Below, piece by piece: positions 1-43,580 of a stretch of DNA of 43,580 nucleotides. Below the pieces are notes generated by a model. The model was not told the origin of the DNA. It worked only from the letters and a program-made list of their open reading frames with translations, and did not search any database. The translations under genes and the position numbers were made by a program. Numbering within the stretch: position 1 is the stretch's first letter; every line of letters starts with the position of its first letter. Origin of the DNA: a virus; IMG/VR virus record IMGVR_UViG_3300031351_000221, positions 1 through 43,580 of that record. One strand, written 5' to 3'.

Positions 1-873
1 AAAAGCGGAAAGACAACGCTTTGTCTTGAACTACTTAGGAATGCCCAGGTATTGGGTCGTCCAACATTCTACATCAACATCGAAAAAAGATGTACTCCCG
101 CACTGTTGGCAACCATTCAAGGGTTGGACCCAGCTAAACTCCAGGTCGTACCCCACCAAATAGATAAGCCACTAACGGCAGAAGACTATCTAAATATTAT
201 TGAACGTATTGCAAAAAGTCAAGAAAAAGCTGTTGTTGTTATTGATAGCATAGCAGCGCTCTCTACGATGAAAGAACAGGAAGATGATATTGGTTTAAGT
301 AAAGATATGGCTGGACCAGCTTCGTTATTGTCTAAATTTTTTAGACGTGCGCAGCAGATTGTTGATGCTAAGAATGTAATTCTAATATTCATTTCGCAGA
401 TGATGAGTAATCGTGAACCTCTCGGTCCTAAATGGACCGAGAAAGGTGGGAATGCTATCCAGTATGCTTGTTCCGTATGGCTTAAAATTATGTGGACAAA
501 ACAGTGGGAAAAAAATCCTGAGACAAATGCGCCCGATGGACACGATATGCACATAACAGTGCAATCATCGGCAATGGGTAGGCCATTGTTGCCATGCGTT
601 CTGCCATTGCGATACGGCATAGGAATCGATGTGGTCAAGGACATCGTAACCACAGCAGAAAATTTGGGGTTAATCGAAAAAGCAGGTACATGGTATTCAA
701 TACCTATGTTTGGATACAAAGATAAAAATAGTAGTGAAATTATAACACAAAAATTCCAAGGGCTTGTCCGATTGTCGAATTTTCTTAAAGAAAATCCAGA
801 TAATCTAAAACAACTTGAGGCAGAAATAAGGGATATCGTGCTCCCGCAGGTACAGGAGAAGAGCGATGAGTGA
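1..873 (+). CDS. recA: RecA/UvsX-like recombinase, 5' truncated by window edge
   Basis: ATP-dependent strand-exchange protein of homologous recombination. The reading frame is open from base 1 and begins inside the Walker A loop (KSGKTTL), so the N-terminus lies outside the window. A Walker B strand (VVVIDSIAAL) follows at about residue 80, and a RecA L2-like segment (FISQ, then EKGGNAIQYACSVWLKI) about 60 residues later. A TTG-initiated start at 52 is possible in this frame but would remove Walker A, so I treat the gene as partial. The stop overlaps the ATG of the next gene, consistent with cotranscription with the nucleotide and replication genes downstream. The RecA fold is clear; whether it is closer to bacterial RecA or T4 UvsX cannot be decided without an alignment. 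Confidence 0.85.
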   Translation, partial: KSGKTTLCLELLRNAQVLGRPTFYINIEKRCTPALLATIQGLDPAKLQVVPHQIDKPLTAEDYLNIIERIAKSQEKAVVVIDSIAALSTMKEQEDDIGLSKDMAGPASLLSKFFRRAQQIVDAKNVILIFISQMMSNREPLGPKWTEKGGNAIQYACSVWLKIMWTKQWEKNPETNAPDGHDMHITVQSSAMGRPLLPCVLPLRYGIGIDVVKDIVTTAENLGLIEKAGTWYSIPMFGYKDKNSSEIITQKFQGLVRLSNFLKENPDNLKQLEAEIRDIVLPQVQEKSDE

Positions 874-1420
874 TTTGCGGAGACAGTTGGATTGGCTTCC
901 AACGCCGTTTGCATTAACTACAAGCCCAGATGATGGGCACTTTCTGAAGTTAGCCTATGCACATGGTAATGCTACTAGCCCAGACCCGAGCACCAAAAAC
1001 GGTGCTGTGCTTGTGGATACACGACACAAGGTGATGACCTACGCAACAAACAGGTTCCCCAGAGGGATCGCGGAAACCAGATCACGACTTAACGATCGAC
1101 CGACTAAGTATCGCATGGTAGTACACGCAGAAAATGGGGCTGTTTTAAACGCTGCCCGACACGGGAAAGTTACCAAAGACGCAGTTTTGTATTGTCCGTT
1201 TTATTCCTGTTCAGAATGCGCCAAGACGATTATCCAGGCTGGCATCAGGCGTGTGGTTGGCCATGCACAGATCATGGTAATAGCATCAGCACACGAAGCG
1301 TGGGTAGAATCGATCCGATACGGTTGGGAGATGATGCACGAGGCTGGTGTCGAATGCGTATTGTTCGATGGAGTGCTCGGCACAATGGCAAGACTGAACT
1401 ACAAAGATATAGCGGTGTGA
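866..1420 (+). CDS. dCMP (deoxycytidylate) deaminase
   Basis: Zinc-dependent deaminase of 184 aa, in the family that converts dCMP to dUMP and so feeds dTMP synthesis. The zinc/catalytic motif HAE is at residues 87-89 and the two cysteine ligands are C115 and C118 (YSCSECAKTI). The usual Pro of the PCxxC motif is Ser here, an uncommon but tolerable change. The preceding N-terminal part contains the family-like block DPSTKNGAVLV. The start overlaps the RecA stop (ATGAGTGA) and a CAGGAGAAG ribosome site precedes it. A plain cytidine/guanine deaminase is less likely given length and phage context. Confidence 0.85.
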   Translation: MSDLRRQLDWLPTPFALTTSPDDGHFLKLAYAHGNATSPDPSTKNGAVLVDTRHKVMTYATNRFPRGIAETRSRLNDRPTKYRMVVHAENGAVLNAARHGKVTKDAVLYCPFYSCSECAKTIIQAGIRRVVGHAQIMVIASAHEAWVESIRYGWEMMHEAGVECVLFDGVLGTMARLNYKDIAV

Positions 1421-1421
1421 T

Positions 1422-1778
1422 ATGGAGATACGACTACTGAAGGGCGGAACAGCGAAACTTCGCCTGAACAATAAGCGGCTTCGAACCAAGGAGAAATCGA
1501 AGTCGCAATTTCAGTATGATATAGGACAGCAATTACTTGCTCAATATCCACACGACATTATTTTTGAAGAAGTACAGATTCCAGGCGATGGATTTATTCT
1601 TGATTTTTTTATACCTGCACTAAAACTTGTAATTGAATGCCATGGACGACAACATACTGAGCATGTTAAGTATTTCCATAAAACTAAAAGAGATTTCCAT
1701 TGCCAACAGGATGTTGATCAAAAAAAAAGAAATTGGAGTAAATTGAACGGATTTCGTTTGATTGAGATATATGAATAA
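1422..1778 (+). CDS. Small PD-(D/E)XK endonuclease, DUF559/Vsr-like
   Basis: A 118-aa protein with the compact DUF559/very-short-patch-repair-like nuclease core. The pattern FILDFFIPALKLVIECHG (about residues 62-79) supplies the catalytic D and the E-x-HG strand, and the C-terminal block with GFRLIEI matches the closing strand of such nucleases. The N-terminal 30 residues are Lys/Arg-rich and may bind DNA. It starts 1 nt after the deaminase stop. Such proteins occur in phages as free-standing nucleases or repair enzymes, and the specific role here is unknown. A second unrelated-looking nuclease of this type lies at 32230-32547 on the other strand. Confidence 0.65.
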   Translation: MEIRLLKGGTAKLRLNNKRLRTKEKSKSQFQYDIGQQLLAQYPHDIIFEEVQIPGDGFILDFFIPALKLVIECHGRQHTEHVKYFHKTKRDFHCQQDVDQKKRNWSKLNGFRLIEIYE

Positions 1779-1784
1779 TTTAAT

Positions 1785-1838
1785 TGGACAAAAATTTGGT
1801 AGATAGATAAAGCTTTATTAACTCCGGTAGGAAAATAA
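1785..1838 (+). pseudogene. Possible relic of an HNH homing-endonuclease C-terminus
   Basis: The spacer before the next gene translates, in the frame of the preceding nuclease, as NWTKIW-stop-IDKALLTPVGK-stop. The IDKALLTPV end resembles the closing residues of phage HNH endonucleases, such as PIKKALTIPV of the gene ending at 16547, and SIEKALTTLV of the relic at 30368-30490. An in-frame TAG at 1800-1802 shows it is not expressed as such. The match is short, so the call is tentative. Confidence 0.4.
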
Positions 1839-1841
1839 ACA

Positions 1842-2258
1842 ATGAGTAACCTGAGCGATGAAACATCTGTATACAAAGACCAACTTGATAAGTGGATTAC
1901 CGCTCTTGGATTGCCACAATACCAGCCTGCTAACATAGAAATCGAAACCATTCTAGAGTTCACGAGGGAGACACTGAGAGAAAGATCGTCAGTCCAGCTA
2001 TCTGAGGATACGGTCTTCCTTGCCCAATATGCCCTGTTCCTACAACAGAAAGCTAACGAATGTCAGACATTCATCAAGTGGGCTGGTCAAGCAATGAACC
2101 GTTTACTCGGAGATGATCGCCCGAAGCTGAATCAATGGGTACGACAGGCTGAACTGAGGCTAGAGCGGATACAATATCTCGCTCGTCGGATAGAACTTGT
2201 GGGACAGAGCATCAGCGGCTTAGTTCGTGCGCGGTACAACGAAGGGAGCAACAAATGA
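1842..2258 (+). CDS. Hypothetical helical phage protein
   Basis: A 138-aa protein that I do not recognise. It is predicted almost entirely helical, with the Gln-rich segment FLAQYALFLQQKANECQTF near the centre and an Arg-rich helix (LRLERIQYLARRIE) towards the C-terminus. No catalytic motif, signal peptide or membrane segment is visible. An AGGAAAA ribosome site lies 8 nt upstream of the ATG. The stop overlaps the next start (ATGA), tying it translationally to the zinc-ribbon protein and helicase. Position suggests an accessory replication or recombination factor, but that is inference from neighbourhood only. Confidence 0.6.
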   Translation: MSNLSDETSVYKDQLDKWITALGLPQYQPANIEIETILEFTRETLRERSSVQLSEDTVFLAQYALFLQQKANECQTFIKWAGQAMNRLLGDDRPKLNQWVRQAELRLERIQYLARRIELVGQSISGLVRARYNEGSNK

Positions 2259-2866
2259 CACCATTGGAATATATGGAAGAAGGAATTACAGAAGGTGATT
2301 GGTGGAAGGTCGGTGAAGGTTACAGGATGTTAACCGGCAGAAAAATACTATTGCCAATCGGACCTAAAAACGACTTGACACAAGCACACAATGCATTGCG
2401 GAAAATCATATCATTAGCATCCAAAATTACTCCAATCGATAAGACAGAAATTCCACCTGCTGATATGAAACAGGAACCAAAAACTAAAAAGAAGCTGGGT
2501 CGGCCTATGGGGAGCGGCAAAAAAAAGGTCGTCAAGGAAAAGAATATCACAAAGAAAAAGCAGCAAAAGGATGGCGACGATGACCCAACACTTCAGTTGG
2601 ACGATAGCAACAAGACAGCTATACAAAAGGAAACCGGTGGCACCCGGCTGATTACCAACGAGCCTGATATAGATGAAATGGGAAAGAATAAGGTCAAGGC
2701 AGAAAGGGCTAAAAAGAACAAACTAAAGCTTGATCGGCAAGCCGCACAGAAGTATAGGGTCAAATGCAATGAATGCGGAGAGACATTCGAGTCTGACCGC
2801 AAAAGTGGTGAAATGGGCCAGAAGTGTCCTTCGTGTCTCAGGGAAAAGAAGAGTAGGTTCTCTTAA
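2255..2866 (+). CDS. AT-hook and zinc-ribbon protein of unknown function
   Basis: A 203-aa, Lys-rich protein. Residues 1-60 form an acidic-to-neutral N-terminal domain. An AT-hook-like KKLGRPMGSGKKK follows at about residues 78-90. The last 95 residues contain a charged linker and a four-cysteine zinc ribbon, VKCNECGETF then GQKCPSCL (two CxxC knuckles). This C-terminal part is duplicated, with high identity, at the end of the diphosphohydrolase gene ending at 6404. The AT-hook and ribbon suggest DNA or replisome contact. It ends in TAATG with the helicase start, so expression is likely coupled. No known family name can be given. Confidence 0.65.
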   Translation: MTPLEYMEEGITEGDWWKVGEGYRMLTGRKILLPIGPKNDLTQAHNALRKIISLASKITPIDKTEIPPADMKQEPKTKKKLGRPMGSGKKKVVKEKNITKKKQQKDGDDDPTLQLDDSNKTAIQKETGGTRLITNEPDIDEMGKNKVKAERAKKNKLKLDRQAAQKYRVKCNECGETFESDRKSGEMGQKCPSCLREKKSRFS

Positions 2867-2876
2867 TGGGCGCAAA
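2580..2876 (+). repeat. Duplicated zinc-ribbon tail module, copy 1
   Basis: This segment encodes DDPTLQLD through the zinc ribbon and SRFS, and runs across the stop into the ATG GGC GCA start of the helicase. It is homologous, at protein and DNA level, to 6119-6417. The two encoded tails of about 95 residues share DDPTLQLD, TRLITN, KAERAKKNK, KCNECGETFESDRK and EMGQKCPSCL. Confidence 0.85.
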
Positions 2877-4308
2877 GGCAAACGCAATTCTACAAGATGC
2901 GGGCATGGAGCGGGCAGTCCTAGCTGGGATCACCACGCACGGTGCTGACTGCTTCTTTGAGGTTGAAGACATTCTTGGTGTCAAGGACTTCTATTGGCCC
3001 TGCAACCAAGAACTATTCAACATCTTGTCTTACTTGGTACACCATGAAGATGCCAAAACATTCGACATTCCCAATATACAAACAGCGGCCAAAGTATTGG
3101 GACACAATGATTTCATCAGCGGTGGCAAGCATTCTGAATACCTAGATGCTGTCGTAGAAGAAGTGGGCTCGTTTAAAGACAATGTGCGGTCCCTAGTCGT
3201 TGCGGTTTATAAGCTATCGCTGGCACGACGTGGATGGTTGGCTGCCAAAATCGTCCAGGATAATTTACAAAAAGTAACTGGTGTCGAAGATGTTGACGAT
3301 ATCATAGGCCAGATAGAAGAACCAATCTTTGACTTTACTGGGAAGGTCATGTCGCAGGGCGCTGGCATTGTCTCTCTTGGTCAACAATTTAAAGTCAGTA
3401 TGACGGCGTTAACTGAGACACCACAAGACATTGTTGGCCTTCCAACAGGTTTCCCAGCTTGGGATACAGCGATAGGCGGTGGTTTAAGGCCAGCTACAGT
3501 TAATGTCGTAGGGGCTCGTCCAAAGCAGGCAAAGTCGTTTTTCTGCATAAACGTTGCTCGCAATATGGCAGAAAACGGTATCCCCGTACTCTATTTGGAT
3601 ACAGAGCTTACAAGCGAAACACAACTTCATCGCCTCACTTCTTTGGTGTCTGGCGTGGATTTGAACCATGTGGAAACGGGCCAGTTTACCGGCAATCCTC
3701 ATGAATCGGAAGCAATCTGGGGTTGCCAAGAACACATCGAGGGACTACCGATCGATCACTTTTCGGTAGCTAGCTTAGCACCACATACGATTATGTCGAT
3801 AGCCAGACGATGGTTGTCTAAAAAGGTAGGATTCACCCATAGCGGCGCAGCAAAGCCGTGTCTCATCATCTATGACTACCTCAAGCTGATGGACGACGGG
3901 GGCTTCAAGCACAACCTACAGGAATATCAACTGCTGGGGTTCTTGATTACAGCATTGCATAATTTCGCTGTCAAGTTTAAGCTGCCCGTGCTTGCTACTG
4001 TCCAATTAAATCGTGATGGTGTAGAGAAAGAGGGAGCAGAAGTAGTTTCTGGCTCAGATCGCATCGTATGGCTATGTTCCAATTTTACAATCCTCAAGAA
4101 AAAAATTCAGACCGAACTTAACGAAGACCCGCCGTCGAATGGTACCAAAAAGTTGGTGGTCACGGACACAAGATTTGGTGCTGGAATGGAAAGCGGCGAA
4201 TACATCAATGTTGTAGACAAGCTTGAAGTGGGCAAGCTGTCTGAAGGAAAATCATTCTCGATAGTGACACAATCGGCTTTGGAGAATCAGGTGAATGAAG
4301 CGGTTTAG
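2866..4308 (+). CDS. dnaB: Replicative DNA helicase, DnaB/gp41-like
   Basis: Hexameric 5'-3' replicative helicase of 480 aa, about DnaB size. The N-terminal helical domain (residues 10-160) precedes the RecA-fold motor. Motor features visible are GLPTGFPAWDTAIGGGL (191-207), Walker A GARPKQAKS (216-224) in which the usual GKT/GKS is AKS, the H1a-like LYLDTELTS (243-250), and Walker B LIIYDYLKLM with D337. The Walker A substitution of Gly by Ala is unusual. The ATG overlaps the previous stop (TAATG) and its 3' end overlaps the primase start, so helicase and primase are translationally coupled, as befits partners in a primosome. Confidence 0.9.
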   Translation: MGAKANAILQDAGMERAVLAGITTHGADCFFEVEDILGVKDFYWPCNQELFNILSYLVHHEDAKTFDIPNIQTAAKVLGHNDFISGGKHSEYLDAVVEEVGSFKDNVRSLVVAVYKLSLARRGWLAAKIVQDNLQKVTGVEDVDDIIGQIEEPIFDFTGKVMSQGAGIVSLGQQFKVSMTALTETPQDIVGLPTGFPAWDTAIGGGLRPATVNVVGARPKQAKSFFCINVARNMAENGIPVLYLDTELTSETQLHRLTSLVSGVDLNHVETGQFTGNPHESEAIWGCQEHIEGLPIDHFSVASLAPHTIMSIARRWLSKKVGFTHSGAAKPCLIIYDYLKLMDDGGFKHNLQEYQLLGFLITALHNFAVKFKLPVLATVQLNRDGVEKEGAEVVSGSDRIVWLCSNFTILKKKIQTELNEDPPSNGTKKLVVTDTRFGAGMESGEYINVVDKLEVGKLSEGKSFSIVTQSALENQVNEAV

Positions 4309-5470
4309 CTCTAAAGACATTCCGTTCATCCAGGCTCGTGCCTGTGAGAGAATCGCAGAGATTTTTGATGCAATTGGTTGTGATTATGTTGAACGGCATG
4401 ACTATCTACAGGCTGCTTGTCCAGTCCATGGGGGTGATAACCAGAGAGCCATGTTCTGGGCTATCCGATCCAACCATTGGCAGTGCAAAACCAGAGGGTG
4501 TCATTGCGACCCAATTACTGGTCCGTCGAGCAGCGTCTTCGGGCTGGTACGTGGTGCTATGACTCGCAAGACAGGAAAAGAGTGGAGCTTCAAGCAGGCC
4601 GTTAATTTTGTGGTTCAGGCATTGGGACTCGAAAAGTGCAGCGGAGATACGGCTACCGCTCAGGACATAGAGATTGCTAAAATTATCAAGCAACATCGGA
4701 AAAGGCAAGCGGCAACGCAGGGGCAAGGTACTCCGTTGACAACTATGTTACCCCATCTGAAAGCCGATCAGGTGTACTATCCGAACCGTGGTATTTCGCC
4801 TGAAATCATAGCTCGCTATCATGTGTCGTTTTGCAACACCAAGGGGAAGCCAATGTACAAGAGAGCTTTCTTCCCAATCCTGGATGTAACCGGACGATAC
4901 ATAATGGGTTGGTCTGGAAGAAGTATCTACGACAAGTGTGCGAAGTGTGGAATGCATCATCATCCAGAACGACCATCGTGTCCCGATCCACAGTATGGCG
5001 GCGTGTACACAAAATGGAAGCATTCCAAAGATTTCCGTGGCGAATTGTGTCTATACAACCTGTGGTACGCCAAACCGTTCATAAGCAAAACAGGTACGGC
5101 GATCTTGTGCGAAGGGCCTGGGGACGTATGGGCATACGAAGTGGCTGGTATTCGAAACAGTGTTGCCCTGTTGGGGCTTAATATGTCCAAACAGCAACGA
5201 CTGATGCTACAGAATGCTGGAGCATTGACAGTAGTGTGTACTTTCGACAACGATGAAGCAGGCCAGGAAGCAATGAAGAAACTTGAGAGAGATTTGACTC
5301 ACTATTTTCGCGTGTTCTGTGTGACACCGGATACCGTGAATGATGTTGGTGATATGTTTGCCTATGATATTGTGGCGAAGATTGGTCCTATTCTGGAAAA
5401 GGCGTCGAGAGCAGCAATGCTTTCTGACGATTATGCAATGGAGACAGAAAATGACAGCACAGCAATTTGA
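4295..5470 (+). CDS. dnaG: DNA primase, DnaG-type (CHC2 zinc finger plus Toprim)
   Basis: Primase of 391 aa that makes RNA primers for the fork; shorter than bacterial DnaG because no C-terminal helicase-binding domain is obvious. The N-terminal zinc-binding domain has C42, H45, C64 and C69 (CPVHGG, then WQCKTRGCH). The Toprim catalytic core has EGPGD at 273-277 and the acidic motif FDNDEAG at 317-323. Between them lies a second cysteine/histidine cluster (CAKCGMHHHPERPSC, 215-229) that may bind another zinc and is not standard. The start is 14 nt inside the helicase end, and the 3' end overlaps the next start by 20 nt. Confidence 0.88.
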   Translation: MKRFSSKDIPFIQARACERIAEIFDAIGCDYVERHDYLQAACPVHGGDNQRAMFWAIRSNHWQCKTRGCHCDPITGPSSSVFGLVRGAMTRKTGKEWSFKQAVNFVVQALGLEKCSGDTATAQDIEIAKIIKQHRKRQAATQGQGTPLTTMLPHLKADQVYYPNRGISPEIIARYHVSFCNTKGKPMYKRAFFPILDVTGRYIMGWSGRSIYDKCAKCGMHHHPERPSCPDPQYGGVYTKWKHSKDFRGELCLYNLWYAKPFISKTGTAILCEGPGDVWAYEVAGIRNSVALLGLNMSKQQRLMLQNAGALTVVCTFDNDEAGQEAMKKLERDLTHYFRVFCVTPDTVNDVGDMFAYDIVAKIGPILEKASRAAMLSDDYAMETENDSTAI

Positions 5471-6404
5471 AATTAAGGACTCTGGTGAACGACGAGATTT
5501 TGATACTGGGGCTAAGAGGGATATGGATCACGACAAGCCACGTTTTGATTTGATACCAATGACAGTGATTCGTAAAGTAATTGATTTTTATCCGCAAAAA
5601 AAGATGTTTAGAGATTTACCAGAATCTATTAGTAATGATTTGAAAGTAATCATGTGGAATTTGGGATTATTATGGGGAGAAACAGTCAATAATGATCTTT
5701 TATTGGAACTGATATGGATTGTCTTAGAAGCAATCCGAAATCAAGAAACAGATAGTATTTTGAAAATACAGAATAATTCATATGATGGTTTACATTTAAT
5801 TTCACCAAAAACTTATTTGCGTCTTGCTAACCATTATGGTGGCGGTGCAAAAAAATATGACCCGTGGAATTGGTCAAAGGGGATGCCACTAAGTATTTTT
5901 CATGCCAGTTTGATGAGACATATATTTGCTGTTATGAATGATATGACAGACGAAGATCATTTGAGTGCAATTTTTTTTAATGCGGCGTGTATTCTACATT
6001 TCACTATTATTGGAAGAACCGATTTAGATGATGTAACCACGCGACTTGAGGAATGGAAAAATGCGAGCCATCAATTTGAAAAGAAAAAGACCAAGAAAAA
6101 AATTACCATCGAGGAAGATGATCCAACACTCCAATTGGATAACAATGCGAAAACAGCAGTGCAGAAGGAAACTAATGGCACTCGATTGATTACCAACAAG
6201 CCTGATCCAGACGAAGTAGAAAAGAATAAGGCCAAGGCAGAAAGGGCCAAGAAGAACAAGGTCAAACTGGGTCGCACAGCAGCACACAAATACAAGGTCA
6301 AATGCAACGAATGCGGAGAGACATTTGAGTCAGATCGCAAAGATGACGAAATGGGCCAGAAGTGCCCGTCATGTCTCGAGGAAAAAAGGAGTAGGTTCTT
6401 TTAA
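5451..6404 (+). CDS. DUF5664-type dATP/dGTP diphosphohydrolase-like protein fused to a zinc-ribbon tail
   Basis: A 317-aa protein. The start is set at ATG 5451, preceded by GGAGACAGAAA; the longer frame from 5340 encodes unrelated sequence out of frame with primase. The N-terminal pattern (SGERRDFDTGAKRD, then DKPRFDLIP) and the later block (LANHYGGGAKKYDPWNW, SLMRHIFAV, DEDHLSAIFFNAACI) match the DUF5664 / dATP-dGTP diphosphohydrolase N-terminal family, related to MazZ. About 60 extra residues separate these blocks. The last 95 residues are a copy of the zinc-ribbon tail of the protein at 2255-2866. The likely role is hydrolysis of dNTPs to dNMPs. MazZ is linked to 2-aminoadenine genomes in phage S-2L, but no PurZ homologue is seen here. 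Confidence 0.72.
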   Translation: MTAQQFEIKDSGERRDFDTGAKRDMDHDKPRFDLIPMTVIRKVIDFYPQKKMFRDLPESISNDLKVIMWNLGLLWGETVNNDLLLELIWIVLEAIRNQETDSILKIQNNSYDGLHLISPKTYLRLANHYGGGAKKYDPWNWSKGMPLSIFHASLMRHIFAVMNDMTDEDHLSAIFFNAACILHFTIIGRTDLDDVTTRLEEWKNASHQFEKKKTKKKITIEEDDPTLQLDNNAKTAVQKETNGTRLITNKPDPDEVEKNKAKAERAKKNKVKLGRTAAHKYKVKCNECGETFESDRKDDEMGQKCPSCLEEKRSRFF

Positions 6405-6417
6405 TGGGTGCATTGTC
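6119..6417 (+). repeat. Duplicated zinc-ribbon tail module, copy 2, with helicase-start scar
   Basis: Homologous to 2580-2876. The similarity continues past the TAA stop as TTTTAATGGGTGCA, mirroring the TCTTAATGGGCGCA that starts the helicase. In this copy the ATG opens only MGALS before a TGA. The copy therefore probably came from the junction upstream of the helicase rather than the reverse. Confidence 0.8.
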
Positions 6418-6509
6418 CTGATAATTGCAGATGAGCTACACCTATAGGAACACGAACAAAACAGGGATGATCAATGAAGGAAATTTTAGCTGCTTATGGA
6501 GATAAGTAA
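6405..6509 (+). other. Short intergenic spacer
   Basis: Holds the vestigial MGALS reading frame (6403-6420) and two tiny open frames, one of them MKEILAAYGDK at 6474-6509, without independent support. A GGAG ribosome site for the GTG start of the next gene lies near 6500. No hairpin or promoter consensus stands out. Confidence 0.5.
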
Positions 6510-7457
6510 GTGAGAGTTGTCAAAGCTAGCGCTAGTGCAATCGGGCTATATAATCATTGCCCCTTCTCGTATTTCATGCAGTACATTCTTGGCATGGAAT
6601 CGAGGGCGGGCAAAGCAGCACTCCAGGGTAGCATCGTTCATCAAACTCTGGAGTGGATGATTAAGCTGCGCAAGCGTGGCAAGATCAACGTTGACCCGAT
6701 GTGGTTACTCAATAGAGCGTGGGATGAATTAACTGCGAAATCAAATATCGAAATTCGCAAAGTAACTACCCGCATAGACAAAGATACGGGCAATTTCAAA
6801 GAAGCGGCTGATTTCAAGAAGTGCCGGGTCGCCCTAGAGACAGTGTTGGCTGATCCATATTACAATCCATATCAATTGGCTAATGTTGTTGACGCTGAGC
6901 GGTGGTTTGCTCTTGAGATGCCGCGCGACGAGTGGCTGTGCCTCGATAAAGATGGCAAACCACATCAGTTCACCGTGCGTGGTTTTATCGACCTTATACA
7001 TGAGATTGACGCCGAGACCATCGAGATTGTGGACTGGAAGACGGGTAGCAGGAAAGATTTCTACACTCAACAGCCCATAGATGAAGCTTTGCTTATGAGA
7101 GAGGTTCAGCCGAGGCTGTACCATTTGGCAGCATATTTCTTGTATCCGAAGTACAAGAACATATTGATTACTTTCTACTACACCAACGACGGCGGCCCCA
7201 TAACTATAGCTTTGTCCCAGGAAGATGTTGCTATGACCATAGCGGCACTGCACCGCTTCTTTACGACTATCAGAAAAGACACTCTGATGCGACGTAATCG
7301 CTGGTGGACATGCAGGATGTGCAACTTCAACAAGAACGGTGTGTGTCACCGCGTATGGAGCGATCTACACACACTGGGCGGCGAGTATGTGGAAGACCGT
7401 TACGCGAATCTGGATTGTGAAAGCCAGTTGGCTCTTGGTCAACCAGTGGAGGCATAA
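6510..7457 (+). CDS. PD-(D/E)XK exonuclease, RecB/Cas4-like with probable Fe-S cluster
   Basis: A 315-aa nuclease starting at GTG behind GGAG. The N-terminus SASAIGLYNHCPFSYFMQY is the typical opening of RecB/Cas4-family nucleases (C17). H44 lies in GSIVHQTLEWM. D161 in VRGFIDLI, and D175 with K177 in IEIVDWKTG, form the catalytic triad, followed by the Q motif QPRLYHLAAYFL (200-211). The C-terminal C268, C271 and C279 (WWTCRMCNFNKNGVC) together with C17 match the four-cysteine Fe-S clamp of Cas4/AddB. It lies between the replication genes and DnaE, so end processing in recombination or replication is likely. No CRISPR array is present, so it is not a CRISPR adaptation gene. Confidence 0.8.
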   Translation: MRVVKASASAIGLYNHCPFSYFMQYILGMESRAGKAALQGSIVHQTLEWMIKLRKRGKINVDPMWLLNRAWDELTAKSNIEIRKVTTRIDKDTGNFKEAADFKKCRVALETVLADPYYNPYQLANVVDAERWFALEMPRDEWLCLDKDGKPHQFTVRGFIDLIHEIDAETIEIVDWKTGSRKDFYTQQPIDEALLMREVQPRLYHLAAYFLYPKYKNILITFYYTNDGGPITIALSQEDVAMTIAALHRFFTTIRKDTLMRRNRWWTCRMCNFNKNGVCHRVWSDLHTLGGEYVEDRYANLDCESQLALGQPVEA

Positions 7458-7975
7458 TGCCAAAAGAGCAGTGGAAAGATGTTGTTGGATATGAGGGACT
7501 TTATCAGGTATCTGATATGGGACGGGTAAAAAGTCTTGTTCGTAAAAATCGTAGGACTGAGATCATATTGAAGTGCTCTGCTGATGAAGACGGATATCTC
7601 CGAGTTGGACTTAAACCACCTCGACACTCTCAACAATTTTTCTATGTACACCGACTGGTTTTGGAAGCATTTGTCGGCCCCCAGCCACCAACAATGAGAT
7701 GTCGTCATTTGGATGGTAATCCAAAGCATAATTTGCTGAAAAATCTTAGATGGGGAACTTATATAGAAAACGAGGGTGATAAGAGAAAACATGGGACAGT
7801 TAGTATTGGTTCCCATAGGCCATTGGCTAAATTAACCGACATAGACGTAATTGAGATAAAGACGTTGGCAACCAAAGGAATTTCTCAACGAAAAATTGCA
7901 GCAAAATTCAATGTGTGCCAACATACAATATGCCAAGTAATAAACAAACAAACTTGGAGACATGTTAATGTGTAA
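7457..7975 (+). CDS. NUMOD4-HNH homing endonuclease with C-terminal HTH
   Basis: A 172-aa free-standing homing endonuclease. It has a NUMOD4 start (EQWKDVVGYEGLYQVSDMG), an HNH_3 core (VHRLVLEAFVG, then RHLDGNPKHN and LRWGT) and a C-terminal helix-turn-helix (GISQRKIAAKFNVCQHTICQV, about residues 138-158). It starts on the last base of the nuclease stop and overlaps the DnaE start by 14 nt, so it sits precisely between two essential-looking genes without cutting either. A paralogue of the same architecture is at 26211-26732. Visibly more AT-rich than the flanking replication genes, as expected for a recent invader. Confidence 0.85.
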   Translation: MPKEQWKDVVGYEGLYQVSDMGRVKSLVRKNRRTEIILKCSADEDGYLRVGLKPPRHSQQFFYVHRLVLEAFVGPQPPTMRCRHLDGNPKHNLLKNLRWGTYIENEGDKRKHGTVSIGSHRPLAKLTDIDVIEIKTLATKGISQRKIAAKFNVCQHTICQVINKQTWRHVNV

Positions 7976-10900
7976 TACATATGCGCCTCTTCATTGCCAC
8001 TCGTATTACAGCTTGTTGGATGGACTTTGTTCACCAAAGGAGATTGTAGACCGTTGTGTTGAGTTGGGGTTGCCAGCTTGCGCCATTACAGACCATGGGG
8101 GAATTGCGGGGATGAAGGTCTTTTATGACGCTGCCAGAAAAAAGAAAGTGAAACCCATTATTGGGTGTTGTTTGCCTGGCCAAGAAATTATAACTGAAGA
8201 TGGTGTAAAAAATATAGAAGATATCAACCCGCGAGATCGCGTATTAACACACAAAGGCAGATACCAAAGTGTTACAAGAACCATGTCGCGTCCAGTTAAC
8301 AATGAATTAATCTATGGTTTTGAATTATGGGGCGGTAGAACAATATGGGTTACCGGTGAACATCCACTACTCACAAGAATATCCGAGGATGGGTACACAT
8401 CAAAAACCCAATGGATGCGTGCAGATCAAATTAAATATTGCAAACACCAGAACAAAAAATTGCAATGGGGCAGCTACTTAGCCATGCCAGTTCACGAAAG
8501 TCATCCAAATGTGCCAATCTGTGCAATGGAAATGATTGGATGGGACAAACCATACCATCAATCTAATGGAAAAATATCAAAATTGGTCAACAATAATAAT
8601 CAACACGACACAAATATAGGTAAGTCTTTTGATTTTCCATACATTGAATTAGACGATGATTTAGCATTTATGATTGGTGTTTTTATAGCAGAAGGATCAT
8701 TTCAAAAAACATCCTATGGACCCCATACCGGAATCATTACGCTGAATATTAACGAAAGAAATTTATCGTTAAAATGCAGAAATGCATTGCGATATTTAGG
8801 AATTAATACGAAAGAAACACTAAGACCAGATAAATCTATCAGAGAGATAAGGTTCCATCACACTATATTTTGTAAGATATTGGAAGGACTTGTAGGTAGT
8901 GGAGCTAAGGATAAACGAATGCATCCTGTGTTGATGCAACAATCACCACATATTACAAAACAATTGATAGAGGGTGTTTTAGCAGGAGATGGTTCTAAAG
9001 GCAAAACTGGATCAGAGATACTGAAATTAGCTAATCGTACTCTGGTATGGCAAATTAGAACTCTGCTGACTAAGTTCGGATATACATCGCGTGTAACTAC
9101 AATTAAAGACCATGAAAAATTGGCATGGTGCATTCAATGGAAGTGGTCGTCAGTCAGGTATACAAAATGCGACAACAAATATGTTTATTTGCCAATACGT
9201 GAAATTTATATCAAAAGCTATACAGGAACAGTATATAATTTCGAAGTAGACGAAGATCATTCATATGTTAGTGATGTCATTTTGCATAACTGCGAAATGT
9301 ATATTTGCGAACAGGAAGCTGATATCAAGAACACCAGCAACAATAAGCGACATCACTTGATAGTGCTTGCTAAGAATGATCAGGGCATCAAAGACTTGAT
9401 GGGTTTGGTCAGCGAATCAAATCTGCCAGACTACTTCTACCGCCGACCACGTATCCATCTCGCTGGTATTGCCCCGTTTGCCAAGCGTGGCAATCTGATT
9501 TTCCTCACCGCATGTATCGCAGGCGAATTGCCGATGTCGCTATTTAGTGATTTCAAAGCAGCAGTTATTGCTGGTCGCAACGGGAACGTCCAAGGTGCAA
9601 GAGCATACCTGCGGCCCAACTGGAAAGACGTGGGTAAAGCCATCATCCATAAACACATAGCCACCTTCGGTAGAGGCAATTACTACCTAGAACTTCAGGA
9701 TGAGGGGATGGGTATTCAGACCCTAGTGGTTGAATGTTTACGAGAACTCGGCAAGGAAACAGGAGTACCGACAGTAGCGACAATCGATTCCCACTACGCC
9801 CGGAGAGAAGACGCAGAAGATCAACGACTATTGTTATATGCTCAGTTGCATACGACCAAGGAAGAGCAGGATCGGAAGATTGCTAGCGGCCAAGATGTTA
9901 TGGACTTTTTCACTTCCGATCGATATTACATTCCTTCATATGACGAAATGAGAAAACATTTCACAGAAGCAGAGCTTCAGACGACTTTGGACATTGCGGA
10001 TCAGATTGAATACTCATCTCTAGGCCACAACCCATATCTTCCGATCTTTACCAACGAAGAATCAAAAACCCTTGGTCTAAATTCGAATGAATATCTAAAA
10101 TACCTGTGTATCGAGGGTGCCAAGACGAAATTGACACATCTCAACGCACAGCAGAAACGAACCTATTGGGAGCGTCTACAGCGGGAACTCATTGTCATCA
10201 TGGAGGCTGGGCTGGCTGACTACTTCCTTATTGTATGGGATGCATGTCGCTTTGTAGACGAAAGGAATGGCCCCAGAGGCAAGGGGCGGGGCTCTGGTGC
10301 TGGCTCGTTGGTCAACTATCTGACAGGAATCACAGGCATTGATCCAATCGAATATGGGCTGTACTTTGAGCGATTCTACAACATGAGCAGGAACATCCCT
10401 CCCCACTTTGATGTCGGGCAAACGGATTTTATGTCATGGATGTCGGACAACTTTGAGATGTTGCACACTCGTGACATAGATGCCGAACGGAAGGCGGTAG
10501 CTACGCACCTAGCCAGACGAATGAAGCAGGGAAAAACCGAATTCACCGACATGATGCGAGAAGAGGTAGAGTGGATCGATGAAAAGAATCCTCGCATGTG
10601 GATGTACCTGTACGATATGATCCATGACAAGCCAGCAGAAAACCCATCGAATTCGCACTTGGCCTATGGACTCGGCATGACTCTAGTGGGCCGCGAAGAA
10701 CTGGATGCCAACCGCAGGGTTAAAACTCACGATGGACATATCAGTCTACCGGATATCGATACAGATATCGGCGTTGTGTTTCGTAGCGAAGTCATTGCAT
10801 ATCTCAAAGAACGATGGGGTGAGGAATATGTCGCCCAGATGATCACATTCGGTCGTCTACAGGGCAAAGCTGCTCTCAAGGAAGTGTTCCGGGCTCATCC

Positions 10901-11405
10901 AGATACAGTCAAGCATCTGATGAGGGTCAAAGCGGTGAAAGAAGGCAAGGATGCTAACGATATTAATATGACACCGCATGATCTATGCAATGACATAACA
11001 CAGTACATACCCGATGAGGCTAGTATCGCAGATGAATTGCAGCAAGCACGAGCAGAACAAGGTGATGACTACGGTATTCTACAGTGGGCTGTCCACAATG
11101 TTGAGCAGGTTCAGGTTGCTTATGAATGGTATAAACCGCTATTCGATCAAGCTATGAGGATAGAAGGAACAAAAAAATCACAATCTAGACACGCTGCCGG
11201 TATCGTAATTGCAGGTAGACCCATCGCCGAATTGGTTCCATTGTCCTACGATGCAAAGAATAAGGATCGCGTAGTGGGCCTAGAAATGCATAATGCCGAA
11301 GATATGGGTGCTGTAAAATTTGACTTTCTTGGTGTTGTAGCACTGGATAAGCTTTGGAAAGCTCAGGATTTAATCAATCAAAATGAAAAGGGGATAGAAA
11401 CATGA
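7962..11405 (+). CDS. dnaE: DNA polymerase III alpha (DnaE), N-terminal half with intein
   Basis: N-terminal part of a split C-family replicative polymerase: 1147 aa, about 773 after intein removal. The PHP domain opens with PLHCHSYYSLLDG (HxH at 11-13) and continues ACAITDHGG. An intein interrupts it at PIIG/CEMY. The catalytic core shows GRGSGAGSLVNYLTGI, then LPDIDTDI with D931 and D933, QMITFGRLQGKAA, and the third catalytic Asp D1121 in KFDFLG. About 115 residues are inserted between ERFYN and LPDID, where E. coli DnaE has five. The protein ends about 25 residues after D1121, where E. coli runs on into the fingers; that continuation is encoded at 18169. Start could be ATG 7962 or 7968. 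Confidence 0.92.
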   Translation: MLMCNTYAPLHCHSYYSLLDGLCSPKEIVDRCVELGLPACAITDHGGIAGMKVFYDAARKKKVKPIIGCCLPGQEIITEDGVKNIEDINPRDRVLTHKGRYQSVTRTMSRPVNNELIYGFELWGGRTIWVTGEHPLLTRISEDGYTSKTQWMRADQIKYCKHQNKKLQWGSYLAMPVHESHPNVPICAMEMIGWDKPYHQSNGKISKLVNNNNQHDTNIGKSFDFPYIELDDDLAFMIGVFIAEGSFQKTSYGPHTGIITLNINERNLSLKCRNALRYLGINTKETLRPDKSIREIRFHHTIFCKILEGLVGSGAKDKRMHPVLMQQSPHITKQLIEGVLAGDGSKGKTGSEILKLANRTLVWQIRTLLTKFGYTSRVTTIKDHEKLAWCIQWKWSSVRYTKCDNKYVYLPIREIYIKSYTGTVYNFEVDEDHSYVSDVILHNCEMYICEQEADIKNTSNNKRHHLIVLAKNDQGIKDLMGLVSESNLPDYFYRRPRIHLAGIAPFAKRGNLIFLTACIAGELPMSLFSDFKAAVIAGRNGNVQGARAYLRPNWKDVGKAIIHKHIATFGRGNYYLELQDEGMGIQTLVVECLRELGKETGVPTVATIDSHYARREDAEDQRLLLYAQLHTTKEEQDRKIASGQDVMDFFTSDRYYIPSYDEMRKHFTEAELQTTLDIADQIEYSSLGHNPYLPIFTNEESKTLGLNSNEYLKYLCIEGAKTKLTHLNAQQKRTYWERLQRELIVIMEAGLADYFLIVWDACRFVDERNGPRGKGRGSGAGSLVNYLTGITGIDPIEYGLYFERFYNMSRNIPPHFDVGQTDFMSWMSDNFEMLHTRDIDAERKAVATHLARRMKQGKTEFTDMMREEVEWIDEKNPRMWMYLYDMIHDKPAENPSNSHLAYGLGMTLVGREELDANRRVKTHDGHISLPDIDTDIGVVFRSEVIAYLKERWGEEYVAQMITFGRLQGKAALKEVFRAHPDTVKHLMRVKAVKEGKDANDINMTPHDLCNDITQYIPDEASIADELQQARAEQGDDYGILQWAVHNVEQVQVAYEWYKPLFDQAMRIEGTKKSQSRHAAGIVIAGRPIAELVPLSYDAKNKDRVVGLEMHNAEDMGAVKFDFLGVVALDKLWKAQDLINQNEKGIET
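8169..9290 (+). mobile_element. LAGLIDADG intein in the DnaE PHP domain
   Basis: In-frame protein splicing element of about 374 aa. It begins CLPGQEII (intein block A), has block B WVTGEHPLLT with TxxH, two LAGLIDADG helices (FMIGVFIAEGS and LIEGVLAGDGS), block F VYNFEVDEDHSYV, and ends ILHN before Cys+1 of CEMY. Two adjacent Cys codons (8166-8171) leave the first intein residue uncertain: alignment to other block A motifs favours the second Cys, whereas restoring the expected IIGCEMY extein favours the first. All splicing residues are present, so it should be active, and the endonuclease domain looks intact. Confidence 0.9.
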
Positions 11406-12172
11406 ATGAAAATATAGCAAAACAAATCGAAGCTTTAAATCCATGGTTTTATGATCTAACCATTGGTCGAACGACAGTTATTCCTGGTATTGGATCGCCG
11501 CATTCGCCAGAGCAATTGATATCCGACACGCAATATAAGAGAGAAATTTTGGTAGACGCTATTGCCAAACGATATAATTTTAGAGGTAAAAAAATATTAG
11601 ATATTGCTTCAAATTGTGGATATTGGTCATCATATTATGCTAATTTAGGGGCAGCATATCTACTTGCCGTTGAGGGTCGTGAGAAATTTGTAGCACAAGG
11701 CAATTTATATTGGCAATATGGTCAATTTTCCCAAAATACTGTATATCAATTTTTGCTTGGTGACATTAATAATAAAAATACATGGAAAATAATAAAAGAT
11801 CGATCTCCGTTTGATTTTACCCTTTGTTGTGGTATTTTATATCATATTCAAGATCACCATTTACTTCTGCAACGAATTGCTTCGGTGACAAGGGAGGCTA
11901 TTTTAATTGACACTCGAATTAGCGATCAAGGATCACATGATACTAATCCATTTACCGAAATTGGTGACTGGAAATTCGATGGCATAGATCGTCCCAACGG
12001 TAAAAAAGCCTTAGCGGCACATCCGACACTTGATTCATTACAAAATTTCTTCATAAATCATCATTATGACATTGAAATCATTCGATCCTCCACACCGGTG
12101 CATCGATTAATGTATCCAAAAGATAATTATGATTTGGGTAGGCGTGTAACTTTGTTATGTAAGAGAAAGTAA
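11402..12172 (+). CDS. Class I SAM-dependent methyltransferase
   Basis: A 256-aa Rossmann methyltransferase. Motif I is KKILDIASNCGYWSSYYA (64-80), motif II region is LLAVEGREKF, and motif IV/post-motif is DFTLCCGILYHIQDHHLLL followed by a β-strand AILIDTRI. This layout resembles DUF1698/CmoB-like and FkbM-type methyltransferases associated with glycan clusters. It is the first gene of the cassette that splits DnaE and overlaps the DnaE N-half stop as ATGA, so it is read from the same transcript. It is visibly AT-rich compared with upstream genes. The substrate is unknown; a sugar or peptide group is likely from the neighbours. Confidence 0.75.
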   Translation: MNENIAKQIEALNPWFYDLTIGRTTVIPGIGSPHSPEQLISDTQYKREILVDAIAKRYNFRGKKILDIASNCGYWSSYYANLGAAYLLAVEGREKFVAQGNLYWQYGQFSQNTVYQFLLGDINNKNTWKIIKDRSPFDFTLCCGILYHIQDHHLLLQRIASVTREAILIDTRISDQGSHDTNPFTEIGDWKFDGIDRPNGKKALAAHPTLDSLQNFFINHHYDIEIIRSSTPVHRLMYPKDNYDLGRRVTLLCKRK

Positions 12173-13092
12173 TGGTAAATGTTGTTTTTATAGAATTAAC
12201 TAATTATTGTAATTGTCGATGTCGATCATGTCCACAGTCAATCGGTCTATTAAGGCCACAAGGATATATGGATTTTGATTTGTTCAAAAGGACAGTGGAC
12301 CAAGCGTGGACCGTATCATCAACCATTAATCTTTCATTTTTTGGAGAACCAACTCTGCATCCAAAATTTTTACAATGTTTGCAATATTTGCAAAAACGAC
12401 CGACAGGAAAATCGGTAGTAATATTTTCTAATTTTCTGTGTGTAACCAAAGATATGATGGATGAAATAATACGCACTACTCCAAGTAGAGTACACTTGAG
12501 TATAAATGCAGCAACAGCACCAACCTATAATGCAATTCGTTATGGGAAATTTTGTGTTGACCTTGACGGAAGAATTCATACAGATAATCGATTTGAAATA
12601 TTATGCAATAAAGTAATTCACTGGTTTAATATTCCTAATCATCCTACAACCAGACATGAATTTACAGTTGCTAGTTATAGTGTTCATGAACTAAAAGCCT
12701 TCGTGCAAAAATGGTTGCCATTTTTAAGAGATAACGACGAAATTTTAACCAAAGCCATCCTAAGTTATGGTGGTGTTATGTTAAATGAACCATTTTTAAT
12801 TTCGTCGCCATGTGGAATGTGGGGGCCACAGAATTACCTCGTTATTGACTGGCAAGGTAATGTAAGTCCGTGCTTTTTAGATAATGATATGAAACTTATA
12901 ATTGGTTCAATTTTACAAGATTCACTTAGAAATATTCAAACTAGTCAGACAAGAAAGAATATTAGAAAACAATCTTTAGCTCGTATGATCAAACCGTGTG
13001 ACACTTGTTTGGACGCCTCTCACAGCATCAAAACTAGAATATATAAAGTTGGATCATTGTGGAACGATATACATTTGGAGGATTGGTCGTGA
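12172..13092 (+). CDS. Radical SAM protein with SPASM-like C-terminus
   Basis: A 306-aa radical SAM enzyme. The [4Fe-4S]/SAM motif CxxxCxxC is C13, C17, C20 (NYCNCRCRSC), followed by the SAM-contact strand LSFFGEPTLHP. A C-terminal cysteine set, with SSPCGMW, GNVSPCFLDND and KPCDTCLD, looks like an auxiliary SPASM cluster. Overlaps the methyltransferase stop (TAATG). Radical SAM/SPASM proteins in glycan loci often modify sugars or peptides, but substrate specificity cannot be read here. The coding region is AT-rich. Confidence 0.8.
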   Translation: MVNVVFIELTNYCNCRCRSCPQSIGLLRPQGYMDFDLFKRTVDQAWTVSSTINLSFFGEPTLHPKFLQCLQYLQKRPTGKSVVIFSNFLCVTKDMMDEIIRTTPSRVHLSINAATAPTYNAIRYGKFCVDLDGRIHTDNRFEILCNKVIHWFNIPNHPTTRHEFTVASYSVHELKAFVQKWLPFLRDNDEILTKAILSYGGVMLNEPFLISSPCGMWGPQNYLVIDWQGNVSPCFLDNDMKLIIGSILQDSLRNIQTSQTRKNIRKQSLARMIKPCDTCLDASHSIKTRIYKVGSLWNDIHLEDWS

Positions 13093-13964
13093 AAAATGAT
13101 AAAATAGCAATTATTACTCCTGTGGGAAATGAAAATCAATCTATCATGATAATGTACAAAAAACTTCTTAAAGTACATTGGCATTTATGGATAACTGTTA
13201 TTGATTCATTTTGTCAAGATGGTTCAGACGTTAAACTTTTACAGTTAGCAAAACATGATCCTCGTATCATTATTTTGCACATCGGAAAAGGAACTGGCGT
13301 AGCTAATGCATATATTAGCGGAATACAACATGCAATTAAATTAGATGCTACTAAAATAATTGAAGTTGACATCGGACATCCTGTCGAATTAATACCACAT
13401 TTTACAAAATTGCTAGATAGGGTTCCATTGGTGGTGGGCACAAGATTTGAGGGTGGAAAATTTATCAACGTATCTCTTAAGAGAAAAATACTGAGCAAGG
13501 GTGGAACCATTCTTGCCCGTTTTATATTGCAACTGCCATTTTCAGATTGCACAAGTGGTTTACAAGGGTTTACGAACAGGGTAGCCAAAGATATACCATT
13601 CGATCAATTTCAGTCTACAGGTCATTTTTATCAAACAGAATTCAAATTCTATTGTCAATATTTACCATTTGTGGAAGTGCCATTTACCTATATCGGAACG
13701 AAATCTTCTGTCAAAACATCTGCGGTAAAAGAATCGTTGCGTATTCTGTTTCGTCTAGCAAAACAATCTGTTCGGACTATTTTATCTGGAGATTACACAC
13801 CAATGTCAAATAATCGTGAAGAATTATTGGTATTAATTAGGGACGATTTACAACGTTTGGTTGGTAATGAAAAACATATAATTAGTTATCATCTTGAATC
13901 TATATTGCATAGAATACTGGCAAGATTGATCTATTTAATAGAAATGGATATAGAAGGTGAATAA
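13089..13964 (+). CDS. Glycosyltransferase family 2, polyprenyl-phosphate type
   Basis: A 291-aa GT-A glycosyltransferase. The start is GTG 13089, overlapping the previous stop and preceded by a GGAGG 7 nt away. The N-terminal IAIITPVGNEN is the GT2 nucleotide-binding strand, TKIIEVDIGHP stands in for the DxD region, and PLVVGTRFEGG with FSDCTSGLQGF is typical of dolichyl/polyprenyl-phosphate mannose or glucose synthase-like enzymes. No transmembrane C-terminal domain is seen. It probably transfers a sugar from a nucleotide donor to a lipid or glycan acceptor. Confidence 0.75.
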   Translation: MKNDKIAIITPVGNENQSIMIMYKKLLKVHWHLWITVIDSFCQDGSDVKLLQLAKHDPRIIILHIGKGTGVANAYISGIQHAIKLDATKIIEVDIGHPVELIPHFTKLLDRVPLVVGTRFEGGKFINVSLKRKILSKGGTILARFILQLPFSDCTSGLQGFTNRVAKDIPFDQFQSTGHFYQTEFKFYCQYLPFVEVPFTYIGTKSSVKTSAVKESLRILFRLAKQSVRTILSGDYTPMSNNREELLVLIRDDLQRLVGNEKHIISYHLESILHRILARLIYLIEMDIEGE

Positions 13965-14670
13965 TAAGATTTGTATTTTTCTTCATGTTCCAAAATGTGC
14001 AGGAACTTCTATCGTACATTCTATGACACACAAATTAAACAAAGATGTTTTTGTAGCGAAAAGCCACGGAACCGAACAATACATGCCTATTGACATGTAT
14101 TTATCATTATTCAAACATGTACCAATTAAGGCTTTCGATGCAAAAATAATAGCTGGACATCTATTGTTCGGATTACATCGTCAAACAAAAAAATCCTGCA
14201 CCTATATAACGATGATGAGACACCCAGTAGATCGTTTATGGTCACAATATTGTTATATGCGAAAACTTGGTATTAACAACAAACGCTGTAGAGGATGCGA
14301 TACTTTAGTCAATAGTGAAATGAGTTTTGAAACTTTTATATCACTACCAGGGCCATTACCATTAGGCAATTTTGGTTGTATACCAAACCTACAAACTTTG
14401 ATAATAGCTGGAGAACAGTCTTCAACTATGTTAGACAAAGCTAAACAAAATATAAAGAATTATTTTACTATCATAGGCGTACAAGAACAATTTGAACATT
14501 TTAAGGCAAAATTATCTCAATATTTGGGAATATCATTATCTAATTTATGGCTTAATAAAAAAAATGATCCACAATCTGATGATATATTATCAATAAAAAT
14601 AAAAAACAAAATAAAACAACGAGATGTTTTAGATATAGAATTATATAATTATGTTAGGGGGATATTATGA
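13957..14670 (+). CDS. Sulfotransferase family protein
   Basis: A 237-aa protein with GTG start overlapping the previous stop. The 5'-phosphosulfate-binding motif is FLHVPKCAGTS (8-18), and the 3'-phosphate-binding motif is MRHPVDRLWSQY (87-98); both are diagnostic of PAPS-dependent sulfotransferases of the Sulfotransfer_2 type. The likely reaction is transfer of sulfate from PAPS to a carbohydrate hydroxyl, in line with its place in a glycosyltransferase operon. A PAPS supply would have to come from the host. Very AT-rich. Confidence 0.78.
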   Translation: MNNKICIFLHVPKCAGTSIVHSMTHKLNKDVFVAKSHGTEQYMPIDMYLSLFKHVPIKAFDAKIIAGHLLFGLHRQTKKSCTYITMMRHPVDRLWSQYCYMRKLGINNKRCRGCDTLVNSEMSFETFISLPGPLPLGNFGCIPNLQTLIIAGEQSSTMLDKAKQNIKNYFTIIGVQEQFEHFKAKLSQYLGISLSNLWLNKKNDPQSDDILSIKIKNKIKQRDVLDIELYNYVRGIL

Positions 14671-15341
14671 TGGTTACAGTAACGTACCTTAGCCGAAATG
14701 CACCACAACGGTTAGCTAATAGTTTGGTAACAGTAGCAGAACAAAGTATCAAGCCAGCAAAAATCATTGTTGCTGATTGTAGTGATGATATTGACCTGAT
14801 AAGAACAGTAACAAAACAATTTTGTAAGAAATATCCCATACCATGTGAATTGCAGTGGCGACCAGTGGCAGAATTAAGTCGGTCGCAAGGAAGACAGTTA
14901 GGTAGGCAATATGTTGAAACTCCAATAATGATTAGCACTGAATGTGACATATTGTGGCCTCCGACAATTTTGGAAGAATCAATCAAATTTTTTGGAAATA
15001 TGGATCAAAAAATTTACGTACAACCATATATAGCCGCTTATAATGAGAGCGGAACACTTTCTGTCGTTCACAAGGATCATCGATCTGGTTTTTATCAAAT
15101 GTTTAGAGTATGCGATTTTGATGCCATAGGAGGTTATAATCCATTTTTACAAGGATGGGGATTTGAAGATGCTGATTTTAGAGACCGTCTTATTCAATAT
15201 GGATGTAAGAAAAAAATAGTTCCATTGGTGGTTAAACACCAATGGCATCCAACAAGTGCATCTCCTAAAAATAATCTACAAAATCAACAAATAGCTAAAC
15301 AAACATATTGGGATGGTTCGGAATGGAGAAGGAAATCATAA
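14667..15341 (+). CDS. Glycosyltransferase family 2 with galactosyltransferase-like C-terminus
   Basis: A 224-aa GT-A enzyme. It starts VTVTYLSRNAPQRLANSL, a GT2 opening, with KIIVADCSDD as the second strand. STECDI is the likely metal-binding region. FLQGWGFEDADFRDRL (about 165-180) is the acceptor-side motif seen in chondroitin-synthase and galactosyltransferase C-terminal domains. Overlaps the sulfotransferase stop. Predicted cytosolic; acceptor unknown. Confidence 0.75.
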   Translation: MMVTVTYLSRNAPQRLANSLVTVAEQSIKPAKIIVADCSDDIDLIRTVTKQFCKKYPIPCELQWRPVAELSRSQGRQLGRQYVETPIMISTECDILWPPTILEESIKFFGNMDQKIYVQPYIAAYNESGTLSVVHKDHRSGFYQMFRVCDFDAIGGYNPFLQGWGFEDADFRDRLIQYGCKKKIVPLVVKHQWHPTSASPKNNLQNQQIAKQTYWDGSEWRRKS

Positions 15342-16073
15342 ATGTCTGTAATAAAAGATGTTACATTAATTATTAAAACTTTTGAGCGACCATCCTGTGT
15401 ACAACGATTAGTCGCCAGCATACGACAATTTTATCCTAGTATTCATATTATTGTTGTCGATGATAGTAAGCAAGCAGTACCTATTGCGGATACTGAATAC
15501 TATATATTACCATTTGCTACTGGTGTTTCTATAGGCAGAAACTTGGCCGTATCCAAGGTGAAAACTAAATATTTTATGACATTGGATGATGATTTTATTT
15601 TTACTAAAGATACAAATTTGCAAATTAGATACAACGTTTTGGAACATAGTGATATAGATATTGTTGGAACAAATGTATCCGATAATCAGAGTCGTAAAGG
15701 AATGTTGATTTGTATACAAAATGGCATATTGTATCGTTGGAATGGATCGAAAGGAATATCTTGTGGTTATCAGTTGTATGATTACGTACCACAATGCTTT
15801 ATGGCTAGAACACAGAAATTTCAAAAGGCTGGTGGCTGGGACAATGATTTTCTAGTATGGGATCATGAAGCGATGTTTCTTCAGATTCACGGTAAACTTA
15901 AAATTACTATGTTGCCAATAATTGACATATTACATAAACAAGCAAGTAATTCAACATATAAAAATCACAGATGGGGAGCAACGCTAGAAGCAGATAGAGC
16001 GCGATTAAACAAAAAATATAATATTCACACAAATAAACTTTTAGAAAGTCCTCCGGGATGGAGAAATAAATGA
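15342..16073 (+). CDS. Glycosyltransferase family 2
   Basis: A 243-aa GT-A enzyme. VTLIIKTFERPSCVQRLV opens the fold, HIIVVDDS is the second strand, and FMTLDDDFIF carries the metal-binding DxD. The later WDNDFLVWDHEAMF block is typical of GT2 enzymes similar to β-1,4-N-acetylgalactosaminyltransferases. A GGAGAAGGA ribosome site lies just upstream. Last intact transferase before the damaged HNH gene. AT-rich. Confidence 0.75.
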   Translation: MSVIKDVTLIIKTFERPSCVQRLVASIRQFYPSIHIIVVDDSKQAVPIADTEYYILPFATGVSIGRNLAVSKVKTKYFMTLDDDFIFTKDTNLQIRYNVLEHSDIDIVGTNVSDNQSRKGMLICIQNGILYRWNGSKGISCGYQLYDYVPQCFMARTQKFQKAGGWDNDFLVWDHEAMFLQIHGKLKITMLPIIDILHKQASNSTYKNHRWGATLEADRARLNKKYNIHTNKLLESPPGWRNK

Positions 16074-16089
16074 CATAAAAAACAAAATA

Positions 16090-16154
16090 ATGTTCAATAA
16101 ACACAATCATAGCAAAAAGGTCAATGGTCTGACACATATAAACGATGAACACGA
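16090..16154 (+). pseudogene. Frameshifted N-terminus of the adjacent HNH endonuclease
   Basis: An ATG at 16090 reads MFNKHNHSKKVNGL, matching the usual HGL-type start of phage HNH endonucleases. The continuation that joins the downstream frame (DTYKR-stop-TRMIRRC) is in another frame and has TGA at 16146-16148 where homologues have Trp. One frameshift and one nonsense change therefore separate this piece from the rest of the gene. Confidence 0.5.
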
Positions 16155-16547
16155 ATGATTAGACGATGCACTAATACAAAAGATATAAGTTATCAAAATT
16201 ATGGAGATCGAGGGATTAAAGTTTGTGAGCAATGGAGGAAATTTGAAAACTTTTTAATAGATATGGGGGAACCACCTACCGATAAACATCAAATAGATAG
16301 AATAGACAATAATGGTAATTATTGTCCAGATAATTGTAGATGGGCTACACCAAAGGAAAATTCTAGGAATAGACGTGATAGCATTATTATAATATACGAT
16401 AATCAGACACAACATTTGAAAATTTTAGCAGAAAAATTTGATATAAATTATCACACTTTATGGAATAGAATATATAAACATAATTGGCCAATAAAAAAGG
16501 CTTTAACAATACCAGTTAAAAAACACAAAAGCAGGAGTAAAAAATGA
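16155..16547 (+). CDS. HNH homing endonuclease, N-terminally broken
   Basis: A 130-aa open frame with an HNH core: YGDRGIKVCEQW, then DKHQIDRIDNNGNYCPDNCRWAT and a C-terminal DNA-binding repeat ending WPIKKALTIPVKK. Free-standing phage enzymes of this family have about 20 more N-terminal residues. These are present upstream but out of frame and interrupted, so the product is either a shortened protein from ATG 16155 or inactive. It sits inside the DnaE-splitting cassette and could mark how the cassette moved. AT-rich. Confidence 0.72.
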   Translation: MIRRCTNTKDISYQNYGDRGIKVCEQWRKFENFLIDMGEPPTDKHQIDRIDNNGNYCPDNCRWATPKENSRNRRDSIIIIYDNQTQHLKILAEKFDINYHTLWNRIYKHNWPIKKALTIPVKKHKSRSKK

Positions 16548-17308
16548 AAAATATATGGATGTTTTGGAAAAACCCACCAGGACAAACAAATCCTCCAGCC
16601 TACATAAAACTTTGTATGGAGACTGTTAATAAACATTGTAATACAGATTTTGATATTAACTTAGTAACTACTGAAAATGTTAAACACTTTTTGCCGAACA
16701 TCTCTCCAATGTTTTTTAAAATTGCTCAGATAAATAATCTTTCAAATTATTTGCGGTATCACTTGTTGCGTGAACACGGTGGAATTTGGCTCGACGCAGA
16801 TGTAATTCTATTCAAAAGTCTGAAACCGACGCTTGATCTATTAAGAGATGGAATTGATCTGGTGGCAACCGCATCTCCTACACTCAGATACGGAGAACCA
16901 GAGAGCGGATTTCTTCTGTCCACCAAAGGCGGTGCGACGATCACCAAGGCCGTCTCTTTGATTGAATACGCTTTAAGCCTTCACCCACCAGGACATATCT
17001 TCAAATGGGGGTCGCTGGGTCCGGGCACGGTCAGACAAGCTGTCAAGGGGCGCAAGTACCACCATCTCGACCATCGGCTGCTAATGCCAATCGCATCATG
17101 GGAAGCATTTAGATTCGAAGGTAAGGAATCAATAGACAAGTATTGTAATGATAAATCGTTTGGAGTTATGTTGTTCCACCAGATGTTTAAACAAAGTAAT
17201 AGTAAATTTTTATCAATGTCCAGAGAGCAATTGCTAAATTCGCCAACATTGTTGGGAGGTATTTTCAGAATGGCGATTGAAAAGGCAGGGGTGAATAATG
17301 ACATGTGA
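16544..17308 (+). CDS. Capsular polysaccharide synthesis-like glycosyltransferase (GT32/Caps_synth)
   Basis: A 254-aa GT-A transferase. IWMFWKNPPGQTNPPAY opens the fold, and LSNYLRYHLLREHGGIWLDADVILF (66-90) holds the DAD metal motif typical of Gly_transf_sug / Caps_synth enzymes. Overlaps the HNH end. Composition changes inside the gene: the first ~300 nt are AT-rich like the preceding cassette, about 16880-17110 is GC-richer like the replication backbone, then AT-rich again, suggesting mosaic origin. Donor and acceptor are unknown. Confidence 0.75.
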   Translation: MKNIWMFWKNPPGQTNPPAYIKLCMETVNKHCNTDFDINLVTTENVKHFLPNISPMFFKIAQINNLSNYLRYHLLREHGGIWLDADVILFKSLKPTLDLLRDGIDLVATASPTLRYGEPESGFLLSTKGGATITKAVSLIEYALSLHPPGHIFKWGSLGPGTVRQAVKGRKYHHLDHRLLMPIASWEAFRFEGKESIDKYCNDKSFGVMLFHQMFKQSNSKFLSMSREQLLNSPTLLGGIFRMAIEKAGVNNDM

Positions 17309-18128
17309 TGAGAATCGAACATGCTTCATGACAGTAGCTAATCAACCATACCAAAAATATGTCCCATGGTTCCTGTATTTCCTAAACAGAGCATATCCAG
17401 AAGCACATAAGTTAGTGCTTCTCGACGTTGCATTAACAGACAACATCCGCCAGATGCTCACTTTATTGTCGGGCAACTTCGAGGTACGAGAGCGAGCCTT
17501 TCCGGCATACACTCATACGGACGCCAATACAATCAAATGCCTCCGGTGGTTGACTTTCGAACCAGCCTTCGAACAGTACGACTGCATGTCTATCGGCGAC
17601 GTAGATATGGCGACCTATGTTGAGAATCCATCGTACATGGATCAGCATCTCGCACATTGCAACCAGCTAGGAATCCCGTACAGTAATTTTATCAGACCGC
17701 CACAGGCCGGGCCGAGACGGATGGGCGGCATCCATGTCGTCAAACCAAGAGAGTGGTTTGCGGCGATGCTACCCATAATCAATAAGTATCGCCCAATGCT
17801 TAAAGCCGGTCAAATTCACCTTCCAAAACAGGGTTTTAACGAACAACTCCTGCTACGCATGGTATTGGAATCAAGCCTGGGAGAACCACCTGCCAACCTG
17901 TCCAAAACATATTGGCTCTCACTAGCAACATCGAATCACCACGGTACGCATATTCGACTTGCTGAATGTGGTGGCATCAGGGGACTCAAAGGAGCAAGAG
18001 GTTATCGGGATCACAAGCCCGAAATTTTAGCCGCTGTCAAAACACCTCTGTTTCAACGGTTATCAGCCATGTCCCCACAAATTGGTGGCATCCTGGTAGC
18101 AATCGCACGCGCATATGAAAATTTCTAA
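17298..18128 (+). CDS. Putative GT-A glycosyltransferase
   Basis: A 276-aa protein that looks like a nucleotide-diphospho-sugar transferase. CFMTVANQPYQKYVPWFLYFLN resembles the N-terminal half of GT8-like folds, and YDCMSIGDVDMATYVE holds a DVD metal motif after a hydrophobic strand; GGIHVVKPREWF follows as in such enzymes. It is GC-richer than the genes before it. Overlaps the previous stop. Last gene before the DnaE C-half, ending 40 nt upstream of it. Family assignment is by fold pattern only. Confidence 0.6.
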   Translation: MTCDENRTCFMTVANQPYQKYVPWFLYFLNRAYPEAHKLVLLDVALTDNIRQMLTLLSGNFEVRERAFPAYTHTDANTIKCLRWLTFEPAFEQYDCMSIGDVDMATYVENPSYMDQHLAHCNQLGIPYSNFIRPPQAGPRRMGGIHVVKPREWFAAMLPIINKYRPMLKAGQIHLPKQGFNEQLLLRMVLESSLGEPPANLSKTYWLSLATSNHHGTHIRLAECGGIRGLKGARGYRDHKPEILAAVKTPLFQRLSAMSPQIGGILVAIARAYENF

Positions 18129-18130
18129 TT

Positions 18131-18163
18131 TTGTGGAATAACCGACTGACTTAGAGGTATAAT
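18131..18163 (+). promoter_or_regulatory. Promoter-like element before the DnaE C-half
   Basis: TATAAT at 18158-18163 lies 17 nt downstream of GGAATA (18135-18140). The same arrangement, with 22 of 33 identical positions and the same spacing, precedes ssb at 20999-21031, and both directly follow a TAA stop. The -10 box is only 5 nt from ATG 18169, so a transcript from here would be nearly leaderless, a point against simple promoter function. Confidence 0.45.
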
Positions 18164-18168
18164 GTGGT

Positions 18169-20997
18169 ATGATCGAGTTTACCAATTGCAAGTGCAACGT
18201 TGAGAAGGGTAAATTTAGTATCAACGATATCCCTCTGGATTGCCCTGCTGTGTGGCGGCTGATCGCTGGTGGTCATACGGTTGGTGTTTTTCAACTTGAG
18301 AAGAATCTAGGACAGGATTGGGCCAAAAAGGTACGTCCCAATAATATCGAGGAACTAGCGGCGCTCGTGAGTCTTCTTCGACCTGGGCCGTTAGAATGTA
18401 TCGGAGAAAACACGCTCATCACACGGCGAAGAGAGGGTCGTGGTGCAAATAAGTGTGGATATTCTAATTACCGCTCAACTATTAAAGAATTATATAATCA
18501 ATATTGTGAAGTGCAAAAACATTATACCAAAATGAGAGGATTGAGCGAGAATCATCCTTGTTCAAAGTTATCCCAGAATCAAGTCAGTCAAATCAAAAGA
18601 TTATTGAATGATGGCCAACTGACACAAAAAGAAATTGCCCAAAAATTCGGAGTCCAGCAGTATACAATCAGTAGAATAAAACGCGGAAAATCATATGATA
18701 GCAATAAGGTTATTAGCAGCGAGATAACAAAAAAATTAAATATTATTTCAGTAGATACTCAAAGTGGAAAATTAATAAACAATAAAATCGAAGCCGTTTT
18801 GTTTAAGGGGAGGGGTAGTGTTTACTCTGTTAGGGTACGAACTAGCTGGACTTTTGCTGCTCAAGCTAGCTGGCTCGATATTCGCGCGACAACCAATCAC
18901 TGCTTTTTAACTTTAAGAGGGTGGAAACAGTTGGGGGACATAAAGCCTGGTGATTATGTCGCAATTTTCACCGGTAAAAGAGGCGGAACTATAAGAAAAG
19001 ATAATTCTGGAGCACATATCCAAGGATACAAAAATTTTAGAAATATAGCATTTTACAATTGGCAATATAATTGTGCATGTTGTAATTGGCAGGAAGCTTC
19101 ATTAGACGTAAATCATCTAGTAGGAAATAGATATACAAATAATAACGCAGATAATTTAGCCTGGCTGTGTCCGAATCATCATAGAATGTATACAGATGGA
19201 AAATTATCTGAAAAAACTATCCGTGAAATGAGGGAAAAATATAGATTGCCTCAAATATCCGATACTCGTTTTGTACGAGTAGAAGAAATTAAATATGAAG
19301 GAGAAGAAAATTTATACGACATAGCCGTGGAAGGCCCACACAATAATTATTTAGCTGGTAATTTTGTGGTTCATAATTCTGGGATGTCTCAAGATTATGT
19401 CGATATCAAATTTGGTCGCAAGAAACACTCGTATATTCACCCATCCTTGAAACCAATTCTTGAACAGACTTACGGTTGTATGGTCTATCAGGAACAGGCA
19501 ATCAAAATTGCTACTGATATAGCTGGTTTTAGTCCTGAAAATGCCGATCAACTTCGGTCCGCCATTGGTAAGAAAAAACCTGAACTCATGGCAAAACTCA
19601 AAAGCAAGTTCACCCAGGGTGCTCAGGAACATGGAAAAATAGCTCGCGGCATAGCTGAAGAAATATTCGGCTGGATCGAAAAATGCCAAAGGTATAGCTT
19701 CAATTTGTCACATGCTGTATCTTATGCTATGATAAGTTATCAAACAAGTTGGTTAAAGTGCCACTTCCCGCACGAATTCTTCACCAGCTACCTGACATAT
19801 TCACAGTACAAAAGCGATCCCAAGGAAGAAATTTATAAACTGGTACAGGACGCCAGACTTTTTGGCGTAGATATTCTGCCCCCGGATATCCGCCGTGGGA
19901 ATATCCACTTTCAGATGACCGAAAAACCACAGAAAGGCGTAGCATTCGGTCTGGCGCACATCAGGGGTGTCGGAGCCTCTGCCATCGAGAAGATCATCTC
20001 AGCAGCCTCTACAATACCAGGAACGGGCTCTCTGGAGACCTGGGCCAGCTTCCTCGCAGCAGTTCCAGACTTCCACAGAAATGTTGGGATTGCCCTCATC
20101 AAATCGGGTGCCTGTGATTGTTATCAGATGGATCGTAGCGAAATGGTGCGCGAGCTTGAGGTAATACTTGGCACAACCGCCCATAACTCGACCGGCAAAA
20201 GGGTTGAGATCAAGGGGCTGACCAATAAAGAGAAAATGTACTTTTTCGAACAGCTACGACAAGGTGCGATGACTACCCAAGAGATTCTGGTCCAGATGGC
20301 TCAGCCCCCAGGCGAAAAGACCAAGACGATGAATCAGATGATCAAGAAAGAGCTTGTAGCCGCAGCAATTGGATATCTCGATCAGGCCGGGTCTGCGTTT
20401 GATGGCATCGTGGATGGGGATAGTAAATTCGTGTACACGTATCCCGCAGAGAAAGAAGCTTGGCTCGGAGCCATTGGTAATCGCACCAAGAAACAGATCG
20501 AAGAATTGATGATCCAGAATGGCTATCAGGATATAGTAGTCAAGCCACCTTGCAACAATGATGCTCGACGAAGAATAGTAGCCGCCAAAGCTGCGATGCT
20601 TGAGACACCCCTTGATGATAACAGCACGGCCATCGCTGCCGCTGAAAAGCACTTCCTGGGTATAGCTCTTTCGTGTTCTCCAGCCGACGATGCCGATGAC
20701 AGTTTGGCAACTCACACCTGTTTAGAAGTCGCAAAAGCACCGAATAATGAAGATATTGTTGTTTGTGTTATTATCGATGGTGTTAAGCATACGAAAACTA
20801 AACGAGGAAGCAATCCCGGTCAGTCTATGTGCTTTCTGACAATATCCGACTCGACTTATTCAATTGACCATGCAGTTGTTTTTCCTGACGCATTTGAACG
20901 ACTAAAAGCATTTTGTAAGGATGACTTGATCTGTTTGATTTACGGGCAGAAGAAAAACGGTAGCTTCATTATTTGTAATATACAAAAATTGATGTAA
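18169..20997 (+). CDS. dnaE: DNA polymerase III alpha (DnaE), C-terminal half with intein
   Basis: C-terminal part of the split polymerase: 942 aa, about 615 after intein removal. It starts MIEFTN and reaches the fingers at INDIPLDCPAVWRLI and VGVFQLE, which in E. coli directly follow the KFDFLG region found at the end of the 7962-11405 product. After RPGPLE/SGMS (intein site) come YGCMVYQEQAIKIA, FNLSHAVSYAMISYQTSWLKCHFP and FGLAHIRGVGASAIEKI. A C-terminal OB domain (VCVIIDGVKHTKT to CNIQKLM, about 860-942) closes it. No catalytic Asp is in this half, so it must pair with the N-half to work. ATG 18169 is the only start that keeps the homologous region. Confidence 0.9.
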   Translation: MIEFTNCKCNVEKGKFSINDIPLDCPAVWRLIAGGHTVGVFQLEKNLGQDWAKKVRPNNIEELAALVSLLRPGPLECIGENTLITRRREGRGANKCGYSNYRSTIKELYNQYCEVQKHYTKMRGLSENHPCSKLSQNQVSQIKRLLNDGQLTQKEIAQKFGVQQYTISRIKRGKSYDSNKVISSEITKKLNIISVDTQSGKLINNKIEAVLFKGRGSVYSVRVRTSWTFAAQASWLDIRATTNHCFLTLRGWKQLGDIKPGDYVAIFTGKRGGTIRKDNSGAHIQGYKNFRNIAFYNWQYNCACCNWQEASLDVNHLVGNRYTNNNADNLAWLCPNHHRMYTDGKLSEKTIREMREKYRLPQISDTRFVRVEEIKYEGEENLYDIAVEGPHNNYLAGNFVVHNSGMSQDYVDIKFGRKKHSYIHPSLKPILEQTYGCMVYQEQAIKIATDIAGFSPENADQLRSAIGKKKPELMAKLKSKFTQGAQEHGKIARGIAEEIFGWIEKCQRYSFNLSHAVSYAMISYQTSWLKCHFPHEFFTSYLTYSQYKSDPKEEIYKLVQDARLFGVDILPPDIRRGNIHFQMTEKPQKGVAFGLAHIRGVGASAIEKIISAASTIPGTGSLETWASFLAAVPDFHRNVGIALIKSGACDCYQMDRSEMVRELEVILGTTAHNSTGKRVEIKGLTNKEKMYFFEQLRQGAMTTQEILVQMAQPPGEKTKTMNQMIKKELVAAAIGYLDQAGSAFDGIVDGDSKFVYTYPAEKEAWLGAIGNRTKKQIEELMIQNGYQDIVVKPPCNNDARRRIVAAKAAMLETPLDDNSTAIAAAEKHFLGIALSCSPADDADDSLATHTCLEVAKAPNNEDIVVCVIIDGVKHTKTKRGSNPGQSMCFLTISDSTYSIDHAVVFPDAFERLKAFCKDDLICLIYGQKKNGSFIICNIQKLM
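18397..19377 (+). mobile_element. HNH intein in DnaE (RPGPLE/SGMS site)
   Basis: In-frame intein of 327 aa. It begins CIGENTLIT, has block B RATTNHCFLT, block F LYDIAVEGPHNNYL and ends VVHN before Ser+1. The insertion is an HNH nuclease (CACCNWQE, SLDVNHLVG, WLCPNHH at about 19072-19190) with a helix-turn-helix (LTQKEIAQKFGVQQYTISRI, about 18619-18678). Its endonuclease differs in class from the LAGLIDADG intein in the other half, so the two inteins have separate origins. Splicing residues are all present. Confidence 0.9.
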
Positions 20998-20998
20998 T

Positions 20999-21031
20999 TT
21001 ATGGAACAAATACTCGATTTGGACGTATAAT
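20999..21031 (+). promoter_or_regulatory. Promoter-like element before ssb
   Basis: TATAAT at 21026-21031 is 17 nt downstream of GGAACA (21003-21008). The element matches 18131-18163 at 22 of 33 positions with identical spacing. Here the leader before the ssb ATG is about 40 nt, compatible with a normal promoter for ssb, sigma and the second glycan cassette. Confidence 0.55.
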
Positions 21032-21072
21032 AAGAAGAGTGGACTGATTTCTAGACATGAAAGGTGAAGAAA

Positions 21073-21489
21073 ATGGCAGAACTTGGTGTATTCGGTGTTG
21101 GTGTTGCGACGGCAGACCCGGAGATACGTTACGTCGGACAGAACAATACGGCGGTATGCACCGTCAACTTGGCTTTTAACCGGAGCTATCAGGACAAGGA
21201 AAAGAAGTGGCAGCAGGAACCTTGTTTTCTCAGGGCTCAGGTTTGGGGTGCTCGCGCCGACCGGATGGCAGAACTTGTCAAGAAGGGCCAACCGATGTAC
21301 GTGTGTGGGTACATGAAGCAGGATTCGTGGGTGAAGGATGGCCAGAAGAGAATTTCGTTCTCGATCACTCTCCGCGATTTCCAGTTGTGTGAAAAGAACG
21401 GAAAAAAGAAGAGTGAGCCGCAACCAACGAACACTACAACTTCCTCGGCAGAATTACCTGCTGGTGGCGATGACGACATCCCGTTCTAG
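21073..21489 (+). CDS. ssb: Single-stranded DNA-binding protein
   Basis: A 138-aa bacterial-type SSB. The start is ATG 21073 with AAGGTGA spaced normally upstream; the GTG at 21064 is in that ribosome site. The OB fold shows GVFGVGVATADPEIRYV, NTAVCTVNLAFNRSY, and FLRAQVWGARADRMAELVKKG, then YVCGYMKQDSW. A flexible Ser/Thr/Pro-rich linker leads to the acidic tip GGDDDIPF, which in bacteria binds partners such as PriA, RecO and the clamp-loader chi subunit. It coats ssDNA at the fork and sits right behind DnaE. Confidence 0.95.
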   Translation: MAELGVFGVGVATADPEIRYVGQNNTAVCTVNLAFNRSYQDKEKKWQQEPCFLRAQVWGARADRMAELVKKGQPMYVCGYMKQDSWVKDGQKRISFSITLRDFQLCEKNGKKKSEPQPTNTTTSSAELPAGGDDDIPF

Positions 21490-21502
21490 GAAGTATTTAT
21501 GA

Positions 21503-22090
21503 ATGAGACGTAAGCAGTCATTAAATCGATTCATTGTTTGCTTGGCAAAGAGAATTGCGACTATTTATCCCAGCAATTGTGCCGACGAAAAAGACTACGT
21601 CCAAATCGGACATTTGACACTAGCAGAAATCAACAGGGGTGAACATAAGCATCGCAATTTCCGTGCATACGCAATTGTGGCAATAGCTAATACAATGCGG
21701 AATGCCGCTTTAGATGCGATGTTCGCTGCGTCTGCTCCACGAAGAGTGAAAAAGCAGGTGTACGAAATAAAGATGCTCCTTGCTGCTGGCAAGACAAAAC
21801 AGGAGATATGCAAAAAATTGAATATCACCCCAAGCACACTTGCCAATCTACGATCGCTCATCTTCACGGAATCTTGGCACATGCTGTTCCAAGAGCCAAC
21901 GAGAGAGTCAGAACCGTTTTCTGTTCTCGATGACCTTTTGTCGTCTGGCGATTTGACTGCGGAGGATCGGGCCTTTCTCAAGGCAAAGTTCAGCGGTACT
22001 TCTGACAATCTCGGCCTGAGTCGGAAACAACTGTATTCAAGGGTAAAAAGCCTAAGACCAAAACTGGCACGGAGTGGTTATGGAATCTGA
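21503..22090 (+). CDS. Phage sigma-70-like RNA polymerase sigma factor
   Basis: A 195-aa protein with a sigma region 2-like N-terminal half (DEKDYVQIGHLTLAEINRG, then FRAYAIVAIANTMRNAALDA, about 27-75) and a C-terminal helix-turn-helix with GKTKQEICKKLNITPSTLANL (about 95-115). A further helical stretch ends LSRKQLYSRVKSL. Such proteins redirect host RNA polymerase to phage middle or late promoters. It is weakly similar to known sigmas by eye, hence moderate confidence. It overlaps the following glycosyltransferase by 11 nt. Confidence 0.65.
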   Translation: MRRKQSLNRFIVCLAKRIATIYPSNCADEKDYVQIGHLTLAEINRGEHKHRNFRAYAIVAIANTMRNAALDAMFAASAPRRVKKQVYEIKMLLAAGKTKQEICKKLNITPSTLANLRSLIFTESWHMLFQEPTRESEPFSVLDDLLSSGDLTAEDRAFLKAKFSGTSDNLGLSRKQLYSRVKSLRPKLARSGYGI

Positions 22091-25016
22091 CCGCAAACGT
22101 CGCGTTCTGTTTACTGGTGAAGCAAGTTTCTTAGCTACCGGTTTCAGTACTTACTGGAATGAGGTAATCAAACGACTACACGCAACTGGAGAATTTTTAT
22201 GTGCAGAGATGGGTAGCTATGCCTACGATGATGATCCACGTTGTCAACAAGTGCCGTGGAAGTTTTATCCAGTAGCACCTGCTCGCAATAATCAACGTGC
22301 TATGCAACAATATATGTCTAATCCAACTAATCAATTTGGCGAATGGCGGTTTGATGATGTTTGCTTGGATTTTAGGCCAGATTTAGTTATTGATCATAGG
22401 GATTTTTGGATGCAAGAGTTTATAGACAGGTCTCCATTTAGGAAAAATTTCACATTTTGCGTAGACCCACAAACCATTGTTTTGACAAGCGATGGAACCA
22501 AAAAAATTGGTGACATATCATCAGGAGATACTGTTTTAACACATCGTGGAAAATCGGAATTGGTTACTGCGATAAAAACATTCAAAACAAATAAGTCTAT
22601 GGTATCCATTCGGCCAAGTATGTGGTTCGAACCAATTTTAGCAACTTCTGATCATAAATTTTTGGCCGTTAAACATTCTGGTCGTAAATGGGATAAACAT
22701 CGTAATCTATATGCGAAAAATACAGATCAATATGATATCAGCGATGCCGAATGGATTGAAGCAAATGAATTAGATGATAAAGATATATTGATTATGCCAA
22801 AAGAACACATAAATATTGTTGATCCATTTATTAAAATGATAGATTTTACCAAAAGAAAATTAAATTATAAAACCATTCATAAAATGGACTATATACAGCC
22901 AGACAATAAATGTCATAGTGGTCATTGGATAAAAAATCATCAAATAATTGATAATGATTTTGCATTATTATGTGGTTATTTTTTAGCAGATGGAACCGCA
23001 AGCGGGAATCTGATTTCGTTTAGTTTTGGTGAACATGAAACTAAATATATAGATGATGTATTACGAATCATTAAACAAAAATTCGGAATAACTGGCACTG
23101 CAAAAAAGGTTAAAGACGAAGCCTGTGTGGAGGTATATTTCTGTAGTGTTTTGTTAAAAGATTTATTTTCAAATTTTTATACATCTAGTGATCAAAAAAT
23201 AATTCCAAAATGGCTATTGTTACAACCGAATCAAATAATTTCATGGATTTTATATGGTTGGCTAAGAGGAGACGGATGCTTAACAAGCACTTGTCATGAT
23301 CAATCTATGATAGAGGGTTTTACTTCAAGTTATGATCTTGCCATTCAATTGTTTCGAATATGCTGTCGTCTCGAATTGGCACCGAACATAATCCGTCGTA
23401 ATGCTGGAGTTTCTAAAATTGATAATCGAAATTGTCCTAATATTGGTGGATATAGATTACAATTTCATGGATCATATGCTAGGACTATTGCATCACAAGC
23501 ATATCCAGAACGTGTTGATGTAAATTTTAGTAAAAAATCAAGACATAGAACATGGTTTGACAAAAATGGCAATTTATTAACACAAATTAAATCTATTATA
23601 AGAAATATAGATCACGATGGAATGGTTTGTGATATAACAGTAGAAAATGATCATAGCTTTTTAGTACCATTTATAGCACATAATTGTGCAATGCCTACCA
23701 TCGATGGAGAGCCGCAGAGGGAACTTTGGTTGGATATGTATAAAAGATGTGATGGAGTACTAACTTATTCAAAATATGGTATGGACTTGCTTAAAAAGAC
23801 AGGAAGACGTGGAACAAATCTGATAACAATAGCGTCACCAGGCGCAGACCTTGAAATATTCAAGCCACCACATAATAAAAGAGAGCATAAGGCCAAGTTG
23901 GGTATTGACCCAAATTCTATTATTATTGGTACGGTTATGCGTAACCAAAAAAGAAAGTTGTATTACGATCTAATAGAAGCCTTTTCCATGTGGCTTCATC
24001 GCTCAAAGACAAAAGGACATATCGATTTAGCAAATCGTACTTTTCTGTATCTTCATACTAGTTATCCTGATGTCGGATATGATATAGGTAAAGCTATTAT
24101 GGATTTTAAAATTGGTAACAAAGTTATAATGACATATTTATGTAGCAATTGCCAGACTGCTTATCCTTCTTTCTTCTCCGGGGAAATGATGGTGTGTCGT
24201 AAATGTGGTCAGCTTGCTGCACATCCTCCGAACGCTAGTCATTCGTGTCCTCGCAATGTTTTAGCAGATATTATGAAAACTTTCGATCTTTATGTCCAAT
24301 ATTCCATAGCCGAGGGGTGGGGAATGCCATGCACAGAAGCGATGGCTTGTGGAATCCCAGTTGCGGCTGTTGATTATTCTGCAATGCAAGATCATTTACT
24401 ATGTCCAACAAGCATACCAATAGAAGTAGAAAGATTTTTCTGGGAAGCAATTATAGAAACCGAACAGCGAAGAGCACTACCTAGCAATAAAGATTTTGTA
24501 TCTAAATTAGACAAATTTCTAAAACAAAGTGAAGCCGTTAGAAATGAAAAATCAAAACAAACTAGGGCGTATATAGAAGAATTAATTGACACTTATGGTC
24601 AAAACACCAAAATGAGACGTTATAGCTGGGAGAGAACAGCAGCTATTTGGGGACAAGTGATCCGTGAAACTGTCATTAAAGATCAGAAAACGACTTGGTT
24701 GTGTCCTACTTCGCGTGTTCACCATCCGAATTTGATTCCACCTAGCAATGACATGAACAACAGCGAATTCGTCAATTGGGTAATTGGTAAAATCTGGAAT
24801 CGTCCCGATATGCTACGTACACACTTTGCTGGCGAATGGCTCAAATCTCTAAATAGCGGTTCAAAAACCGCTGGCGATCGACGTGTTCCATTTAATCGAA
24901 AAGATTTTGTCGATCATTTTGTTGGGATGGTGCAACAGGCAAATGCTATGGAAGAAAAACGCCTGGCCTCCCTAAAGCGCAAGACCCTAGACCAAGTGAA
25001 CGTAACGGTGTTGTAA
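22080..25016 (+). CDS. GT-B glycosyltransferase (GT4-like) interrupted by an intein
   Basis: A 978-aa precursor, about 569 aa after splicing. Start ATG 22080 with GGAG 5 nt upstream is preferred over GTG 22074. The N-terminal part (RRVLFTGEASFLATGFSTYW) is a GT-B opening. An intein splits it at NFTF/CAMP. The C-terminal domain has IIIGTVMRNQKRKL and the donor-site EGWGMPCTEAMACGIPVAA (ExxxxxxxE). A zinc-ribbon-like insert (CSNC about 24142, CRKCG about 24200, and HSC) lies before the donor motif. The tail (VHHPNL to DQVNVTVL) is unrecognised. First gene of the second glycan cassette. Confidence 0.85.
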   Translation: MESDRKRRVLFTGEASFLATGFSTYWNEVIKRLHATGEFLCAEMGSYAYDDDPRCQQVPWKFYPVAPARNNQRAMQQYMSNPTNQFGEWRFDDVCLDFRPDLVIDHRDFWMQEFIDRSPFRKNFTFCVDPQTIVLTSDGTKKIGDISSGDTVLTHRGKSELVTAIKTFKTNKSMVSIRPSMWFEPILATSDHKFLAVKHSGRKWDKHRNLYAKNTDQYDISDAEWIEANELDDKDILIMPKEHINIVDPFIKMIDFTKRKLNYKTIHKMDYIQPDNKCHSGHWIKNHQIIDNDFALLCGYFLADGTASGNLISFSFGEHETKYIDDVLRIIKQKFGITGTAKKVKDEACVEVYFCSVLLKDLFSNFYTSSDQKIIPKWLLLQPNQIISWILYGWLRGDGCLTSTCHDQSMIEGFTSSYDLAIQLFRICCRLELAPNIIRRNAGVSKIDNRNCPNIGGYRLQFHGSYARTIASQAYPERVDVNFSKKSRHRTWFDKNGNLLTQIKSIIRNIDHDGMVCDITVENDHSFLVPFIAHNCAMPTIDGEPQRELWLDMYKRCDGVLTYSKYGMDLLKKTGRRGTNLITIASPGADLEIFKPPHNKREHKAKLGIDPNSIIIGTVMRNQKRKLYYDLIEAFSMWLHRSKTKGHIDLANRTFLYLHTSYPDVGYDIGKAIMDFKIGNKVIMTYLCSNCQTAYPSFFSGEMMVCRKCGQLAAHPPNASHSCPRNVLADIMKTFDLYVQYSIAEGWGMPCTEAMACGIPVAAVDYSAMQDHLLCPTSIPIEVERFFWEAIIETEQRRALPSNKDFVSKLDKFLKQSEAVRNEKSKQTRAYIEELIDTYGQNTKMRRYSWERTAAIWGQVIRETVIKDQKTTWLCPTSRVHHPNLIPPSNDMNNSEFVNWVIGKIWNRPDMLRTHFAGEWLKSLNSGSKTAGDRRVPFNRKDFVDHFVGMVQQANAMEEKRLASLKRKTLDQVNVTVL
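22458..23684 (+). mobile_element. LAGLIDADG intein inside a glycosyltransferase
   Basis: In-frame intein of 409 aa. Block A is CVDPQTIVL, block B LATSDHKFLAV, and the LAGLIDADG helices are ALLCGYFLADGT and WILYGWLRGDG. Block F is CDITVENDHSFLV and the end is FIAHN before Cys+1 of CAMP. All residues needed for splicing are present. The host protein has no role in DNA replication, which is unusual for an intein. AT-rich and comparable in motif layout to the intein at 8169-9290. Confidence 0.93.
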
Positions 25017-25032
25017 CAGGAAGTAAATTTCC

Positions 25033-26214
25033 ATGAAAATATGTTATTTGGGTGTTTATCGAGACGGCAGTGGCTATGCTGTCCAATCTATTAACAACAT
25101 GCTCGCCATGGAAGCTGGTGGCATAGATGTCGTAGCGAGAGCCATCAAACTGTCTCCACAGAGCAACCATGAACTGGCCAAGAGAGTTGAGCATCTTGAA
25201 CAAAAAACCACCGACGACGTAGATGTTGTTGTGCAGCATGTGTTACCGCACCAATTCGAATACAAGGCTGGTGTTAGAAACATAGGCATGTTCGACTGGG
25301 AAACAACTCATTTCGGCAGGTCGAACTGGGGACACTGCTGTAACCTGATGGACGAAATATGGGTGCCATCAACACAAAATGCCCAGGCAGTTAAGGATAG
25401 CAATGTCTCTGTGCCAGTCAAGATTTTTCCATGTGCGTGTGACACGACCAGATTCGACAACCCCCCCACACCACTTGAAATCAAGAAGCTCAAAAACAAG
25501 TGCGTGTTCTATGTGATCGGGGAGATGACTCGTCGCAAGAATCTAGTAGGGGTCTTGAGGGCGTTCTACACAGCCTTTACGCTCCGAGATGATGTGGCCC
25601 TTGTCATCAAAACCAGCGTCCCAGGTAAATCCCCGGATGAAGCCACAGAATTGTTGCGGTCAACCATCGATGATGTGAAAAAATCGTTGCATACATACGT
25701 TCGACATCCATACTATCCACCGGTAGTTTGCATTACAGATTTTCTCCCAGATCAGAAGCTCGATCAGCTTCATGTAGCTTGTGATGTTTTCGTTCTAGCA
25801 AGTCACGGAGAAGCCTGGGGTATCCCAGCACACGACGCAATGGGATTTTGTAATCCGGTGATACTGAGCAATTGGGGATCATTCCCAGAGTTGACATATC
25901 CACAGGCCGCTGAATATTGGGAGCCAGAAACACATAGATTCAAATGGCCTGGCGAGATTGATTGTGGCTGGCTAATCAAAGGCCAATTAACTCCATGTTT
26001 CGGACACACAAACAGCTTCCCCGATCTTTATACTGGAGAAGAATATTGGTTTGATCCAGATATGGAACACCTGATTCACTGCATGAGGCAGGCATACTCA
26101 GAATGGCAAGATGGTTTTTTGTCTGCTAGGCAGCGAGCGGCCCAAAGGCGTGCAAGAGAATTCAGTCACGAGAAAGTTGGGCGGATAGCCCAAGAATTGC
26201 TGAAAACAAGATGA
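25033..26214 (+). CDS. GT-B glycosyltransferase, GT4 family
   Basis: A 393-aa GT4-type transferase. MKICYLGVYRDGSGYAVQS opens the first Rossmann domain, CVFYVIGEMTRRKNLVGVL opens the second, and HGEAWGIPAHDAMGFCNPV is the donor-binding ExxxxxxxE region. GC-richer than the intein-bearing gene before it. It starts 16 nt after that gene and its stop overlaps the following HNH start. Acceptor unknown; probable cytosolic enzyme using a nucleotide sugar. Confidence 0.82.
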   Translation: MKICYLGVYRDGSGYAVQSINNMLAMEAGGIDVVARAIKLSPQSNHELAKRVEHLEQKTTDDVDVVVQHVLPHQFEYKAGVRNIGMFDWETTHFGRSNWGHCCNLMDEIWVPSTQNAQAVKDSNVSVPVKIFPCACDTTRFDNPPTPLEIKKLKNKCVFYVIGEMTRRKNLVGVLRAFYTAFTLRDDVALVIKTSVPGKSPDEATELLRSTIDDVKKSLHTYVRHPYYPPVVCITDFLPDQKLDQLHVACDVFVLASHGEAWGIPAHDAMGFCNPVILSNWGSFPELTYPQAAEYWEPETHRFKWPGEIDCGWLIKGQLTPCFGHTNSFPDLYTGEEYWFDPDMEHLIHCMRQAYSEWQDGFLSARQRAAQRRAREFSHEKVGRIAQELLKTR

Positions 26215-26732
26215 AAAAAATATGGAAGGATATCCCAGAATACGAAGGCTTATACCAAGTGTCAAACTCTGGGGAAGTAAAACGAACGGCGGCTGGGCAA
26301 CGCACGCAGGTAGGCAGGCTGTTAAAACAATGCCGAAGGGGACGAAACAACTATAAATATCTTTGTGTTTGCTTGTACAAAAACGGAACAAAAAAGATGT
26401 GGCAAATTCACCAATTAGTGGCAGCAGCTTTTCTGGGGCCACACAAAGACATGATTGTTAGACATATCGATGGCAACAGATTCAACAATGCATCCACTAA
26501 TTTGGCATATGGAACACAAAAAACCAATATCCAGGACAGAACAAGGCATGGCAATACCATACGTGGGTCACGACAATGGAAATCAAAATTGAGCGAACAA
26601 AATGTGAAAAACATAAGGGTGTTGTATCGTTCTGGTAAATTTACACAAACAGAACTTGCATCTTTCTTTGGCGTATCACAATCTGCTGTCTGGAACATTG
26701 TGACAAACAAAACGTGGAATCATGTGAAGTAG
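26211..26732 (+). CDS. NUMOD4-HNH homing endonuclease with C-terminal HTH
   Basis: A 173-aa free-standing endonuclease with the same plan as 7457-7975: KIWKDIPEYEGLYQVSNSG (NUMOD4), QIHQLVAAAFLG and RHIDGNRFNN (HNH_3), and FTQTELASFFGVSQSAVWNI helix-turn-helix at the C-terminus. It overlaps the glycosyltransferase stop by 4 nt (ATGA) and ends 9 nt before the next transferase, so it is neatly intercalated without breaking either gene. Confidence 0.85.
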   Translation: MKKIWKDIPEYEGLYQVSNSGEVKRTAAGQRTQVGRLLKQCRRGRNNYKYLCVCLYKNGTKKMWQIHQLVAAAFLGPHKDMIVRHIDGNRFNNASTNLAYGTQKTNIQDRTRHGNTIRGSRQWKSKLSEQNVKNIRVLYRSGKFTQTELASFFGVSQSAVWNIVTNKTWNHVK

Positions 26733-26741
26733 GAGAAAACA

Positions 26742-27761
26742 ATGGCAGCACCTTTATCGTCAGTATTGAGAAGCATCAACCGAGACAAGAATAAACCCCT
26801 CAACATTCTAATGGCAAATAATCATGAAGGATACAGCGCTACACTTGCAAAAACAGGCCACAACTTCTATGTTTTGCAGCACCCTAAGTTTCACCCATGG
26901 GATACTAAAGAAAGACCGATGCCGCCCAACTTCTTTGTGTTGAGTGGTCGTGATATACCACAACAACTCAAAACAGACTTGGCATTCGACTTGGTGTTGT
27001 CACAAAACAGGGTTGATCATTACCCTATCATGTCACAGGTTGCCGTCCGGCTTAACTGCCCATTGTTGCAAATGGAGCACACGCTTCCGTGGCCAGATTG
27101 GGACGACGCCACGACCGAACGCATCGGTCACCTCAAGTGCGATCACAACATTTTCGTTGCCAAATTCTCAGTTGGAGCATGGTTCCACAATATTAATGAC
27201 CCAGATGTACAGATCATTCATCATGGCATGGACACAGATTACTGGGACGGATGGGTTGGTGGCGATGGCAAAGTAATGACCGCCGTTTGGAACTATATTA
27301 ATCGGGACAGAATATGTGGATTCTCTTTGTGGAAAGAAGTCACACAGGGGCTCGAAGTTAACCCATGGGGAGAAACACCCGGCTTCTCAAAGATGGCTGA
27401 TAGCGCTGATCACTTACGGGAACTTTACCGCCATGCATCAGTATTCTTGAACACCACCCTTTGGTCGTCGTGCCCGTTCTCTCTATTGGAAGCAATGTCT
27501 GTTGGTTGTCCAATTGTTACGACAGCGACTACATCCATCCCTGAATTCATCGAAGATGGAGTGAACGGTTTTATTACAAATGATCCAGTCACCATGAAAG
27601 AAAGACTACAAGAGTTGATCGCTGATCAGGACATGGCCCGCGAAATCGGTGCTGCTGGCAGGAAGACTGTGCTGGAAACATTTGGTCAGAAACGTTTTCT
27701 TGACGAATGGAATGAGGCGTTTTGGAAAGTAGCTAAGTGCCCCGCAGGTAGATGGGCGTAA
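26742..27761 (+). CDS. GT-B glycosyltransferase, GT4-like
   Basis: A 339-aa transferase preceded by TAGGAGAAAACA. NILMANNHEGYSATLAKTG opens the N-terminal domain, and VFLNTTLWSSCPFSLLEAM (about 233-251) with VGCPIVTTATTSIPEFIEDG forms the donor site. The order differs from the GT-B enzyme at 25033 but the fold class is the same. Likely adds one sugar of the cassette's glycan. Confidence 0.8.
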   Translation: MAAPLSSVLRSINRDKNKPLNILMANNHEGYSATLAKTGHNFYVLQHPKFHPWDTKERPMPPNFFVLSGRDIPQQLKTDLAFDLVLSQNRVDHYPIMSQVAVRLNCPLLQMEHTLPWPDWDDATTERIGHLKCDHNIFVAKFSVGAWFHNINDPDVQIIHHGMDTDYWDGWVGGDGKVMTAVWNYINRDRICGFSLWKEVTQGLEVNPWGETPGFSKMADSADHLRELYRHASVFLNTTLWSSCPFSLLEAMSVGCPIVTTATTSIPEFIEDGVNGFITNDPVTMKERLQELIADQDMAREIGAAGRKTVLETFGQKRFLDEWNEAFWKVAKCPAGRWA

Positions 27762-27772
27762 GGAGACAAACA

Positions 27773-28243
27773 ATGCGATTAAACCTAGGTTGTGGCAATG
27801 ATATTCGGTCGGGATACATCAACATCGATCGTCTGCCTCCAGGCCAAGTGCCACCGGACCTATATAGGCAGGGAGACATCCAAACGCTCGATTGGTTGAC
27901 CGAAGACAACACTATCAGCGAAATCGTCGCTTTGGATTGCATCGAATATCTACCGACCAATGCAGTACAACCCGCCATAGCCAATTGGGCACAAAAACTG
28001 ACGGCTGGTGGTACGCTGAAGATTCTAATGCCAGACTGTCATGCTGTCGCCAAAGCATTCACGCAGGGACAGTTCAATCTACAAGAATTCTCTCAGGTGA
28101 TTCTTGGTACCCAAGAAAATGGCGATTCTCGTCTATCTATGATGGATACTGCCACATTGTTGGAGGTGCTGCAAGATATCGGGTTGACTATTTCCATTAA
28201 GAGATATGAGGGTGTGGCGATTTATGTCGAGGCGGTGAGATGA
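27773..28243 (+). CDS. SAM-dependent methyltransferase-like protein
   Basis: A 156-aa Rossmann protein. Start ATG 27773 with AAGGAG 7 nt upstream is preferred over 27752. MRLNLGCGNDIRSGYINIDR is motif I, IVALDCIEYLP is the motif II-IV region, and LTAGGTLKILMPDCHA the following strand and helix. It is short for a full enzyme, like the glycan-locus methyltransferases that open LNLGCG. The stop overlaps the next ATG. Confidence 0.75.
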   Translation: MRLNLGCGNDIRSGYINIDRLPPGQVPPDLYRQGDIQTLDWLTEDNTISEIVALDCIEYLPTNAVQPAIANWAQKLTAGGTLKILMPDCHAVAKAFTQGQFNLQEFSQVILGTQENGDSRLSMMDTATLLEVLQDIGLTISIKRYEGVAIYVEAVR

Positions 28244-29004
28244 TAACTACTGGGTGTGAAGGCTGCTGTTTTCTGCACAAAGACGATCAGGGCAAGGGAT
28301 GCGTCCTAAACCAACTATGTGCCCTCAAGAACGGCAAGGTATTCGCTCCGGGATATTGCCGAATGTGTCGCAGCCATAAGTGGGCCAAAAGACAGCACAC
28401 AACGGATGTTGGCCAATTGTATCAAAAGGTTATCAAAGAACGGGCTCTCAGGATGGACCTTCTGGTATTTTTTGACGAAAGCAGAAATACCATCGAAGAT
28501 TTGCGGAAAACACTAGATGTAGATTGGTATGTGCCATACACCAGCAGGGTTATTATCATGGATGTAACTGGTTTTGGCAATAGACAGAACATCGCATTGC
28601 AGTATCTCAAAACCAAAAAGCAATCGACAGAAATGGTCATTGATAGTAGTGCATTGCACGAATCATTTGACCACCGAGGTGATACAGTTCGTAGATTATC
28701 TAAGCAAGTGAAATCTCCATTTTTCATGGCTATTCCGGCTGGCAATGCATTCAGAAATTTCCAAATTTTTGCCGAGATGATTCAGCACGTACCAAGTCGG
28801 GTAATCCATTGGTCGTTCCCGTTTACAATAGGAACTACAGCGATAGCACCGCTTCAATTCCATTATGGTCTGTTTATCACCGCACCATATCGAGCACTAA
28901 TGACTTCTTCCCAGGCGGAACCATTCATGACCCAGTTGAAGAAGGAAGAGGCTGAGACAGAGATGGGACTTACGTGGTTTTGCACGGATTGTTGGTTGAT
29001 ATGA
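28240..29004 (+). CDS. Cysteine-rich protein of unknown function in glycan cassette
   Basis: A 254-aa protein I do not recognise. The first 45 residues hold eight cysteines (CEGCCF, CVLNQLC, CRMC), consistent with a metal-binding module. The remainder, from about residue 70 (MDLLVFFDESRNTIEDL), has the feel of a degenerate GT-A fold: strand, helix, VIIMDVTGFGNRQNI, and a long C-terminal α/β part. A CTDC pair closes it. Overlaps both neighbours (ATGA starts). Its place between a methyltransferase and a GT2 suggests a role in the same pathway. Confidence 0.55.
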   Translation: MITTGCEGCCFLHKDDQGKGCVLNQLCALKNGKVFAPGYCRMCRSHKWAKRQHTTDVGQLYQKVIKERALRMDLLVFFDESRNTIEDLRKTLDVDWYVPYTSRVIIMDVTGFGNRQNIALQYLKTKKQSTEMVIDSSALHESFDHRGDTVRRLSKQVKSPFFMAIPAGNAFRNFQIFAEMIQHVPSRVIHWSFPFTIGTTAIAPLQFHYGLFITAPYRALMTSSQAEPFMTQLKKEEAETEMGLTWFCTDCWLI

Positions 29005-29771
29005 TAAAAGACAAAGAAAACGTAACTGTCGTGATAGCAACGCACAATAATGTCAAGACTATTGAGCGGGCATTGCGATCCGTAACCAAGGGCATCCGTC
29101 CTGCTAATCAGGTAATCATCGGTGACAACGATAGCACTGATGGTACATATGATGCTCTATGCAAATTACTTGATGCTGAACCTGTGACAATCGACAACAA
29201 AACCGGTATGCCACCAAAATTCGATGGTGAATTAGATGGTACACCTGTCAAAATTTTCCGCAAAAGACTCAGCACTATCGGTGACACATTAAACATCGCT
29301 ATGCAGATGCAATGGCAGGGAGTCACTCTTTTTGGTTTCATGGACCCGACAAGCTGGTATGCACCAGACAAAATTGCACAAGCAATTATGATTTGTAATA
29401 CCGTACCATCTGTTGCTTGTGTTGTTAGTGACTGTGATAACCATCATCCAGATGGCAGGGTGGAGAGAGTGTTTCGGTGCTCTTTTGACATGCAAAGACT
29501 CTTGGCGGGATTCCCCTATGACCGAAACTTCCTGATGCGTCCACAACTATTCCCTAAACTCAAAAACGGTTTCAATGCTCAGATGCCAATTCGAGACGAT
29601 TACGACATGATACTTCGGATATCAGAAATTGGGTTAATCTATCACATACCAGCACCACTACACCACAATGTCGTTTGTGAACTAGACGCAGCAACCAAAC
29701 AGTCTATTGTTCAGTGTGAGACGGCAGCAAAGCAAATGGCGGCACAGCGGAGGGGTGTCCCAAATGGCTAA
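29001..29771 (+). CDS. Glycosyltransferase family 2
   Basis: A 256-aa GT-A transferase; start ATG 29001 overlaps the previous TGA and is preferred over 28974. VTVVIATHNNVKTIERALRS is the GT2 start, QVIIGDNDSTDGT the nucleotide-binding second strand, and ACVVSDCDNHHPDGRVERV the metal-site region. The C-terminal QMPIRDDYDMILRISE fits the acceptor-side loop of GT2 enzymes. Confidence 0.8.
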   Translation: MIKDKENVTVVIATHNNVKTIERALRSVTKGIRPANQVIIGDNDSTDGTYDALCKLLDAEPVTIDNKTGMPPKFDGELDGTPVKIFRKRLSTIGDTLNIAMQMQWQGVTLFGFMDPTSWYAPDKIAQAIMICNTVPSVACVVSDCDNHHPDGRVERVFRCSFDMQRLLAGFPYDRNFLMRPQLFPKLKNGFNAQMPIRDDYDMILRISEIGLIYHIPAPLHHNVVCELDAATKQSIVQCETAAKQMAAQRRGVPNG

Positions 29772-30363
29772 GAATAAGTGCAAAAATATCAAGCACAAGG
29801 AAGCCGTCAAAAGAAAGATAAGTGCTGCCGAAGAGATGGCTAAGCTCGGCCTCAAACTGGATGATGATCAAGCGCTAATCGGATTTGTCTTCAACCACCT
29901 AGCAGTGTCTCATTTGACATACTTGGGACTCAACTCCATCAATCGACTGTGCAAGACATATGCCGGTGTTGACATCTGTATTTTCAGTCAGCATCTTATA
30001 CCATCGTGTCTACCACCACTTTGTCCTGTCTTTGGCGTTTCTGAATTAATAAGGTGGCATAATTATCCTCTGATAGCCACAAGTATCGGGACAACGATCG
30101 AAGCGTTGGCCAGCAATGCACCGATTATTTACCATTATGCTTTTGATCCAGAGTTCATAAATAAGCCATATCTCGAACCGTCAGATTTGGAACCAGCATT
30201 TTGTGATCCAAGAGTACGAGTAATAGTGAGACATGAATCTCACAAGGAATTAATTGAAGTAGAGTTTGGCATTCAAGTGTGTGATGTAATCGTGCCAGAT
30301 TGTAATGTTGAAGTATTGGCAAAGTTTATACTAACAGAAATGAAGCATTCAAACAAAAATTAA
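29764..30363 (+). CDS. Hypothetical protein ending the glycan cassette
   Basis: A 199-aa protein; ATG 29764, overlapping the previous stop, is used instead of 29707. The N-terminus is Lys-rich (KNKCKNIKHKEAVKRK). The core (FVFNHLAVSHLTYLGLNSI, then IATSIGTTIEALASNAPI) resembles the C-terminal Rossmann half of a GT-B fold, but no diagnostic motif is present. Tentatively a glycan-cassette accessory protein. Followed by an endonuclease relic. Confidence 0.5.
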   Translation: MAKNKCKNIKHKEAVKRKISAAEEMAKLGLKLDDDQALIGFVFNHLAVSHLTYLGLNSINRLCKTYAGVDICIFSQHLIPSCLPPLCPVFGVSELIRWHNYPLIATSIGTTIEALASNAPIIYHYAFDPEFINKPYLEPSDLEPAFCDPRVRVIVRHESHKELIEVEFGIQVCDVIVPDCNVEVLAKFILTEMKHSNKN

Positions 30364-30367
30364 TATT

Positions 30368-30490
30368 ATGAAACACGGTCATTACAAAGATGGGAGAACG
30401 ACCTATCAAATTATTCAATGGCGATTAAAGCATGGATAGTCAATAGAAAAGGCATTGACTACTTTAGTAAGAAAACAGAAAAGGAGATGA
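30368..30490 (+). pseudogene. Collapsed HNH homing-endonuclease relic
   Basis: ATG 30368 reads MKHGHYKDGRTTYQIIQ then WRLKHG-stop-SIEKALTTLVRK and TGA at 30488. The first part matches the N-terminal KHG start, and the last part the C-terminal DNA-binding end of phage HNH endonucleases (compare WPIKKALTIPVKK at 16547). The HNH core between them is missing, and TAG at 30437-30439 stands where homologues have Trp. The relic's end supplies the AAGGAG ribosome site of the next gene. Confidence 0.65.
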
Positions 30491-30493
30491 AGA

Positions 30494-31402
30494 ATGGTGA
30501 CTGACACAAAACCTCCAACACGAATGGATAAGAAGGAATTACAAGATGCTCTGACTGCTCTCGGGTACACCGATGAACAATTGTCAGATGACCAGGGCAA
30601 GAAACTCAAGCGACCAGCGCTGCTTGAAAAGCTTCAGGCCCACAAGCAGGGAGAGGAAGGGCTTGCTATACTCTCTGCCGTAGAGGAAGATGACGATACA
30701 GGCGTAGCCGTTGGGCCAGACGCAACAGATGAGGGGGCCGATACTGGTGAACCTCAGCTGGAAGAGCTTGATCCTCCAACACCAAGCGATCCTGGATGGA
30801 CACAGTATGTGCTGGGGAAATTCCTTGAGGACGAGGTTGATGGTCAGAATCCACGGGTGGAGGGGCTAAGGCGTGTTGCTGGTGAGCTAGTGGGTGAACT
30901 AATCTGGGAAGGGTGTGATCTCGTAGCCGCGCCGACCGAAGAGAACAGGTTCAGGGCATGTGCAAAAGCGTGGGGTATATTTCTAACCCCCGAAGGCAAG
31001 GAAAAGCGATTCGAGGCCCTAGCCGACGCGCACAGCGAGAACTGCTTTGAGGATTATGCCACATATTTGGTAGCTATGGCCGACACCCGTGCAAAGGGTA
31101 GGATGTATCGTAACGCACTGTGTCTACGGCGTGTGGTGGCTGCTGAAGAGGTTAGCAAGACCGTAGCAATGGCTGCTGACATTCAGAAGGGTGGTCCGAT
31201 CCACACCAGCCAGATCAGCATGATCCGTTTGATATCAGATCGTCACGGCTTCAAGATTTCGGAAGTCTTGGATAGGCTGGCAATCACATATGAACTCAAC
31301 GATCAAACTGGAGATGTGAACCTGCAATCGTTATCCTATGAGGATGCGCTTGCCGCCGCATCAGAGATGCGGAAGATGAAAGAACAGAAGGGAGACAAGT
31401 AA
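30494..31402 (+). CDS. Unrecognised protein, possibly DNA-annealing related
   Basis: A 302-aa protein. Residues 10-50 (MDKKELQDALTALGYTDEQL, then KRPALLEKLQAHK) look like a SAP-type DNA-binding helix pair. Residues 60-100 are strongly acidic. The C-terminal part contains YLVAMADTRAKGRMYRNAL and VAAEEVS, reminiscent of the TRAxGRA motif of phage single-strand annealing proteins (Rad52/ERF-like), but the rest is not clearly homologous. Codon use and composition match the replication genes. It is coupled to the next gene by TAATG. Confidence 0.45.
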   Translation: MVTDTKPPTRMDKKELQDALTALGYTDEQLSDDQGKKLKRPALLEKLQAHKQGEEGLAILSAVEEDDDTGVAVGPDATDEGADTGEPQLEELDPPTPSDPGWTQYVLGKFLEDEVDGQNPRVEGLRRVAGELVGELIWEGCDLVAAPTEENRFRACAKAWGIFLTPEGKEKRFEALADAHSENCFEDYATYLVAMADTRAKGRMYRNALCLRRVVAAEEVSKTVAMAADIQKGGPIHTSQISMIRLISDRHGFKISEVLDRLAITYELNDQTGDVNLQSLSYEDALAAASEMRKMKEQKGDK

Positions 31403-31875
31403 TGTCTGAGAAATTCAGCAAGGGCTTTGTGCTCTACAAAGCGAAGGGCGACGGAAACGGTGCTGCCTCTCAATGGAATTTGGGATCACAGAAGGACTGT
31501 GTTTTCCTGGAAATGGCAAATCAGAAGGGTAAGGATGAGAACAATAATGCTCGTTTCGACTGGGACAACAAGATTCGCTTTAAGCTCGGTGAGGCCGACA
31601 TTGGAGAGATTCTTGCTGTCTTGATGGGACTTCAGGATGGTGTTGGGCCATTCGACGCAGCTAAGAGCAAATATAAGGGACTCTTCCACTCTAATCAAAG
31701 CGGAAATGCCATCTTATATTTTGGGAAGGATGAGCACAAAAGATTTCGTATCTATCTGAGCGTCAAGAGGGGAGACGAGAAGATTGTTGTGCAGCACGCA
31801 ATGAGTAAGGGTGAGGCGTGTATTCTCAGTACCCTGTTGCGTCAAGCGATCGAAGTTATGCATAGATGGTGTTAA
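31402..31875 (+). CDS. Unrecognised β-rich protein, possible ssDNA-binding (whirly/PC4-like)
   Basis: A 157-aa protein with alternating β strands (VFLEMANQKG, RFDWDNKIRFKL, AILYFGKD, RFRIYLSVKR, KIVVQHAMSK) followed by a C-terminal helix (ACILSTLLRQAIEVMHRW). This strand-strand-helix order is like whirly/PC4 ssDNA-binding folds, which I infer only from pattern. It is the last plus-strand gene: its TAA overlaps the stop of the convergent minus-strand gene at GTTAAC. Confidence 0.45.
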   Translation: MSEKFSKGFVLYKAKGDGNGAASQWNLGSQKDCVFLEMANQKGKDENNNARFDWDNKIRFKLGEADIGEILAVLMGLQDGVGPFDAAKSKYKGLFHSNQSGNAILYFGKDEHKRFRIYLSVKRGDEKIVVQHAMSKGEACILSTLLRQAIEVMHRWC

Positions 31876-32228
31876 CTTGGGTTGATCTTTGTTTTTAGAT
31901 CGTTCTCCATGCGCTCCATCAATGCTTTGAGCACATGGACATCAGTACGTAAATCGCCAACGGTTGTATTGAGGCGGGCGATATTATTTTGTAGTTGGGT
32001 CATATGGGCCGCTATAATTTCTGTATAGCGGTCCATTTCTTTTTCAACATTCAACTCATTGGTATCTTGTTTTCTACTAATGGTGGTAATACGCACATTA
32101 GTTGCAGTAATGGCATCTTTAATTTGCTGTTTTTCTGCCCCTATCGAAAAAGCTGTACCAAGAGCCCCACCTAAAATGCCTATAACAAGACCAATCACGC
32201 CATAAAGAGTATGTTGCTTTTTTGTCAT
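31872..32228 (-). CDS. Membrane-anchored coiled-coil protein
   Basis: A 118-aa protein. A hydrophobic, Gly-rich segment near the N-terminus (LYGVIGLVIGILGGALGTAF, residues 8-27) should span the membrane. The rest is a long coiled coil (KQQIKDAITATNVRI through LMERMENDLKTK). Small phage proteins with this plan include holin-associated and spanin-like proteins and XhlA-type haemolysins, but no lysin is next to it, so a lysis role is only possible. It ends the minus-strand module, with its stop overlapping the convergent plus-strand stop. GGAGG ribosome site immediately upstream of the ATG. Confidence 0.6.
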   Translation of the reverse strand: MTKKQHTLYGVIGLVIGILGGALGTAFSIGAEKQQIKDAITATNVRITTISRKQDTNELNVEKEMDRYTEIIAAHMTQLQNNIARLNTTVGDLRTDVHVLKALMERMENDLKTKINPS

Positions 32229-32229
32229 C

Positions 32230-32547
32230 CTATCCTCCTAGCTCTATCTGTTCCAGCAAATCTCGTTGCCAATTATCTCGGGTAATAATCAAGAATTTCA
32301 ATCCGCGTTTTTGATAGAATGCCTTTTTTCTCTCCAGTTTATTATCCGCACGGACTTCCATAAGTCCATCATATTCAATCCACAAATCGTAATCTGGCAA
32401 ATAGAAATCGCAAATGCTGTTGCTAGGTTTTGGCAGTCGTTTGTGCGGAACGTATTCGATATCATTGACAAGAAGCCAATCTGCCACATTGGCTTCGGAT
32501 TTTGAATCGTAAATCTCTCCGTCTAGTCCGATTGTTTTCTGCCACAT
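32230..32547 (-). CDS. Small PD-(D/E)XK endonuclease
   Basis: A 105-aa nuclease. KSEANVADWLLVNDI supplies the conserved Glu helix, CDFYLPDYDLWIEYDGL the catalytic D and E-x-D strand, and RKKAFYQKRGLKFLIIT the closing motif. This is the compact fold of phage DUF559/restriction-like endonucleases. It lies 2 nt upstream of the membrane protein and downstream of a terminator, so probably is transcribed on its own or by read-through. Origin separate from the nuclease at 1422. Confidence 0.65.
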   Translation of the reverse strand: MWQKTIGLDGEIYDSKSEANVADWLLVNDIEYVPHKRLPKPSNSICDFYLPDYDLWIEYDGLMEVRADNKLERKKAFYQKRGLKFLIITRDNWQRDLLEQIELGG

Positions 32548-32563
32548 TACTCTAACATTCCAA

Positions 32564-32608
32564 CAAAAATATAGGGGGCTATGACTGTCGGGTCAGCCAA
32601 CACCCCCC
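32564..32608 (-). terminator. Rho-independent terminator after tail-gene operon
   Basis: Read on the minus strand, a GC-rich hairpin (GGCTGAC paired with GTC and AGCC around a CCGACA loop, extended by GGG/CCC) is followed by TATATTTTTGTT. It lies just downstream of the gene ending at 32631 and would end the tail transcript. Confidence 0.65.
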
Positions 32609-32630
32609 TTGTTCTAGAGTGTATTTTCGT

Positions 32631-33266
32631 TTACAAGTATTCCAACTGACAATACAATCCGAATGCCTCCTTAGAACCAATACTTAATGGACTGGCCGAT
32701 ATATTAATGTACCAGTCATGACGTGTATCCTGAGTATCAGTACCTGATGGACTCAGACCACCACTACCGGCACCATAAAGCAATGGTACCGTAACGCCAG
32801 AACCAGATGGTGCAATCCATCCTGGATGGCTACCTGGAGCAAGTGCTGTACCGCTGGAACTAACACCAGAACCACCGTTCGCAATTTGAAGTACTTGAGT
32901 TATTACGCCCGTAGCGCCAGCATTAATATCACTACGATCATAAATACGAAGCTGACAATTCTGGGTTTTCACCGCACTATCAAAAGTAAAGCGAATATTC
33001 ATTGTTCCAGAATTAATAGCTACCGCTGACGGAACAATAGTCTCCCCGCCATCAATGCTAATACCAGATGAAGTAATATATTTACCGTTCGTAGCTTGTG
33101 GTCCCTCGGAAGAACCAGTATTTGTGGTAATATATGTGCTATCTTGATACTGCCCGACTTGAACGGAATTTCCGAATGATGCACCGAAAAAACCTAGACC
33201 AGACGAATTCATATCGACCCATGTTCCATCACCTTGTCCTGCATAGAAATCAATTGCTGCTGCCAT
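32631..33266 (-). CDS. Putative virion protein, paralogue of 33339-33953
   Basis: A 211-aa β-rich protein; ATG at 33266 with GGGAGGTG 8 nt upstream is preferred over GTG 33275. The C-terminal block DTRHDWYINISASPLSIGS is nearly repeated in the upstream gene, and both end in LEY. Glycine, serine and threonine richness and the absence of enzyme motifs point to a structural (tail or decoration) protein. It is last in the tail operon before the terminator. The precise structural role cannot be read from the sequence. Confidence 0.55.
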   Translation of the reverse strand: MAAAIDFYAGQGDGTWVDMNSSGLGFFGASFGNSVQVGQYQDSTYITTNTGSSEGPQATNGKYITSSGISIDGGETIVPSAVAINSGTMNIRFTFDSAVKTQNCQLRIYDRSDINAGATGVITQVLQIANGGSGVSSSGTALAPGSHPGWIAPSGSGVTVPLLYGAGSGGLSPSGTDTQDTRHDWYINISASPLSIGSKEAFGLYCQLEYL

Positions 33267-33313
33267 ATCTTTCACCTCCCTTCTTTTTTAAAAGTTTATA
33301 GCTTACCCATTCT

Positions 33314-33345
33314 ATTATACACCAAAAACAGTTAAATTCTAGATA
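33314..33345 (-). promoter_or_regulatory. Possible promoter between the paired virion genes
   Basis: On the minus strand TATAAT (33319 to 33314) lies in the short gap between the two paralogous genes, with TAGAAT about 16 nt upstream. It resembles, with a slightly shorter spacing, the GGAAYA/TATAAT elements at 18131 and 20999. The match is weak. Confidence 0.3.
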
Positions 33346-33953
33346 TATTCTAGATCAATTCTAAAAGAAAAGGTCTTATCGCCAGGAGTTGTTGGTGATG
33401 CGGATAGGGCAACATACCAGTCATGACGAGTATCAGTCGTAGCTGGACCTAGAGGACTAATTCCAGAAGTTCCTGGGGAATCTACGAGATTAAGTTGTGT
33501 CACAGACCCTTGCATCAGAGTCCACACAGAATCACCTGTGCCAGTATCTGTTTGCAGTTTACTTGTATGAATGATTTCTGCTCCATACACATTTAATCCC
33601 GTTGGAGCATTACCGGTATCAGACCCATCAAAAACTATTAGACGAGCATTCTGTATCAAGACTGGCTGTGGATGTGTAAAGCGTAAATTTATTGTTGCTA
33701 AATAATTTGGTAGATTTTGAAGATTAATTCCACTACCAGTTTGTCCGATAATAACGCCAGACGCAGAAGTTCTACGACAATTATCGCATTCTTCATAAGC
33801 GATTGAGCCAGCAATATTTGTAACAAATGTGCGTCCATTAAATTCATTTAGGGATAGAGGGCTACCAAAACCATTATAGCCATAGAATCCTAGAGCTTCT
33901 CCATTATCTATTTTAATATCTGTTTCTGCTATATATACGTTGACTTTTGACAT
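33339..33953 (-). CDS. Putative virion protein, paralogue of 32631-33266
   Basis: A 204-aa β-rich protein with an AAGGAA ribosome site upstream. It ends TDTRHDWYVALSASPTTPG through LEYI, paralleling the downstream gene. A CDNC cysteine pair lies near residue 58. No enzymatic motif. The pair probably arose by tandem duplication, and both are likely minor tail or decoration proteins. Confidence 0.55.
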   Translation of the reverse strand: MSKVNVYIAETDIKIDNGEALGFYGYNGFGSPLSLNEFNGRTFVTNIAGSIAYEECDNCRRTSASGVIIGQTGSGINLQNLPNYLATINLRFTHPQPVLIQNARLIVFDGSDTGNAPTGLNVYGAEIIHTSKLQTDTGTGDSVWTLMQGSVTQLNLVDSPGTSGISPLGPATTDTRHDWYVALSASPTTPGDKTFSFRIDLEYI

Positions 33954-33986
33954 TGCTTATTCCTTTCGTTTATTTATACACCACAT

Positions 33987-35168
33987 CTAAGGGTAATTTA
34001 ACGCTAATTCAGCATGTGCCTCTATCGGGGGCATACCATTGATGCTAGTCAATGTGTCTCCTTGCATTGACAATGGACCTGAATTTGTACGTATAAGTGT
34101 AGTTATGTATGAATCCATTGTTAGAAAAGCAGATTGATACGGCGGTATCGTTATGATTTCAGAAATAGACAAATTAATAGTTCGAACACCACTAAATGCA
34201 CCTGTATAACTTTGCTGATCAATTGTGCTATCTAAATCGACATATTCATATTGATTAAAATTGCCTATTCCAGACACTATTCTAACTTGAGCAAATTCGC
34301 TACGACTAGCAAAACGATCATGACAATCTCCGTAATAATCTGCTGTTATTTCAATATTTATATCAATATCCGAATCTGACATATTGGGAATTTGTAACAA
34401 CTTTTCTCTAAGCGGACTAGAACCTGGCACAATTGATCCAGGATGAATCCCACTAACCCCAGCATCAAACGCAGAACCAGCATATATTCTCATCGCTGGA
34501 CTAGTGCCAAATTGTTTTTGGAACCCTTCGCTTTGTTTCCAATAATAAATTTCGTTGATGTTGTCCAGATAACTATACGTAAAAGAACCATTAATTTCAT
34601 TTATAATATTAAGTAATTGTGGATATGTATTGTAGTTATAATCAACCGGACCTAAGCCAGACCACACAGGAACATCTGGCATTGTCGTAGCAAACGTTAG
34701 AAATTCTGCTGTATGACTTTTGCCACCAAACGATCCACTTACTCCGGTTACATAACCCCAATATTCATTGGAACCGCTAGCATGTGGACTGACAATAGTA
34801 TAATCAAAATCTGAATAATCATTAAGATCATTGAGTATGGTTCTCATTGTTAACCAATAATTACGAAATCTTTCTGCTAAATCAATATATGTATTTATTA
34901 CTGATCTGTTTAGATTTGGTTCATCAACAGTAAATTCATTGGTAATTCTGGAACAACATAGATTATAGATCGAACCATTTTCTAGTTTTAGCGGGATAAT
35001 AACAGTTGGTATTGGTGTCCCAGTTGCATTGGGATTTTGTGTGTTTGATACAGCATTCAGTATACCAAAATCTACACTTTTGTCATAAAATGCTTTGCCA
35101 ACTTCTAAAATTGTTGTTGGGTCGTTTATGTCTTGGTTTGGTCCAACTCTTACCATAACAAGCTCCAT
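33987..35168 (-). CDS. Putative virion protein of unknown role
   Basis: A 393-aa β-rich protein starting MELVMVRVGPNQDINDPTT. It is rich in Ser, Thr, Asn and Tyr, with no signal peptide or catalytic motif visible. The central region has aromatic-rich strands (YNYNTYPQLLNIINEINGS). Its ATG overlaps the stop of the upstream gene (TAATG on the minus strand), so it is translated together with the probable tail-hub gene. I do not recognise a family. Confidence 0.5.
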   Translation of the reverse strand: MELVMVRVGPNQDINDPTTILEVGKAFYDKSVDFGILNAVSNTQNPNATGTPIPTVIIPLKLENGSIYNLCCSRITNEFTVDEPNLNRSVINTYIDLAERFRNYWLTMRTILNDLNDYSDFDYTIVSPHASGSNEYWGYVTGVSGSFGGKSHTAEFLTFATTMPDVPVWSGLGPVDYNYNTYPQLLNIINEINGSFTYSYLDNINEIYYWKQSEGFQKQFGTSPAMRIYAGSAFDAGVSGIHPGSIVPGSSPLREKLLQIPNMSDSDIDINIEITADYYGDCHDRFASRSEFAQVRIVSGIGNFNQYEYVDLDSTIDQQSYTGAFSGVRTINLSISEIITIPPYQSAFLTMDSYITTLIRTNSGPLSMQGDTLTSINGMPPIEAHAELALNYP

Positions 35169-37924
35169 TAATCAATCGGTTTAAACAAATTAACTTGTTG
35201 TTCTATAAACGGAGTATATGAACCATCATTATTTTCATTCCAACTTATTGTTACTTCCGCACCAATACTTAGGTAGCCTTGATAATTAGCTGGTTCTCCT
35301 ATATTCAAAACAGAATTTAAAGCGATTAATTCACTTGACAATAGATTAAGTTGTTGTACTGTATTGGATACTGGTGACACTTGATATCTTGGTTGAGAAC
35401 TGCTAGCATACGCAATAATGGTTGCAGTAAAACTAGGTGGAATAGGAGCGGGAATATCTATAAAATATGATATAATACCTCCGTCTGTAATCAAAAATTC
35501 ATTAACTTGTACATCTGTACCAACCGGAAGTCTTCCTGGTGAAGTTTGTTTTTCACCCATATTAACTACATTTAAATAATTTCCAAATATTGCTGGGTTT
35601 CGAACAAGCGTTAGTTCTCCAAAAATATCAGCAACCCATTTCATCGGCGTAATATTATACTTAGGCTCAGAACTACTACTTCGTTCATATATTCTCCCCA
35701 ATAAATCACCAACTTTGCGTCTATTACCTTCGGTACTAACATCTATAGGTGATTCTGGTAATTCTTTTTTCAATGTTCTTATAACTCTATCTAACTCCCA
35801 GTCATCTTTTGTTGGTTGCATGGTATTATTAAATTCAGCAGCTTGACGACGAAGTCTATCTATTAATTCTTGCTGTTGTCTTAAAAATTTGGACAATTCA
35901 GTTGTATACTGAAGTGATCTATAGACTGTACGAATTCCATTGATAGAAAAAATAATATTAATGGAAGTTATGGTACCAGTTGTATGCAATTGATCTCCAA
36001 TATTGACAGCAGGAACTCCTGTAACTTCCAATTCCGCAGTTTTAGCATCAAGAGTTGTATCTGCAACAGTTTTAATTTTTGCTAAAGCTATTTGTTCTAA
36101 CATATCCATACCAGCAGAATTAATAATACCTCTGTATCCGAACGCCCAAGGGGTCAGTGATGAATCAATGATTACTTCTGCGCGTCCTATAGCATTATTT
36201 CTATTTAGCCATGGACCATATGTTTCTCTTTGGTCAAGAAGAGCTAAATATATACTATCCAAATTTTTAAGTCTAGTTTTTGTTATTATATTTACTTTCT
36301 CTGATGTCCCTGTTTCTTCATCAATAACTGTTGTTTTTTGTATTGTTCTAACTCGCAATGGCGTAGCTAATGTAAGAACAAAATATTGATCACTAAAATC
36401 CTTTTGTAGACTATTTCTAACAGAATCTGTGTAAATCAAAGTTCCATTAGCTATTCTAGTTAATGTCACGGATACGGATAATACAAAACGTTGAAAGTCA
36501 AGCCGTGTAACAAAAGACATTCCATCGGCAGCATCTGATCGGAGAAATGCATTGGACGAAGAACTTATACTTGTAAAATTATCTAAGTTGAGAAGATACA
36601 CTATGAATTGCTCTACCCAATATTCCATTTCATCGAAACCATCGATAATTTCTACAGATGCTTTAATGGAGATATTATTATCATCATCTATGTGGCTATT
36701 TGGGTTGGAGAATAATTCATCATCCCATTGATATGTTAATTTTGAGCCTCTTAAAAATCTTGTTCCAGGCAAAGGCAATGTTGCGAATGTAACCCATCGT
36801 CCATCTTCTGTCTGAAACTTTAGTTGACCATTTCTATTGAAATTCATAGGAATATCATCTGATTCATTCCAAGCAGCACTTGTCGGCGTTACCCATGATC
36901 TTCCATCGGAGCCAATTGTTGATGGAGGTGTAATTAGACCCAAAAATTTTCTACCCCAAAACTCATTTGCATAGGATATAATTTTTTGTGCATCTTCTTC
37001 TGTATAATCTTCGGATGTAAAATCTCCATTGATAACTTGTTCCATCACAGCTTCTGGATATAATGGATGTGACCTCTTGTTACCATTTTCATCAAAACCC
37101 CAAAATTGTTCCCATAAAGAGCCATCGGCTTTATGGAGACAAGAGCGATAACCACCAAGTAAAACTACTTTTTGAACTGCATTTCTATTTTCCAAACCTT
37201 CATGTTTTCTAATAACCGAATCAGAATGCAATGCCGTCAGTTGATCAACTGTCACATCCGTGATATTTGTGCGGCCAAACATATTGATTGAAATGATATT
37301 CCGAACTGTTGATGAATCACTCCCTGTTTGACTGGTAGTTACATACCAATCAAGACCATGATCATTTGCTATTTGGGACATCAATTCAAGTAATGATAGT
37401 GCCCTACTCTTCAATGAATATTCAACTAAACTACCGCGACTAGGAAGAGTAAAGTTGAAAACAACACTATAAGTTTGATTTCCATACTTAATACTCGCAC
37501 TTTCTATAGCATCCTTCATTGCATTAAACGGAACTCCATTAATAAGTTGTGATGCTGTTCGAAATACTATCGGTATAACATTATCTCCATAATTGTACGC
37601 TTGCGTCCGTTCTTCATTAAATGAAGAACCAATGATAACTTGAGCAGCATCAAGAACTGGTTTGGTATCGGTAATACGAACTTGATAAACTCCAGTTCCT
37701 GCTACATCTATTTTGGCTTCTGTCCAAGATTGTACTATGCCACGAAAATCCAGCGCACCAATAGATATATGCACCAGTTGTCTATTGGATATAGTAATAG
37801 GACTACCATCCCTAACAACTGTAGTAGTAACAACAGTTGAATTTTGATTGATGCCCAGAGTTGTGTTCAAACTTCTCACATGGCCACCAAACAAATCATA
37901 TGTTGTTTCGGGTTGAATTGTCAT
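35168..37924 (-). CDS. Large tail protein, possible hub/baseplate component
   Basis: A 918-aa protein. The N-terminal 100 residues (HISIGALDFRGIVQSWTEAKI) form β strands like the hub domains of tail-tip proteins, and ALSLLELMSQIANDHGLDWYV (about 192-212) recalls the second hub domain of gp27/Tal-like proteins. A coiled region (KFLRQQQELIDRLRRQAAEF, about 680-700) connects to a C-terminal β-rich part. It is coupled to both neighbours, being one of the larger genes of a contiguous tail operon. The tail-hub assignment is by position and fold pattern only. Confidence 0.5.
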   Translation of the reverse strand: MTIQPETTYDLFGGHVRSLNTTLGINQNSTVVTTTVVRDGSPITISNRQLVHISIGALDFRGIVQSWTEAKIDVAGTGVYQVRITDTKPVLDAAQVIIGSSFNEERTQAYNYGDNVIPIVFRTASQLINGVPFNAMKDAIESASIKYGNQTYSVVFNFTLPSRGSLVEYSLKSRALSLLELMSQIANDHGLDWYVTTSQTGSDSSTVRNIISINMFGRTNITDVTVDQLTALHSDSVIRKHEGLENRNAVQKVVLLGGYRSCLHKADGSLWEQFWGFDENGNKRSHPLYPEAVMEQVINGDFTSEDYTEEDAQKIISYANEFWGRKFLGLITPPSTIGSDGRSWVTPTSAAWNESDDIPMNFNRNGQLKFQTEDGRWVTFATLPLPGTRFLRGSKLTYQWDDELFSNPNSHIDDDNNISIKASVEIIDGFDEMEYWVEQFIVYLLNLDNFTSISSSSNAFLRSDAADGMSFVTRLDFQRFVLSVSVTLTRIANGTLIYTDSVRNSLQKDFSDQYFVLTLATPLRVRTIQKTTVIDEETGTSEKVNIITKTRLKNLDSIYLALLDQRETYGPWLNRNNAIGRAEVIIDSSLTPWAFGYRGIINSAGMDMLEQIALAKIKTVADTTLDAKTAELEVTGVPAVNIGDQLHTTGTITSINIIFSINGIRTVYRSLQYTTELSKFLRQQQELIDRLRRQAAEFNNTMQPTKDDWELDRVIRTLKKELPESPIDVSTEGNRRKVGDLLGRIYERSSSSEPKYNITPMKWVADIFGELTLVRNPAIFGNYLNVVNMGEKQTSPGRLPVGTDVQVNEFLITDGGIISYFIDIPAPIPPSFTATIIAYASSSQPRYQVSPVSNTVQQLNLLSSELIALNSVLNIGEPANYQGYLSIGAEVTISWNENNDGSYTPFIEQQVNLFKPID

Positions 37925-39592
37925 TTATGTCTCCTTCCTAAATCGTGTTATCCTATCGGCGACACCTGTAGTTGGATTCCATACAACAGAATCGCTAATA
38001 ATAATTCCACCTTCTCCATACGGTTCTGTTGCTAATGTTGGTTGTGTGAGATTTCTTTTAGATCGAATAGTAACAGTAATTATCTCAGAACTACTTGTAC
38101 CCATATTCTGGACAATAGGTCCAGCAATACGACCAGGAATAGGGATGACAGCCAAAACAGCGGCAGGCTCTTGTGTTTGGATTGTGATTTCCGTTCCATG
38201 CACATCCCTGTCTGTCCATGTCCATGTAGTTCTTACTACTCCCTCACGTTCATCAAAAGCCTTGATGACAGACATCAAATTATAACTCAAAGCAGTTCCA
38301 GCCAAGCTTTTGGCCGTAGTTAAAGCTTTACTATTACTGTAAATAGAATTCTTAGCGTTGGTCAAACGTTCTAATGCCGATGCACCTTTTCCTTCTATAT
38401 TTTGTGTTAAAGTCAAAGTGTTCAACAAACTATCTAATGAATAAGAATGTTGAGCATCATCAGATGTGAAAACTGTGGCACTATCCGATGTATTCCATTG
38501 ATAAGTAAAAGTAACAACACCATCTCTCTGATTCAATGCGAATGTCTCTTTATCTGGAGAATTGGGAATAGTTCTTTCACCCAAAAGAGACCCAACATAA
38601 GAAATTGCTATTGTTCTAGCAGTCGTGGCAGATGGAATAGCAGCCTTAGCATGATTCATATTCGCAACGGCGCCTGTACGACTATCAGAGGATACACCAT
38701 TTATTATTCCCTGATATGTTACACTATATGCGTCTTGCCCTTGATTATAGTCAACTGTAAATTGTCGTTCTTCATATGTATTAGAGTTAGATAACAACCA
38801 TTCTTCTGTAATTCCATAAGTACCACCATCTTGGTTTATGTTGATAACACTACTATAATGACCAGTGATTTTATCTGAAGCACCAAGAGCCGCAAACATA
38901 ATATTGCTGTCAATTGCACCGTTTATCTTTGTGTCAACAAAATCTTTAGCATGTTCCCACGCTTCTTTATTTTCATATAAGCTCCCGGCACCATCATAGC
39001 CCAGTTTGCCATTTGCACTAACTTCGTGCGTAACTTTATATTGTTCATTTTCATGATTGACAATTTCTTCAAATGACCATGTTTCCGTAGAAGCAGATAT
39101 TAAATCAGTTGCTAGACTATCTTCAATTTCTGTTGTTCCATTGATATAAATCCATGGTGCTTCTAATTCGATTGTATAATCACATTTTTCAGCCCATTGT
39201 CCTTCTGGGATGTTGATAGACAAAACTTTCGGATAACATTTAATTGGAGGTTGTCCACCAGCGGGTTGCCACTCCAAAATTCCACCATCTTCACTAAACA
39301 ACCATCTTAGTGCTTCTTGTTTTCGTAAGATATGATTGAAATCTTCATTATTGCCTTCATAAGTTTCGTCTGGAGGATAGCCACCCGTTGTGTGGAAAGC
39401 TTGAGCTAATGATGAATATGATCCACTTGGAGACCCCTTAAAGGGTACAAAACTACCAGTAAGAATAATTGAATAAGTGGAACCAACTTTGGTGCCATCT
39501 TCGTTGACATCATAACTTTTGCTAATAGTCACCAGCGGAGATGGTATAATTTTGCGACCTATGCTATCAGACCTTGTATAAACTACAGACAT
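37925..39592 (-). CDS. Tail protein with three tandem ~85-residue repeats
   Basis: A 555-aa protein. Residues 1-150 form a β-rich N-terminal domain including WLFSEDGGILEWQPAGG. Then come three degenerate repeats at about residues 183-270, 286-370 and 382-463. Each runs from a YxVT-like strand to an A-x-x-x-AK helix and ends in a Thr/Trp strand such as GVVTFTYQWNTSD or GVVRTTWTWTDRD. The repeat unit is likely a small α/β or Ig-like structural domain. The C-terminal 90 residues return to β structure. No enzyme motif is seen. Probable tail-tip or fibre-proximal component. Confidence 0.5.
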   Translation of the reverse strand: MSVVYTRSDSIGRKIIPSPLVTISKSYDVNEDGTKVGSTYSIILTGSFVPFKGSPSGSYSSLAQAFHTTGGYPPDETYEGNNEDFNHILRKQEALRWLFSEDGGILEWQPAGGQPPIKCYPKVLSINIPEGQWAEKCDYTIELEAPWIYINGTTEIEDSLATDLISASTETWSFEEIVNHENEQYKVTHEVSANGKLGYDGAGSLYENKEAWEHAKDFVDTKINGAIDSNIMFAALGASDKITGHYSSVININQDGGTYGITEEWLLSNSNTYEERQFTVDYNQGQDAYSVTYQGIINGVSSDSRTGAVANMNHAKAAIPSATTARTIAISYVGSLLGERTIPNSPDKETFALNQRDGVVTFTYQWNTSDSATVFTSDDAQHSYSLDSLLNTLTLTQNIEGKGASALERLTNAKNSIYSNSKALTTAKSLAGTALSYNLMSVIKAFDEREGVVRTTWTWTDRDVHGTEITIQTQEPAAVLAVIPIPGRIAGPIVQNMGTSSSEIITVTIRSKRNLTQPTLATEPYGEGGIIISDSVVWNPTTGVADRITRFRKET

Positions 39593-39614
39593 TTAATATC
39601 ATTTTCCTTTACAT

Positions 39615-41549
39615 TTAGAACCCATGTGTATACAAGTTTCTTATTTTATTAGATGATCCAATATCAGTTACTTCAATATACAATGGTATACCACTAGATA
39701 TAATATCTTGTATACCAAATAGAAAAAGATTAGTTTGACCACTTGTGCTTGCTAGACCAAGAGTATAGGTAGTAAATGAACCAAGTTCGGTATCAAGAAT
39801 ACCAAAGATAAACAAATCTGTTGATGCAATTGGTGGAACAGTCAATATTGATCCAGAGATATACATACTCACCGAGTTATTCAAACCAAAATGAACTTTG
39901 GCAAAAGCAGGTGTTTCTTTATTGATAGTATAATATCCATTATCTAATAAACCTTCATCTCCATCTCGCAAAGATAGGCCATTAATAAAAAGAGTTCTAG
40001 AATTAATTATTGATGTTCCATGTGGATATTCTCCATATGCATGGCCATAAGTATACATATTAATATTATCATTAGCAGTATTACCACCTTTAGCAAAAGC
40101 AGACCAGGTGCCGCTCTCTCCAGTAGTAATCGCATCATCCACTCTGATAAAAGAATGCCAACTAGAATTAACAGTTGGTATATCACCGCTGTCGTTAATA
40201 AAAAATGTTGCAGAATTATTCGTATAAAAAATAGTATCCATACCAGATGCAACACTATGAATAAACAGGTCAACGCTATTAGATGGATTATTTCTTACAG
40301 TAGAAACGAAAGCATCGATAGTTGGAAATGCACCCTTAACAAATAACGAACCACCACTAGATGCAATCGCATGACCCCATATGAAATCATCAATATTACC
40401 ATTTACTGGAAGTGGACCAACAGTATACAAATTAATAGCTGATGATTTCCATGGCACTCCAGATATATATAGATCAATGTTGTCAAAAATTGGTAGATAA
40501 CCATAAATATATTGATCCACATTATCAGATAATATCTGATGACCTTGTGTAAAGATATTAATACTATTAGATTCAAATAGAGGTCCAACAATATATAAAT
40601 CTAAATCACTACTAGCAGGAGATGGTGCAACAATATATAGAGTAATCGAAGATGATGCGACAGGTGGTATTCCAGAAATATAAAAAGAGATATCTTCATA
40701 GATTGGAATATGACCATTGATCAATAAATCTGTTGACTTTGTTTCCTTCTGACTAGGAATATATAGTGATATATCTCCAGAAGTCTGTATACAACCATGA
40801 ATAAAACAATTAATACCGCTACTGATAGTAGTACCAAACACAGAGCCATATAAATTCATTGGACTATCATAGGTGTTAACTAATTCATAGAGATTAGATA
40901 ACTCATTTTCGGTAAATACATCATGTCCAGCCCAAATAATAACTTCGTCTAAAATAATATTATATGATGTTGACTCTAGCTTTAATTCAATAATACAATT
41001 AACATCTGTATCTGGAAGATCGGCACCGCCTCCACTACCAATATTTTGCCATCCACTGCCATTAATACTAACTAAATATTGCCATATTGATCCTTGCAAT
41101 GAAAAATCAATTACTGTCAGATGCCACCCTTCTATTGATGGAAAAGATGGTACCTGTTTTGCAGCCCCACTAAGTCCCCTTTTAATAAGTCGCACAAACG
41201 GAGCATTACTGGATTCAAACATACGATAATAAACACCATTGCCGTCATCAACACTTGTACTACCGAAGCCAATGCGAATATAATCATCTTTGACAACCCC
41301 TCTATATAATCCGCTAGACCAAAAGGCTACAGTAAAATGATCATAGTTTTCTAAATCATCGTATCCTCCAGCAGCCTTCCCTCCTTTGATATCAACTGTT
41401 GTATCGCTATTCTGTGTAAATCCACTAACAACTATACCCGTGTCAAAGATACCATTGGCACTTCTCGTCCAATCAAAAGATTGGGTATATTCTGTATCAG
41501 AATCTAATGGATGATACCATAATACATTATCATTTCTAAGAAGTGACAT
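39615..41549 (-). CDS. Tail fibre/adhesin-like protein with LamG-type head and 14-residue repeats
   Basis: A 644-aa protein. Residues 1-225 look like a concanavalin/LamG-type lectin domain (HFTVAFWSSGLYRG, GWHLTVIDFSLQG, LDEVIIWAGHDVFTENE). Residues about 230-432 are a run of at least 12 repeats of 14 residues following SxIxLYIxGxxPxx, then more widely spaced copies to the end (SMYISGS, DLFIFGI, NLFLFGI, PLYIEV). Such periodic LYI/G strands suggest a β-solenoid shaft. Likely receptor-binding or fibre protein. Overlaps the upstream gene by TAATG. Confidence 0.6.
   Translation of the reverse strand: MSLLRNDNVLWYHPLDSDTEYTQSFDWTRSANGIFDTGIVVSGFTQNSDTTVDIKGGKAAGGYDDLENYDHFTVAFWSSGLYRGVVKDDYIRIGFGSTSVDDGNGVYYRMFESSNAPFVRLIKRGLSGAAKQVPSFPSIEGWHLTVIDFSLQGSIWQYLVSINGSGWQNIGSGGGADLPDTDVNCIIELKLESTSYNIILDEVIIWAGHDVFTENELSNLYELVNTYDSPMNLYGSVFGTTISSGINCFIHGCIQTSGDISLYIPSQKETKSTDLLINGHIPIYEDISFYISGIPPVASSSITLYIVAPSPASSDLDLYIVGPLFESNSINIFTQGHQILSDNVDQYIYGYLPIFDNIDLYISGVPWKSSAINLYTVGPLPVNGNIDDFIWGHAIASSGGSLFVKGAFPTIDAFVSTVRNNPSNSVDLFIHSVASGMDTIFYTNNSATFFINDSGDIPTVNSSWHSFIRVDDAITTGESGTWSAFAKGGNTANDNINMYTYGHAYGEYPHGTSIINSRTLFINGLSLRDGDEGLLDNGYYTINKETPAFAKVHFGLNNSVSMYISGSILTVPPIASTDLFIFGILDTELGSFTTYTLGLASTSGQTNLFLFGIQDIISSGIPLYIEVTDIGSSNKIRNLYTHGF
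40254..40862 (-). repeat. 14-residue coding repeats in fibre-like protein
   Basis: Consecutive 42-nt units encode blocks such as SSITLYIVAPSPAS, SDLDLYIVGPLFES, DNIDLYISGVPWKS and SAINLYTVGPLPVN. Units are divergent at DNA level but keep the 14-residue period and the LY-I-G pattern. Confidence 0.75.
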
Positions 41550-43580
41550 TAAACTAGCTCCTGTGCAACATCAGCAGCAGCTATGGATAATTCTGGATCA
41601 TCACTTTTGGCAGCTAGACTTTCCATAGCTTTTCTCGCCACCGTCTTAGCTATCAGAAGACCAGCTTCTTCAAGTATCGGACGAACTTCATTAGTAACAT
41701 CCGCTGGCAATGTAGATAAATCTAATTCAATTCGCTGATTCGCCACTAATTTTAATTCATTTGGTTCATTGAGAATAAACCTCAAATTGTCTAAACTTTC
41801 AGTAAGTTGACCAATCTTTTCATCGGTAGCAACATCACGTTCTTGTTTATTTTGTACGTCAGACAATTCTTGTCTTGCTGGTTGTACTTGTTCTTGACGA
41901 TCAAGAATAGCTTTCAATAGATCAACCATATATTTTTGATTTGTATTTCCTTCGTTCAATAATCTATTATATTCATCATATGCTTGTTGAATAGTCACAC
42001 CACCTGATCTTATTTGAGTAGTCGTAATACCAGCAGCACCTTCTTGAGTAATATTTTGACGAACAGCACTAAGATGGGAAAAATCAACAACAGCTTGACC
42101 AAAATTTACAATAGATTGTTTCATTAATTCAGCGGTCGTAACTTGCATTCGTGTTGCGTCGGCAAAAATATTGGCAGATATATCAAAATCACCAATAATT
42201 TCAGCCTGAGTTCTAGTAGTTTCACTGATTTCTTTTGCCAAATTAACCCTAAGTGTATTATCCTTTTCTATGATAGCATCATATTTATCTTGCAAAGTTA
42301 TTTGTGCTTTCTCCTGCTCTTTTGCCAAATTAAACAAAATTCTCTCGGCCCGAATTGGAGTAATTGCTCCAGTTCTTACTCTTTCTGCCAATCTAGCTTC
42401 AGCTTGTGAAAGTTCAAGTTGCTGTCTCAATGCTAATGTGCGTTTTTCTGATTCCAATGATTGCTGCGTTGCTCTATCAAGAGCTTCTAATGTTGTTTGT
42501 AACTCAATTGTAGAACGAGACAATTCTTTAGCTCTCTTAGAGGCATCCAGAAAACCTTCAGTACCAGGCTGTAATTCTGCTAGTTTCTTCTTTAGATTTG
42601 ATGATTCTATTACTACCTCTTGAAAACTATCTCGAACTTGTTGTCGAATTCTCTCATCTCCAGCAATGTCGACCAATCTTTGTTCTCTTCCTTGGAAAAA
42701 TCCAGTGCGTGGAGTTGGGAGCAAACCAGGAACTACGCCAGGTCTACCCCTTCGTTCTGTCATTTCTCTTTGTATTAATCTTAGTTCTTCTATGGTACCT
42801 CTCATAAAATTAGTTTCTTGATGTCCGCCCGCCTGAATTCCAACACGTCTTAATTGTTGTGCAAGAAAAGCAGCTTGTGTCTCTGGACGTACTGCTACAT
42901 CTAATTCGAATTTACGAATAGTTGCTAACCTATTTAATTCATCTTCTATCTGAGCAAAAGTAGTATTCATAAATTGTGTAATAGATTTTACAACAGCATC
43001 ACTAGCACCTACGCCGAAATCAGCAAATTCTTTTTGAAATCTTCGCTTAATTTCATCAGTATCAATAAACTTCCCTTCTTCGGCAACATTTCTTATGTCT
43101 TGCGCTATGGTATTGAAGAAATTTCCAAAGTTTTCTCGAACTACATCTGGTACATCTTTTTGAAAATCAAAAAACTTATCAATTTCACTTGTTAAATCAA
43201 TATCAGCAGATGGTAAATTACTAATATTTAGAATAAAATTATCTAATAAATCTTCAACTTCACTAAATACACCAATAAATCGTGGAATATCTGGTGTAAA
43301 CGCAAACAATTTTTTTAAATCACCACCACGAATAAGATTTTCTACTTGTTGAACATCAAAATCAAAATCGAACACAGGTGCTTTGATACCACCTGAAATT
43401 TCTGCAATTTGTGATTCAAATAATCGAGAAGAAAGATTAATAGTTCTGGTAGTCTGATCAACAGCTTTTGAAAATTGAAGAAGTTGACCAACCAACCTTG
43501 TAGGCACAAAATTCCTTGTTAACTTAATCATATTTTCTCTAGCTGATGTTTCTTCTGATATTTTTTTGATATTAATATCA
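41549..43580 (-). CDS. Helical tail protein, tape-measure-like, 5' end outside window
   Basis: The visible ATG at 43531 gives 660 aa, but the frame stays open to the window edge (DINIKKISEETSAREN precedes that Met), so the gene may start further out. The product is strongly helical with long Gln/Glu/Arg-rich coiled-coil stretches (QLELSQAEARLAERV, LRVNLAKEISETTRTQAE). That composition, size and position at the head of the tail operon fit the C-terminal part of a tape-measure protein, which sets tail length. No transglycosylase or peptidase motif is seen. Confidence 0.55.
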   Translation of the reverse strand, partial: DINIKKISEETSARENMIKLTRNFVPTRLVGQLLQFSKAVDQTTRTINLSSRLFESQIAEISGGIKAPVFDFDFDVQQVENLIRGGDLKKLFAFTPDIPRFIGVFSEVEDLLDNFILNISNLPSADIDLTSEIDKFFDFQKDVPDVVRENFGNFFNTIAQDIRNVAEEGKFIDTDEIKRRFQKEFADFGVGASDAVVKSITQFMNTTFAQIEDELNRLATIRKFELDVAVRPETQAAFLAQQLRRVGIQAGGHQETNFMRGTIEELRLIQREMTERRGRPGVVPGLLPTPRTGFFQGREQRLVDIAGDERIRQQVRDSFQEVVIESSNLKKKLAELQPGTEGFLDASKRAKELSRSTIELQTTLEALDRATQQSLESEKRTLALRQQLELSQAEARLAERVRTGAITPIRAERILFNLAKEQEKAQITLQDKYDAIIEKDNTLRVNLAKEISETTRTQAEIIGDFDISANIFADATRMQVTTAELMKQSIVNFGQAVVDFSHLSAVRQNITQEGAAGITTTQIRSGGVTIQQAYDEYNRLLNEGNTNQKYMVDLLKAILDRQEQVQPARQELSDVQNKQERDVATDEKIGQLTESLDNLRFILNEPNELKLVANQRIELDLSTLPADVTNEVRPILEEAGLLIAKTVARKAMESLAAKSDDPELSIAAADVAQELV

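What the first reader, a model, noticed from the sequence alone, without database searches (positions are those of the whole stretch)
7962..20997. DnaE split in two between palm and fingers by a 6.8-kb glycan cassette
The product of 7962-11405 ends about 25 residues after the third catalytic Asp (KFDFLG), and the product of 18169-20997 begins just before INDIPLD and VFQLE, which follow directly in E. coli DnaE. Nothing of the polymerase appears to be missing. Between the halves are methyltransferase, radical SAM, glycosyltransferase, sulfotransferase and HNH genes. All three catalytic Asp are in the first half, so the halves must assemble. Cyanobacterial split DnaE relies on a split intein; no intein halves are at these ends. 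Genes split by homing-endonuclease insertion are known in T4-like phages, but a whole glycan cassette is not something I know of.
Basis: partly seen in the sequence, partly recalled or inferred. Interest (0 to 1): 0.88.

Follow-up and report, generated by a model that had tools for sequence, protein, structure and literature searches.

The report
Ancient two-gene phage DNA polymerase
A large family of uncultivated phages encodes its single replicative DNA polymerase as two separate proteins cut at one fixed point, and over time different sets of genes (a proofreading exonuclease in some lineages, swappable sugar-modification genes in this one) have come to sit between the two halves.

Summary
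The DnaE alpha subunit is encoded by two genes (7962-11405, 18169-20997); the break maps between Taq residues 642 and 644 (about 576-584 in E. coli), nothing is missing, and all three catalytic Asp are in the first half.

The interpretation needs changing: the glycan cassette did not split the gene. About 70 IMG/VR contigs have the same break. In a tree all 66 split polymerases form one clade (support 1.0); intact ones fall outside. In the sister clade the gap is usually about 0.87 kb and holds a DnaQ-type proofreading exonuclease next to dnaE-C; in one contig the halves are 2 nt apart. In the window's clade the gap is mostly a 5-10 kb exchange site: the window shares its cassette with distant relatives, while its nearest relatives carry other sugar genes.

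Both halves are under strong purifying selection (dN/dS about 0.05). No second DnaE palm and no PolA was found in the large contigs tested, and no PolB in the 12 tested. Most likely the halves assemble without covalent joining into the phage's replicative polymerase.

Side lead: sister-clade dnaE-N genes often carry a stop plus 8-12-nt gap inside a conserved hairpin, a candidate translational bypass.

The parts
7962..11405 (+). dnaE-N: PHP domain + palm with all three catalytic Asp (plus intein 1)
   Evidence: AF2 model of the 91%-identical L011 homologue, mean pLDDT 81
8166..9290 (+). intein 1 (375 aa, LAGLIDADG_3) inserted at KPIIG|CEMY, inside the PHP metal site; absent from L011, present in L005
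11402..18128 (+). accessory cassette in the gap: methyltransferase, radical SAM/SPASM, GT2, sulfotransferase, GT7C-like, GT2, HNH endonuclease (16155-16547), capsule-type GT (16544-17308), unknown 276-aa protein (17298-18128)
18169..20997 (+). dnaE-C: fingers, HhH region, C-terminal OB fold (plus intein 2)
   Evidence: AF2 model of the 89%-identical L013 homologue, mean pLDDT 88, best PDB matches are bacterial Pol III alpha
18169..18219 (+). 17-aa N-terminal extension of dnaE-C with Cys-x-Cys; CxC before the FQLE motif in 60 of 66 split C halves; candidate docking element
18397..19377 (+). intein 2 (327 aa, HNH-like) inserted at RPGPLE|SGM in the fingers
18152..18168 (+). TAGAGGTATAATGTGGT just before dnaE-C ATG; GAGGTATAAT-like sequence at this place in nearly all clade I relatives (ribosome-binding site and/or own promoter)
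7457..7975 (+). NUMOD4/HNH_3 free-standing endonuclease gene overlapping the start of dnaE-N

Best explanation
The two genes encode the two polypeptides of one family-C (DnaE) replicative polymerase. Each half first loses its intein by ordinary cis-splicing (inferred from intact intein ends). The PHP-palm half and the finger-OB half then associate without a covalent bond through the natural palm-finger interface (inferred); a short structured N-terminal extension with a Cys-x-Cys motif on the C half may help docking (guess). The split arose once, in the common ancestor of a broad phage lineage (tree). The seam between the genes later took in passenger genes: a dnaQ exonuclease gene in one clade, exchangeable sugar-modification cassettes in the window's clade. 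The cassette is a tenant of the split, not its cause.
For: Same break in about 70 contigs from many metagenomes. All 66 split sequences form one clade, support 1.0, with intact L030 outside. Purifying selection on both halves, dN/dS 0.02-0.06. Half-to-half distance matrices match, Mantel r 0.97, maximum of 999 permutations 0.28. Break between Taq residues 642 and 644. All nine PHP metal-site residues and three palm Asp kept. One DnaE palm, no PolA in the contigs tested, no PolB in the 12 split-clade contigs tested. Gap content varies: DnaQ, 2 nt in L036, several sugar-gene sets. Precedent: split gp43A/B of Aeromonas phage 25 co-purify and are active (PMC2988022).
Against: No direct evidence of assembly or activity; a two-chain prediction could not be run. 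Which gap state came first is unresolved (L036 placement support 0.53). Contigs are uncultivated and some incomplete, so a missed polymerase in part of a genome cannot be excluded.
Confidence: 0.88

Rival explanations
1. The glycan cassette inserted into an intact dnaE and split it.
For: In the window the cassette lies exactly between the halves, and HNH endonuclease genes sit in and beside the gap.
Against: 45 clade II members and L036 have the same break without a glycan cassette; the window's cassette genes are absent from its nearest relatives and present in distant L027/L035.
Confidence: 0.04
2. The halves are joined covalently, by RNA trans-splicing of a split intron or protein trans-splicing by diverged split-intein pieces.
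For: Inteins are common in this polymerase; L044 has an intein-like ORF in frame just upstream of dnaE-C.
Against: No intein sequence at either end of the break in the window or its relatives; no Rfam intron in the window; both halves have their own stop or start, and most clade I N halves carry a tail past the break.
Confidence: 0.05
3. The halves are relics, and the host polymerase replicates the phage.
For: Phages can use host Pol III.
Against: dN/dS about 0.05 in both halves, intact reading frames and catalytic residues across more than 50 members.
Confidence: 0.02
4. Assembly or binning artefact.
For: All sequences are metagenomic.
Against: Same break in about 70 contigs from many samples, with several different gap contents.
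Confidence: 0.01

Closest known systems
Split gp43 (gp43A/gp43B) of T4-like Aeromonas phages 25 and 44RR
   Same: Replicative phage polymerase in two genes without intein joining; split gp43 of phage 25 co-purifies and is active (PMC2988022).
   Different: Family B polymerase, unrelated fold; only an untranslated spacer or one homing endonuclease in the gap; known from a few phages.
Split minimal Pol III alpha of group 2.2 jumbo phages (Iyer 2021, PMC7824862)
   Same: Family-C catalytic subunit in two genes in phages, proposed to reconstitute an enzyme.
   Different: There only the catalytic core and template-binding domain, genes far apart, alongside a PolB; here full PHP-palm-finger-OB, genes close together, no PolB in the contigs tested.
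Cyanobacterial split DnaE (Ssp/Npu DnaE inteins)
   Same: DnaE encoded by two genes.
   Different: Split intein and trans-splicing; different site (Y|CFN in the fingers, from general knowledge); no split intein here.
Cellulophaga phage phiST (KC821604) and Bacillus phage KLEB27-3 (OM634661)
   Same: Isolated phages with DnaE in two ORFs; KLEB27-3 has an HNH endonuclease gene between.
   Different: Breaks at E. coli residues about 396 and 614 rather than 576-584, so separate events; no exonuclease or glycan cassette between the halves.

Membership tests
Family-C DNA polymerase, DnaE type | PHP, palm and finger domains in DnaE order | tested here: met
   PF02811, PF07733, PF17657, PF14579; PDB matches to bacterial alpha
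Family-C DNA polymerase, DnaE type | Three catalytic Asp in the palm | tested here: met
   present in the window and all aligned relatives
Family-C DNA polymerase, DnaE type | Polymerase activity | not testable with these tools
   needs protein
Cyanobacterial split-intein DnaE | Split-intein N and C pieces at the break | tested here: not met
   no intein sequence at the ends of the halves in the window or relatives
Homing-endonuclease-fractured phage gene | Homing endonuclease between the halves at the time of splitting | tested here: inconclusive
   HNH genes occur in some gaps (window, L005, L037) but not consistently; the founding event cannot be reconstructed
Homing-endonuclease-fractured phage gene | Halves reassemble without splicing | not testable with these tools
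   inferred from selection and the absence of splicing signals
Group 2.2 jumbo-phage split minimal Pol III alpha | Minimal enzyme lacking PHP, with PolB in the same genome | tested here: not met
   PHP present with a complete metal site; no PolB in the 12 split-clade contigs tested
Intein (both inserts) | Splice-site residues Cys1, terminal His-Asn, +1 Cys/Ser, and an intein-less allele | tested here: met
   C..HN|C and C..HN|S; intein-less alleles in L011 and L026

The most novel reading that the evidence does not exclude
The split is a functional design: in clade II dnaE-N, a DnaQ exonuclease and dnaE-C form one tightly packed module (DnaQ and dnaE-C reading frames overlap by a few bases in several members) making a three-chain proofreading polymerase, a family-C core whose fingers and exonuclease are separate subunits. 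The window's clade lost DnaQ from the module, keeps a complete PHP metal site as its proofreader, and the vacated seam became a cassette exchange site.
Probability: 0.35. Interest if true: 0.82.

Novelty: new variant of a known kind. Interest (0 to 1): 0.72.

Why it matters
Family-C polymerases copy bacterial chromosomes as single large alpha chains; the split forms known to me are the cyanobacterial split-intein pair and scattered phage cases. Here a full-length family-C replicase appears to have worked as two chains across a broad phage lineage, with the cut exactly between palm and fingers. That makes domain assembly of DnaE directly testable, offers natural complementing halves, and shows how a seam inside an essential gene can become a long-lived docking place for cargo genes and inteins. 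The exonuclease gene at the seam in the sister clade links the split to proofreading.

Tried and rejected
Intein at the break: none in window or relatives. The intein-like ORF before dnaE-C in L044 is weakly similar to intein 2 (E 4e-6 for a single comparison) and unique, so not used as an origin. Intron: no Rfam hit in the window or in the two isolate loci. PHP decay wherever DnaQ is present: only in some clade II members; most keep the site. Several clade II members first looked PHP-damaged, which proved to be the stop/gap element. Host: the genome scan gave three MAG contigs from different phyla, so no host assigned. PHROGs gave no structural or taxonomic hint for the genes at 32.6-43.5 kb. 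One structure string for the hairpin was mis-indexed and discarded.

Full report
What is there. The product of 7962-11405 has a PHP domain and a DnaE palm; the product of 18169-20997 has DnaE fingers, helix-hairpin-helix region and, in the homologue's model, a C-terminal OB fold. Sequence comparison with solved structures ends the first half at Taq alpha residue 642 and starts the second at Taq 644 / E. coli 584; a direct alignment puts the break at E. coli residue 576. The three catalytic Asp and the nine PHP metal-site residues are all present. It missed two complete inteins: 8166-9290 in the PHP domain (IIG|CEMY) and 18397-19377 in the fingers (RPGPLE|SGM); relatives without these inteins show the empty sites. 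A third intein lies in a glycosyltransferase gene, 22458-23684.

The split is old and shared. Scans of IMG/VR with each half and with an alignment of C halves gave about 70 contigs in which dnaE-N stops and dnaE-C starts at the same place. In a tree of 66 split and 7 intact DnaE, all split ones form one clade with support 1.0; the nearest intact relative is L030. Two clades appear: clade I with the window (20 members, 0.999) and clade II (45 members, 0.90). Three MAG contigs in GTDB genomes also carry the split form (L100-L102), while a Virgibacillus locus is intact.

What lies between. In clade II the gap is usually about 0.87 kb with a roughly 60-aa ORF and a DnaQ-type exonuclease (PF00929, PHROG 'DNA polymerase exonuclease subunit') directly before dnaE-C. 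Where the clade II gap is larger, the extra genes (aldehyde-dehydrogenase-like, glutamate-dehydrogenase-like, uracil-DNA-glycosylase-like, HNH-like, named from sequence inspection) mostly lie between dnaE-N and dnaQ; in L037 an HNH-like ORF lies between dnaQ and dnaE-C. In L036, weakly placed at the base of clade I, the halves are 2 nt apart and DnaQ is elsewhere. In clade I proper the gap is 5-10 kb in 12 resolved cases (shorter in L034 and L044, probably larger in L033). The capsule-type GT and the 276-aa protein are nearly constant; the rest is exchanged. The window's methyltransferase, radical-SAM, GT2 and GT7 genes are shared with distant L027 and L035, whereas its nearest relatives L005, L011 and L014 carry a different set (weak aldolase-like, cupin, phosphotransferase and methyltransferase families). 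So the cassette cannot have caused the split.

Function. dN/dS is 0.02-0.06 for both halves wherever dS was not saturated. The half-to-half distance matrices agree (Mantel r 0.97). No second DnaE palm and no PolA was found in any split-clade contig tested; PolB was absent from the 12 split-clade contigs tested and was not searched in clade II. Most clade I contigs tested have no RNase_T/DnaQ family match (G007 and L036 are exceptions), which fits use of the intact PHP site for proofreading (inference from known PHP-proofreading DnaE). The AlphaFold2 model of the C half (L013, mean pLDDT 88.4) matches bacterial Pol III alpha best; the N-half model (L011) has mean pLDDT 81.1.

Mechanism. Shown: the break, its conservation, selection, single copy in the tested contigs. 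Inferred: cis-splicing of the inteins and non-covalent assembly of the halves. Precedent for assembly without splicing is the split gp43 of Aeromonas phage 25, whose halves co-purify and are active (PMC2988022). The C half carries a short N-terminal extension with Cys-x-Cys in 60 of 66 members; a docking role is a guess.

Known relatives. Split family-C alpha in group 2.2 jumbo phages is minimal, distantly encoded and accompanied by PolB (PMC7824862). Two isolated phages in the INPHARED collection, phiST and KLEB27-3, have DnaE in two ORFs broken at other places (about E. coli 396 and 614), so phage DnaE has been split more than once. I found no paper describing this lineage, within a library of open-licence papers only.

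Side lead. In many clade II dnaE-N genes the N-terminal PLHVHS is followed by an in-frame stop and an 8-12-nt gap before (H/M)YSLLDG resumes. The gap length varies, so no single frameshift explains it. An exact-pattern scan found 59 stretches; at least three of those examined are unrelated sequence, and 40 distinct dnaE-N copies were confirmed among all loci held. Take-off, stop, gap and landing lie in a conserved hairpin, -16 to -24 kcal/mol, against a mean of -3.7 for the same region in members without the insert. 98.9% of pair cells are standard pairs against at most 53% when the partners are slid; no pair shows changes on both sides, so covariation is not shown. This resembles programmed translational bypassing of T4 gene 60 and deserves its own study.

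Noticed in passing
L068:6947-6990, L049:6992-7035, L058:6989-7030, L089:6988-7030 and others (clade II dnaE-N 5' ends; loci L114-L172): In-frame TAA/TAG plus an 8-12-nt gap directly after PLHVHS, inside a conserved hairpin with a 14-16-bp stem, before the reading frame resumes at (H/M)YSLLDG; patchy on the tree; 40 distinct copies confirmed. Candidate programmed translational bypass (T4 gene 60-like) inside a replicative polymerase gene.
   Followed up: partly
window 22458-23684: A third intein (LAGLIDADG_3) inside a group-1 glycosyltransferase gene (22074-25016); relatives have inteins at this and other positions of the same gene, or none.
   Followed up: partly
L021, L024, L025, L027, L035, L054: Further insertions in dnaE at other sites (fingers near FN|LSH and FSPE, palm, RPG|C), several intein-like; this polymerase is an unusually dense intein target.
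   Followed up: partly
window 22074-30363: The glycan gene region continues beyond dnaE-C, SSB and an HTH gene with more glycosyltransferases and an HNH gene, so the replication genes are islands in a larger sugar-gene locus.
   Followed up: partly
L037-L041, L046, L048, L050: PHP metal site destroyed in these dnaE-N genes; DnaQ lies in the gap in those inspected, suggesting that DnaQ can relieve PHP proofreading.
   Followed up: partly
L111:2967-7337 (KLEB27-3) and L113:1630-5230 (phiST): Isolated phages with DnaE split at other positions, one with an HNH endonuclease gene between the halves.
   Followed up: partly
L044:9203-9754: Intein-like ORF without a terminal His-Asn, in the same frame as and 18 nt before dnaE-C; possible intein relic.
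   Followed up: partly
window 31872-43580, minus strand: Large ORFs (up to 918 aa); those scanned had no PHROG match, and Pfam gave only one sub-threshold hit.
   Followed up: no
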